This document shows, in pieces, positions 1 through 37,206 of a stretch of 37,206 nt of DNA. Source of the stretch: a virus; IMG/VR virus record IMGVR_UViG_3300023178_000123, positions 1 to 37,206 of that record. One strand, written 5' to 3'. The notes under the pieces were generated by a model that searched no databases, had not been told where the DNA came from, and saw nothing but the letters and a program-made list of their open reading frames with translations. A program made the translations under genes and the position numbers. The first letter of the stretch is position 1. Every line of letters begins with the position of its first letter.

Positions 1-117
1 ACTACTGTTATACGTATCTAAATCGTAGACAGTTTCATCTTCGATAGTGAGATGAACATCGTCAGTTGGATTAAGACCGGTGATAGTAATAGTACTATCG
101 TTCTTTGATTGTGTCAT
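1..117 (-). CDS. Partial CDS, N-terminal 39 residues of an unknown protein
   Basis: An open frame begins with ATG at 117 and runs off the left edge without a stop. The peptide starts MTQSKNDSTITITGLNPTD and is rich in Thr, Asp and Ile, with a beta-strand-like pattern. It overlaps the C-terminal codons of the glycosyltransferase gene by 23 bases, typical of the tight packing here. I do not recognise the family; a small virion-associated or regulatory protein is possible, but only the missing part could show that. Confidence 0.5.
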   Translation of the reverse strand, partial: MTQSKNDSTITITGLNPTDDVHLTIEDETVYDLDTYNSS

Positions 118-1189
118 ACAAGGCTGCTCCGCTAAAAAACTCTTTGTTTAGTTTAGTACGTTGTTTGTCTAAACTTACAAGATAGTCTTCATAGTTTTCT
201 ACATAATCTCGAATCTTGTCAACTATCAAACCTCTATACTTTCTATAAGCAAAGTAATCTTCAGTCCATGCACTTGGATATTTAAATTCAGGCAGCGCCA
301 TTTCACTATAACTTAGTCTGTCTGGCACCATAGGAATAGCATTTACAAGTGCGCCTTCATACCAACTAATACCAAGTGTCTCTTGTAGGTTAGCACTAAA
401 CACTAGTTTTGCTTCACCTAGCAAGTTATGATATTCGTTTTTACTAAGAGAGCGTTCCTGACATACAACAAACTCATATTCAGGAAGTTGTTCTGCTAGA
501 TCACGGAATATTTCAACTTGTTTCTCAGGAGCAATACGATGCGGGAAAAGTATAAGGTTACGCTTTTCCATGCCTTTGTAACTATCTAGAGTATTTTTTA
601 AATACTCCATAGGCCAGCCAACACGTTTAATCTTATCACACTCGCCAGCAAGTGCTTCTGCTACATCATCTTCTTCCCAAGGATTATCAAGTCCAAACAA
701 TGTACGCACAAACATCTCAATATGAAAATCTGTAGCAAAGAAGTTATCATCGTATGTGTAATACATGCTCTTTTCAGCATGTCTTACCCAAGGTTTGTCA
801 CCTATTAATCTTCCCAAGAAATCTTGTGGGTCATAACTACCAGCATGCCAGAGGCCACCAATGCGAATGCTAACACCCAGTAACTCTGCCATGTAGCGTA
901 GTTGTATAACTGTAGGATTCCAGGCATCGGTATACAAAAAATAGTCGCCAGTCTTAACTTTCCCTTCACAGAACATTTCTCCTATCTGCTCGAGTTGTTT
1001 TGACTTGTACACATTAGTACCGCCAAAGTTTAGGAAAGCCCCAGGCGTAGTAGCCTGAGGCGTTTCCCCACCACTAATTACAACGACTTCTTCGTTTGTA
1101 GATCTTAGCAGTTGCTTTGGAAGAAAGTCCTTCCATTGTTTAGTGTAACGTGTGTCTACTGCTTCAATATCTACAACATAGATAGTCAT
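95..1189 (-). CDS. Glycosyltransferase, GT-B fold, GT4-like
   Basis: This 364-residue protein is a likely cytoplasmic GT-B glycosyltransferase moving a sugar from a nucleotide-sugar to an unknown acceptor. The C-terminal half has the family-1/GT4 layout: LILFPHRIAPEKQVEIF near residue 215 (the strand and helix before the donor site), EYEFVVCQE, then FSANLQETLGISWYEGAL near 265-282, which matches the donor-binding E-x7-E region. The N-terminal half is divergent. A good Shine-Dalgarno (GGAGGAATTAATG) sets the start. Acceptors could be modified DNA bases, as in T4 alpha/beta-glucosyltransferases, or a surface glycan; the nearby DpdA-like gene makes DNA worth considering. The substrate is unknown. 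Confidence 0.75.
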   Translation of the reverse strand: MTIYVVDIEAVDTRYTKQWKDFLPKQLLRSTNEEVVVISGGETPQATTPGAFLNFGGTNVYKSKQLEQIGEMFCEGKVKTGDYFLYTDAWNPTVIQLRYMAELLGVSIRIGGLWHAGSYDPQDFLGRLIGDKPWVRHAEKSMYYTYDDNFFATDFHIEMFVRTLFGLDNPWEEDDVAEALAGECDKIKRVGWPMEYLKNTLDSYKGMEKRNLILFPHRIAPEKQVEIFRDLAEQLPEYEFVVCQERSLSKNEYHNLLGEAKLVFSANLQETLGISWYEGALVNAIPMVPDRLSYSEMALPEFKYPSAWTEDYFAYRKYRGLIVDKIRDYVENYEDYLVSLDKQRTKLNKEFFSGAALYDTIKER

Positions 1190-1401
1190 TAATTCCTCCG
1201 ATTATTTGCTTTTCGAGCAGCATTCCGAGTTTTTGCTCGAAGCCAACCTTGATACTTCTGGTAGGCCTGCCAGTTAGCGTCTTTGTTATTGTACAAGGCC
1301 TTTTCGTCAAAGACCTTACCTTCGAAACGACAATAATCAAGATACGCATCAAGATCATTGAACACTTTTTGATACGCAGCACGATTAAATTCAACTGCCA
1401 T
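1189..1401 (-). CDS. Conserved small phage protein of unknown function
   Basis: This 70-residue protein has an acidic/aromatic N-terminal half (AAYQKVFNDLDAYLDYCRFE) and a strongly basic C-terminal tail (RAKTRNAARKANNRRN). The arrangement resembles a small family common in marine T4-like phages, from memory and not tested. It overlaps the glycosyltransferase start by one base (TAATG), so the two are probably translationally coupled. The basic tail could bind nucleic acid, but no domain is recognised. Confidence 0.75.
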   Translation of the reverse strand: MAVEFNRAAYQKVFNDLDAYLDYCRFEGKVFDEKALYNNKDANWQAYQKYQGWLRAKTRNAARKANNRRN

Positions 1402-1417
1402 TTTAATTTACCTCTTA

Positions 1418-1909
1418 TTATGATGGTTTTGGATAAAAGATGTTACAGCCATTTTCTCCGTCTTCGGAGACTTCAATTTCAACAAAGCGGCCGGGGTACT
1501 TTGCAGAAATCTTTTCATACAAATCGTCTGCAATCATTTCACACGATTTGTAATCTAGAAGGAGCACTTCGTCACTGGACGAATTTTCTCCATCATTTGT
1601 TCCAGAATAGAGCCGTTCGAGCCAGCGTTTGAACTGGATGAATTCGATGTCTCTATCGTTGTGTTGCACCTGGATACGCACCCGGAAGTGGAAAATATGA
1701 CGATGAGGATAGCCAAGAAACGATACATCATCCCAATCTCCTGTTGCTAGTTTAGGGTCGTCAAGTGCTGCGGGATATTTATGAATACCTTCTTTCTTAA
1801 AGGTAACCCATATACTTCTTTGTACTTTGTTTTCCATATACATTTTATGGTCTTCTTCTCTCATTCTACGTAACATGTAGTCGTGATAACGTTCATTTTG
1901 TTCATTCAT
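1418..1909 (-). CDS. QueD/PTPS-like protein (6-pyruvoyl-tetrahydropterin synthase fold)
   Basis: The protein is 163 residues if it starts at 1909. The pattern fits the QueD/PTPS family: an early His (H43 in GIHKYP), an HxH pair (H69 and H71 in YPHRHIFHF) as a possible zinc triad, the strand DIEFIQFKRWL in place of the usual GMVIDF-x-LK, a SCEMIADDLYEKI helix where NPTxENIA normally lies, and a late Glu in VEIEVSEDG. QueD makes carboxytetrahydropterin for 7-deazaguanine synthesis. The Cys normally four residues before HxH is absent (Leu65), so catalysis is doubtful. The promoter at 1908-1936 has a -10 box that overlaps the ATG at 1909, so the true start may be an internal Met (1876, 1864, 1843 or 1837). 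It lies one gene away from, and downstream of, the DpdA-like gene. Confidence 0.6.
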   Translation of the reverse strand: MNEQNERYHDYMLRRMREEDHKMYMENKVQRSIWVTFKKEGIHKYPAALDDPKLATGDWDDVSFLGYPHRHIFHFRVRIQVQHNDRDIEFIQFKRWLERLYSGTNDGENSSSDEVLLLDYKSCEMIADDLYEKISAKYPGRFVEIEVSEDGENGCNIFYPKPS

Positions 1910-1936
1910 TATAAACTCATTTTATAACTTTGTCAA
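1908..1936 (-). promoter_or_regulatory. Consensus sigma-70-type promoter, QueD-like gene
   Basis: Read on the minus strand: TTGACA (1936-1931), 17 bases, TATAAT (1913-1908). The -10 box overlaps ATG at 1909, so the transcript would begin near 1901 and the used start codon is probably downstream. Confidence 0.7.
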
Positions 1937-2450
1937 GGCCATATTTTGTCCAATCTGTAAATTTTTCTCTATCTAACAGATCGTGCAAACTATGGCACCA
2001 AACGCCAGGGTTAGATGCCTTAAAGTCTTTGTCGTCAATCTTCAACATAGTGTTGTAGTTCCACTGTTTCACGTAAGGCACCGGAACGCGAAGTTGTGGG
2101 ATAAAATTATCATATTCGGTTAAACCGCTTTCTAAAAATGCTTCAGCAAGTGCAATAGGAATGTCAAGTGAACAAAGATATCCTTCAGCCAGAAACTCCT
2201 TAATCATATCTTCCCATAATGCCCACTCATCACCATCTTCTGGAAAGTTTGTACCTGGATTAAAACTGTGGTTAGCACCAAAGAAAATGTGTTTACAGTT
2301 GTGTTTGTTATACCAATGCAATATAATATCAGTATCTTGAATACCGTCTATAAACAATGTTTGTAACCCATATGCAGGTGTTTTTTCAACTTCTACACCT
2401 GTAAACATTGTAGGTGTATCTAAACTGCCTTCTGCGTAATCTCGCTTCAT
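1917..2450 (-). CDS. Conserved hypothetical protein next to deazaguanine-type genes
   Basis: This is a soluble 177-residue protein without signal peptide or membrane segment. It begins MKRDYAEGSLDTPTMFTGVE and alternates predicted strands and helices (GLQTLFIDGIQDTDIILHWY, then HIFFGANHSF near 75-84), with late aromatic and His-containing segments (PGVWCHSLHDLLDRE). I do not recognise the fold. Its start overlaps the end of the DUF465-like gene (ATGA type), and it sits between DpdA-like and QueD-like genes, so a role in the same pathway is possible by context only. Confidence 0.75.
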   Translation of the reverse strand: MKRDYAEGSLDTPTMFTGVEVEKTPAYGLQTLFIDGIQDTDIILHWYNKHNCKHIFFGANHSFNPGTNFPEDGDEWALWEDMIKEFLAEGYLCSLDIPIALAEAFLESGLTEYDNFIPQLRVPVPYVKQWNYNTMLKIDDKDFKASNPGVWCHSLHDLLDREKFTDWTKYGLDKVIK

Positions 2451-2650
2451 CCTAGTGCCTTCAATTCTGTTTCTAGTCTATGTATCTCGTCTTTTAACCA
2501 AAGTTTCTTAGTTTTAAGAATATTCACTTTCTGATCACTTTCAAATTTATTATACATTAATTTTATTTCATCGTCAAGAGCTCTATGCTTTCGATAAAGT
2601 TCTTGCAAGTAAACTGCAATTTTATTGTGACGCTCCGTGAAATTGCTCAT
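2447..2650 (-). CDS. DUF465 (YdcH-like) small coiled-coil protein
   Basis: At 67 residues it matches the DUF465/YdcH pattern: an early helix with KHRALDDEIK, a short polar turn, then LKTKKLWLKDEIHRLE (the family hallmark is an LKxxKLxLKDEI-type helix). These proteins form small helical hairpins; their function is poorly defined. It overlaps the DpdA-like C-terminus by 29 bases and the next gene by four, so it sits inside one operon. A promoter-like TTGACG-N17-TATAAT lies inside this gene (2549-2577). Confidence 0.75.
   Translation of the reverse strand: MSNFTERHNKIAVYLQELYRKHRALDDEIKLMYNKFESDQKVNILKTKKLWLKDEIHRLETELKALG
2549..2577 (-). promoter_or_regulatory. Sigma-70-type promoter candidate inside the DUF465 gene
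   Basis: Minus strand: TTGACG, 17 bases, TATAAT. It lies inside a coding region, about 100 bases before the 1917..2450 gene, so coincidence is possible, but the 17-base spacing matches the other promoters. Confidence 0.45.
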
Positions 2651-4184
2651 CTTCTAATTCCTCAAGTTTATGTTCTTCTGCCTCTGAAAAGACACCGTCT
2701 TCGTGTAGATCTTCATCTTCTGAATCTTCTACATCAAATAATTCAGCAAACTTAGGTCTTGCACTAATAATTTTTTTACCAGTGTACCCTCGTGTACCAC
2801 GTATAGTCATAAAAAACTTTTCATTGTCTTCAATAACTTGTAACGAATCTTCTAGTGTAGTCTTTGAGAAAATTGCTTCCACAACATCTCTAAAAAATAC
2901 CCTGTCAAATTGCTCTTGAACAAGCATGCGCGGAATGATTCCGTTGTCGTATTGTCTATTTGCTTCTTGTACTGCATTTATGTGACTCCAAACATTATGC
3001 CCCATTTGGATAGCATATGAAAAACTATCCCAAGACGTTTTGCCTTCTTTGCCTATTTTATTTAGGTCTCCTGGAGCATAAGTGCAAACGTCTGATACTT
3101 TGAGTTCAGCAGTGACTGGACTGTCTTCAAAGTTTTTAAATACCCCATCTGATATAACAGCGTCTCTAAACAAGCGGTTGTCTGTAGCATATTTTTTATC
3201 GTCAACCGACGGTACCATTCGATATGTCCATTTCGACCTATCCTCTGTTTCATTTTGAATGTATATTTGTCCGTTTGCGGTTGCGAGAAAAGGACTAGCA
3301 CAATCAAAAGTAATAGTAAAGTTTTCATTGTAATACTTTCTCACAGCACGTTGAATATCTGTTAGTAGTAATGCCCATTCTAGTTTTGAAGTACCTAGGA
3401 AGTGCATTACATCGTGTACACCTTTTTGTAGCAAGCCGTCGTAGTGTAGTGTAACAATACGTCTTAGTGCAAGTTCCAGGTCACACATGTTTTGTCCACC
3501 CATTGACCATCCATTAAAGTGTGTATCTGGATATTTTGCAGGGTCACAAAAGTCTTTCATTTGTTCGTACCAGTCATCTGCTTCTGGATGGTTTTCTCCT
3601 TGTAGTACGTTTAAGAACTTACAAGCCCCAGTACGATGTTTCATAAAGTATTCGTTGTTTATACGTGTTGCATCAACTGCTTCTTGATAAGTTGAAATAC
3701 CAGTTGCTTCTGCACCTTTGGGTGAACGTGCCACCCAAGCAGGAATATCAAGTATCATTCCGTAGTCCATGTAAGCATCCATCCAACGCAACACACCATC
3801 ACGTTTCTTTTGTGCTTTTGGACAGTTAGGATCTTTCCAATCACCTTCCCAAACACCCTTACCAATTTGGAAGCCGCCTGAGTCGCCTAGTAGCCAAGTG
3901 TTCTCTCTATCTCTATTACGTACCATATCTTCTTTTGGAACAAACTTAGTTGTGTCTAAGTCAGCATGTCCTGCAGAGTATAGAGTCCATTTGTAAGTAA
4001 ATGCACCTTCTTGTGCATTAAGATAGTTTAAACTCTCAACACCATTAGCAAAATTGCTTGGAATACGATTTTTGTCTACGTATTCATCATGACGCTGTTT
4101 ACCAACGTAAGTGGCATAGAAGCCACTTAACGCTGGAAGAAAAACAGCATAGTCATTTTGTGTTGCAGTTAAATCTCTGTTCAT
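2622..4184 (-). CDS. dpdA: DpdA-like transglycosylase (TGT-fold, 7-deazaguanine insertion into DNA)
   Basis: This 520-residue protein has the core motifs of the tRNA-guanine transglycosylase superfamily in order: LLGDSGGFQIG (residues 98-108, with general acid/base Asp101), LNVLQGE (191-197, TGT has xxVQGG), GWSMGG (225-230, TGT GYAIGG), and ITFDCASP...NGQIY (291-308, with nucleophile candidate Asp294). Phage-type TGT-like proteins of this sort (DpdA) exchange guanine for a 7-deazaguanine base in DNA, whereas TGT acts on tRNA. The usual Cys-rich zinc site is not clear. The C-terminal 45 residues are strongly acidic. It overlaps the sliding clamp by one base (TAATG). A DNA substrate is inferred from phage context; an RNA substrate is not excluded. 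Confidence 0.8.
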   Translation of the reverse strand: MNRDLTATQNDYAVFLPALSGFYATYVGKQRHDEYVDKNRIPSNFANGVESLNYLNAQEGAFTYKWTLYSAGHADLDTTKFVPKEDMVRNRDRENTWLLGDSGGFQIGKGVWEGDWKDPNCPKAQKKRDGVLRWMDAYMDYGMILDIPAWVARSPKGAEATGISTYQEAVDATRINNEYFMKHRTGACKFLNVLQGENHPEADDWYEQMKDFCDPAKYPDTHFNGWSMGGQNMCDLELALRRIVTLHYDGLLQKGVHDVMHFLGTSKLEWALLLTDIQRAVRKYYNENFTITFDCASPFLATANGQIYIQNETEDRSKWTYRMVPSVDDKKYATDNRLFRDAVISDGVFKNFEDSPVTAELKVSDVCTYAPGDLNKIGKEGKTSWDSFSYAIQMGHNVWSHINAVQEANRQYDNGIIPRMLVQEQFDRVFFRDVVEAIFSKTTLEDSLQVIEDNEKFFMTIRGTRGYTGKKIISARPKFAELFDVEDSEDEDLHEDGVFSEAEEHKLEELEDEQFHGASQ

Positions 4185-4924
4185 TACTTACTCTGTGCTG
4201 GAAGAATATAGTCGTATTTGGTTAGTCCTGAATCAACAGTAATTTGCATTGCACCTTGATCAGAAATGCTCATAGTAATGTCACCGTTAAGTCCTAGAAT
4301 TGCTTGCACTTGTGCAATAGGCCAACTCCAAGTATGTGTAAGTGAACCTTCAACACCGGTTTCAAAAACAAACGAACCTGCGTGTGTACTTGCATCACCA
4401 AAACTGAACACTAAGTCAGTTACTCCGCCGGTGTCTTTTGTTGATACGTTGAATGTCGGCTCTTCGGCGTGTGCAGCCGCTTGTAGTTTTAAACGTCCAA
4501 TAGCACCAATGCTTGGCTTAAATGTTACATTCCAGCCTGCACCCTTAAACTTAACAGTTTTAAGTTTTTCTTCAATGATTGCTTTGTTCATAAAGCGATA
4601 ATCATTTTGGAAGTCTCCTGCATCGTTTTCAAAGTGAATGTGCGTTGGTACAGTTTCGCCATTACGTTCTGCTTCAACGACTTGAATCTTTGCATCTTTT
4701 TGATACTCCGGATTTTTCAAATGCAATGCTAACTTGTCTAAGTTAGGCATACCAAACGTGCCTTTGAACTCTGCAACAGGTGAGTGTGTTGATGCACTTA
4801 AAATAACGCTACGATCTTCTGCCATAGCATCAATCTGTGTGCTTTCGTCGTTGCTTACTTTTACTAGACTAAGAAAACCTAGTGAATGTGTGTGAGCAAC
4901 GATATCTTGTAAAATGTCTTTCAT
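4184..4924 (-). CDS. 45: DNA polymerase sliding clamp (T4 gp45-like)
   Basis: At 246 residues the length fits T4 gp45 (228). The protein is predicted to form a trimeric ring that tethers the polymerase and, in T4, also activates late transcription. Supporting traits are the weakly conserved repeated alpha/beta design with few cysteines, the early helix HTHSLGFLSLVKV, and the closing strand TKYDYILPAQ typical of marine T4-like clamps. It is next to the DpdA-like gene and has its own consensus promoter inside the upstream epimerase gene (4952-4980), fitting early or middle expression. Its loader subunit gp44 lies at 32014-32919; gp62 is not in the window. Confidence 0.85.
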   Translation of the reverse strand: MKDILQDIVAHTHSLGFLSLVKVSNDESTQIDAMAEDRSVILSASTHSPVAEFKGTFGMPNLDKLALHLKNPEYQKDAKIQVVEAERNGETVPTHIHFENDAGDFQNDYRFMNKAIIEEKLKTVKFKGAGWNVTFKPSIGAIGRLKLQAAAHAEEPTFNVSTKDTGGVTDLVFSFGDASTHAGSFVFETGVEGSLTHTWSWPIAQVQAILGLNGDITMSISDQGAMQITVDSGLTKYDYILPAQSK

Positions 4925-5700
4925 GTGACTGTTTCTCCATTTGTAAATTTTATTATATTGCCTAAATCTTTGTTTGTCAAGAAATTTTCTACTGAGTATT
5001 TAGGTTTAAATCCGAGGCTACGAATTTTTTCCATATTTGCACAAGTCCAATTACGCTCGTTTGGAGTTGTTAATCTAACAGGTAGATCAGGTGCAAAATC
5101 TTGTATACGTACAGGCGTACCGGTACCAATATCAATGTCTCCTGTGTACTTACTTTTCATACACAGCTCGATAGCATCACAGAGATCTTCTACATGTATA
5201 AAATCTCTATAATGATTTGTAACGTACTCTAGTTCTCCATCTTGTAGTTTTTGCATAAACATACCTTTGCGAGGAGTACTTGAATAAACGGTATGGAACC
5301 GCATACAAAGGGTATTAGGATAACAAGTGGCTGCTTCCTCCATGATATACTTACTGGCAGCGTATGGATTAAGATGTGGTTCGTATGCTGAACTTGAACT
5401 AGCAATAAGCATACGTGTACCTTCGTATCTTGATAATAAACGTTTTGTAACTTCTACATTATTGCGCCAATAGCCTGCAGGGTCTTTTATAGATTCTCTT
5501 ACACCACTTTTACCTGCTAGATGTATAATTAAATCAAATTCTTCTGGTAAGTCACATGTAAGTAAATCTTGAGTGTTATTTAACCCGTCTCGATCCCAAC
5601 CGTCTTGTAAATCAAAACCAACTACACTATGTTTTTTAGTAAGCCGCCTTAGCAAATAACTGCCTATAAATCCTCTATGTCCTGTTAGCATGATTTTCAT
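4921..5700 (-). CDS. NAD(P)-dependent sugar epimerase/dehydratase (extended SDR)
   Basis: This nucleotide-sugar-modifying SDR begins MKIMLTGHRGFIGSYLLRRL, with the GxxGxxG dinucleotide-binding motif. Later come DLIIHLAGKSGVRES and the catalytic YAASK (Y-x3-K) in NPYAASKYIMEEAA near residue 118. At about 259 residues it is short for the UDP-glucose 4-epimerase/GDP-fucose synthase group. I chose ATG at 5700, which makes an ATGA overlap with the phosphomannomutase stop; a longer frame to 5727 exists but lacks support. It follows a phosphomannomutase, so a GDP-mannose-derived substrate is a reasonable guess. Confidence 0.82.
   Translation of the reverse strand: MKIMLTGHRGFIGSYLLRRLTKKHSVVGFDLQDGWDRDGLNNTQDLLTCDLPEEFDLIIHLAGKSGVRESIKDPAGYWRNNVEVTKRLLSRYEGTRMLIASSSSAYEPHLNPYAASKYIMEEAATCYPNTLCMRFHTVYSSTPRKGMFMQKLQDGELEYVTNHYRDFIHVEDLCDAIELCMKSKYTGDIDIGTGTPVRIQDFAPDLPVRLTTPNERNWTCANMEKIRSLGFKPKYSVENFLTNKDLGNIIKFTNGETVT
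4952..4980 (-). promoter_or_regulatory. Consensus sigma-70-type promoter for sliding clamp
   Basis: Minus strand: TTGACA (4980-4975), 17 bases, TATAAT (4957-4952), located in the last codons of the epimerase gene and just upstream of the sliding clamp. A perfect match in both boxes. Confidence 0.8.
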
Positions 5701-6416
5701 AGTGCATCTCCCATTTCTTGTAACCATTGCAAATATTCTTTTGTTTGAGTCCAGCCTGTAACATGAAAGTTTCTGCCAGTTTTATTTGCTTCTGCTAGTG
5801 GATAATCATTTCCTGCAGGGTCTTGTCTATCACCGAAAAAATAAATTTTGTCTTCAATATCAAAATCTTTTATTATTTGAGATTTATTTAATCCACAAGG
5901 TCCGATATCAATTCCTGTTTCACCACCCGGACGGGCTTCTAATTCAGGAAACAGTTTATTAAACCATTCTGCAATATTATCACGTTCGTTTGTCTTTTTG
6001 TCCCATTCTACATACTGGGCACGTTGTTTTCTAGTTGCGTTTCTACCTACAATGCTAAAATTAACCATACCAGGTCGATTTTCAAAATGCAAACCTGTTC
6101 GTAATGGAAATTCACTTTGTGATAGTTGTTCATCTAGCCACTCGTGTGCAGGAAGAGGAAGTATCCATTTATTTGAGTGGATGTTTACACCTTTTTCCCA
6201 AACATCATTTCCGTTACAGTTGTAGATTCTTTTTACACTATTACACAGATCTTGACCGATTTGCTCGAGTGTTTTGGGATAATCACTTCCAGTAACTAAG
6301 TATACATGATTGCTTTGACAAAACTGTCCGAACCAAGAGGCAAATTCTTGGTCAATAGATTGCCGGCTTGGTGTCAAAGTTCCGTCTACATCAAATATAA
6401 ACTTATTTCCCGTCAT
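5697..6416 (-). CDS. Phosphomannomutase, eukaryotic PMM1/PMM2 type (HAD superfamily)
   Basis: This 239-residue HAD-IIB enzyme would convert mannose-6-phosphate to mannose-1-phosphate. The catalytic DVDGTLTPSRQ near residues 9-19 includes the Asp nucleophile and second Asp. VYLVTGSDYPK, the cap-domain signature ENRPGMVNFSIVGR (human PMM2 has a near-identical segment), and IYFFGDRQDPAGNDYPL all fit PMM, whose animal and yeast members are about 245 residues. Most bacteria use the unrelated ManB/AlgC type instead. It overlaps a small coiled-coil gene upstream by 14 bases and the epimerase by four. Confidence 0.9.
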   Translation of the reverse strand: MTGNKFIFDVDGTLTPSRQSIDQEFASWFGQFCQSNHVYLVTGSDYPKTLEQIGQDLCNSVKRIYNCNGNDVWEKGVNIHSNKWILPLPAHEWLDEQLSQSEFPLRTGLHFENRPGMVNFSIVGRNATRKQRAQYVEWDKKTNERDNIAEWFNKLFPELEARPGGETGIDIGPCGLNKSQIIKDFDIEDKIYFFGDRQDPAGNDYPLAEANKTGRNFHVTGWTQTKEYLQWLQEMGDAL

Positions 6417-6531
6417 CTGTAATATGCGACTCTAGCCTTTCTACTTTTTTAGTTAACATCTCTAATAGATTTTTTAAATCTTCAATTTCTTCTTGAAGAC
6501 GCTTGAGATCCCATAAATTAAAATCATTCAT
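6403..6531 (-). CDS. Small coiled-coil protein, 42 residues
   Basis: A short frame from ATG at 6531 to TAA at 6403 encodes a helical peptide with heptad-like Leu/Ile positions (LKRLQEEIEDLKNLLEML, then KKVERLE). It overlaps its neighbours on both sides, as real genes here do, and fills what would otherwise be a 110-base gap. The function is unknown; it may dimerise or act as an adaptor. Confidence 0.6.
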   Translation of the reverse strand: MNDFNLWDLKRLQEEIEDLKNLLEMLTKKVERLESHITDDGK

Positions 6532-6694
6532 TCGGTTTTTTCTCTATGCATAGTGCAACCTCACCTTGCGTAAAGTTGGCTTCTAATACTGCTTGTTCAA
6601 TATAGCAGTCGTTACTGGTTTTGTATTCGTCGTAAAAGGTTACTTTTATTTCTTCTTGCCCAATTACAAAACTTAAAACAAACAAAACCCACAT
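6524..6694 (-). CDS. Small secreted protein with signal peptide
   Basis: From the internal ATG at 6694 the 56-residue product begins MWVLFVLSFVIGQEE, a short hydrophobic signal-like segment with a possible cleavage near Gly12/Gln13. The exported part has two Cys (DCYIEQAVL... and ALCIEKK), which could form one disulfide. That start overlaps the upstream gene's TAA by one base (TAATG); an upstream ATG at 6733 gives a less plausible N-terminus. The function is unknown. Confidence 0.6.
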   Translation of the reverse strand: MWVLFVLSFVIGQEEIKVTFYDEYKTSNDCYIEQAVLEANFTQGEVALCIEKKPNE

Positions 6695-6864
6695 TATCTT
6701 AAACTCGCTTGATTTTGTAACAACCAAATACATTCACCGATATCAACAGGATTAGTGAATCCTTTGTCTACACATTTGGTATACGGATGTTCGGCTAAAC
6801 CAATTTGGTATCCAATAACAACTGCTATTGCAATCCATAATAGGTCCCAAAGTACTCTTTTCAT
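6694..6864 (-). CDS. Small membrane-anchored or secreted protein
   Basis: This 56-residue frame from ATG at 6864 begins MKRVLWDLLWIAIAVVIGYQ: two basic residues then about 16 hydrophobic ones, fitting a signal anchor or signal peptide. The remaining 35 residues have two Cys (TKCVDKG and IGECIWLL). It overlaps its neighbours on each side, and is followed by another small two-Cys exported protein. The pair may act in the periplasm, but no family is recognised. Confidence 0.65.
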   Translation of the reverse strand: MKRVLWDLLWIAIAVVIGYQIGLAEHPYTKCVDKGFTNPVDIGECIWLLQNQASLR

Positions 6865-7052
6865 CCTTGCTGTGCCTTATGCTGTGCAATACTTGCTGCT
6901 TTTACAAGTTCTGAAAAACGGTCTGCTGTTTCTCTTAGTTCAGAACCAAGGTATTCGTTTTTAGCCTTTTCTGCATCTCGGGCCATGTTATGCAACAGTA
7001 TAACCATATCACCGTCTGTTAGTGCTTTTCTTCCTTCAGGTAGTTGTCCCAT
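6861..7052 (-). CDS. Small hypothetical helical protein
   Basis: A 63-residue soluble, mostly helical protein begins MGQLPEGRKALTDGDMVILL, followed by HNMARDAEKAKNEYLGSELRE in overlapping order. It has an ATGA overlap with the next gene and a good Shine-Dalgarno (AAGAGAGGACG). No recognisable domain is present. It lies in an operon driven by the promoter at 7750-7778. Confidence 0.65.
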   Translation of the reverse strand: MGQLPEGRKALTDGDMVILLHNMARDAEKAKNEYLGSELRETADRFSELVKAASIAQHKAQQG

Positions 7053-7066
7053 TTCGTCCTCTCTTA

Positions 7067-7513
7067 TTAATTTGACTCTGGTGTTGAATTAATCGGTCCA
7101 TCGCGTTCTACTTTTGCTACTCGTTTTCTCAAATCACTTGATGAAAAGCGATGATCTCGTTTGTTAAAATACAAGTCGATTTCTCTTCTTCGACATGTGT
7201 CTCTACCGGTGAAGTCTTTGTCTCTATATTCCTCACCTAGTATTCTAACATCAATATGATACATTCTTAGAATATCTTCTAAATCGTTCTCGGTGATGTA
7301 TGGAATAATTTCATCTACGTAACTTACTGCTTTTAACTGAGTATACCTTTCTACAACAGTCTGTATCGGGGCATTCTTCTTAGGTCGATCCAAACTAGGA
7401 TCAATTTGCAATCCAACTATAAGATAGTCACACTGTTCTTTTGCTTCACGTAGCATTTGTACGTGACCAGCGTGTAATAAATCAAATGTCGAACAAGTAA
7501 ATCCTACTTTCAT
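7067..7513 (-). CDS. Cytidylyltransferase-like nucleotidyltransferase (TagD/GCT-like)
   Basis: This 148-residue enzyme has the HxGH nucleotidyltransferase signature in FDLLHAGHVQMLREAK (residues 10-25) and a C-terminal RFSSSDLRKRV in place of the R-T-x-G-(I/V)-S-T-T segment. Its size fits glycerol-3-phosphate cytidylyltransferase (about 130 residues) or the RfaE/HldE adenylyltransferase domain. It would activate a small phosphorylated alcohol or sugar with CTP or ATP for a cell-surface or virion glycan. The start overlaps the upstream stop (ATGA). Confidence 0.85.
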   Translation of the reverse strand: MKVGFTCSTFDLLHAGHVQMLREAKEQCDYLIVGLQIDPSLDRPKKNAPIQTVVERYTQLKAVSYVDEIIPYITENDLEDILRMYHIDVRILGEEYRDKDFTGRDTCRRREIDLYFNKRDHRFSSSDLRKRVAKVERDGPINSTPESN

Positions 7514-7731
7514 TCAATATTTCCTATGTCTACTTTGAGGGCATCTTTGTATCCCTCCCAATTTTCTCTATGGGCTTCGTTTTGTATAACTTTGGCTAGT
7601 TCTGCCTGTTTGTTACGATAATCTTCTTGTTCAAACCAATAGCGTTTTTCTTCATAGCCATTTTGATTTACATCTTGCATGAACTTTCTTTGTCCATCTA
7701 TCATTTCTTGTATGGCTTCTTTCTTGTTCAT
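7510..7731 (-). CDS. Small hypothetical charged helical protein
   Basis: A 73-residue, highly charged protein is rich in Glu, Lys, Gln and Tyr (EEKRYWFEQEDYRNKQAELA). It looks like one or two long helices without a membrane segment. It is the first gene after the 7750-7778 consensus promoter, with Shine-Dalgarno CGGAGAC, and overlaps the cytidylyltransferase start by four bases. The function is unknown. Confidence 0.7.
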   Translation of the reverse strand: MNKKEAIQEMIDGQRKFMQDVNQNGYEEKRYWFEQEDYRNKQAELAKVIQNEAHRENWEGYKDALKVDIGNIE

Positions 7732-7749
7732 ATAAGTCTCCGTATTTTA

Positions 7750-7778
7750 AGTATACAATATTTAGAAAAATTTGTCAA
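7750..7778 (-). promoter_or_regulatory. Sigma-70-type promoter for cytidylyltransferase operon
   Basis: Minus strand: TTGACA (7778-7773), 17 bases, TATACT (7755-7750). It drives the operon starting at 7731 and lies back-to-back with the plus-strand late-type box at 7781. Confidence 0.75.
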
Positions 7779-7780
7779 CC

Positions 7781-7788
7781 GATAAATA
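7781..7788 (+). promoter_or_regulatory. Late-type promoter box, leaderless geometry
   Basis: GATAAATA (T4 late consensus TATAAATA) ends five bases before the ATG at 7794. With T4 spacing the transcript would start at the A of ATG. Confidence 0.6.
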
Positions 7789-7793
7789 TTATT

Positions 7794-8219
7794 ATGGACG
7801 ATGCATACACTCACGCTTTTTTCGGTGTTGTTCGTGAGACTCAAGAAGAAACGGGTTATCAATTACCAGTACATCTTGAGCATTACATCGTTGCGCTCTT
7901 AGCAATTCATATAGACAGACCTAATTGGGAACCTAAAGAGTCTTTTGCTGAGTCACTATTACAAGCACAAACAAGAAGAAATGCAAAAGAACTAGGCGAT
8001 ACATGTCTTTTTGTTACAGGGGTATTTCCAACATATGGAAGCAGGCGAGGTTTAAAACGAAACTACTTTCAAAATATAGGAAAAACTTCTTATAGCCAAG
8101 TCACAGGAGAACTTTTTGAAGATCTCTGTTCGCATTTTGACTTCTTAAGCGATTTTATTGATTTATCGATTAATTCTCCTCGTTCTCAAATTATCATCCA
8201 AAGTCGAACAAACTATTAA
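7794..8219 (+). CDS. Plus-strand conserved hypothetical protein
   Basis: A 141-residue soluble protein is one of only two plus-strand genes here. Visible features are LGDTCLFVTGVFPTYGSRRG near 84-103, a Tyr-rich middle and a final SHFDFLSDFIDLSI. Uncharacterised bacterial proteins with a similar GDTCLF...GVFP and HF-x-FLSDFI pattern come to mind, but I cannot test this. There is no Shine-Dalgarno; a late-type GATAAATA box sits exactly five bases before the ATG, so the mRNA may be leaderless. It converges on the DNA polymerase gene and overlaps its end by 26 bases. Confidence 0.7.
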   Translation: MDDAYTHAFFGVVRETQEETGYQLPVHLEHYIVALLAIHIDRPNWEPKESFAESLLQAQTRRNAKELGDTCLFVTGVFPTYGSRRGLKRNYFQNIGKTSYSQVTGELFEDLCSHFDFLSDFIDLSINSPRSQIIIQSRTNY

Positions 8220-10884
8220 ATGTATTGTGCTGTTTAGTATCTTCTAACGGATAATCTAGCACACCGATCAAATTATCTAGTTTGTTGTCAATAATTGTTT
8301 CCGCCATTGCTGCATCATCAAATGGAAGTTCCTTAAACCATTCTGGCAAACGTAATTCATCTGTAGGATATGCAACACTAGTAAATCCTAATGGGTTTGG
8401 TTTTAGTTTGCAAACAATAACTTTCATACCGTCTACAATCTCTTGCGAATACTTGTCGCCATTCATACGCTTGAGTGTGTTCCAGTTGATTGAAGCACGA
8501 ACGTGTCCGGGCATGTTTGCTTTGCCTTGTTTCTGTTCAAGACGCTGATAGTGTCCAATTTTGTTTGCACGTTTAGGCGAACCTTTTTCGTAGCCCGGAC
8601 GTTGTTCAAACTCTTTGCGGAATTCAGTAATACGTTGTAGTATTTCTTCTTGCGATTTGTCTTGCAACACCATAAGCAAGATTTCACTTAGAAACTCTTG
8701 CATAAACACAGGAGTATCTGAACGTCTCAGGTCTAAGCCCATAGCCTTAACCTTGCCTGGCTTGCCATCTACGTCTGAACGAAAACCTTCTGTGTCATAC
8801 ACTAATGCCGCATAACGCTTCTTAGTAATATACAATCCGCTTTCTGCAACAATTTCTCTACCTGCGGCAATAACGTCTGCACGGCTTTTTGGACAATGAA
8901 ATGCCTTGCCCATAAAGTCTATAAATGTACTGTTTGCTTCGTCTGCAACTTGATCATATAGTGTAATCACACTCTCTTTCGTCCAAGGAATAGTTCCTGC
9001 TTGAATTTCATCTTTTAGAACAGGATATGCACTAAAGTAAACAGAGTCAGTATCACCATAGATAACACTTTTACCTACATGATCATACTCGCCCGTAATA
9101 ACTTTGTTAACTTCTGCACTCATGTGCTTAACGATAGTACGACCTGTTAGTGTAGTAGACTGTCCTATCCTTTTGTCAAAAAATCTACAGCCAGGATTAA
9201 GAATGGCCCCGTAAAGAGAGTTAAGATTAATTTTTTTAACAAGTTGCCGCTTGTCCCAAAATGCAATCTCAGCATCATTGCCTGCATCTTTTGCCTTTTT
9301 AAGCATTTTCTGTAAGTCTTTTCGTTCTGCATACCACCTCTTCAAAATACCTGGGATAACTCCTTCAAACTCTGTAGTAAAAATAGTACCGTTTGAACTT
9401 AGCATCCAAGGCATACTGCTATCAAAAATAAGTTTATATAATTCTGCTCCGCTGAACACTTCGGTTTGTCCATTCTCAAAATCTACAGTTAGTGCAACGT
9501 CTTTGCGCTTCTCCATAACTGCTTCGTATTCTTCTGTGCTGAAGCGTCCTTCCCAACTACCTGCGAAAGATTTCTTTTTCAAATTCATGTCTTCGTGTAC
9601 ACGGGCTTCGCTAATCTCAGGACGTATTTGCCCTACAATAGTTTCCGGAGCCATGTTCAGCGCACGAATTACAGATGGATATAGTGAGTTCAAATCCATC
9701 GAACCAATCCACTTGTGAACACCCTTCTTAGGAAACGCAACATAAGCACCTGCGGCTTGTGTGTTTTCATCATCACGCTTTGGTCTGTTTGGAACTTGCA
9801 ATCCTCTGTGATGTGCTTCGTTAATAATTGCTTGCTCTGTAACAGCAACAGCACCCATTGTTGTTTGTAGAAGAACTGTGTTTGCGTGTGCAAGTTCGTT
9901 TGACAAGTCAATAAATCTTAGTTTCTTGTCTAATTTGTCAAGTAGTGCAACGTCTTGTCTGTTATACTCAATAAATGTTTCAAAGTCGTTGTTGTAAAGT
10001 TGATCTAATGTTCCTTCGTAGACTGTTTTGCGTTCTCCGACTTCAAGTTCGCCGATTGCATCAAGTCTGTATGTGTGTCTTTCTTCGTAGGTATATTTTC
10101 TATAAAGTTCAAGACTGTCGAGATGAACTCTTCCAACGAAATCATAAGTCTCGGACGTTTTTCCAAACTTCTCATACTCCCTTTTCTTAGGCATCTGCCC
10201 CCATAAGCAAAAACGACGGCAATCATCTTTGCTTAATACACGTTGAATACGATTTACAGTATACGGAACATCGTAACCTTCTGAGTTCCAACCGCTCTGT
10301 ACATCTGCATCTTCTAATAAGTCTAAGAACGTAAGCAGCATTTGCCGTTCACCGTTGCCGTCTGCATCGTTATCAAACAGAATTACATCATCGCCCCAAC
10401 GCTCCTTGCACATTTTTTGTGCATCTTCAAGAGGTAATCCTTTTGGCGGAACAGCAAGAGTGATAAGTGCATTAAGCCACTGTAAGCATACAGTGATAGC
10501 AGTGATTGGCATAAACGGATCTTCAACTGGTGCGAATCCTCGCTCCGGATCAAAGTCTGTCTCAATATCCCAAAACGCAATGTTTAGTTTAGGTGCGTCT
10601 TGGTTCAAATAGTTTTCACTTAAACATTGGAAGATTGGATTAATGTCGCTTTCGAACAAATCTTTGCCTTTGTTAATGGCAACCTCTTTGCGAAAGTCTT
10701 TTGTGTTTTTACAAAGTACACGACTTAGTGGGTCTCCGTACACACTTTTGTACTTGCCCTTAGGGTCTTTGTAATAAAATGTATATTTTGCAGGATATTC
10801 GTGGTAGTGTCTTTTGCCATCGCGGCGTTCTACTACACGAATAATATCGGAATCGCGATCAAAGAAAGCGTCTACGTAACTCAA
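8194..10884 (-). CDS. 43: Family B DNA polymerase with 3'-5' exonuclease (T4 gp43-like)
   Basis: This replicative polymerase has every key motif (numbering from an alternative ATG at 10920): Exo I FWDIETDFD (Asp118, Glu120), Exo II WNSEGYDVPY (Asp217), Exo III YNRQDVALLD (Asp323), Pol A SMDLNSLYPS (407-416), Pol B KKINLNSLYG (562-571) and Pol C YGDTDSVYF (621-629). The TTG start at 10884 is preferred because GAGGAG lies six bases before it and the protein then begins SYVDAFFDRD; ATG at 10920 has no Shine-Dalgarno and adds 12 residues. A perfect TTGACA-N17-TATAAT lies upstream. It works with gp45 and gp44. There is no intein or split. Confidence 0.95.
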   Translation of the reverse strand: MSYVDAFFDRDSDIIRVVERRDGKRHYHEYPAKYTFYYKDPKGKYKSVYGDPLSRVLCKNTKDFRKEVAINKGKDLFESDINPIFQCLSENYLNQDAPKLNIAFWDIETDFDPERGFAPVEDPFMPITAITVCLQWLNALITLAVPPKGLPLEDAQKMCKERWGDDVILFDNDADGNGERQMLLTFLDLLEDADVQSGWNSEGYDVPYTVNRIQRVLSKDDCRRFCLWGQMPKKREYEKFGKTSETYDFVGRVHLDSLELYRKYTYEERHTYRLDAIGELEVGERKTVYEGTLDQLYNNDFETFIEYNRQDVALLDKLDKKLRFIDLSNELAHANTVLLQTTMGAVAVTEQAIINEAHHRGLQVPNRPKRDDENTQAAGAYVAFPKKGVHKWIGSMDLNSLYPSVIRALNMAPETIVGQIRPEISEARVHEDMNLKKKSFAGSWEGRFSTEEYEAVMEKRKDVALTVDFENGQTEVFSGAELYKLIFDSSMPWMLSSNGTIFTTEFEGVIPGILKRWYAERKDLQKMLKKAKDAGNDAEIAFWDKRQLVKKINLNSLYGAILNPGCRFFDKRIGQSTTLTGRTIVKHMSAEVNKVITGEYDHVGKSVIYGDTDSVYFSAYPVLKDEIQAGTIPWTKESVITLYDQVADEANSTFIDFMGKAFHCPKSRADVIAAGREIVAESGLYITKKRYAALVYDTEGFRSDVDGKPGKVKAMGLDLRRSDTPVFMQEFLSEILLMVLQDKSQEEILQRITEFRKEFEQRPGYEKGSPKRANKIGHYQRLEQKQGKANMPGHVRASINWNTLKRMNGDKYSQEIVDGMKVIVCKLKPNPLGFTSVAYPTDELRLPEWFKELPFDDAAMAETIIDNKLDNLIGVLDYPLEDTKQHNTFNSLFDFG

Positions 10885-10946
10885 TTTTTTCTCCTCGTTG
10901 CTTACTGGCCAACGGACCATCTACATGCCATTTTGGCGTTAATTTT

Positions 10947-10975
10947 ATTATATTTTCAAAGTTCAATAATGTCAA
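10947..10975 (-). promoter_or_regulatory. Perfect consensus promoter for DNA polymerase
   Basis: Minus strand: TTGACA (10975-10970), 17 bases, TATAAT (10952-10947). The -35 lies in the end of the SGNH gene. The leader is about 55 bases to the TTG start, and holds a small GCCA/TGGC stem. Confidence 0.8.
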
Positions 10976-11531
10976 GTATGTTTTTGAAAACAATTTCGTT
11001 GCCTTTTTGTGTATAATGATTTATTTTGCCTTTGTGTTGCCTCCATACACCAGAAAAGTCAATAGCATTGTGTTCTAGTGTATACTTGTTACTTATATCT
11101 GTATGTGTTATATTTAAACAACTATGACTTGACAGCAATGTTCGTATTTCTTTTCGAATTAAAATATACATATCAATTTGATATTCGTCATCATAATGAT
11201 ATTTAAACCAGTCTCTGGCTGCTCGTAGTGCAGGATTAAACCAATAGTTTCTGTTTACAATGTCTGTATAAATTAAATCACAATCTTTGTGCAGTCCTTT
11301 TTTATGTATTGGGTGTTTTTTTGTATGCACACGGCTAGGACTTGTATGACTTATTATAATTTTATCGAAATTTTCTAAATTACTTCTTTTAATTTGTTGT
11401 AATATTTTGTATTCACTAACACCTGCTTGTGCTAGATTAGTTACATCGTGACGTCTAGCAAGCATATTTGGCCAACCGTCTCCATTTGGCCAGTTTGCGG
11501 CAAAACTATCACCTGTAATTAATATTTTCAA
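10956..11531 (-). CDS. SGNH/GDSL-type hydrolase-like protein
   Basis: From a TTG start at 11531 (TTGA overlap with the upstream stop, AGGA seven bases before) the 192-residue protein begins KILITGDSFAANWP, giving block I GDSF with the Ser nucleophile. NLAQAGVSEYKIL supplies the block II Gly, IISHTSPSR stands where block III (GxND) should be, and NHYTQKGNEIVF near the C-terminus supplies a His typical of block V. SGNH enzymes remove acyl groups from sugars or lipids. No signal peptide is seen, so a cytoplasmic or virion role is likely. Block III is degenerate, so activity is uncertain. Confidence 0.65.
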   Translation of the reverse strand: MKILITGDSFAANWPNGDGWPNMLARRHDVTNLAQAGVSEYKILQQIKRSNLENFDKIIISHTSPSRVHTKKHPIHKKGLHKDCDLIYTDIVNRNYWFNPALRAARDWFKYHYDDEYQIDMYILIRKEIRTLLSSHSCLNITHTDISNKYTLEHNAIDFSGVWRQHKGKINHYTQKGNEIVFKNILDIIEL

Positions 11532-11746
11532 ACTAACAATCCTGCTACGTATATAAACGTAAGGCCGGCATTCATAACAATTAGGCTTTTCTCTTTCCAA
11601 AGTATACCGACTAAAATCCACAAACTATTGCTTATAATGAATGCCCATATATAAATTGGATAAACATTAAAAGCAGCAAGTGTTGCGGCAGTTAGTAAGC
11701 ATACAGTACTGAGCCAAGCCAACCATTGATAGGGTTTTACCACCAT
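11528..11746 (-). CDS. Small membrane protein (about three TM segments)
   Basis: A 72-residue protein is almost entirely hydrophobic: LAWLSTVCLLTAATLAAF, YPIYIWAFIISNSLWILVGI and KSLIVMNAGLTFIYVAGLLV give three helices. The pattern (WL...N-x-YP...W-x-KEKSLI-x-MN) resembles a small family seen in marine phages and bacteria, and half-size sugar transporter-like folds, but I cannot assign it. It is coupled by overlap to its neighbours in the operon from the 12299-12327 promoter. Confidence 0.7.
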   Translation of the reverse strand: MVVKPYQWLAWLSTVCLLTAATLAAFNVYPIYIWAFIISNSLWILVGILWKEKSLIVMNAGLTFIYVAGLLV

Positions 11747-12021
11747 TGCATTGCAACTCCAAATCCAAATACATTAACACAAGCAAAGTATGCTGTTAGT
11801 AGCATAGGCCAAGCAAGTGTGCGTCTATAGTAAGCATATACTCCTGTTAGTGAACCTATAAAAAACCCAGGATATACAATGCGCATATCAGGATTGTCTG
11901 CTGTAAATGCTAGTGTTAAACTAGCACCCACAGTAAATATAAAACTTATAAGTTCAAAAAGAAATGCTGTTCGGTCTGTTTTATAACTTTGTAACCAAAA
12001 GTCCTTGATTTTACTTATCAT
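11737..12021 (-). CDS. Small membrane protein
   Basis: A 94-residue protein has a polar N-terminus (MISKIKDFWLQSYKTDRTAF) and three likely membrane helices: ELISFIFTVGASLTLAF, MRIVYPGFFIGSLTGVYAYY and PMLLTAYFACVNVFGFGVAM. It overlaps the next small membrane gene, so the two may form a pair. No family is recognised; it lacks charged pore residues and the dual-start feature of holins. Confidence 0.7.
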   Translation of the reverse strand: MISKIKDFWLQSYKTDRTAFLFELISFIFTVGASLTLAFTADNPDMRIVYPGFFIGSLTGVYAYYRRTLAWPMLLTAYFACVNVFGFGVAMQWW

Positions 12022-12271
12022 AACCCATAATCGTAATTAAGCCTTCAAGATCTTCAAAATCATCGTAATGCTTGCTCCAATCACGATTTTTACCAACCTT
12101 AATTGCTTTGTTGATGATACTTGGTTTAATTTCAAGTTCTTCTGCAACAGCCTTAACTGTTTCTTTTAGTCCTGCATTGAGATCTTCAATCTCACACAGT
12201 ACTGTTATACCTTCTTTGATAAGGCGTTCGAGCTTTGCTCTTTCTTCTGGTCCGTAGGTACGGCTACTCAT
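12011..12271 (-). CDS. dsbA: DsbA-like double-stranded DNA-binding late transcription protein
   Basis: This 86-residue, helical, charged protein resembles T4 DsbA (89 residues) in length and layout: an N-terminal helix (ERAKLERLIKEGITVLCEIE), LKETVKAVAEELEIKPSIIN (helix-turn-helix-like; T4 DsbA has a similar RAKDELGVDGKMFNR stretch), then KNRDWSKHYDDFEDLEGLI. T4 DsbA binds near late promoters and modulates late transcription. The match is by eye and moderate. It starts the operon after a consensus promoter (12299-12327), with Shine-Dalgarno TGGAGG partly in a short hairpin. Confidence 0.65.
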   Translation of the reverse strand: MSSRTYGPEERAKLERLIKEGITVLCEIEDLNAGLKETVKAVAEELEIKPSIINKAIKVGKNRDWSKHYDDFEDLEGLITIMGYDK

Positions 12272-12298
12272 GGTCTAACCTCCATTTAAGTTAGTATA

Positions 12299-12327
12299 AT
12301 TATATGATATGTTTGGGATATTGTCAA
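12299..12327 (-). promoter_or_regulatory. Perfect consensus promoter for DsbA-like operon
   Basis: Minus strand: TTGACA (12327-12322), 17 bases, TATAAT (12304-12299). The leader holds a weak hairpin (12275-12294, CTAAC/GTTAG core) that partly pairs the Shine-Dalgarno and starts around the predicted transcript start. Confidence 0.8.
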
Positions 12328-12962
12328 GTGGAAAACACTTTTTTATTGTCAAACGCACGATGCCAGCCAAAAAACTGTGCTTTGTAATCTGAGTGATCGT
12401 CTGAACTAAGATTTTGCCATTCGTGTTTACGTTTATAAAGTTGCATTGCACCATCAAACCAGTCAGTTGATTCAATAAGGTATTCAAGTTTTGCTTTTGC
12501 TTGCTCTGCTTCATCAACATTATCAAAATCTTGTTCAATGTGTATTACTTCCATTACAATATCGTGTGTTACAAAATCTAAACTAAAATCAATTCCCCAC
12601 TTGGGTTTGATATTTAACAGTTTTTGCAGTATAGGTCTATTTTTTGAAACTTCTACAATTTGTTGTCTTGCTTCACCTGCAAATGCATAACGAGTTAATA
12701 GCATGCAATGGTCTAATACAAGCCCATGTTCGCTTTGCTCAACATCTGTGTACCATTCTTGTACAGGTGCAACGTGATATTGTATTTCTCTGTTAAGCTC
12801 TACGCCGTTTGCTTCGTAATGTAGATATTCTAAAGGAGTAGGAACTTCGTAACCATCCTTATCAAAGTCTTTGAAAGGAAGTGTTTCTACTTGAAGTCGT
12901 TCTATTGGTGTGCGTAAGTAAGGATCATCTGTGAATTTAGGATATAATCCTACTAAATTCAT
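12324..12962 (-). CDS. Conserved hypothetical phage protein
   Basis: This 212-residue soluble, acidic protein begins MNLVGLYPKFTDDPYLRTPI, contains YEVPTPLEYLHYEANGVELN near 40-60, GIDFSLDFVTHDIVMEVIHIEQ near 120-145, and a helical C-terminus rich in Trp and His (FGWHRAF). No signal, membrane segment or known motif is seen. Its start overlaps the next structural-type gene by four bases (ATGA), suggesting late co-expression, although the function is unknown. Confidence 0.75.
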   Translation of the reverse strand: MNLVGLYPKFTDDPYLRTPIERLQVETLPFKDFDKDGYEVPTPLEYLHYEANGVELNREIQYHVAPVQEWYTDVEQSEHGLVLDHCMLLTRYAFAGEARQQIVEVSKNRPILQKLLNIKPKWGIDFSLDFVTHDIVMEVIHIEQDFDNVDEAEQAKAKLEYLIESTDWFDGAMQLYKRKHEWQNLSSDDHSDYKAQFFGWHRAFDNKKVFST

Positions 12963-13873
12963 TTTTTCTCCGCCAATTTAGCGTATAGCATGTCCTTGAT
13001 AGATTCGAATGGCTTTCCTTTGTGTTTCATTTTTCCAGCCTTCATATCTTTTTTCTTATCTTTGTGTGCGCCACTGGCTCCACTTTTGCGTATTGCTTCC
13101 ATATCGCGCCAATTAGGATCTCGTGCCTTAATTGGAGCATCGTTTTTGCCTTCTAACAAAGTTTTAATTACACTTTCTAAATAAGCAACTCTTGCTTCAA
13201 GTGCTTCTATTTTACCTTTTCCTTCTTCTGCATCAACAAGTGTAAATTTTTTACCATTTACTGCTGCAATTTGTTCTCGACTGATAGCATAAGTTGCTCC
13301 ACGTAACTCAAGTTGTATTTGCGGCCGGCCCTTGTCATCTTTTTTATCTTTTAGTAGAGCAACAACTGGTACGTCTTTCCGTAGTTGGCCTTTTTGATTA
13401 GTGTATGTAACTAAATCTCCTACAGCAAGGGTATGTCCTTCTTTGCTAGTAGGCCAATCACTTGTTGGCTTTGGTGCAGGTGCAGGTGTTGGTTTTTGAC
13501 CTCCTTGTGGTGCAGGTGTTGGTTTCTCTCCAGTTGGCGCAGGTGCTTTTGTCTTTGGTGCAGGCTCAGACTTTCCACCGCTTGCGCCGCCGAGCCAAGG
13601 GTCTATTTTGTTATATTGATTAAATCCAGACATAAATCCTTGCGGTGCTTCGTCGATCTGTACTCCGGCAAGTTTAGCAAAATCTGAAACACTGTAATCT
13701 CGATCCATTTGCAATGTTCCTTCAGGAACCTCTACACTTTCTTGCAGGTAATTTGCCGCAGGGACCATACTTTCTTGCACTTGTCCTGCTTGAGCCGCTA
13801 GTTTTTTTAAATCTTCTCTTGGATCAGTTGGATCAAGAGCAAACAATTTATGTTGGAGTGCATTAAAATCCAT
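12959..13873 (-). CDS. Hypothetical modular protein with Pro/Ala linker and coiled coil (virion candidate)
   Basis: This 304-residue protein is modular: a helical N-terminus with LxE-type sites (YLQESVEVPEGT), a linker of Pro-Ala-Lys-Thr repeats around residues 105-140 (PAPAPKPTS), a beta-rich domain (LAVGDLVTYTNQKGQ, likely small SH3/KOW-like), a coiled coil (KIEALEARVAYLESVIKTLL) and a very basic tail (HKDKKKDMKAGKMKHKGKP). The tail suggests DNA contact in the head. LxE sites could be cut by the prohead protease. It overlaps both neighbours by one to four bases. The function is unknown. Confidence 0.75.
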   Translation of the reverse strand: MDFNALQHKLFALDPTDPREDLKKLAAQAGQVQESMVPAANYLQESVEVPEGTLQMDRDYSVSDFAKLAGVQIDEAPQGFMSGFNQYNKIDPWLGGASGGKSEPAPKTKAPAPTGEKPTPAPQGGQKPTPAPAPKPTSDWPTSKEGHTLAVGDLVTYTNQKGQLRKDVPVVALLKDKKDDKGRPQIQLELRGATYAISREQIAAVNGKKFTLVDAEEGKGKIEALEARVAYLESVIKTLLEGKNDAPIKARDPNWRDMEAIRKSGASGAHKDKKKDMKAGKMKHKGKPFESIKDMLYAKLAEKK

Positions 13874-14844
13874 TATCTACCACCGCCTCCGCTTGAAGAT
13901 TTTTTAGGTTGTATTTTCTTTGCACTAATACTCTTTGCTGTGATATCTTTTGGAGTAATTGTTGTTTCAGTTTTCTTTTTAGGTTTGCCGTGCTTGTTGT
14001 GTTGTGCCCAAGCAATAGCATAAGGTGCACCAGGATCGTCAAATTTCTTTTTAAGTTTTTTGACTTGCTTCTCTCTACCTGGAGGAGCCTTTTCACCTAC
14101 AAGTTTGTCTTTTAACGGATGTTTTTGTTCACCACTTCTACTAGGAGTGCTTGTTTTTGGCATAGGATCTTTGCCCTTTGCCTGCCCAGCACTACCTGTT
14201 TTTTGTAGTTCACTTATCTTTTTTTTTGATTCGAGTTTTGCAGCAAGGCGCTGCTCTAAACTTTCGCCCATACCGGCATGCATTGCTGCCATATGCTTTT
14301 TGTACTTCTTAGTACCTTTTTTATGTGGGCTTTTACCTTCACTAACTGATTCATAGTATTCATCAGCCATCTCTTTGCCATACTTTTTAGCAAATTCTTC
14401 TTTTGACATTGTTTCTGAATCACCAATAATTTGATCACTCATACGACCTTCGGTAGTAACTTCCTTAATCATATTACCACAGCACTCACACTTTTGACCT
14501 ACTTCATCTAATGTGTGTTTGCCACCGCAATGTGAACAACTTTTAGCATCGCAACCGCAACTTGCTTCAGTTTTTGATTCTGTTACTGCATCTTCATTTG
14601 CGCTGGCTTGTTCGTAATCTAGGTGATGATACACGGAACCTAAATAGTCTGCTGCTTTTGTAATTTTTGCTGCTACCCAACCTTCAATACCTTCTGCTTC
14701 GCTGATGTTTTTTAACATGTCGTGTAGTTTGATTGAATATTTTGCCATTTTATATAGGTCTGCACGGGCCATTTGTACTTCATGGTCCATTTCTGCACGA
14801 TGAGCTAGATCACCTAAACCTTCTTTGAATTCTTTTTCTCTCAT
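13873..14844 (-). CDS. Hypothetical zinc-ribbon and Lys-rich protein (virion/head candidate)
   Basis: A 323-residue protein has a helical N-terminal domain (about 1-85), a Cys-rich zinc-ribbon-like centre (SCGCDAKSCSHCGGKH then QKCECCGNMI, about 95-130), repeated low-complexity basic stretches, and a final YAIAWAQHNKHGKPKKK motif that recurs in marine phage proteins. The C-terminus is Ser/Gly-rich. A head-associated, DNA-contacting protein is a fair guess by composition and by neighbours with capsid-targeting N-termini. CGGAG precedes the ATG, and a CATAAATA box at 14873-14880 may be its late promoter. Confidence 0.75.
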   Translation of the reverse strand: MREKEFKEGLGDLAHRAEMDHEVQMARADLYKMAKYSIKLHDMLKNISEAEGIEGWVAAKITKAADYLGSVYHHLDYEQASANEDAVTESKTEASCGCDAKSCSHCGGKHTLDEVGQKCECCGNMIKEVTTEGRMSDQIIGDSETMSKEEFAKKYGKEMADEYYESVSEGKSPHKKGTKKYKKHMAAMHAGMGESLEQRLAAKLESKKKISELQKTGSAGQAKGKDPMPKTSTPSRSGEQKHPLKDKLVGEKAPPGREKQVKKLKKKFDDPGAPYAIAWAQHNKHGKPKKKTETTITPKDITAKSISAKKIQPKKSSSGGGGR

Positions 14845-14872
14845 GAGTTACTCCGTGTAATGCATTATACAG

Positions 14873-14880
14873 TATTTATG
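14873..14880 (-). promoter_or_regulatory. Late-type promoter candidate for 13873..14844
   Basis: Minus strand CATAAATA, one mismatch from the box; predicted +1 near 14867, leaving a leader with the palindrome TAATGCATTA and CGGAG before the ATG at 14844. Confidence 0.45.
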
Positions 14881-15058
14881 CCTTTTTGCGCTTCTTTGCT
14901 TTCTTTTTACTGCCCAGTAAGTTAGCATCGATATCTTGTGCATTTTTCACTGTACCGTCTGGGTTTTTCATTTGTCTGCTTAGTGTAGGACCAACTGACA
15001 TTGCTACTGATGCTACATTACTTGCGCTCATTTCTTTTAATATTTCATGCATTTTCAT
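14876..15058 (-). CDS. Small protein with capsid-targeting-like N-terminus and Lys-rich tail
   Basis: From ATG at 15058 (GGAAAAAAAC before it) the 60-residue product begins MKMHEILKEMSASNVASVAM. A short amphipathic helix ending L-K-E resembles the T4 internal-protein signal (MKTYQEFIAE), cut by gp21 after (L/I)-x-E. The tail KKKAKKRKKA is strongly basic, as expected for a protein co-packaged with DNA. A TTG at 15070 is the alternative start. It overlaps the pyruvyltransferase-like gene by 14 bases. Confidence 0.65.
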   Translation of the reverse strand: MKMHEILKEMSASNVASVAMSVGPTLSRQMKNPDGTVKNAQDIDANLLGSKKKAKKRKKA

Positions 15059-15755
15059 GTTTTTTTCCAAAATATCTTGTTAATGTATTTATTATATTTT
15101 CTGAAGTCTCAATAAGTTTCTTATCACTACTCATACAACAATGACGTGAATTAAATTCTAAAGGTATTTCTAGTACACTTGCCCAGTCTAACCATTTTGT
15201 ATGGTTAAAGTTACGTCCTAACACTACAGGAGTAAACGGTATGCGTAGTATGTCAGCGCATATTGCTCCATGCATTGCTTCGGCATGTATATATTCGCAC
15301 TCGCTTACACGATATATAAATTCGTCTACAGGAAGTGTAACCGGAATAGCATCAGCACCAGTATAATTAGTTTGCCAATGAGGTATTACACCTATTTTGC
15401 GTGTCTTTTTATCTGCTGCTAGTGATTGAATAAACTCAGTTAAGAAATATGCTGTGTCGCCTAGTGCATAATCCTGAGATATTCCAAGTTTTTGAGCTGA
15501 TAATTTACCGCGTACAAACAAATAATCTTGCGGTACGCTTGGAACACTGTTACCGTCCACACCAGAACCGCATACAGTTGTTTTTGATCTAAGTTTATTA
15601 GTAAGTAGTGTACCTAATCCAAGGTATGTATTAGGTGGAAGGTTTTGTAAGTTTGTCTTTTTAAATGCAATCTTGTTCGTTACTCCTAAACGATCAAAAA
15701 TTATATCGTTTAAGTTGTCTCCGAAATTATTTTTTGGCCATCTAACATATTGCAT
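15045..15755 (-). CDS. Polysaccharide pyruvyltransferase-like protein
   Basis: This 236-residue protein matches the polysaccharide pyruvyltransferase (CsaB/WcaK) pattern: NFGDNLNDIIFDRL at the N-terminus, TYLGLGTLLTNKL, FVRGKLSAQKLG (the (V/L)R(D/G)-x-SA-x-xLG motif), LGDTAYFL, IGVIPHWQ, and EYIHAEAMHGAICADILRIP near 160-180, where the family has a xxSxRLHGxxxAxxxxxP signature. Such enzymes add ketal pyruvate to cell-surface polysaccharides. It is short (usually 300-400), so it may be trimmed or specialised. It sits among head-type genes; the substrate is unknown. Confidence 0.75.
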   Translation of the reverse strand: MQYVRWPKNNFGDNLNDIIFDRLGVTNKIAFKKTNLQNLPPNTYLGLGTLLTNKLRSKTTVCGSGVDGNSVPSVPQDYLFVRGKLSAQKLGISQDYALGDTAYFLTEFIQSLAADKKTRKIGVIPHWQTNYTGADAIPVTLPVDEFIYRVSECEYIHAEAMHGAICADILRIPFTPVVLGRNFNHTKWLDWASVLEIPLEFNSRHCCMSSDKKLIETSENIINTLTRYFGKKHENA

Positions 15756-15926
15756 TTAAAATTGATTCATATCAAATCCTGTTTCAGGATCTGTATTTTT
15801 ATTTTTATAATAATTTTTCCAATATTCTTGCCGTTCGTTGGCACTAGCTCGACGTTTTTCGTGTTCTTTTATTGTTCTGACGTAGTGTTCTACTTCTTCT
15901 TTCGTCCACTCTTCATGTTTGCGCAC
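15756..15926 (-). CDS. Small charged hypothetical protein, GTG start
   Basis: A 56-residue frame from GTG at 15926 (TTG at 15929 is an alternative) ends at TAA 15756, immediately before the next gene's ATG at 15755. The peptide is helical and charged (HEEWTKEEVEHYVRTIKEHE) and ends in NTDPETGFDMNQF. It overlaps the ParB-like gene by 37 bases. Filling an otherwise 134-base hole and abutting its neighbour supports it. The function is unknown. Confidence 0.55.
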   Translation of the reverse strand: MRKHEEWTKEEVEHYVRTIKEHEKRRASANERQEYWKNYYKNKNTDPETGFDMNQF

Positions 15927-16798
15927 CAATGATACATCCTCGCTTTTTCACCTGAGCTGTTTTTTGCTCTTTTACGTAATGCTGTAACACTACCGTTACA
16001 ACTAGCACCAGCACGTTTTACACGCCCTGGACGACTTTTGCCTTTCTTCTTACCGTCAGCAAAGTTTTCATTCAATCCAAGTTTATCAACCATTATTTCT
16101 AACGCTGAATCTACATCATTTAAACCATTTTCTTCTTTTGTTTTCTCATACCAACTTCTTACAAAGTTTGATGCTGCGTGTCCATAAGTATCTGGAGCCA
16201 GCATCATTTGATAAAGAACTTGATCAGGTGCTTCTCGTTGGGACCTAACAAATTTTCTAAGACTATCTAGGTCTGTACTTTCATTATATATTTTGCCTTT
16301 CTTCTTACCGTCAGCAAAGTTTTCTTCTACACTTTCTGGAACATCATTACGCCAAGTTAAATCCTTTGGATCAGCAATAACTGCACGTATTTTATCTGCA
16401 CCTGCTTTTAGGTGTGCAAAGTATCTATGATGTCCATCAACAATTAGCCACTTACCTTTGTGTGACACGATTACAATAGGCTTAATTTTTTTACCTGCTT
16501 TGATCTTGTCGACAAACCTCATCATGTTGTCGTGATTGTCTTTGGGATCCATTTTGTCTGCAGGTTCAAACGGTGTTAGTTTAGATACGTCTACTATTTT
16601 TACTGGTTGCTTTTTATAATATTTGTCATCAACGTCTGCGCCTTGATACTCGGGATTAGTCCACATAGTTATTTCTGCGCCTTCGTTTTTCTTACGTCCT
16701 GCACAATGAGCTTTTTGACTAAACCCTTTTGGATTAGAACAGTTGATTGAACGCTTATATTTTTGCGACCACTTTTCTGTAACTTCTAACCATCTCAT
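15890..16798 (-). CDS. ParB/Srx-like domain protein with basic Cys-containing ends
   Basis: This 302-residue protein has a ParB/sulfiredoxin-like core, IKPIVIVSHKGKWLIVDGHH followed by RYFAHLKAG (about 105-133), whose G-x-H-R motif suits nucleotide or DNA binding. Around it are basic Cys-containing modules: INCSNPKGFSQKAHCAGRKK at residues about 18-37, and a C-terminal one with Cys in ASCNG and HWCANMKSGRKKK. A peptide ENFADGKKKGK occurs twice, encoded by an exact 34-base repeat 255 bases apart. It has several LxE-like sites and sits among capsid-targeted proteins, so packaging in the head is plausible. Function is inferred, not shown. Confidence 0.7.
   Translation of the reverse strand: MRWLEVTEKWSQKYKRSINCSNPKGFSQKAHCAGRKKNEGAEITMWTNPEYQGADVDDKYYKKQPVKIVDVSKLTPFEPADKMDPKDNHDNMMRFVDKIKAGKKIKPIVIVSHKGKWLIVDGHHRYFAHLKAGADKIRAVIADPKDLTWRNDVPESVEENFADGKKKGKIYNESTDLDSLRKFVRSQREAPDQVLYQMMLAPDTYGHAASNFVRSWYEKTKEENGLNDVDSALEIMVDKLGLNENFADGKKKGKSRPGRVKRAGASCNGSVTALRKRAKNSSGEKARMYHWCANMKSGRKKK
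16036..16324 (-). repeat. Exact 34-base direct repeat within the ParB-like gene
   Basis: Copies at 16036-16069 and 16291-16324 are identical and 255 bases (85 codons) apart, in the same frame. They encode the peptide ENFADGKKKGK twice. Confidence 0.9.
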
Positions 16799-17502
16799 AG
16801 CTCTAGTATCCCAAGTTTAAAGTAGTAGTCAGGATCTTCTGCTAGATGATCAAGTGCTATTTCTTTTGCTACTTTGAAATCTGACGTGTGTTCGTATTCT
16901 GCTTCAATACCTTTTTCAAGTTGTTTTAAGATATGTGAAAGACTTACATCGTGTTTGGCTGCAATGGCTGCTGCACTATGAGTGGGCTTATCTAAGTCGT
17001 CTAAACTATGACCGCCCTCCATATATGCAAGTTCCATTTCACTAAACGCTTTGTGTGTTGCTGCTTTTGCTTTCTCTCCATCAGGATGATCGGGACGTAT
17101 ACCTACAGGTTCTCCATTCATCAGTTGAGAGATATCTACACTCTTACCTAGTGCGTCTAATAATTGATGTAATTCGTCGGTTGGATCGTAGCCGCCACTT
17201 TCGTAGTCCGGCTTACCACGTACTTCTGTACGTCTGCCTGTTTTTGTATTTGTTATGTTCAACACAAGCATTTTTTTGTCACGTTCTAGTTCCAGTTTGT
17301 AGCCTTCTGTCAGCCCCAGATTAAATAATACGTTAGTGCTAGAACCTTTGACTTTTTTGCTTAGTGTAGGAGGAACTCCATCCTTGCTTACTTTGAATCC
17401 AAACTTGCCTGCTTCAATAGGAATCTGTCCAACTCCTACATCAACTGTAGTGTTAACACCTTTTACAATTCTTCCATCTTCAAGCAAGTCAGTTATTTTC
17501 AT
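16795..17502 (-). CDS. DUF5661-like protein with capsid-targeting-like N-terminus
   Basis: This 235-residue protein begins MKITDLLEDGRIVKG, a short helix ending L-L-E like T4 internal-protein signals, so residues 1-8 may be removed by the prohead protease. A beta-rich middle is followed by a C-terminal helical domain, IAAKHDVSLSHILKQLEKG to IALDHLAEDPDYYFKLG, characteristic of the phage DUF5661 family by recollection. The function is unknown. It overlaps both neighbours by four bases. Confidence 0.75.
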   Translation of the reverse strand: MKITDLLEDGRIVKGVNTTVDVGVGQIPIEAGKFGFKVSKDGVPPTLSKKVKGSSTNVLFNLGLTEGYKLELERDKKMLVLNITNTKTGRRTEVRGKPDYESGGYDPTDELHQLLDALGKSVDISQLMNGEPVGIRPDHPDGEKAKAATHKAFSEMELAYMEGGHSLDDLDKPTHSAAAIAAKHDVSLSHILKQLEKGIEAEYEHTSDFKVAKEIALDHLAEDPDYYFKLGILEL

Positions 17503-17720
17503 TTTTTCTTGCGTCCTCTGAAATTAGGCACGCCCGTCATAAAGGGTTTTCCAAACCAAAGTTTGAACCACTCTTCATCTCCGGGCTTAACGCCCATTTC
17601 ACGCTCTTTTTGTTTGATCGCGGCAGCAGTTATACTAGGATTTTCGTCTATCTTGTATTCTGTATAACCTTTGAATTCATTAACACCTGCTAGTTTTTTG
17701 ATATACTCTAGCTCATCCAT
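17499..17720 (-). CDS. Small conserved phage protein
   Basis: A 73-residue protein has an N-terminal helix (MDELEYIKKLAGVNEFKGY), a middle ITAAAIKQKEREMGVKPGDE, and EWFKLWFGKPFMTGVPNFRG before a KKK tail. The N-terminal helix is similar in spirit to the capsid-targeting starts of its neighbours but lacks an LxE cleavage site. The basic C-terminus and its position suggest a head-associated role. No known function. Confidence 0.7.
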   Translation of the reverse strand: MDELEYIKKLAGVNEFKGYTEYKIDENPSITAAAIKQKEREMGVKPGDEEWFKLWFGKPFMTGVPNFRGRKKK

Positions 17721-17721
17721 G

Positions 17722-18528
17722 TTACTTGTCCTTCAAAAGTTTCATAATCTCGTCTGCGTCTGAACTAAATGCTTTTGCTGTTCCAACTTTCTTTGCAAGT
17801 TTTCTTCTAGCAGCAATTTTATCTTGCACACTAGGCTCAAATTTTTCTGGTTTCTTTTTTACAGTTGCACGTTTTGGAGTTCTAGTTGCAAATCCAAATA
17901 TTTCATCTACAGAAGTATCTTCTCTATTCCCTAATGCCTGATTTAATAATTGTACCGCTGCTTCTGCACCATTACCGTACATAAGTTTAGCGGCTTTTAG
18001 TTTATCTTCGTCTGACATTTCAGGCCAGGTAGCTCTGAGCTCACTTGCGCTCTTAATCTGCATACCACTAAAGTCAAAGTTAATTGTAGGACCGTAAGCC
18101 ATGTAGCCCATTTCGTCTGATGTGTTTAGATCCTTACCTGTGTATGTACGTAGGTATCCTGGTTCACCATTCTTTTTAGTTTGATCAGGCAAAGGCTGTT
18201 CGTTCTTATCTTTTTGGCTGCGTACAAATACTAGTGCTGTATCATCATCTATTAATCCTGCATAACTTTGTGCATTAAATGGGGATTTAACTTGCATAAA
18301 GTTACCTTCAGGAACACCAGCCATTGCTGCTAGTTTCTTTTTAACTTCAAAAGGAAAAGGTCTTGCTGTTGTGTCGTTGGTTGCTGCTACATATACATTC
18401 TTTTGACCGAATGTTTTAACAGCCCAATCATATAAACTTTTATGTCCAGGATGAAATGGATGGAAACCACCTGGCATAACTGCTACTATTTTACGAGCTT
18501 TTGCTTCAAAGAGTTCTCTAAGGAGCAT
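17722..18528 (-). CDS. Nucleotidyltransferase with capsid-targeting-like N-terminus
   Basis: A 268-residue protein with a cytidylyltransferase-like core: VAVMPGGFHPFHPGHKSLYD (about residues 16-35) holds an HPGH nucleotide-binding motif, VYVAATND follows, and MQIKSASELRATW near 155-167 stands where family members have I-S-(A/G/S)-T-x-(I/L)-R. The first residues MLLRELFEAKARK end in L-F-E before Ala, like a T4 internal-protein signal with gp21-type cleavage. If packaged, the enzyme would be injected with DNA. The C-terminal 70 residues are Lys-rich. Start overlaps the upstream stop (TAATG). Substrate unknown. Confidence 0.78.
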   Translation of the reverse strand: MLLRELFEAKARKIVAVMPGGFHPFHPGHKSLYDWAVKTFGQKNVYVAATNDTTARPFPFEVKKKLAAMAGVPEGNFMQVKSPFNAQSYAGLIDDDTALVFVRSQKDKNEQPLPDQTKKNGEPGYLRTYTGKDLNTSDEMGYMAYGPTINFDFSGMQIKSASELRATWPEMSDEDKLKAAKLMYGNGAEAAVQLLNQALGNREDTSVDEIFGFATRTPKRATVKKKPEKFEPSVQDKIAARRKLAKKVGTAKAFSSDADEIMKLLKDK

Positions 18529-18854
18529 TAAAACTCTCCTTTTTCTAAGTTCTCTTTCTCGTCGTTAACAAGTCTTGATATAAGCTCTTTCTTTTCAGTT
18601 TTATCTAAAAGTTCTTTTGGATCTTTGTTAATATTAAATTTAGAACAGTATGCACTACATGCCTTGTCAATAACAGGTGCAAGTGTTAGCGGAGATAATT
18701 TTCCGCTTTTTATCTGATCTTGCATTTTACACATTGCCGGATAGTAGTGTCTACGGTAAAAGTCTTTGTCATTTAACACAAATGCTTTTACATCATCTAC
18801 TACATCATAGGGCAGTTTGTTATCAATAGGGTTCGAAAATTCGTCGAGTCGCAT
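18528..18854 (-). CDS. Conserved hypothetical marine T4-like phage protein
   Basis: From ATG at 18854 the 108-residue product begins MRLDEFSNPIDNKLPYDVVD; DFYRRHYYPAMCKMQ near 30-45 is a recognisable conserved stretch in marine T4-like phages (recollection). Two further Cys lie in DKACSAYCSKF. An upstream extension to 18926 exists, but ATG at 18854 directly after the upstream gene's TAA is the better start. Mostly helical; function unknown, likely co-expressed with head-associated neighbours. Confidence 0.75.
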   Translation of the reverse strand: MRLDEFSNPIDNKLPYDVVDDVKAFVLNDKDFYRRHYYPAMCKMQDQIKSGKLSPLTLAPVIDKACSAYCSKFNINKDPKELLDKTEKKELISRLVNDEKENLEKGEF

Positions 18855-18855
18855 A

Positions 18856-19422
18856 TTACCACTTCCTGCATGACCAATATCTTGCTTTTGTTCTTGGACC
18901 TGGATTGTCGCAGTTGTGTCTTGCACGGAAACTTCTGCGTCTTGCAGGATTTGATTTTTTAATTTTCATGTTAGGATCGCCAAAGTTTACTTTTTTAACA
19001 TTTTTAGTCTTTGGATCTCTAACATACACTTTGAATTTTTTAACATCGCCACGCATTGGCTTGCCTAGTGGAACTTTCCGACCTTGATATTCTGCTTCAT
19101 CAATCTCGTCATCTTCGTTGAACCACATAACACCATATTGCTCGTAAAACTCATCGCCATCATATGTTTCTTCTATTTCACTTATTTCTTCGTCTGAACT
19201 TATCTCGATATCAAAATCTTCAAAACCACTTTCAAACATATAGTTTGCCAGTTTGTTAGCGTATTCGTCTGCTTCTTCTTCTGAAAGTTGACGTGGTAGT
19301 TCTATTTGATAAACAGTAGCACCTTGCTCTGATTCATAAATTTCTTGTGATGGAAAAATGCTTTCATCTAGTAACTGTGCGCCTTCTTGTTTTTCCATTA
19401 CTACTCTTACAAAGTGTTCCAT
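18856..19422 (-). CDS. Acidic protein with conserved C-terminal basic Cys module
   Basis: A 188-residue protein in two parts. The N-terminal 110 residues are very acidic (EEADEYANKLANYMF, DIEISSDEEISEIEE). The C-terminus has YQGRKVPLGKPMRGDVKKFK, then VYVRDPKTKNVKKVNFGDP, and a module with SFRARHNCDNPGPRTKARYW ending SCRKW. This last module (two Cys, many Arg) recurs on various phage proteins in marine T4-like genomes. Shine-Dalgarno AAGGAAAAATC precedes the ATG. Possibly a head-core or DNA-contacting protein; not proven. Confidence 0.75.
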   Translation of the reverse strand: MEHFVRVVMEKQEGAQLLDESIFPSQEIYESEQGATVYQIELPRQLSEEEADEYANKLANYMFESGFEDFDIEISSDEEISEIEETYDGDEFYEQYGVMWFNEDDEIDEAEYQGRKVPLGKPMRGDVKKFKVYVRDPKTKNVKKVNFGDPNMKIKKSNPARRRSFRARHNCDNPGPRTKARYWSCRKW

Positions 19423-19431
19423 GATTTTTCC

Positions 19432-19776
19432 TTAGTGATTTAACTTAATTGAGTTTATAGTGCCGTCGGTGTATTCAATTACAGCTCTTATCCATACGTA
19501 ATTTCCAGTGAAACTTGTAATTTTACTTGCTGTTTCGTTTTTTCCTGTTGTATACGAGTGTACTTCAAACCAGTCATCACTACCCGGGTCTGTGGCTAGA
19601 GTTGCTTGTATAGTAATGGTACCTAAAAATCCTTCATATGTGTATTGCACAGTATGAAGTCCGTCACTACGTCCGTAGTAACCATCACCTTTGTACTTGT
19701 CACCTGTGACAGTCTCTAGAGTACTATCTCCTGGGTGTGTTGTTGCTGATAAAATTATTTCACTATTGCTTGGCAT
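19432..19776 (-). CDS. Beta-rich virion protein candidate
   Basis: A 114-residue beta-rich protein with segments EIILSATTHPG, TVQYTYEGFLGTITIQATLA, DDWFEVHSYT, then SFTGNYVWIRAVIEYTDGTI. The layout (alternating strands, a Trp-rich core and TxxIxxIxLNH ending) matches small structural proteins of marine myoviruses by recollection. No Shine-Dalgarno; a late-type GATAAATA box sits exactly five bases upstream of the ATG (19782-19789), predicting a leaderless late mRNA. Structural role is inferred. Confidence 0.75.
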   Translation of the reverse strand: MPSNSEIILSATTHPGDSTLETVTGDKYKGDGYYGRSDGLHTVQYTYEGFLGTITIQATLATDPGSDDWFEVHSYTTGKNETASKITSFTGNYVWIRAVIEYTDGTINSIKLNH

Positions 19777-19780
19777 ATAA

Positions 19781-20476
19781 CTATTTATCTATATTTGACT
19801 TATAAACTACATGATCGATACGGCGTATATTATCACCTATAATAATATTGATTATAGAAAGTACTTTTTCTGTTTTTACAAAGAAATAATAACCATCTAC
19901 AAACCCATGAGAGTGCAAACTTTCAAGAGCTTTTTTACCTATGCGTACTTTGTCAGGATTATTTTCTGCCCATTTGGCAAAACTGCTGTAATTTCTTATA
20001 TTACATCCTAAAGTTACTTTTATAGGCCATTCTACAGGATTAGGAGAAATAATAATATTAGGTTTTATTTCATTTATAACGTTTGGATCAGGCCGATAAA
20101 ATTCTAATCTACGTCTATTACTAATACCCTTGGCTATTTTATTAAGTAGTTCTTCGCTATTAGCGAAAACGGTTATTCCGCCCCAAGATTCTACACGTAT
20201 ACGATAGTCTTCTTTTGTTCTAAGAAGTGTAGCATATAAGTGTCTTGCTTCAATATAATCTTCTTCTCGAATCTTTTTAACTGTGCGCCAAATTGGAATC
20301 TCCATAGGCAACCCTTCTCGATGGAATAGCCTAAGTTCGTCTAGTTTTTGTCTAGCAAGACTTAGGCGACCATCTTTTTGAAACTCAGTTCTAAATATAG
20401 TGTTGAGTTCGTTAGAAAAGTTTAACTTATATAGATACTTGTTATAAAACAGTTTAGTTGTTTCATAGTATCTCAA
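19781..20476 (-). CDS. Conserved hypothetical protein, TTG start
   Basis: From TTG at 20476 (GAGGAAG upstream) the 231-residue protein begins MRYYETTKLFYNKYLYKLNF; a longer form starts at TTG 20491. It is basic, aromatic and alpha/beta (RIRVESWGGITVFANSEELL and LEFYRPDPNVINEIKPN). No signal or membrane segment, and no motif I can assign. It overlaps the ClpA end by about 14 bases, so it is coupled to the chaperone genes, though its C-terminal neighbour is a late virion gene. Confidence 0.7.
   Translation of the reverse strand: MRYYETTKLFYNKYLYKLNFSNELNTIFRTEFQKDGRLSLARQKLDELRLFHREGLPMEIPIWRTVKKIREEDYIEARHLYATLLRTKEDYRIRVESWGGITVFANSEELLNKIAKGISNRRRLEFYRPDPNVINEIKPNIIISPNPVEWPIKVTLGCNIRNYSSFAKWAENNPDKVRIGKKALESLHSHGFVDGYYFFVKTEKVLSIINIIIGDNIRRIDHVVYKSNIDK
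19782..19789 (-). promoter_or_regulatory. Late-type promoter box, leaderless geometry
   Basis: Minus strand GATAAATA, then GTTAT, then ATG at 19776. This is the same five-base distance as at 7781, with no Shine-Dalgarno. Confidence 0.6.
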
Positions 20477-22715
20477 CTTTTTCTTCCTCAACCGATTCGA
20501 TCTTGAGGGTTATTTCACCATCGTTTACATCAATGGTTACTTTGCCACCGTTCTTAAGATCTCCAAACAGCATCTGTCTTGACAGCGGACGCTTGATATC
20601 CTTATCAATTACACGTTGTAGAGGACGAGCTCCGTTTTTAGGGTCAAAGCCTTTGTCTACTAGATAATCAAGTGTATCGTCTGTAACAGTAATATCGATG
20701 TCTTTGTCCTTGACCATGTTTTTAAGTTCAAGTAAGAACTTACCAACAATTTTAAGCATGACAGGATGTCCTAGTTTAGCAAACGTAATTACACCATCAA
20801 GTCTGTTGCGGAATTCAGGTGCAAAGAACCGCTTGAATTCAGTATCTTCATATCCAGCATCTTCGTCGCCACCAAAACCAATAGCACCTTTCTCTGCTTG
20901 AGCAGCACCAAGGTTAGTTGTAAGGATAAGTGTACAGTTACGTGCATCTGCTTCTTTGCCATTAGAGCCTGTTACTCTACCATTATCCATCACCTGCAAT
21001 AGAATTTGTGAAACATCTGGATGTGCTTTTTCAATTTCATCAAGTAATAGTACACAATTAGGTGCTTCTTGTAGTTTTTCAATTAGCAAACCGCCTTTTT
21101 CTTCGTGTCCTACATATCCTGGAGGTGAACCAAGTAGTTTAGCAACTGAATGTTTCTCCATGTATTCACTCATATCAAAACGTACAAGTTTTACACCAAG
21201 ATTCTTTGCAAGTGCTTTTGCTGTTTCAGTTTTACCTGTACCAGTTGGCCCCATAAACACAAATGCACCTACTGGTTTATCATCTGGTTTAAGTCCTGCT
21301 TGGCTAACAAGGATCTTATCAACAATTGATTCAATTGCTTCGTCTTGTCCATATACAACCTGCTTGAGATTATCCTCAAGATTTTTAAGATTTTCTGCTT
21401 CACGCTCTGCGACTTGTTCTGCAGGCAAGTCTAACATTTTAGCAAGTTCAAAATGTATGCTCTCAGCAGTTACAATCTTTTCTTCTTCAGGATTGTCATT
21501 TACTTTGAATCTTGCACACGCAACATCAATTAGGTCAATTGCCTTATCCGGTAGTTTTTTATCACTTTGATACTTAACAGATAGTTTAATTGCAGCATCA
21601 ATAGCGTCATCTGTGATAGTGGTTGTGTGATAATCTTCGTAATACTTTTTAATACCACGTAAAATATCTTGTGTAGTTTCTTTTGAAGGTTCACCAATAA
21701 CTACACGTTGGAATCGACGCATCAACGCACGATCTTTTTCAAAGTATTTGCGATATTCTTCCCATGTAGTTGATGCTACAACTTTTAGGTCACCTTTTGC
21801 AAGTGCAGGTTTAAGCATATTAGCCAAGTCGTTTGCATTGCTGCTTCCACCTGCTCCTGCACCGTTCATCATGTGTGCTTCGTCAATAAACATAATAGTC
21901 TTGCCTTCACGGATAAGACCGTTCAGTACAAGTTTAAAACGTTCTTCAAAATCGCCACGATATTTTGAACCAGCAAGCATAGCACCAATGTCTAGATTAT
22001 AAACTTTGTATTCTTTTAAGAAACTAGGAACATTTCCCTGCTCAATGTTAAACGCAAGTCCTTCTGCAATAGCAGTTTTACCTACACCTGGATCACCTAC
22101 CATAAGTACATTGTTTTTACTACGACGACCTAGTGCAAGTGCAAGGCTTTCTAGTTCGTCTGAGCGTCCGATAATAGGATCAACTCTACCACGCTTAACT
22201 TCTTCATTAAGATTTGTTGTAAATGTTTTAATAGCACGGCGCATTTCATTTGTTAGTTCTGGATCTTCTAACAAAGATTCCTGTGCTTCGTTGTTAATAA
22301 ATTCACTAAACTTTTCTTTTTCTAAACCACCTTTCTCTAGGTAGTAAGTACCAACACTTTTCTTTTCGTGTAGTATGCTCATTAATACATCAGTAAGATC
22401 AATATGATTACGTCCTGCAAACAATACTTGTGTAAACGCTCTGTTCAACGCTCTTTCTACACTTGCTGTTTTCTTAGGCTTATATTTTTTTAACTCAATT
22501 TTAATGTCATCGCTTTGTGTTTTTAAGTGATGTTCTAAATTTGCTTTGATATAATCAATGTCAGCACCGTACATCTTCATTAATTTAAGAAAATTATCTT
22601 CGCAAAACATCGCAAACAACAAGTGCTCAAGTGTGATGTATTCGTGTTGCAATTTTTTAGCGTCATTAACAGCCTTATCAAAAACTAATTGCAAATCTTT
22701 TGATGGTTCAACCAT
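20463..22715 (-). CDS. clpA: ClpA-like AAA+ unfoldase with two ATPase domains
   Basis: A full-length 750-residue Hsp100/ClpA (E. coli 758). N-domain (1-145) begins with KDLQLVFDKAVNDAKKLQHE and TLEHLLFAMF, typical of the ClpS- and substrate-binding domain. D1 has Walker A GDPGVGKT (207-214) and Walker B IMFIDEAHM (274-282). D2 has GPTGTGKT (489-496) and VLLLDEIEKAHPD (555-567), with MEKHSVAKLLGSPPGYVG as pore loop region. An IGF tripeptide (612-614) is the ClpP-docking loop. It would dock to host ClpP and unfold substrates; no phage ClpP is in the window. It directly follows DnaJ. Confidence 0.93.
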   Translation of the reverse strand: MVEPSKDLQLVFDKAVNDAKKLQHEYITLEHLLFAMFCEDNFLKLMKMYGADIDYIKANLEHHLKTQSDDIKIELKKYKPKKTASVERALNRAFTQVLFAGRNHIDLTDVLMSILHEKKSVGTYYLEKGGLEKEKFSEFINNEAQESLLEDPELTNEMRRAIKTFTTNLNEEVKRGRVDPIIGRSDELESLALALGRRSKNNVLMVGDPGVGKTAIAEGLAFNIEQGNVPSFLKEYKVYNLDIGAMLAGSKYRGDFEERFKLVLNGLIREGKTIMFIDEAHMMNGAGAGGSSNANDLANMLKPALAKGDLKVVASTTWEEYRKYFEKDRALMRRFQRVVIGEPSKETTQDILRGIKKYYEDYHTTTITDDAIDAAIKLSVKYQSDKKLPDKAIDLIDVACARFKVNDNPEEEKIVTAESIHFELAKMLDLPAEQVAEREAENLKNLEDNLKQVVYGQDEAIESIVDKILVSQAGLKPDDKPVGAFVFMGPTGTGKTETAKALAKNLGVKLVRFDMSEYMEKHSVAKLLGSPPGYVGHEEKGGLLIEKLQEAPNCVLLLDEIEKAHPDVSQILLQVMDNGRVTGSNGKEADARNCTLILTTNLGAAQAEKGAIGFGGDEDAGYEDTEFKRFFAPEFRNRLDGVITFAKLGHPVMLKIVGKFLLELKNMVKDKDIDITVTDDTLDYLVDKGFDPKNGARPLQRVIDKDIKRPLSRQMLFGDLKNGGKVTIDVNDGEITLKIESVEEEKVEIL

Positions 22716-22721
22716 ATTTGT

Positions 22722-23528
22722 TTATCCTATTTTCTTTTTTAATTCTTCTATCTCTTTCAATAGAGCTATATCTTTTATTTTTGGCATATGTGCTTCGAGT
22801 TTTACAAAAACATTGCCTTTGCGATTTGTTTTAAGATCAGGAAGACCGTATCCGGTAATACTGAATGTAGTGCCTGGTTTGGTGCCTTGTGGTATATTGA
22901 GTTTAACACTTCTGTCATCTAATGTATTAATTATTATAACACCTCCTGTTAAAAAGTCAAATAGATTTACAGACTTTTTAGTAAATAAATCATTACCATC
23001 TCTGGCCCAGTTACGATCTTTTTGTAGTTTAATTCTTATTAATAGGTTGCCTCTAGGATAGTTTCTATTTCCCTCGTCGCCGAGTCCTTCGTATTGTATA
23101 GTATCTCCGTGTCTTGCTCCTGGTGGAACATCAATATTTACAGTTTCTAACCTACCTGTTGAAAGTTGATAATTTACAACAAACGTATTTCCAAACATAA
23201 CATCTTTTAGCGTAACATTTACCGGCATTGTTATGTCTCTATTGCGTGGTGTAGTACGCTGACGGAACATGTCTTCAAAAGGTGTTCCTGAAAAAGGATT
23301 TCCGTATGCAAAGTCGTTTGAACGAAAACTAAACCCAGGTTGAGGATTATCGTATGCTGCTTTTTTCTGGGGATCTTTTAGTGTATCGTATGCTTCGTTT
23401 ATTTGTTTAAACTTATTCTCGTCACCGCCTCGGTCAGGATGATTTTTCATCGCTAGTTTGCGATAAGCATTTTTAATCTCACTGGAATCGGCTGTTCTGG
23501 GAACACCAAGTACTGTATAAGGATCCAT
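22722..23528 (-). CDS. dnaJ: DnaJ/CbpA-like Hsp40 co-chaperone
   Basis: A 268-residue J-protein with complete J domain (1-65): YTVLGVPRTADSSEIKNAYR, then the HPD tripeptide in KNHPDRGGDE and INEAYDTLKDPQKKAAYD. It lacks the Cys-rich zinc domain and continues through a Gly/Phe-rich linker to two C-terminal beta domains (VNIDVPPGARHGDTIQYEG and KLNIPQGTKPGTTFSITGYG), so it is CbpA/type II. It would stimulate host DnaK. It ends 6 bases before ClpA, and the pair is probably co-transcribed. Confidence 0.93.
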   Translation of the reverse strand: MDPYTVLGVPRTADSSEIKNAYRKLAMKNHPDRGGDENKFKQINEAYDTLKDPQKKAAYDNPQPGFSFRSNDFAYGNPFSGTPFEDMFRQRTTPRNRDITMPVNVTLKDVMFGNTFVVNYQLSTGRLETVNIDVPPGARHGDTIQYEGLGDEGNRNYPRGNLLIRIKLQKDRNWARDGNDLFTKKSVNLFDFLTGGVIIINTLDDRSVKLNIPQGTKPGTTFSITGYGLPDLKTNRKGNVFVKLEAHMPKIKDIALLKEIEELKKKIG

Positions 23529-23543
23529 ACAGTACTTATCGGA

Positions 23544-23960
23544 TTATTTGTCCTTTTTACTAGATCCGGTATACAAGCCAAACCATGCTGCACCAGCACC
23601 TACAACAACTGAAATAAGTCCTGATTGTTCCATACTTGGTGCTGGAAGTTCCATGTACCAAATAACAGTTTTATAAAGTAGAATAATGTAAACTGTTAGG
23701 AATAAACGTGGAAAAATTCTCCAAGCATCGACTGCTCTTGCCAAGTGTATAATTTTAGCATAAGGATTTGGGCCTAGATCTTTTACACTTGTATCTACTT
23801 CTAAATCTAGTTTAACTTTTCTTGTAGCAGTGCCGTCACTTGCTGGAACCGAAACTTCTGCTTCGTATTTTTGTTCCTCATACTTCATAGGTTCGGAACG
23901 TGCAGGTGCTGCTGCTGGCGCTGATTTTTCTTCTAAGTCAGCCGGACTTTTTCTTGGCAT
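23544..23960 (-). CDS. Membrane protein with two C-terminal TM segments (holin candidate)
   Basis: A 138-residue protein has a long soluble N-terminus (1-82, acidic/Ala-Pro-rich start MPRKSPADLEEKSAPAAAPA) and two C-terminal membrane helices: FPRLFLTVYIILLYKTVIWY and LISVVVGAGAAWFGLYTG, ending in GSSKKDK. The two-helix, Lys-tailed layout suits a holin or membrane anchor. Its position at the end of the lysis-gene block supports a lysis role; it overlaps the next TM gene by 23 bases. Function is inferred. Confidence 0.6.
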   Translation of the reverse strand: MPRKSPADLEEKSAPAAAPARSEPMKYEEQKYEAEVSVPASDGTATRKVKLDLEVDTSVKDLGPNPYAKIIHLARAVDAWRIFPRLFLTVYIILLYKTVIWYMELPAPSMEQSGLISVVVGAGAAWFGLYTGSSKKDK

Positions 23961-24240
23961 TTGTTTTCCCCTCTAACTCTTTTATACGAGCTTCTAATTC
24001 ATCAATTTTGGATGTGATTTTAGGATACTTAACACGCCATGCATTTGGATCATTTTGTAACCAAGTCCACCCCCAGCGAATTGCTAGATATTCTAGTGTA
24101 CGGTCAAACTTGCCCACAGCCCATATCGCCATTTTTGTATCTTTGAACCAAAACAAAAATGCAGCGCCAAATAATGAACCAGCAATACCTGTGTAAATCC
24201 ACAAGCGATCACTTGCCATGTTTTGTATCATTTCCCACAT
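23938..24240 (-). CDS. Small membrane protein in lysis cassette, RBS in hairpin
   Basis: A 100-residue protein with one strong TM helix, LWIYTGIAGSLFGAAFLFWF (13-32), followed by a charged amphipathic region (DTKMAIWAVGKFDRTLEYLA) and a coiled-coil end (KIDELEARIKELEG) with a Lys-rich tail. This could be a holin, antiholin or lysis regulator. A 9-base-pair inverted repeat (24238-24263) places the AUG in its stem and AAGGA in its loop. It overlaps the next TM gene by 23 bases. Confidence 0.65.
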   Translation of the reverse strand: MWEMIQNMASDRLWIYTGIAGSLFGAAFLFWFKDTKMAIWAVGKFDRTLEYLAIRWGWTWLQNDPNAWRVKYPKITSKIDELEARIKELEGKTNAKKKSG

Positions 24241-24263
24241 ATAGTTTCCTTGTTAACTATATG
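24238..24263 (-). promoter_or_regulatory. Inverted repeat enclosing the RBS of the 100-residue lysis-region gene
   Basis: In the RNA, CATATAGTT pairs with AACTATATG (9 of 9) around the loop AACAAGGA. The loop holds the Shine-Dalgarno and the 3' arm holds the AUG. A weak late-like box (CTAAATA, 24270-24264) would start a transcript inside the 5' arm. Confidence 0.7.
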
Positions 24264-24266
24264 TAT

Positions 24267-24722
24267 TTAGTTGAATGGATTTATATTTCCAATGATAGAC
24301 TTTGTTGGTTGATTGTTTTGAGCTTCAACTTCTGCTTTTGCACCGTCGATTTGTGCATTTGCATCGTCTAATGCTTGTTCAGATGCTTCGTAGTAGTTTT
24401 TATATGCTGCGATGATTTGTTTTTGCTGTGCTATTAGACGCATAATTTCACTCATATTAAGTGATAGTACTTCATAGCCGTCATCTGTAAGTCCTATAAG
24501 CATAGGATCTTTTTTATCTTTTAAAAGTTTTGCAAAAACTTCTTGTGCATTTTCTTCTGTGATAATAACCCATTCTACATCTTTTAAGCGTAGTTGTTCT
24601 ACAGGTGGAAGAACTAGTGCAGGTTTATCGATAGGTTTTGCACTGATTTCAATTTGTCTTGGTTTTGTTGTACAACCTGCAAGTACAAGTGTGCTAACTA
24701 GTGCTATTACTAAAAATCTCAT
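24267..24722 (-). CDS. Outer-membrane lipoprotein, o-spanin-like
   Basis: From ATG at 24722 the protein (151 residues) begins MRFLVIALVSTLVLAGCTTK, a lipoprotein signal with lipobox L-A-G-C (Cys17). The mature part has a Pro-rich stretch (KPALVLPPVEQLRLKDVEW), an alpha/beta domain, and a long helix (IMRLIAQQKQIIAAYKNYYE). Its start overlaps the i-spanin-like gene's stop (ATGA). A lipoprotein directly after endolysin and i-spanin is the usual o-spanin place. ATG at 24740 gives a six-residue extension. It is longer than typical o-spanins, so another lipoprotein role remains possible. Confidence 0.7.
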   Translation of the reverse strand: MRFLVIALVSTLVLAGCTTKPRQIEISAKPIDKPALVLPPVEQLRLKDVEWVIITEENAQEVFAKLLKDKKDPMLIGLTDDGYEVLSLNMSEIMRLIAQQKQIIAAYKNYYEASEQALDDANAQIDGAKAEVEAQNNQPTKSIIGNINPFN

Positions 24723-25216
24723 AGGTTCTTCCTTTTCCAAGCATCTGATTGTATGTTAGGATCAAAGTTTGGATTTGCATCTCTCCAACATTCTGGGTTT
24801 ATCTCGCTTGGTTTTGTTGCAGACATTTCTGCGTCTGTTAAAGGTGCCCCACTTAATATTTCTAAACAACGCTGTGCATTACGTGTTGCACCGTTTAAAA
24901 CTTTTTCTGTTAGCCCTGGCTTTGCAACTGCCGCGGCACCTATATCGTGTCGCGACAGTCTGTTTTCTAACGCTCTATTACGATCGCTAATTGCTTGAAA
25001 TTCGTTGGCCAATCTAGCATTTTCTTTTTGCATTGCTGCAAAACTTGCTGCTTGTGCTTTTAGAGCTTCTTCGTTGGTTTGGACTGCTGTTTCTAACTTA
25101 GCATTATTTTCCTGCAAGATAGCAATGCGCTCCTGTGTATCTTGATAATAAAGATACCCTGCGCCGGCCATTCCTGTCATCAAAAAGAAAAATACTATTG
25201 CTAACTTAGCACCCAT
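24719..25216 (-). CDS. Inner-membrane coiled-coil protein, i-spanin-like
   Basis: A 165-residue protein with a single N-terminal TM helix (LAIVFFFLMTGMAGAGYLYY), then a coiled coil of about 70 residues (ERIAILQENNAKLETAVQTN, EFQAISDRNRALENRLSR), and a periplasmic C-terminus with Cys in AQRCLEIL and PECWRD. This is the classic Rz-like layout: anchor in the inner membrane and meet an outer-membrane lipoprotein. It follows endolysin by 5 bases and couples to the lipoprotein downstream. Confidence 0.75.
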   Translation of the reverse strand: MGAKLAIVFFFLMTGMAGAGYLYYQDTQERIAILQENNAKLETAVQTNEEALKAQAASFAAMQKENARLANEFQAISDRNRALENRLSRHDIGAAAVAKPGLTEKVLNGATRNAQRCLEILSGAPLTDAEMSATKPSEINPECWRDANPNFDPNIQSDAWKRKNL

Positions 25217-25221
25217 CCTAC

Positions 25222-26079
25222 CTACCCCAATAATTTTCCCAGTGTTTTAGGTCCTACAATGCCGTCTGGAGCAAGCCCATTTTCACTTTGCCACTGCTGG
25301 ACAATGCGTTCAGTGCCTGGACCAAAGATACCATCTGCTGGCTCAATGCCTAACTTTTCTTGTACTTCTGCTACAAGCGGACCTCTACTGCCTTTGCGTA
25401 TAGTTTGATTTAAATTAAGTTCCTGCTCTTCGGGTTCTTCAAAATCACCACCTAATACATCCATAGCATGTAGATAATGTTTTTTACGATCATCTAAACC
25501 AATAGTGCCACCATTGATACGTTTTGTTGCGCCAACAATGTCTTGGTCATCACAATACTTGTTTAGGCCATTTGTATCCCAGAACCAGCAAGCACTATCT
25601 AATGCACCTTTTTTAGTGCGTACATAGTCTACTGCTTCTTCTGGACTCATATCTACTGCTTCGCCAAACTTTGTGTAGTTGTAACGTCCAGTAAGTTGAA
25701 GTATGCCGCCTCCGCGGAAACGCCAACCATCACCGCTATCTGCGTCTCCGTTGTCCATTCTATTTGCGTAAATAACGTTTGCAATTTTTTCAGGTTGTCT
25801 ATGATACTCATTTGCATCTCTTCCTGCTCGTTTAAAGTATTTAGGGAAAATTGTATTCAATGCTTTGGCGCTATAGTTCAAGTTTTCACTTAGTACTCTA
25901 AAGCCGCCGGACTCGTGTCCACACTGTGCAACAAACATTGCTACACGCTCAATCGTGTCTACTTCCCACAGTGGAAGGATCTCGCACATTGCTTCGTACC
26001 AGTCTTCCCAGTCGTCCCGATGAATAAGCTCTTCAGCCATCCACGGTTCGAAGTTAAATTTGAAGTGTTCTTTTGCCAT
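25222..26079 (-). CDS. Endolysin: GH19 muramidase/chitinase-fold domain plus PG-binding domain
   Basis: This 285-residue lysis enzyme has a GH19 (chitinase class I fold) catalytic domain (about 1-205), with the first catalytic Glu in QCGHESGGF (Glu56), NLNYSAKAL after Glu65, and GWRFRGGGILQLTGRYNY near 118-135. A C-terminal PG_binding_1 domain (about 224-285) reads TIRKGSRGPLVAEVQEKLG and DGIFGPGTERIVQQWQ. It should cleave peptidoglycan. No signal peptide, so it depends on a holin. Its leader starts with a late-type box (26117-26124) and a GNRA-capped hairpin. Confidence 0.92.
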   Translation of the reverse strand: MAKEHFKFNFEPWMAEELIHRDDWEDWYEAMCEILPLWEVDTIERVAMFVAQCGHESGGFRVLSENLNYSAKALNTIFPKYFKRAGRDANEYHRQPEKIANVIYANRMDNGDADSGDGWRFRGGGILQLTGRYNYTKFGEAVDMSPEEAVDYVRTKKGALDSACWFWDTNGLNKYCDDQDIVGATKRINGGTIGLDDRKKHYLHAMDVLGGDFEEPEEQELNLNQTIRKGSRGPLVAEVQEKLGIEPADGIFGPGTERIVQQWQSENGLAPDGIVGPKTLGKLLG

Positions 26080-26097
26080 TTAATTCCAATCCTACTT

Positions 26098-26124
26098 GCG
26101 GGTTGCCCCGTCCTTGTATTTATT
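26098..26124 (-). promoter_or_regulatory. Late-type box and GNRA hairpin in the endolysin leader
   Basis: Minus strand AATAAATA (26124-26117); predicted +1 at 26111. The RNA then reads A-CGGG-GCAA-CCCG, a four-pair stem with a GNRA tetraloop at the very 5' end, then GTAGGATTGGAATTAA before the ATG. Confidence 0.5.
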
Positions 26125-26836
26125 GGATTCTTTCCGCTACTAACGTCTTTCCGGCGTGTTCAAAAGTAAGTTTATTACCGTATTTTGTAATGTTATAGTC
26201 GCCTATGTATTTTGACAAATAAATGATTTCAGCAAAATCATCTGCGTTAAACGATTCTTTTATAGAATCAAGTGTTTCTTGTGTATTGCCTATGTCAATA
26301 AATTTAAATTTAATAGGATCTGCATAAAGTTTCTTAATAATAAGTGTATCGTCGTCCATTTCTACTGTTTCTAAGAAACTTTTACTAAAAAAGTTTTTAT
26401 AGTTTTCTAAACGAGATTCATTTACACGACTGTTATATTCATCACTTGTAGCAGGAATATCTTCACCTAATGCATCTTGTGAAATTGGAACACTACGGAA
26501 ATTTTTGTAGTATCTATATTTCATATCTTCTATTTGTGCAAGTTTTCCTACGCCGTCTAATAATTCCATAATTTGTTCTGGAACATCACGGGTTCGTTCC
26601 ATTTCAATGAAAACTCTATACAATCCGTCTGACTGCTCGCCTGCTGTTTTGTCAGCATCTAGTACAAAGTTATATCCGTGTTCTACAAATTTAGCAAGGT
26701 CATTTGCTGCTTCTTCAGTTTTTACTTTGAAGGCAAGTGTAACAATGCTGTCGTCTGACCCCATTTTACTTTTAAACGAATCAATCTCAACTATATGATC
26801 AACAAGATCTCTAAGTGCGTTTGCTTCTAAGGTCAT
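26120..26836 (-). CDS. Conserved hypothetical phage protein
   Basis: A 238-residue acidic soluble protein begins with MTLEANALRDLVDHIVEIDS and contains SIVTLAFKVKTEEAANDLAK, RVFIEMERTRDVPEQIMELL and a C-terminal small domain (YNITKYGNKLTFEHAGKTLV). Alternating alpha/beta, without membrane segments. Start overlaps the upstream gene (ATGA), so the two are coupled and led by the late-type box at 27379-27386. Virion assembly or morphogenesis is possible; unknown. Confidence 0.75.
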   Translation of the reverse strand: MTLEANALRDLVDHIVEIDSFKSKMGSDDSIVTLAFKVKTEEAANDLAKFVEHGYNFVLDADKTAGEQSDGLYRVFIEMERTRDVPEQIMELLDGVGKLAQIEDMKYRYYKNFRSVPISQDALGEDIPATSDEYNSRVNESRLENYKNFFSKSFLETVEMDDDTLIIKKLYADPIKFKFIDIGNTQETLDSIKESFNADDFAEIIYLSKYIGDYNITKYGNKLTFEHAGKTLVAERIQ

Positions 26837-27357
26837 ACTGCTGCCTCCGGTGCTGCTTCTGGAGCAGGTGCTGCTGCTACGTCTGCTGCTTGTGGTTCTG
26901 GATTAGTTTCGGGTGTTTGTGTAGGCTCAATATATACTTCTTCGTAATAACCGGAATATATGTCAGCAATTAAACGCTTTGGCATTTGAATTGTAACAAC
27001 CCAAATAGGTTTACGATCTAGTTTGCCCTTTTTAGTACCTGGACGATAGTCGTCTTGTGATTTAATTTTTCTAGGAACAATAACATGCGTCTTTTCGTAA
27101 GATACTTTGCAATCATAATCAAGTAAACGTTTGCCTCCCATTGGATCTGGCATGTTTTTTTTGTCCCACATAAAGGAACAAGTTACCCAATGACGTTCGA
27201 TATTAGGACCTTGACAAAGCTCTCCATCACTCCAGTTATCATAGACATAAACATCTAGAGAATCTAAAACTCTTTCAAAGTCTTTTAATACATTAAATGA
27301 TGTATTTGAATCGTAGATCGATTCAATGTTTTTTAAAACGTCTTCAATATCATGCAT
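26833..27357 (-). CDS. Conserved hypothetical marine T4-like phage protein
   Basis: A 174-residue soluble protein. It begins MHDIEDVLKNIESIYDSNTS and carries a distinctive run ending MPDPMGGKRLLDYDCKVSYE, VPRKIKSQDDYRPGTKKGKL and VVTIQMPKRLIADIYSGYYE; these segments are conserved in marine T4-like phages (recollection). The last 30 residues are Ala/Pro-rich. A late-type box and AAGGAATT Shine-Dalgarno precede it. Function unknown, possibly tail or morphogenesis related. Confidence 0.78.
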   Translation of the reverse strand: MHDIEDVLKNIESIYDSNTSFNVLKDFERVLDSLDVYVYDNWSDGELCQGPNIERHWVTCSFMWDKKNMPDPMGGKRLLDYDCKVSYEKTHVIVPRKIKSQDDYRPGTKKGKLDRKPIWVVTIQMPKRLIADIYSGYYEEVYIEPTQTPETNPEPQAADVAAAPAPEAAPEAAV

Positions 27358-27378
27358 GTTTCTAATTCCTTGTATACT

Positions 27379-27386
27379 TATTTATC
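27379..27386 (-). promoter_or_regulatory. Late-type promoter box for 26833..27357
   Basis: Minus strand GATAAATA; predicted start near 27373, giving a 16-base leader that contains AAGGAA before ATG at 27357. It is arranged back-to-back with the phoH box at 27424. Confidence 0.65.
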
Positions 27387-27423
27387 AGTATTTTAACATT
27401 ATAGTTATTATTCGAAGCCGCAT

Positions 27424-27431
27424 GATAAATA
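27424..27431 (+). promoter_or_regulatory. Late-type promoter box for phoH
   Basis: Plus-strand GATAAATA; T4 geometry puts +1 at 27437, one base before the leader hairpin. Confidence 0.65.
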
Positions 27432-27437
27432 CAAATG

Positions 27438-27470
27438 TAAGGACTGCTAGTTCTTATAACTAAGTCCTTA
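27438..27470 (+). promoter_or_regulatory. 5'-terminal hairpin in the phoH leader
   Basis: TAAGGACT (27438-27445) pairs with AGTCCTTA (27463-27470); a GC bulge follows, then TAGTT pairs with AACTA around the loop CTTAT. There is no U-run after it, so it is not a terminator. It could stabilise the mRNA 5' end or bind a regulator. Confidence 0.7.
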
Positions 27471-27500
27471 CTACAGACTCAACCCAAAGGAGGACACTTA

Positions 27501-28226
27501 ATGGGTGCAAAAAGAAAGGCTGCTCGGCAGCATTCCAACGCAAATTTTGCAAATAATGTAGTAAATTTTAATTCATTCCAAAAAAAGAAACAAGTCCAAA
27601 TCCTTCCAAGAAATAGAAACCAAGAAAGTTATGCACTGAAACTGTTAGACGAATCCAAAGACATTGTGTTTGGTATTGGTCCAGCAGGAACAGGTAAAAC
27701 TCTATTGGCTGTTCAAGTAGCAGTTAAACTATTCAAAGAAGGGGCAGTGGACAAAATCATCGTTACAAGACCAGCAGTGTCAGTTGACGAAGATTTAGGT
27801 TTTTTACCAGGAACGCTAGAACAAAAAATGGCACCATGGACAAGACCAATCTTTGATGTGTTACGTGAGTATTTCAATGCACGTGAGATAGAAGGAATGA
27901 TTGAAGAAGGTATTATTGAAATTGCTCCACTCGCATATATGAGAGGACGCACTTTCAAGCATGCTTTTATACTAGCAGACGAAATGCAAAACGCAACCCA
28001 AAATCAGATGAAAATGTTGTTAACTAGGTTAGGGGAAGGATCTATGATGGCTGTAACCGGAGATCTAGCACAGGCAGACAGACTAAAAGACAATGGTCTA
28101 ATAAATTTTACAAAACTGCTCGAAAAAACAGACGCAACACATATAGACATAGTCAACTTTGGACAGGGAGACATTGAAAGACATGAGGCAGTGAAAGAAG
28201 TTCTTCAAGTATACGGAGATACTTAA
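27501..28226 (+). CDS. phoH: PhoH-like P-loop ATPase
   Basis: A 241-residue PhoH-like protein: Walker A GPAGTGKT (60-67), IIVTRPAVSVDEDLGFLPGT (87-106, the family signature), MRGRTFKHAFILADEMQNAT (Walker B Asp-Glu) and LTRLGEGSMMAVTGDLAQAD. PhoH has an SF1-helicase-like core and may act on RNA; it is very common in marine phages, but its function in infection is not settled. It is one of two plus-strand genes, with its own late-type box, 5' hairpin, strong Shine-Dalgarno (AAAGGAGGACACTTA) and terminator, so it is transcribed alone. Confidence 0.93.
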   Translation: MGAKRKAARQHSNANFANNVVNFNSFQKKKQVQILPRNRNQESYALKLLDESKDIVFGIGPAGTGKTLLAVQVAVKLFKEGAVDKIIVTRPAVSVDEDLGFLPGTLEQKMAPWTRPIFDVLREYFNAREIEGMIEEGIIEIAPLAYMRGRTFKHAFILADEMQNATQNQMKMLLTRLGEGSMMAVTGDLAQADRLKDNGLINFTKLLEKTDATHIDIVNFGQGDIERHEAVKEVLQVYGDT

Positions 28227-28231
28227 CTAAC

Positions 28232-28489
28232 TTAGGGGAGTGGATCTCGTGAAACACTCCCTTTTTCTTTCTTAAGCAAATACATCAAATATTCATTTTT
28301 AGTGTATATTAACTTATAGTATCCTGCTTTTTGATCATGGTTAATTGTAAGTTTCCATGCAATCTGCATTTCTATATATTTTGTTAACCATATAGTTTTG
28401 GTACTAAAACTACTAAAAGTTGGAAGCCAAGCAAATTTTTCAGTTATAATTTCTTGTGGTGATCCTAAATATGCGCTTATATGCTTCAT
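28232..28489 (-). CDS. Small hypothetical protein downstream of thymidylate synthase
   Basis: An 85-residue protein begins [20 protein letters not shown] and is rich in aromatic and basic residues ([40 protein letters not shown]). It overlaps the ThyA gene by four bases. Its last 12 codons ([12 protein letters not shown] region) overlap the phoH terminator hairpin on the other strand. The function is unknown. Confidence 0.65.
28236..28274 (+). terminator. Rho-independent terminator after phoH
   Basis: GGGAGTG (28236-28242) pairs with CACTCCC (28255-28261), a 12-base loop, then TTTTTCTTTCTT. It lies nine bases after the phoH stop and inside the last codons of the minus-strand gene 28232..28489. 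Confidence 0.85.
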
Positions 28490-29352
28490 ACAGCCATAGG
28501 TGCCTTAATAGTATCCATAGGATCATAACCCATTAATTTATAATCAGTTGGCTTAGTTTTTACTAGTTCTTCTAAATCTTTGAATTCAGGCATTAACAAA
28601 TCAGGAAGTTCTCTAGGAATTCTAGTAATTTGTTCTTGTACTTGCTCCATGTGGTTTTGGTAGATATGGCAATCGCCTCCTGTCCATACAAAATCGCCTA
28701 CTTTTAAATCAAGTAATTGTGCGAACATATGTGTAAGCAAACTATACGATGCAATATTAAATGGTACGCCAAGAAACATATCTGCCGAACGCTGATATAG
28801 TTGACAACTTAGTTCGCCATCAGTTACATGAAATTGGAACAGCGTATGACAAGGTGGTAAAGCCATTACGCCTACTCTGTCAGCATTCCATGCACTTACA
28901 ATATGTCTGCGACTATCTGGATTGTAGTGCAGTTGTTCTAAAACTTCTGCAATTTGATCTACATAACCAAGTGCAGCATCCCACCGGCGCCACTGATGTC
29001 CGTAAACAGGACCTAAATCTTTGTTAACGTCATCATTAATATAACCTAAGTCTTTGCCTTGCTTGTCTGCATTAGCAGTCCATATTGTAGTTTTACCTAC
29101 AAGTTCTTCTCTAGGTTTGCCGTAGTGTATTTCGGCAAGTCTACGCTCGTCACTAGACCCTTCAAGCATCCAAAGCAGTTCACTAACTACACTTTTCCAA
29201 GCGAGTTTTTTAGTAGTCACTGCGGGGAAGCCTTTGCGTAAGTCAAAACGCATCTGGTAGCCAAATACACTCTTAGTACCGACGCCGGTGCGATCGCTTC
29301 GATCTTTGCCGTGTTCTAATATGTGTTTTAATGCTCCTAGATATTGATCCAC
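28486..29352 (-). CDS. thyA: Thymidylate synthase (ThyA type)
   Basis: A 288-residue enzyme methylating dUMP to dTMP with methylene-tetrahydrofolate. It shows [20 protein letters not shown] (18-37), [11 protein letters not shown] (114-124), the catalytic Cys168 in [11 protein letters not shown], the dUMP-binding [20 protein letters not shown] and a [11 protein letters not shown] motif. The C-terminal end APMAV fits. It is paired with DHFR (29355-29828) three bases upstream, as T4 td and frd are, so the dihydrofolate formed is recycled in the same unit. No intron is visible. Confidence 0.96.
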
Positions 29353-29354
29353 TT

Positions 29355-29828
29355 TTATCTCCTACTATATTTTTCGATTGTTAACACATCTGACTCTTCC
29401 CATTTCGCAAACTTAAATTTTTCTCCAATAAGTTTATCATCTAAATGTGTATCACAATCATATATTCCTGTTATTCTGCTAATCCAAACCTCGTCAATAA
29501 TGTCAATAAGAAGTTCAAATATTTGTGCGCCGCCGATAACCCAAATATCTTTTCGATTTAAATTTGGCAGCATTGCTAGTGCTTCATCTAGTGTAAGTTT
29601 TACATCATAACCTTCACTAACTTCTTTTGTGCTAATAACTATGTTTTCACGATTAGGTAGAGGTTTAGGCATGTCTGGATCTTCCCATGTAACTCTACCC
29701 ATTACTACTGTACTATTTTTTGTACACTCTTTGAACCATTTTTGGTCTTCGGGTTGATGAGGCCACGGTAATGTTCCGCTTTTTCCTATCCCCCAATCTT
29801 CGTCACATGCAAAAATTGCTCTAATCAT
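29355..29828 (-). CDS. folA: Dihydrofolate reductase
   Basis: A 157-residue DHFR. It begins [25 protein letters not shown] with the Trp-Gly-x-Gly loop and Pro-Trp, then [20 protein letters not shown] (NADPH-binding T/S-x-xx motif), and [14 protein letters not shown] (the GG motif). Asp is in the usual catalytic position (PEDQKWF, Glu/Asp27 region). It reduces dihydrofolate to tetrahydrofolate for thymidylate synthase, whose gene starts three bases later. Shine-Dalgarno AGGAGGATAAGTT precedes the ATG. Confidence 0.95.
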
Positions 29829-29831
29829 AAC

Positions 29832-30002
29832 TTATCCTCCTGTTTCCCCTTCCAACTGTTTTATTCGTTGTTTTAGAAAACTGATTGTTGTATGTATATG
29901 TCCTGTGTCGTGAGGTTGTAATAGTGTTGTATAGTATTTAACTTCTTCCTTCAAAACATCTATACGTATTAAATCGTGTATAAGTTGTTTGTTTTTAGTC
30001 AC
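29832..30002 (-). CDS. Small coiled-coil protein, GTG start
   Basis: From GTG at 30002 (overlapping the ferredoxin stop region) the 56-residue product is helical: [20 protein letters not shown], then [18 protein letters not shown] heptad pattern suggests a dimeric helix. An upstream in-frame ATG at 30068 would extend it into the ferredoxin gene, which is less likely. It sits between ferredoxin and DHFR. The function is unknown. Confidence 0.55.
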
Positions 30003-30342
30003 CACTACCGGCTTTCTCTGAAAATTCTGTTTCAAATTTATTAGGAATATTGTTCCATTTCTCTGCATCAGGCGGAGAATCTTTGACTTTTGTTATTACT
30101 GGCCATTTCAAACTATATTTTCTGTTAATTTCTGTCCATCTATCCATTTCTGTATCTTCTAATGCAATATCAGGAACAATAGCATCTATCGGACACTCAG
30201 GCTCACAAACACCACAATCAATACATTCATCTGGATTGATTACTAGCATGTTTTCACCTTCATAAAAACAATCTACTGGGCATACTTCTACACAGTCAGT
30301 ATGCTTGCATTTAATACAATTATCAGTAACTAAGTATGTCAT
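29995..30342 (-). CDS. fdxA: Seven-iron (3Fe-4S/4Fe-4S) ferredoxin, FdxA type
   Basis: This 115-residue ferredoxin starts [20 protein letters not shown]; the Cys pattern C9, C12, C17, C21, C25, C40, C43, C46, C50 is one offset from Azotobacter FdI (C8...C49), with the 3Fe site (9, 17, 50) and 4Fe site (21, 40, 43, 46). The C-terminus [17 protein letters not shown] also matches the FdI family. It should be a soluble low-potential electron carrier. ATG at 30342 makes an ATGA overlap with the upstream small frame; ATG at 30348 is an alternative. Its partner enzyme is unknown. Confidence 0.93.
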
Positions 30343-30437
30343 TGACAAAGATCCTCGTACAGTACTGTATAATTTCTGTGCTGACTTTTGTCGTATCTAA
30401 ATATAGGAATGTATCCAAATAGTTTTTTTAAAATCAT
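30339..30437 (-). CDS. Tiny ORF of 32 residues upstream of ferredoxin
   Basis: From ATG at 30437, with a Shine-Dalgarno (TGAGGAAAAATAA), the frame encodes [20 protein letters not shown] and 12 more residues, and ends with an ATGA overlap on the ferredoxin start. The good ribosome site and the exact overlap support translation, either as a small protein or as a coupling leader for ferredoxin. Function unknown. Confidence 0.55.
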
Positions 30438-30447
30438 TTATTTTTCC

Positions 30448-31347
30448 TCAAAAAGGTCTAGTCCATTGTTTTGCTTTTTCGTATAACTTCATATCTGCTT
30501 TTTCAGCATCAACTAGTTTTTGTATATCTGGCTGTTTTCTTACATCATCCATAGTCCAATACTTATCTTTTGACTCGTTGAGTTTTTTATATGTATAATC
30601 TAATCCTGCCATTTTAGTAAAACTACGAATGTCTTTCTCAAGATTTTCAGTTACACCCAACCACCACATCTCAGGAAAAAAATTAGAAGCAAATTCAAAC
30701 CAGTCTATGTCACCAGTTGGTTGATACATCCACTCCGGCCAAGTTTCTGGAACTGCTTGTCCTTCCTTAATCCCACTATCTGGTCCAAACACATAATACG
30801 GATGCCGTTTCCAAGTATCGTTTTCTCGTGCAAGAAAACTTTTTACAATCCATTTACATTGTGTATTTTGTTGAAACTGAGTATCTTGATAAAACTCCCA
30901 TAGAGAATCGTAATCACTAGCACATTTGGTTTGTCTTATAGCCCAAATATCCATATACGGTGTACAAGAACTAAACAATTTTGGATCTTGGCATCTATTC
31001 TGTTTCGTCCAGCGATAATTAAAATCACTTAATATACGTTCTATTGGATGTCGAATAGTTGTGATAAGTCTTGGGGTTCTTTTTTCTTTCAACCAGCGGT
31101 GGCTATTACAGAAAACACTATGACCACTCATTACAACTAATTTTTTCTGTTGTTCCATTGTGCGCTGGCTTAATCGTGGAATAAGCCAATCTTCGTATGC
31201 ATCTTCACTCCACGGATCTACGTAAACATAGTGTTTGAGATGTCTATCGTTTTCTGTTTCTGCAGGATGTCCTATAGCATGCTGAAATGTAGTTCCGCCT
31301 GTTCTAGGAATATGCAAATATAAAAAAATATTTTTATCTACCAACAT
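30448..31347 (-). CDS. Sulfotransferase-family protein
   Basis: A 299-residue cytosolic-type sulfotransferase. The 5'-PAPS loop is in YLHIPRTGGTTF (10-21, family P-x-T-G-T-T), and the 3'-phosphate site is TTIRHPIERILSDF (96-109). The later part is Trp-rich and helical, ending in a basic segment. It may transfer sulfate from PAPS to a sugar or another hydroxyl. It overlaps the 2OG-oxygenase gene by 14 bases, so the pair may modify the same target. No signal peptide or TM segment is seen. Confidence 0.82.
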   Translation of the reverse strand: MLVDKNIFLYLHIPRTGGTTFQHAIGHPAETENDRHLKHYVYVDPWSEDAYEDWLIPRLSQRTMEQQKKLVVMSGHSVFCNSHRWLKEKRTPRLITTIRHPIERILSDFNYRWTKQNRCQDPKLFSSCTPYMDIWAIRQTKCASDYDSLWEFYQDTQFQQNTQCKWIVKSFLARENDTWKRHPYYVFGPDSGIKEGQAVPETWPEWMYQPTGDIDWFEFASNFFPEMWWLGVTENLEKDIRSFTKMAGLDYTYKKLNESKDKYWTMDDVRKQPDIQKLVDAEKADMKLYEKAKQWTRPF

Positions 31348-32014
31348 AGTGTTGCCTTTTATAATAAAAATTTGAATTGATACTCACTACTATGCGATCT
31401 TTTTCACCTTGGTAGGGACATGCATCGTGCGGTAACCATCCAGGAAACAAAATTAATGTTCCGTCTTTGGGCTGAAAGTTATAAGCAAAGTTATCTTCAA
31501 ACCATTCAGAGCCACTATCGTTGACTCCTTTTTTAACATTAAAATCAAACCAGGTGTTAATACCATTCATTTCTTCTAAATTGCTGTCACCCGATTCCAC
31601 ATAAAATATTCCAGACCAACTACTGCCCGGATGCATATGTGTTAAATGATAACCTTTGTTATTTGTAATGTGATACCAACTTTCTCTAATTACACATTCC
31701 ATGCTGTCTCTTGGAAGCCAACTTCCAGTTTCAGGCAAGGCTTGTGATATCATGTGCCCAAGTGATTGTTCAAAAAACATTCTTAGTTTTTGAATTGCTG
31801 GTTTATTGGTTTTAAGAAAACTAAATTTACTTTCTTTTAAATTCTTTTTAATAGCCGGTGCTATAGAACTATCGATATCTGAATTTTGCTTTTCTGCTTC
31901 TTCGTATATTTCATTAACTAGTATTTGTTTGTCTTGCCCAAAATTTTCATACTCATAATGAAATACATAAGTAGGCCATAGAGTTTCTGTTTTTGTGTAA
32001 TTAGAGAAACTCAT
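31334..32014 (-). CDS. 2OG-Fe(II) oxygenase-like protein (TIGR02466-like)
   Basis: A 226-residue protein with the double-stranded-beta-helix pattern: HLTHMHPGSSWSGIFYVE (123-140, with iron-ligand His126/His128), a second His in ILFPGWLPHDACPY (His196) and the 2-oxoglutarate-binding Arg in KDRIVVSINSNF (Arg207). This layout fits the putative 2OG-Fe(II) oxygenase family common in marine T4-like phages. Expected to hydroxylate a protein, nucleotide or small molecule. It overlaps gp44 by one base (TAATG). Substrate unknown. Confidence 0.82.
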   Translation of the reverse strand: MSFSNYTKTETLWPTYVFHYEYENFGQDKQILVNEIYEEAEKQNSDIDSSIAPAIKKNLKESKFSFLKTNKPAIQKLRMFFEQSLGHMISQALPETGSWLPRDSMECVIRESWYHITNNKGYHLTHMHPGSSWSGIFYVESGDSNLEEMNGINTWFDFNVKKGVNDSGSEWFEDNFAYNFQPKDGTLILFPGWLPHDACPYQGEKDRIVVSINSNFYYKRQHYVGR

Positions 32015-32919
32015 TACAATCTCGCTAGTTTAATTAATGTTGCTGCCAAGTTTATTTCTGGATCTACAACTAGTGTATGATCAACTAACCCCTGCTTAAT
32101 AATTAGCACTGCCTGATCCGGATCAGGAAACAAATTGACATTGTCATACAACCAACGATAAACTTCTTCCATTTCTTCTGGACGGATAGTGCCACAAAGC
32201 AGTTTACGTGCGTCTTGGATTTTGCCTGCTTTGAACAGTTCGACCATATCCAACTTCCAATCACTTTCGCCAGTATCACCTTCATGCGGTGCAAGCAATA
32301 CGCCATCAGTTGAATTCATTTGTACCATATTGATACACTTACGCAAATCTGGATAAGTTGCTTTTACATATGTATCAAGTGTATCCAAGTCTGGAGTCAC
32401 TCCTTCAGTGATGAGGATTTCAGCCACACGGGCTGTAAACTCTGTTTGGTCAATTTTTGCAATATGGAACCCTTGGCACCTTGAGTGGATAGCAGGAATA
32501 ATTCTGTTAGGATAATTACAAGTAAGTATGAAACGTGCAGTAGTATGATATTCCTCCATAACACCACGCAATGCCGCTTGAGCGTTTGGAGACAAGTAAT
32601 CAGCCTCATCTAGTAGTACCACCTTGAAGTCGCCAAATGGGATCATTTGTACAAAGTTTACAATTTTATCACGAACATCATCTACTGAGTTTGTTCGCGA
32701 TGCGTTAATTTCTAATATGTCTAGATCATTTACTTCAAGCTCGTTAAAAAGTAGTTTAGCAAGAGTAGTTTTACCAATGCCAGCATTACCACTAAAAAGA
32801 AGATGCGGAATAGTTTTGTCTTTGATCCAGGTGTTAACTTGTTTTCGTTGTGCTTCATCTCTAAATACATAACCGTCCACTGTCTTTGGACGATACTTTT
32901 CTACCCATAGTTCTTTCAT
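32014..32919 (-). CDS. 44: Clamp loader large subunit (T4 gp44-like AAA+ ATPase)
   Basis: A 301-residue gp44-type AAA+ protein. It begins MKELWVEKYRPKTVDGYVFR (the clamp-loader start), with Walker A SGNAGIGKTTLA (43-54), Walker B VVLLDEADYLS (about 99-109), sensor RFILTCNYPNRI and the SRC motif in AIHSRCQGFH. It loads gp45 on primer-template DNA with gp62, which is not in this window. It overlaps a small gene upstream (ATGA) and belongs to the operon from the 33832-33860 promoter. Confidence 0.94.
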   Translation of the reverse strand: MKELWVEKYRPKTVDGYVFRDEAQRKQVNTWIKDKTIPHLLFSGNAGIGKTTLAKLLFNELEVNDLDILEINASRTNSVDDVRDKIVNFVQMIPFGDFKVVLLDEADYLSPNAQAALRGVMEEYHTTARFILTCNYPNRIIPAIHSRCQGFHIAKIDQTEFTARVAEILITEGVTPDLDTLDTYVKATYPDLRKCINMVQMNSTDGVLLAPHEGDTGESDWKLDMVELFKAGKIQDARKLLCGTIRPEEMEEVYRWLYDNVNLFPDPDQAVLIIKQGLVDHTLVVDPEINLAATLIKLARL

Positions 32920-33110
32920 TCAAAATCCTCCGTGTCTGCTTCCCAATATCTACAATAAAAGTGTTCGCCGCAGGCGTCAATTTCTTTCTGCGGATAACCT
33001 TCGCTCAACAGCCAAGGAACGATACTTTTGCCCTTTGGATAATCCGCAGGCAACGGTTTAGGAAATCCGTATTTCCAACCGCTAGGCGGATCACACATTA
33101 ATACTTTCAT
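32916..33110 (-). CDS. Small hypothetical protein
   Basis: A 64-residue protein is Pro- and aromatic-rich: MKVLMCDPPSGWKYGFPKPL, then IVPWLLSEGYPQKEIDACGE and HFYCRYWEADTEDFE. Cys6, Cys47 and Cys53 are present, but no zinc motif is evident. It overlaps both neighbours by four bases in the DexA-gp44 operon. Unknown function; it may interact with replication proteins by context. Confidence 0.7.
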   Translation of the reverse strand: MKVLMCDPPSGWKYGFPKPLPADYPKGKSIVPWLLSEGYPQKEIDACGEHFYCRYWEADTEDFE

Positions 33111-33646
33111 CGATTAATACCTAACTCTTTGTATGCCATTTGTACTGATTTAGCCTGATAGTACGCATCTGCCAACGCATTATGAAGATCTGTCTGCATA
33201 CCTTTGCGAGGATCACCATTCTTCATAGCAGTAAATAGTGTACGACTATCTCGTACTTGCCAGAACTGCCATGGAATAGGTTTACCCATCATACGGAAAA
33301 AATCTTCTAGGATAGTAATATCAAAGCCGTAACCGTGACCCCAAATAACATCAGTGTTGTGTATCCATTTGGTAAGTTCGGTTGCAATGAATTCTAAACC
33401 AGAACGTCCTTGTTCTGAAAATGCTTCGTCTTGCACTTTCTTATCTTGTTGAGCCCACCAAGCGATAGTATCTTCTGATACAGTACGTCCTCGTTGGCTT
33501 TGCTCGTCGATATTAAATTTAAAATACATTTCGCTATGCGGCTCTGCGTCCGACATAGGATTAAACTTAACAGCACCTAAACTTAGAATTGTACAACTAG
33601 GCTTTGTGTCTAGTGTTTCTAAGTCAATCATTGCATGAATGGCCAT
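33107..33646 (-). CDS. dexA: DexA-like 3'-5' exonuclease (DEDD)
   Basis: A 179-residue RNase T/DnaQ-fold nuclease. It begins MAIHAMIDLETLDTKPSCTI with the DxE pair (Asp8, Glu10), then SEDTIAWWAQQDKKVQDEAF (T4 DexA has STIEWWKNQS), IWGHGYGFDITILEDFFR with the second Asp, and NALADAYYQAKSV with the final Asp after a His. T4 DexA degrades host DNA 3'-5'. At 179 residues it is shorter than T4 DexA (227). It precedes gp44 in the same operon. Confidence 0.85.
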   Translation of the reverse strand: MAIHAMIDLETLDTKPSCTILSLGAVKFNPMSDAEPHSEMYFKFNIDEQSQRGRTVSEDTIAWWAQQDKKVQDEAFSEQGRSGLEFIATELTKWIHNTDVIWGHGYGFDITILEDFFRMMGKPIPWQFWQVRDSRTLFTAMKNGDPRKGMQTDLHNALADAYYQAKSVQMAYKELGINR

Positions 33647-33648
33647 GC

Positions 33649-33807
33649 TTATTTCCTATTCTCTTGTCCAATGCCTGTAATAATTAAGAATACGTACAGC
33701 AAAGGCCATGCCCATCCTGTTAGGTATCCTGTGACGTGCAGAATCATTAGTGCAATACCGGTTGCGCCAGTAGTACCAATACCTGCTGTTTGCGGTGTAA
33801 ATTTCAT
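33649..33807 (-). CDS. Small membrane protein, 52 residues
   Basis: From ATG at 33807 (strong Shine-Dalgarno TAAGGAGTTTTC) the frame encodes MKFTPQTAGIGTTGATGIAL, MILHVTGYLTGWAWPLLYVF and LIITGIGQENRK: one long or two short hydrophobic helices. It is the first gene after the consensus promoter at 33832-33860. Function unknown. The strong promoter and ribosome site make it the best-supported of the tiny genes here. Confidence 0.75.
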   Translation of the reverse strand: MKFTPQTAGIGTTGATGIALMILHVTGYLTGWAWPLLYVFLIITGIGQENRK

Positions 33808-33831
33808 GAAAACTCCTTACTGTTCTTATAC

Positions 33832-33860
33832 ATTATAGCGTAAAAACAGCAAGGAGTCAA
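33832..33860 (-). promoter_or_regulatory. Consensus promoter within an inverted repeat (52-residue gene, DexA, gp44)
   Basis: Minus strand: TTGACT (33860-33855), 17 bases, TATAAT (33837-33832). The promoter sits between the arms of a 13-base inverted repeat (33812-33824 and 33845-33857, one mismatch). Confidence 0.8.
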
Positions 33861-33868
33861 GTGTTTTT

Positions 33869-34543
33869 TTATTCTCTGTTACCAATTAAATGTAGTAACA
33901 TTTGGAATAAGTTTATGAAGTTTAAGTAAAGACTTATGGCAAATTGTACGCCATAACGAGGATCAGCACCGTGATTTAGATAAATCTGTTTCGCATTTTG
34001 CGTATCCCAAGCAGTTAGTCCTGTAAAAATAAAAACACCTAGAATACTAATTGTAAATTGTAAAGCACTACTAGCCATAAAAATATTTACAATACTAGCG
34101 ATAATGATACCAATTAATCCCATTATTAAGAAATGCCCGAACCCGGTCAAATCTCTTTTTGTAGTGTATCCCCATAAACTTGCTGCTCCAAAAGTTGCGG
34201 CAGTAATGAAGAATACTTGTGCAATACTTGCACCTGTGTATACAGCAAAAACAGGCGCAAGTCCTACACCCATTACTGCTGTAAATGCATAATAGAAGTT
34301 CCGAAGTTTATCGTAACTCCAATTTTGTCCTGCAAATGAATACCAAAGGATCATACCTAATGGTGCAAATGCAAAAAGCCAAATTGCTCCTGACATTGCA
34401 TAAAGCAATCCAGTTGAGTAAACTAACCATGCAACAATACCGCTTACTGCAAGGCCTGCTGCTGTATGATTATACATATTCAACATAAATTGACGAAGTC
34501 CTTCGTCATACATTTTCTGTTGTCTTAGTGCTTCTATACTCAT
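33869..34543 (-). CDS. Bax inhibitor-1 family membrane protein (YccA/YetJ-like)
   Basis: A 224-residue, seven-helix membrane protein of the BI-1/TMBIM family. It starts MSIEALRQQKMYDEGLRQFM, then NMYNHTAAGLAVSGIVAWLV; the family's late motif is FIFTGLTAWDTQNAKQIYLN followed by ISLYLNFINLFQMLLHLIGN. Bacterial YccA restrains the FtsH protease and YetJ leaks calcium. In YetJ two Asp form a pH sensor; the first is kept here (TAWD) but the second is Asn (LYLNF). It is coupled to MazG upstream by one base. Confidence 0.9.
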   Translation of the reverse strand: MSIEALRQQKMYDEGLRQFMLNMYNHTAAGLAVSGIVAWLVYSTGLLYAMSGAIWLFAFAPLGMILWYSFAGQNWSYDKLRNFYYAFTAVMGVGLAPVFAVYTGASIAQVFFITAATFGAASLWGYTTKRDLTGFGHFLIMGLIGIIIASIVNIFMASSALQFTISILGVFIFTGLTAWDTQNAKQIYLNHGADPRYGVQFAISLYLNFINLFQMLLHLIGNRE

Positions 34544-34953
34544 TATAGATCTCCTTCCTTACGGTTTTCTGAATAGTAAACATCAAACTCGCCACCTGGG
34601 TAACGTGCTTTTAGTTTGTTTACATTTTCTGCAACTACGTCATTAGGATCCAAACCAAGTGCGCGACAACTATTGATCCAATACCAAATAATATCGCCAA
34701 GTTCTCGTTTAATATGAAACTGAGTTTCAGCATCCATTGGTTTACCTTGGAAGATGCATTTTTTAACAATTTCACTAAATTCTCCTCCTTCTGATGCAAT
34801 ACCAATTGCACCTGTTAATAGTAGTGCAGTGTTGACTCCAGAGTCAACTTCAATCGCTTCCATGCGATTTTGCATTGCTACTTTGCTGTTACTTTCTTCA
34901 CTTGTTACAGCCTGTACAAAATCTTTGTATTTGTTTAGATCTATATTTTCCAA
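34543..34953 (-). CDS. mazG: MazG-like nucleotide pyrophosphohydrolase
   Basis: A 136-residue MazG-fold protein. The metal site shows GIASEGGEFSEIVKKCIFQG (EGGE-x-x-E) followed by IKRELGDIIWYWINSC (E-x-x-D), and the typical C-terminal ENVNKLKARYPGGEF. MazG hydrolyses NTPs or possibly (p)ppGpp; in phages it is proposed to affect host metabolism or clean dNTP pools. It starts after the GroES-like gene and overlaps BI-1 by one base. Confidence 0.9.
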   Translation of the reverse strand: MENIDLNKYKDFVQAVTSEESNSKVAMQNRMEAIEVDSGVNTALLLTGAIGIASEGGEFSEIVKKCIFQGKPMDAETQFHIKRELGDIIWYWINSCRALGLDPNDVVAENVNKLKARYPGGEFDVYYSENRKEGDL

Positions 34954-34962
34954 TTTAACCTC

Positions 34963-35364
34963 TTATCTTATAAATGATCCTGGATCAACAGTTGCATGTT
35001 GGCCGTCTGTATATTCAGCACCAATCTGTACTCCTGCTGGTTTTTCATTACTATACGCTAAAACACAATCTGCATCAACCATTCTTACTTCTAGTTCGCC
35101 TTCATCTGTTTCTAGTGCCATCGAACGAGTCCAACGACCGTGTTCGATTAGAATCCAATCACCTATGTTATAATCATCTTTGTTGCGAGGGCCTTTGTCG
35201 TAAACTCTCCCCCAGCGTGGATAAATTCCTCTAGTAGTTCCATCATCATTATTAATAATTAAACCACTTGCAGTTTTCTGCTCTCCAAAATACATATCGG
35301 TAACAAGCACACGATCACCGATTGCTCTTAGTTTACCTTTGAATTTGTGTAGATGTACAGCCAT
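34963..35364 (-). CDS. 31: GroES-like co-chaperonin (T4 gp31-like)
   Basis: A 133-residue GroES-fold protein. IGDRVLVTDMYFGEQKTASG starts the fold; the mobile-loop segment TASGLIINNDDGTTRG has the hydrophobic tripeptide (LII) that binds GroEL, and VYDKGPRN, YNIGDWILIEHGRW and EVRMVDADCVLAY match GroES-like end strands. In T4, gp31 replaces GroES to fold the large capsid protein. The 30-residue C-terminal extension has no obvious partner. It sits with other head and proteostasis genes. Confidence 0.85.
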   Translation of the reverse strand: MAVHLHKFKGKLRAIGDRVLVTDMYFGEQKTASGLIINNDDGTTRGIYPRWGRVYDKGPRNKDDYNIGDWILIEHGRWTRSMALETDEGELEVRMVDADCVLAYSNEKPAGVQIGAEYTDGQHATVDPGSFIR

Positions 35365-35367
35365 TAG

Positions 35368-35769
35368 TTACTCACCTTTTTTTACAAAGTTGCCGTCTTC
35401 GTCTTCAACCCATTCTTCTTCTGCTGCTTCTTCTGCAAGCATTTCTATTTCTTCTTGGGTTAATTCTTCTGTAACGACAACAGTTTCTTCTGGTGTTGAA
35501 ACTACTTCAGATCCTTGTGCTTCTTTTTTTGCTGCTTGAGCTTTTGCAGATCCGCTGCGTACCTTACCTGCTACTTTGTAGTGTTCACGTACACGATCTT
35601 CTGCTTTGCGAATAATTTTTCCGCCTGCACCTAGTTCATCACCACGTGCGTTAACACGAGCATTACCTACTGCTGGAGTAAGCTCGTTTCTTTTGCGTAG
35701 TAAATCCATGTCTACCACTTTGCCACGCATACTTCTATGCTGGGCTTTTACACTATTTTGTTTTGCCAT
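35368..35769 (-). CDS. Conserved T4-like hypothetical (head-related candidate)
   Basis: A 133-residue protein begins MAKQNSVKAQHRSMRGKVVD, with MDLLRKRNELTPAVGNARVN and ARGDELGAGGKIIRKAEDRV, a conserved-looking segment in marine T4-like phages (recollection). The C-terminal half is very acidic (EEIEMLAEEAAEEEWVEDED). The basic N-half/acidic C-half plan suits a scaffold or assembly factor. A GTAAATA box and perfect 12-base palindrome precede it (35782-35801). Function unknown. Confidence 0.7.
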   Translation of the reverse strand: MAKQNSVKAQHRSMRGKVVDMDLLRKRNELTPAVGNARVNARGDELGAGGKIIRKAEDRVREHYKVAGKVRSGSAKAQAAKKEAQGSEVVSTPEETVVVTEELTQEEIEMLAEEAAEEEWVEDEDGNFVKKGE

Positions 35770-35781
35770 AATTGACTCCTT

Positions 35782-35801
35782 AAACTACGTAGTTATTTAC
35801 C
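35782..35801 (-). promoter_or_regulatory. Late-like box plus 12-base palindrome upstream of 35368..35769
   Basis: Minus strand GGTAAATA followed directly by the perfect palindrome AACTACGTAGTT (35782-35793), then AAGGAGT and ATG at 35769. The palindrome covers the predicted start, like an operator. Confidence 0.4.
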
Positions 35802-36318
35802 TGAGAAACTCTCTCCAATCCAGGTCATATTGGATTGAATTAATTCTGTGTACACCTATCAAATACAGCACATAACTTGCTACACTTGATCCACGTCCTA
35901 CGCCCCATACAATGTTGTTCTCACGCATAAAGTCCACAAGATAAACCATATACTGTAGCAAAGGCATCATACCTCTAACTTCAAACTCGGCAAGTTCTTC
36001 AGCGCATCTTGCTGTTTCTTCTTGTGTATTGCATTTTGTTAGAATATAGTTGTGTACGTTAAGTGTTTTGTATTCGTCAGGCATAAACCATTCGCTTTGA
36101 CATACACCGTCAAAAGTCTTTTGATCTACATCTAATGGGATATACTTTTGTAGTGAAGGAAGACCTTGTTCTTCCATTGCGGCATTGAATTTGTCTACAT
36201 CGTCTGATTCTGTACAAAGTACAACATGTACCTTGTCAGAATTACCGCTATAGATCATATCTATAAGGTCGCGGTTAGAGAATCGTGGTATACCTAGTTC
36301 GTCTGTTCTCATAAGCAT
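35797..36318 (-). CDS. DnaE-like fragment (polymerase III alpha palm segment)
   Basis: A 173-residue stand-alone protein aligned to the region of bacterial DnaE between the PHP and palm domains. NNIVWGVGRGSSVASYVLYL (135-154) corresponds to DnaE's GPGRGSxAGSLVAYxLxIT; IGVHRINSIQYDLDWREFL follows like the DPLxxDLLFERFL stretch. It ends before the catalytic PDxD Asp. The N-terminus resembles DnaE helper segments. So it likely is not a polymerase; it may bind DNA, nucleotides or a replication partner. A TTGACA-N17-TAAACT promoter lies upstream (36325-36353). Confidence 0.72.
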   Translation of the reverse strand: MLMRTDELGIPRFSNRDLIDMIYSGNSDKVHVVLCTESDDVDKFNAAMEEQGLPSLQKYIPLDVDQKTFDGVCQSEWFMPDEYKTLNVHNYILTKCNTQEETARCAEELAEFEVRGMMPLLQYMVYLVDFMRENNIVWGVGRGSSVASYVLYLIGVHRINSIQYDLDWREFLR

Positions 36319-36324
36319 TAATAC

Positions 36325-36353
36325 AGTTTAACTGATATTAATCAGATTGTCAA
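36325..36353 (-). promoter_or_regulatory. Sigma-70-type promoter for DnaE-like gene
   Basis: Minus strand: TTGACA (36353-36348), 17 bases, TAAACT (36330-36325). The spacer contains the palindrome CTGATATTAATCAG, a possible operator. Confidence 0.65.
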
Positions 36354-36564
36354 GTCCATTTTCGCCGGATTCTTGATCTTTTTGTTTTTGTGCTGCTAAA
36401 GCACGTCTGGTTTTTGCTTCTTCTTGATATGTATCAAGTGCAAGTTGTATCTGAGATTTTAACTCAGGATTTTCTGTTTGAAAGAAACGACGACGAAGTA
36501 AAAAAATCTTTTCTTCTATTTCGTTGTCGTTTAATTTATCTATATTATCTATATACGGATGCAT
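36328..36564 (-). CDS. Small conserved helical protein
   Basis: A 78-residue, mostly helical protein: MHPYIDNIDKLNDNEIEEKI, FLLRRRFFQTENPELKSQIQ, then ALDTYQEEAKTRRALAAQKQ and a polar tail. The LRRR(F/Y)F-x-(T/S)-x-NPEL pattern recurs in marine T4-like phages (recollection), often near virion or baseplate genes. Its end carries the -35 box of the promoter for the next gene. Function unknown. Confidence 0.75.
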   Translation of the reverse strand: MHPYIDNIDKLNDNEIEEKIFLLRRRFFQTENPELKSQIQLALDTYQEEAKTRRALAAQKQKDQESGENGLDNLINIS

Positions 36565-37175
36565 TAGAGTGTATCAAATCTACCTAACCAATTTGCAAAC
36601 ACAGTTGTTCCGCTATTGTATGTCCAAAATTCAACTATTGCAGGTCCGCCTGTTGTTTGATCATATGTTAGTGTGTTTAAAGAAAATGGATTTGGGAAAT
36701 CAGGATTTACTCTTAGGGTGCCGCCACCCTCGCCTAACCATGTTATTACTTTGTCAGTATCGTCTACAGGATCATCTGCTTTTATTGTAGAAATTTCTAC
36801 AGTTATTTTTGCAAGTCCGTCTCTATCAGGCCAGTCTGCAAGGGTAAGTGTAAGTGTATCTGCTACCGGGTTGATAGTTAATTTTTGATAATGCCCGTTT
36901 AGAAAACTAATATTTTGATTGTTAATAACTGTTCCAATATTATGATATTGTTCAGTATTCAAAATAAAGTTTGCATCGGTAATGTTTGTACCGTTAAAAT
37001 CGTTTGTTTCATCTAACTTTGCAGTACTATTTTGCAGTGATGTAATTTCACTTGCTGCTGTAGTCAATCCGTCTTTTATAATTTGGAAATTATCACGGAA
37101 TCCTTGGGTATCGTTATCGACACCTGCTACAGGATATGCTGCATCTATTGTTGAACTTATTATTGAACTTGCCAT
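36564..37175 (-). CDS. Virion structural protein candidate (fibre/neck-like)
   Basis: A 203-residue protein begins MASSIISSTIDAAYPVAGVD and NDTQGFRDNFQIIKDGLTTA: this N-terminal pattern (PVAGxDND-x-QGFRDNF-x-xIK) is frequent in marine myovirus structural proteins by recollection. It continues with an Asn/Thr-rich coiled-coil-like segment and beta-rich C-terminal repeats ending FWTYNSGTTVFANWLGRFDTL-like strands. Good Shine-Dalgarno (AAGGATAAAAAATG). No enzyme motif. A fibre or neck-attached protein is likely. Confidence 0.7.
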   Translation of the reverse strand: MASSIISSTIDAAYPVAGVDNDTQGFRDNFQIIKDGLTTAASEITSLQNSTAKLDETNDFNGTNITDANFILNTEQYHNIGTVINNQNISFLNGHYQKLTINPVADTLTLTLADWPDRDGLAKITVEISTIKADDPVDDTDKVITWLGEGGGTLRVNPDFPNPFSLNTLTYDQTTGGPAIVEFWTYNSGTTVFANWLGRFDTL

Positions 37176-37206
37176 TTTTTATCCTTTTTAAAATCCGTAT
37201 CTTGCT

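Follow-up and report, generated by a model that had tools for sequence, protein, structure and literature searches.

A candidate gene cluster for deazaguanine modification of phage DNA

The genes clustered at one end of the window (the whole 37,206-nt stretch of viral DNA that was analysed) very probably direct the modification of phage DNA with a deazaguanine, and a DpdA associated with the sliding clamp is the likely enzyme introducing it, as a 7-deazaguanine. The homology, fold, motifs, gene linkage and mutual exclusion of genes behind this reading are seen directly in sequences or models (Table 1). A preliminary description of the locus had already proposed 7-deazaguanine modification of DNA; this gains support from the fold search, the catalytic residues, the FolE, QueD and QueE of relatives, the absence of QueA and a C-terminal tail like the clamp-binding tail of polymerases, which together argue for modification of DNA rather than tRNA.

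Table 1. Features of the candidate DNA modification cluster and of the polymerase tail in the window.
Feature	Coordinates	Strand	Size and evidence
DpdA-like DNA-guanine transglycosylase, window-type branch	2622..4184	-	520 aa; predicted fold and invariant catalytic residues
FAELFD motif (residues 479-484) in the acidic tail of DpdA; putative sliding-clamp-binding peptide	2733..2750	-	motif counts against shuffles
QueD-like (DpdL-like) T-fold protein, putative CDG decarboxylase	1418..1909	-	163 aa; phrog_17812, hhalign, conservation, QueC exclusion
p177, conserved, fold without PDB match; accompanies window-type DpdA and GT	1917..2450	-	177 aa; 134-sequence alignment
GT4-like glycosyltransferase (GT) partner	95..1189	-	R218, K223 and E278 conserved; linkage
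Putative sliding clamp, directly upstream of dpdA and overlapping its start	4184..4924	-	phrog_12062; clamp identity presumed
Small DUF465 protein, encoded between dpdA and p177	2447..2650	-	67 aa; PF04325, E 2e-9; position conserved
Conserved protein p70, between the DpdL-like gene and GT	1189..1401	-	70 aa; conserved position; homologues in non-marine clusters
PolB C-terminus NTFNSLFDFG, with a motif of the DpdA-tail kind	8197..8226	-	motif counts in PolB tails

The genes for DpdA, the DUF465 protein, p177 and the QueD-like protein share one direction, as had been described for the QueD-like and 177-residue proteins. The order polB-clamp-DpdA-DUF465-p177-QueD-like-p70-GT is kept, despite inserted genes, in the IMG/VR relatives that reach that far. 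We infer that the gene overlapping the start of dpdA encodes a sliding clamp; in phage Phosso, a gene adjoining the DpdL-like and GT genes is annotated as such. Nucleotide-sugar genes (an epimerase, a phosphomannomutase-like gene and a cytidylyltransferase) lie at 4921-7513.

From the sequences we infer every chemical step, the clamp binding and an anti-restriction function. FolE, QueD and QueE, which relatives encode just past the end of the contig or elsewhere in the genome, would produce 7-carboxy-7-deazaguanine (CDG), on which the DpdL-like protein would act in place of QueC, most likely decarboxylating it to 7-deazaguanine. Using D294 as nucleophile and D101 as acid/base, DpdA would put this base in place of guanine in phage DNA after replication; a motif that its tail has in common with the polymerase would bind the sliding clamp, so that base exchange would follow the fork. 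The linked GT would probably glycosylate the base so introduced, with assistance from p177.

The 520-aa protein is a divergent DpdA

The motifs GDSGGFQ (with D101), VLQG, GWSMGG and FDCASP (with D294), from which base exchange had originally been proposed, are all present. Among representatives less than 70% identical, D101, D146, G196, H261, D294 and N397 are invariant (19/19) and H396 nearly so (18/19), and both catalytic Asp and the substrate-pocket residues are found in the window protein; the QG and GG motifs are mostly kept among the DpdA sequences compared. The AF2 model (pLDDT 81, pTM 0.83) has the TIM-barrel fold of TGTs, and in a Foldseek search it matched ZmTGT (2nso, E 1.1e-6) and the bacterial DpdA 7ui4 (E 1.1e-5) with probability 1.00, TM-scores against TGT/DpdA structures being only 0.3-0.5. 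Structure prediction thus bears out the TGT/DpdA identity.

Searches of Pfam, PHROGs, PADLOC, NCBIfam and PDB sequences gave no real match to the window DpdA, and among TGT/DpdA family models none recognised it, including NCBIfam DpdA NF041059; its homology therefore rests on fold, intermediates and motifs. A homology chain leads from it to the DpdA of PhiXhv (blastp against a small set, E 8e-8) and from there to the TgtA model. It also aligns by hhalign with gp123 of Acidovorax phage ACP17 (E 1.5e-5), itself homologous to DpdA2 of Vibrio phage nt-1 (36% identity, E 8e-38), whose DNA contains dPreQ0 (PMC6884629). The direct hhalign comparisons with nt-1 DpdA2 (E 0.01, probability 4%) and with E. 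coli TGT (E 0.002) are each marginal alone. No profile match to the DpdA of phage 9g was obtained, and clear similarity to 9g DpdA or nt-1 DpdA2, by which membership of DpdA1 or DpdA2 would be assigned, was not found; a scan of viral contigs with PA5oct DpdA as query gave no matches. The 520-aa protein is a divergent DpdA, unrecognised by any Pfam, NCBIfam or PHROG model.

Phage DpdA2 proteins (nt-1, ACP17 gp123 and Xanthomonas X1) resemble it in their motifs (DSGG, FDE/LD, QG, SYDS/FDC), in lacking CxCxxC and in their adjacent FolE gene, and those of ACP17 and X1 also adjoin the same DpdL-like protein and GT; the window-type protein differs in its 520 aa, other motif variants and internal FxxLFD tail, and shows no BLAST similarity to nt-1 DpdA2. 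Bacterial DpdA 7ui4, a DNA preQ0 insertase, shares the fold but is only 12% identical, and the NCBIfam DpdA model NF041059 does not match the window protein. The DpdA1 of 9g has the active-site Asp residues, an adjoining clamp gene and the tail LQDLFDE, but 9g possesses GAT-QueC and neither a DpdL-like protein nor GT, and profile similarity between the two DpdAs is undetected.

The acidic tail and the lack of a clear zinc site had been put forward as signs of a distinct branch. The tail is real, being predicted as disordered (pLDDT <50 at 465-499), and CxCxxC is indeed absent; however, zinc-site loss was rejected as a branch mark, since the DpdAs of 9g, nt-1, ACP17, BUCT, X1 and RHph also lack this motif.

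It appears very improbable that the 520-aa protein is a tRNA-acting TGT altering wobble bases during infection. Although the solved structures nearest to it in fold are tRNA TGTs, the match to bacterial DpdA is about equal, the tRNA queuosine gene QueA occurs in none of 22 records, the zinc site is lost as in the other phage DpdAs compared, the gene adjoins those of the clamp and PolB, and the tail motif is common to DpdA and DNA polymerase.

A putative clamp-binding tail

The motif F..LF[DE] occurs in 102 of 130 DpdA relatives, against 0.2 expected from shuffles, and tail conservation is high at L482 (15/16) and F483 (14/15). The same kind of motif is found in 82 of 118 PolB tails (1.9 expected); gp43 of T4/RB69 is a polymerase with a clamp-binding tail. 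Because FxxLF[DE] in the acidic tail matches the C-terminal end of the DNA polymerase that the phage itself encodes, there is a good chance that DpdA is tethered to the sliding clamp through it, which would explain in physical terms how an enzyme that exchanges bases locates newly made phage DNA. This tail is missing from nt-1 DpdA2 and from RHph-type DpdAs.

The DpdL-like protein and the inserted base

The neighbour described as QueD-like does show a distant likeness to QueD (hhalign against phage QueDs, E 1e-4 with a probability of just 30%; phrog_2389, QueD-like, weakly at E 0.016), its best family model being phrog_17812 (E 5e-33). It is not QueD, however. In the DpdL-like alignment H43, H69, H71 and E149 are invariant (32/32) and the catalytic Cys before HxH that characterises QueD (CPH4 synthase) is absent. 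Judged by sequence, the 163-aa protein is a zinc-triad paralogue without catalytic Cys, resembling a protein that we take to be DpdL, a predicted CDG decarboxylase; Cui and co-workers are said to have made this prediction for DpdL in 2023. DpdL is reportedly likewise a small QueD paralogue of FolE/QueD/QueE clusters without QueC, and a real QueC is lacking from all eight named phages with the DpdL-like protein. A homologue also occurs in Cellulophaga phage phiST.

Across 12 named phages the DpdL-like protein and QueC are mutually exclusive: eight have the former without a real QueC, and four have QueC without the former. Most likely the DpdL-like protein would decarboxylate CDG to 7-deazaguanine. 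QueC matches of 15-23 bit in three marine contigs and X1 are weak and resemble other PP-loop proteins.

Among relatives, FolE is present in 26 of 27 records and QueD in 9/9 named phages and 5/18 IMG/VR contigs, and QueE and FolE follow GT downstream in three loci (L002, L010 and L063). The 37-kb window, which ends before that region, contains no FolE, QueD or QueE; one 182-kb relative (G001) lacks both FolE and QueD.

Given the exclusion between the DpdL-like protein and QueC, and since relatives also carry FolE, QueE and a QueD distinct from that protein, we lean towards a CDG-branch base, either 7-deazaguanine itself or the 7-carboxy form, rather than preQ0. A standard preQ0-type system, in which DpdA would insert host-made preQ0 (or archaeosine) and the DpdL-like protein would have some other role, seems unlikely: preQ0 is the base that known phage DpdAs insert (PMC6884629), the host may provide it, and the window-type DpdA homologues of Vibrio phage 2.275.O and PhiXhv are accompanied by QueC, but QueC is missing where the DpdL-like protein is present and present where it is missing.

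We give little credence to a different role for the DpdL-like protein, be it as some other enzyme of the T-fold family or as a subunit partnering the phage QueD, which is unusual in that part of its canonical zinc triad is missing. Phage QueDs have kept the Cys but not the canonical His ligands (AFRQW, HGY), whereas in the DpdL-like protein the His triad remains and the Cys is gone, so the two look complementary; nevertheless, PhiXhv has the same QueD type with GAT-QueC and no DpdL-like protein, and this QueD therefore seems not to need one. On the same ground we rejected the idea that QueD strictly depends on the DpdL-like protein.

The glycosyltransferase and p177

Residues R218, K223 and E278 of GT are invariant (21/21), corresponding to the donor-binding R/K and ExxxxxxxE motif (QETLGISWYE). 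Most homologues match Glycos_transf_1 with E 1e-3 to 8e-12, the window GT itself giving just 0.13. Genetic linkage is strong: deazaguanine genes occur in 106/106 loci seeded with two divergent GT homologues, and GT is found in 19 of 50,697 phage records, of which those examined carry the deazaguanine pathway. In PA5oct, ACP17, X1, BUCT-ZZ01, Phosso and the window it lies beside or near the gene for the DpdL-like protein or for DpdA, with other neighbours differing. A viral-contig scan with ACP17 GT matched ACP17 itself only, and PhiXhv has a divergent homologue alongside GAT-QueC.

The speculation that GT decorates the base is thus strengthened as to linkage, sugar addition itself still being putative; tentatively, GT may glycosylate the inserted base. 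It could possibly serve another process instead, such as a virion or host-surface glycan, as a mere neighbour of DNA modification genes. The nearby nucleotide-sugar genes are consistent with this, as are the phages with a DpdL-like protein and RHph-type DpdA, from which GT is absent, and 7-deazaguanine has no obvious glycosylation handle, so that a CDG decarboxylase would give GT none; against it stand the deazaguanine genes of every GT-seeded locus, the pathway in the named GT-bearing phages examined and a proximity to the DpdL-like or DpdA gene that holds while other neighbours differ. A queuosine-tRNA mannosyltransferase (QTMAN/GTDC1-like motif) was rejected, with PF12038 QTMAN_N in 0/16 records at E <= 1 and no convincing PDB match.

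Glycosylation of the inserted base would recall the T4 alpha/beta-glucosyltransferases, which add sugar to a modified phage base (hydroxymethyl-pyrimidine) after replication; here, in contrast, a putative GT4-like enzyme is tied to a deazapurine pathway. The literature searched contained no sugar-bearing deazaguanine in DNA.

In 134 aligned p177 sequences, E20, E22, K137, D139, D140, W151, W167, Y170 and D173 are invariant. Its AF2 model (pLDDT 81) had no PDB match below E 0.001.

Distribution of the cassette

The cassette was found in viral contigs in at least 600 rows in each of two separate scans, which suggests that it is very common in water. It is conceivable, if doubtful, that these phages represent a widespread aquatic and jumbo class with glycosylated 7-deazaguanine DNA, made by a clamp-tethered DpdA, a QueC-free base and a dedicated GT4-like enzyme with p177 helping. 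If the reading is correct, a large branch would be added to DpdA and several unannotated families would gain a proposed function, with relevance to restriction evasion, to biases in viral metagenome sequencing and to DNA armour that has stayed hidden. The cultured phages identified here are places to seek a sugar-bearing deazaguanine. Most genes of the cassette carry a hypothetical annotation, also in cultured phages such as PA5oct and Paride.

Gene organization of the dpdA cluster

The cluster lies on a linear virus sequence of 37 kb that also encodes PolB, a clamp loader, an endolysin and a thymidylate synthase, and in which no tRNA genes were found. The ORFs confirmed the positions, common direction and motifs given for the cluster in the preliminary description; dpdA is followed by genes for a DUF465 protein, p177, the QueD-like protein (here DpdL-like), a 70-aa product (p70) and a GT4-like glycosyltransferase (GT). 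Nucleotide-sugar genes upstream of the putative clamp gene are missing from some relatives that retain DpdA and GT.

Coordinates of features in the window and in related loci
Feature	Location	Strand	Remark
GT	window 95-1189		
p70	window 1189-1401	(-)	70 aa
DpdL-like	window 1418-1909	(-)	163 aa
p177	window 1917-2450	(-)	177 aa
DUF465 protein	window 2447-2650	(-)	
DpdA	window 2622-4184	(-)	520 aa
Putative clamp gene	window 4184-4924	(-)	end overlapped by dpdA
Nucleotide-sugar genes	window 4921-7513		epimerase, phosphomannomutase-like, cytidylyltransferase
ParB-like protein	window 15890-16798		
ATP-dependent protease-like ATPase	window 20463-22715		phrog_4871
Phosphoribosyltransferase	L002:12571-13107		xanthine/guanine-type
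HhH-GPD DNA glycosylase-like gene	L002:13052-13492		near FolE
Third transglycosylase-like type	L088:11080-12348		
GT homologue, GAT-QueC, PIG-L deacetylase	L148:4669-7903		PhiXhv-16
Gene annotated 'glycosylase'	L149:5017-5550		Phosso; between clamp and DpdL-like genes

A scan of viral contigs with the window DpdA gave at least 600 matches; the best 80 loci, in which gene order was read, have the block DpdA-DUF465-p177-DpdL-like-p70-GT in common, with few exceptions, wherever the contig is long enough. The named relatives comprise the PA5oct/Paride jumbo phages, Vibrio 2.275.O and Sinorhizobium Phosso and, more remotely, Xanthomonas PhiXhv and Erwinia Ep032. Five contigs (L256-L260) placed in MAGs of Marinimicrobia, archaea, Rhodobacteraceae and Erysipelotrichaceae bear the same cassette and are probably viral contigs inside those bins. 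Protein p177, strongly conserved, occurs with window-type DpdAs and in ACP17, and a fold search found no recognisable fold for it.

A distinct branch of transglycosylases

The proposal that the window DpdA is a TGT-type transglycosylase is supported by fold matches, sequence intermediates and an invariant Asp pair. Single-sequence and family-model searches with the protein itself did not recognise it as DpdA or TGT; structure prediction did recover this fold, and the AlphaFold2 model (pLDDT 81, pTM 0.83) matched Zymomonas TGT (E 1.1e-6), bacterial DpdA 7ui4 (E 1.1e-5) and archaeosine TGT, with modest TM-scores (0.3-0.5). Sequence support comes from two intermediates, PhiXhv DpdA, which matches TgtA (E 7.8e-7), and ACP17 gp123, which matches tgt_general (E 4.6e-7). 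The residues aligning with the acid/base and nucleophile Asp of TGT are invariant in the window branch, which is distinct from 9g DpdA and from nt-1 DpdA2, a homolog of gp123. DNA modification based on DpdA is already known; a limited literature search found no report of this branch, its GT and p177 partners, or its clamp-like tail. A third transglycosylase-like type (RHph_I1_18, Ahp1, D479, Bakedbeans) occurs with a DpdL-like protein and without GT; the RHph protein is fused to a DUF3310 domain.

The DpdA tail and the sliding clamp

Polymerase tails of the T4 group bind the sliding clamp. The DpdA tail is acidic and predicted to be disordered. Of 130 non-redundant DpdA sequences, 102 have F-x-x-L-F-[DE] in this tail, against 0.2 expected after shuffling, and PolB of the same phages carries the same kind of motif at its C-terminal end in 82 of 118 (1.9 expected); these shuffle figures are descriptive, the motif having been spotted by eye before counting. 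Matching motifs in DpdA and PolB also occur in other lineages, namely ACP17 (DpdA TLDELFE, PolB SLDDLFE), PA5oct (SFNSLFDVD, HFDSLFGW) and Vibrio 2.275.O (NNNDLFGW, NNTDLFDW), and DpdA motifs are also present in X1 (ending SLEELFG), BUCT (SLDSFFD) and 9g (LQDLFDE). No such tail motif was found in nt-1 and RHph-type DpdAs, and in other pathway proteins it did not exceed chance in the shuffle comparison. We infer that DpdA is a putative clamp client, exchanging bases behind the fork, which argues against tRNA as its substrate.

Base synthesis and the DpdL-like protein

Relatives encode FolE, QueE and a purine phosphoribosyltransferase a few kb downstream of GT, past the window's end. FolE is present in 26 of 27 records and QueD in 9/9 named phages and 5/18 IMG/VR contigs; QueA was found in none of 22 records. 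A phosphoribosyltransferase of the xanthine/guanine type, part of the cluster in many lineages (17 of 31 representatives), may salvage guanine freed by DpdA or activate the deazaguanine base. The QueDs of five loci (L086, L087, L090, L101, L102) keep the catalytic Cys and have HGY instead of HGH, with AFRQW often replacing the first zinc His. Large radical SAM gene arrays in records G002 (23 matches), G004, G009 and G010 (behind L063, L039, L033 and L002) far exceed the requirement for QueE.

The neighbour described as QueD-like is, by sequence, a QueD paralog, with a moderate profile link to phage QueDs (E 1e-4, probability 30%), but not QueD itself, since the catalytic Cys is missing; a His triad and one Glu are invariant among 32 representatives. 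None of the eight named phages with this protein has a real QueC, the match in X1 scoring 16 bits, below the threshold; QueC is present in all four without it (2.275.O, PhiXhv, 9g, nt-1). This pattern fits a putative enzyme processing 7-carboxy-7-deazaguanine (CDG) in QueC's place. Cui et al. (2023), a study that PMC12783734 and PMC11515303 cite, reportedly gave the name DpdL to a predicted CDG decarboxylase in work involving Cellulophaga phages, and the DpdL-like protein may be its counterpart. In the Cellulophaga phage phiST, a homolog is encoded within the FolE/QueD/QueE cluster.

Association with the glycosyltransferase

GT, with conserved GT4 signature residues, has homologs in 19 of 50,697 phage records, and the deazaguanine pathway is present in the GT phages examined (PA5oct, ACP17, X1, Phosso, PhiXhv); the BUCT-ZZ01 cluster contains a distant homolog. 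In loci collected from DpdL-like seeds, GT accompanies 8/9 window-type, 7/10 DpdA2-type and 0/10 RHph-type DpdAs. Deazaguanine genes occur in all 106 loci seeded with two divergent GTs, which are kin within each seed group and so do not represent 106 independent events. The main weakness of the hypothesis that GT glycosylates the base is that plain 7-deazaguanine, if this is the base, would offer no obvious attachment point. In PhiXhv-16 the GT homolog adjoins GAT-QueC and a PIG-L deacetylase, a gene set that suggests an amino-sugar variant with an archaeosine-type pathway.

Follow-up and report, generated by a model that had tools for sequence, protein, structure and literature searches.

An uncultivated marine T4-like phage carries, in front of the gene for a small membrane protein (MWEMI), a predicted hairpin whose 5' arm begins within a late-promoter box and whose 3' arm takes in the start codon. 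Comparison of sequences establishes the stem, its covariation, the conservation of the box and the existence of a control gene that has the box without the hairpin. The assignment to the type of late-promoter switch known from T4 soc, here acting on a new gene in a new phage group outside the T-evens, is well supported by this comparison. Very probably, the arrangement is a translational switch embedded in a promoter, by which most of the MWEMI protein would derive from the gene's own late promoter.

The hairpin site and its gene neighbourhood

The window, that is, the whole stretch of DNA analysed, is a 37-kb record from this phage. Its DNA polymerase is of phage family B, with its nearest counterparts in large phages such as Phosso and Atu_ph07, and it also encodes a clamp loader, PhoH, thymidylate synthase, a ClpA-like ATPase and DnaJ. 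No Rfam match was obtained within the window. On the minus strand, the order of genes begins with an endolysin (25222..26079; PHROG 181 endolysin, E = 3e-71; Pfam PG_binding_1 and Glyco_hydro_19), followed by an i-spanin-like gene (24719..25216; PHROG 739 Rz-like spanin, E = 8.5e-11) and an o-spanin-like lipoprotein gene (24267..24740; PHROG 812 Rz-like spanin, E = 2.5e-9), which has the lipobox LAGC in its translation and whose start is likely the ATG at 24722. The MWEMI gene (23938..24240) comes next, encoding 100 aa with one hydrophobic stretch, and then a gene for 138 aa with a hydrophobic C-terminal half (23544..23960; PHROG 10198), DnaJ and the ClpA-like ATPase. MWEMI and the 138-aa gene overlap by 23 nt; among 49 boxed loci of relatives, the downstream neighbour was recognised 3' of MWEMI in 29, with an overlap in at least 26.

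The hairpin site lies in the 26 nt that separate the o-spanin stop from the MWEMI start. The stop codon, TAA (24269-24267), overlaps the late-promoter box CTAAATA (24264..24270, minus strand), which is kept in relatives and is predicted to occupy -12 to -6. Within this box begins the 5' arm, ACATATAGTT (24255..24264, minus), the 9-nt part of which after the box reads CATATAGTT (24263-24255). The loop, AACAAGGA (24247..24254, minus), holds by sequence and fold the Shine-Dalgarno (SD) motif AAGGA, and the 3' arm, AACTATATGT (24237..24246, minus), contains the AUG (24240-24238) and extends into codon 2 of MWEMI, its portion AACTATATG (24246-24238) terminating in the ATG of the 100-aa ORF. The stem consists of 10 perfect Watson-Crick pairs (24264-24255 with 24246-24237) and one U-G pair; thus, the repeat enclosing AAGGA and the AUG, originally given as 9 bp, is confirmed and is longer than noted. 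The box lies 23 nt before the AUG, and T4 box spacing places the late transcription start at the A at 24258 (minus), which leaves the first part of the 5' arm upstream of the predicted start.

A fold of 81 nt reaches -15.5 kcal/mol, against -7.5 +/- 2.4 in shuffled sequences (z = -3.4). Among the 114 SD-preceded candidate starts of the window, this is the longest perfect stem containing an AUG, the runner-up having 7 bp. In read-through RNA the predicted probability that the AUG is unpaired is about 0, and an RNA beginning at A24258 retains only about 4 bp of the stem. The predicted cost of opening the region from -15 to +13 is 10-12 kcal/mol in the read-through RNA and about 4 kcal/mol in the late RNA, which still retains some predicted alternative pairing.

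Conservation of the hairpin and of the late box

Two IMG/VR scans yielded more than 200 relatives of MWEMI, and 72 distinct upstream regions were drawn from the loci retained. The only relative among cellular genome contigs (FZLS01000112.1, 7.4 kb) belongs to a Rhodobacteraceae metagenome bin; it is perhaps a stray phage contig and, as such, a weak hint of the host. A box of the form (A/C)TAAATA stands 12-45 nt before the AUG in 51 of the 72 regions. The typical boxed leader reads AATAAATA-CACATAGTAAC-loop with GAGGG-GTTATTATG, and altered yet complementary arms are numerous, such as CATATAAA/TTTATATG and CATATATAAC/GTTGTATATG. When 45 distinct boxed leaders were folded, the AUG was paired in 76%, against 25% +/- 7% in dinucleotide shuffles, with a mean energy z of -14.5; in 10 of the 45 the fold lacked AUG pairing. 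Cut at the predicted late start, the boxed leaders had the AUG paired in 18%.

Permutation of the 3' arms among sequences gave weaker stems (z = -5.7). The same procedure on cluster representatives gave z = -5.9 and -4.5, falling to -2.4 when the set was reduced to four very distant ones, scores that overstate independence, as the sequences are related. In an alignment of 24 sequences, helix 1 is formed in 99% of cells, and one pair (18-40) appears as GU in 8, GC in 7, UA in 7 and AU in 1. The covariation score is 0.254, compared with 0.140 after shuffling (reached in 0 of 500) and at most 0.062 with slid partners. The inner helix is 56% paired and aligns poorly because arm register and loop length vary, and the three pairs of the AUG itself carry little covariation, since the AUG is fixed. 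Covariation in related phages had been named beforehand as a check of the prediction, and the arms are indeed conserved with compensating changes (z about -5.8; score 0.254). On this comparative evidence, the MWEMI hairpin is conserved by compensatory change.

Regarding the box, the late promoters of T4 place it at -13 to -6 and the T4-like phage Aeh1 uses CTAAATA, from -12 (PMC1524935); in cyanophages, it is NATAAATA (PMC2984593). Within 60 nt upstream of the predicted genes of five large relatives (98-237 kb), the enrichment of ATAAATA is 10-23x, the heptamer being the commonest enriched upstream heptamer in four of them and the third in the other, and CTAAATA is enriched 3-7x upstream of genes. 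In the window itself, CTAAATA occurs 11 times for 9.8 expected and is not over-represented, so its significance comes from its position and from its conservation in relatives. The conserved box stands at the right distance for a late RNA that would lack part of the 5' arm. Two large relatives (G003 and G004) encode a protein of late sigma family PHROG 12791 (E about 1e-78), which also matches the T4 gp55 family, PHROG 234. No match to a late sigma factor was obtained in the window or in the other records, which may be fragments, nor to the T4 clamp family PHROG 223 in these relatives, in a search run without a positive control.

The hairpin is not a general companion of the box. In the same phages, a GATAAATA box is also conserved in front of the structural gene MHDIQ (27357-26833 in the window), whose leader forms no hairpin despite the box (z = +0.9). 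Taken together, boxed genes do not stand out for structure (mean -2.0 kcal/mol, and -2.1 for other genes), so the hairpin device belongs to particular genes. Over 47 relatives, the predicted mean opening costs are 11.0 kcal/mol for read-through RNA and 3.9 for late RNA, a difference of 7.0 kcal/mol; as a baseline, the same difference is 2.6 kcal/mol in MHDIQ and 3.3 in a set of 99 other boxed genes. One reason considered for the conserved 5' arm, an extended late promoter of general use, was rejected, since MHDIQ has the box without the hairpin and since ATAAATACNCATA, among nine relatives, occurs once in four, twice in a fifth and not at all in the remaining four. The 21 upstream regions in which no box was recognised mostly overlap other upstream genes (FkbM methyltransferase, lipase or unknown), and those box-less leaders that were folded gave no comparable AUG hairpin.

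Hairpin leaders of other genes

Scanning of other boxed genes in the large relatives led to a second family, MSRPKP (about 97 aa), with 51 distinct boxed leaders, across which the form GATAAATA-TATGCGTAGTTAAT...ATTACGCATATG is conserved. Its hairpin, which takes in the AUG and SD, is stronger than that of MWEMI (mean -8.35 kcal/mol, z = -26.9, over the 51 leaders) and is found in dozens of viruses (L201-L280, e.g., L201 1964-2003; L093 14015; L119; L098). Matched changes of the arms are found here too, such as TATGCGTA/TACGCATA and TATACGTA/TACGTATA, and in one relative (L257) the arms, ACTGTGCA/TGCACAGT, are wholly different and still complementary. The MSRPKP homologues of PA5oct, Phosso, Atu_ph07 and SCTP-2 have box-like sequences and, by eye, no clear AUG hairpin.

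Three further leaders are worth recording. Small genes beginning M(A/T)K(S/K)F.(Q/D)YL (L099 about 7387 and L111 about 17840, both on the minus strand; also L027, L078 and L080) show a GATAAATAC box and, after it, a hairpin (e.g., CTTTATAATAC/GTATTATAAAG) that includes part of the SD. In one phage, the gene MKNRIILA (L088 about 9471, plus strand) has a CATAAATA box and then CATGTGGAGGGCATCCACATG, which forms an 8-bp stem whose 3' arm contains the AUG, in a MWEMI-like architecture. The endolysin leader of the window (26123-26080, minus), like those of L025 and L031, has its box enclosed by a CCAAT/ATTGG stem, which covers the SD, as well as an inner G+C-rich hairpin; a switch at the window endolysin is not claimed, the predicted opening costs hardly differing (about 8 and 7 kcal/mol) and the stem being present in only three leaders seen. 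The idea that a same-strand upstream gene, by permitting read-through, favours hairpins was also discarded, as their frequency shows no difference between genes with such a neighbour (18 of 76) and those with an opposite-strand one (7 of 29), on crude gene calls.

The proposed switch, its alternatives and its meaning

It is proposed that read-through RNA, which holds both arms, would have the MWEMI start codon folded into the stem, and that ribosomes would rarely initiate on this long RNA. The late promoter CTAAATA would start a second RNA inside the 5' arm, presumably at or near A24258, and this RNA, keeping about four stem pairs, would be translated. The output of MWEMI would then come mainly from its own late promoter, probably late in infection, and the overlapping 138-aa gene would perhaps be controlled too, by coupling. 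The original prediction of a T4-type timing switch, with early read-through RNA untranslated and late RNA translated, is borne out in its architecture: a late box precedes the 5' arm, the arms covary, and truncation is predicted to free the AUG in most relatives. As to timing, the genes upstream of MWEMI carry late-like boxes of their own, so the switch may not divide early from late expression but tie MWEMI to its own promoter during the late period.

Among known systems, T4 e, soc and I-TevII were run through the same script as the window, which returned their hairpins and boxes as published. The closest likeness is to soc, where the late box also stands just before the 5' arm, the SD lies in the loop and the AUG ends the 3' arm. 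The distance from box to AUG is 29 nt in soc and 23 nt in the window, and the gene, the phage group and the arm sequence differ; moreover, the support is experimental for soc (PMC3014915) and comes from sequence for MWEMI. In T4 e, the late promoter is likewise inside the stem, and such a structure represses the read-through RNA about 100-fold (PMC3014915); however, its SD is in the 3' arm and its AUG outside the stem, and the gene it controls is lysozyme, whereas in the window it would be MWEMI and not the endolysin. The leaders of I-TevI, I-TevII, mobE and segB share the situation of a late gene within an earlier unit, with its start hidden in read-through RNA (PMC2988022, PMC3014915), although these genes encode homing endonucleases and MWEMI is a small membrane protein without such a family match. 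In common with the soc, e and I-TevI class, a predicted hairpin pairs the AUG in the read-through RNA of MWEMI, and a gp55-type late sigma factor is encoded in this phage group, in G003 and G004.

The main rival is a translational coupler, in which the hairpin would keep the start blocked and the 5' arm would be melted by ribosomes as they complete the upstream gene, with MWEMI translation following that of the upstream gene and not the choice of promoter. The window and 15 distinct boxed leaders have an upstream stop that ends 3 nt short of the end of the box, so close that a ribosome terminating there could cover the 5' arm. However, upstream genes vary among relatives, and some of their stops stand off by about 50 nt or more, with small ORFs missing from the list perhaps lying in between; for MSRPKP the median distance is 32 nt. 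By their coordinates, the genes upstream of T4 e and soc end 37 and 32 nt before the respective starts, and the T4 e read-through RNA is still repressed despite that distance (PMC3014915). A coupler also leaves the presence of a late box at the 5' arm unexplained, and we regard it as improbable.

Less probable still, and very unlikely, is that the site acts in DNA, as an operator where a repressor would bind the palindrome and cover the late promoter. A perfect palindrome does adjoin the promoter, and I-TevI, acting at a site that overlaps its own late promoter, represses that promoter (PMC2988022). Against this, two pairs of the stem are U-G in 9 of 24 sequences and G-U in 8 of 24, which are mismatches in DNA; the arms vary freely yet stay complementary, up to the wholly different ones of L257, and the stem is anchored on the AUG. 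There is even less to be said for the view that the hairpin serves the upstream gene, as a terminator or as a 3' structure stabilising its mRNA: it does stand directly 3' of the o-spanin stop codon, but it has no T run and is not called as a terminator, and relatives with other upstream genes still have box, stem and AUG together. Finally, a chance inverted repeat without function, conceivable in A+T-rich sequence, which yields many short palindromes, and with a box at chance frequency in the window, can practically be dismissed, the stem being unique among the 114 starts and, strongly against chance, conserved with covariation.

For the candidate holin or lysis regulator of the original suggestion, no match to a holin family was obtained, the sequence has a single hydrophobic stretch, and the structure model is of low confidence (pLDDT 54), too poor for an identification by structure, which was dropped. 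With the MWEMI protein as query, PHROG gave nothing at E <= 0.001 and Pfam nothing above its cut-off; the phage collection contained no relative, and no cultured relative was found. Only the position of the gene suggests a lysis role. In the box-less relatives L023, L029, L036, L156 and L184, MWEMI overlaps an upstream gene for an FkbM methyltransferase or a class 3 lipase, and not spanins, which argues against a dedicated lysis role.

The switches of T4 are single examples of textbook standing. Of the phages covered in review, only closely related T4-type ones had the gene e structure reported (PMC3014915), and an earlier report of such a switch in phages like those described here was not found in the open-licence papers searched. 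We lean slightly towards the view that late promoters cutting start-hiding hairpins recur in large uncultivated marine phages of the T4 superfamily, where they would serve at least two unrelated families (MWEMI and MSRPKP), probably independently of the T-evens. If so, the MWEMI and MSRPKP proteins would arise from no promoters other than their own. Diverse natural variants, dozens of them, lend comparative support to the mechanism far outside the T-even group, and supply ready-made compensatory mutants for testing it. Moreover, they point to late genes of unknown function whose products, apparently, must not be made from read-through RNA.
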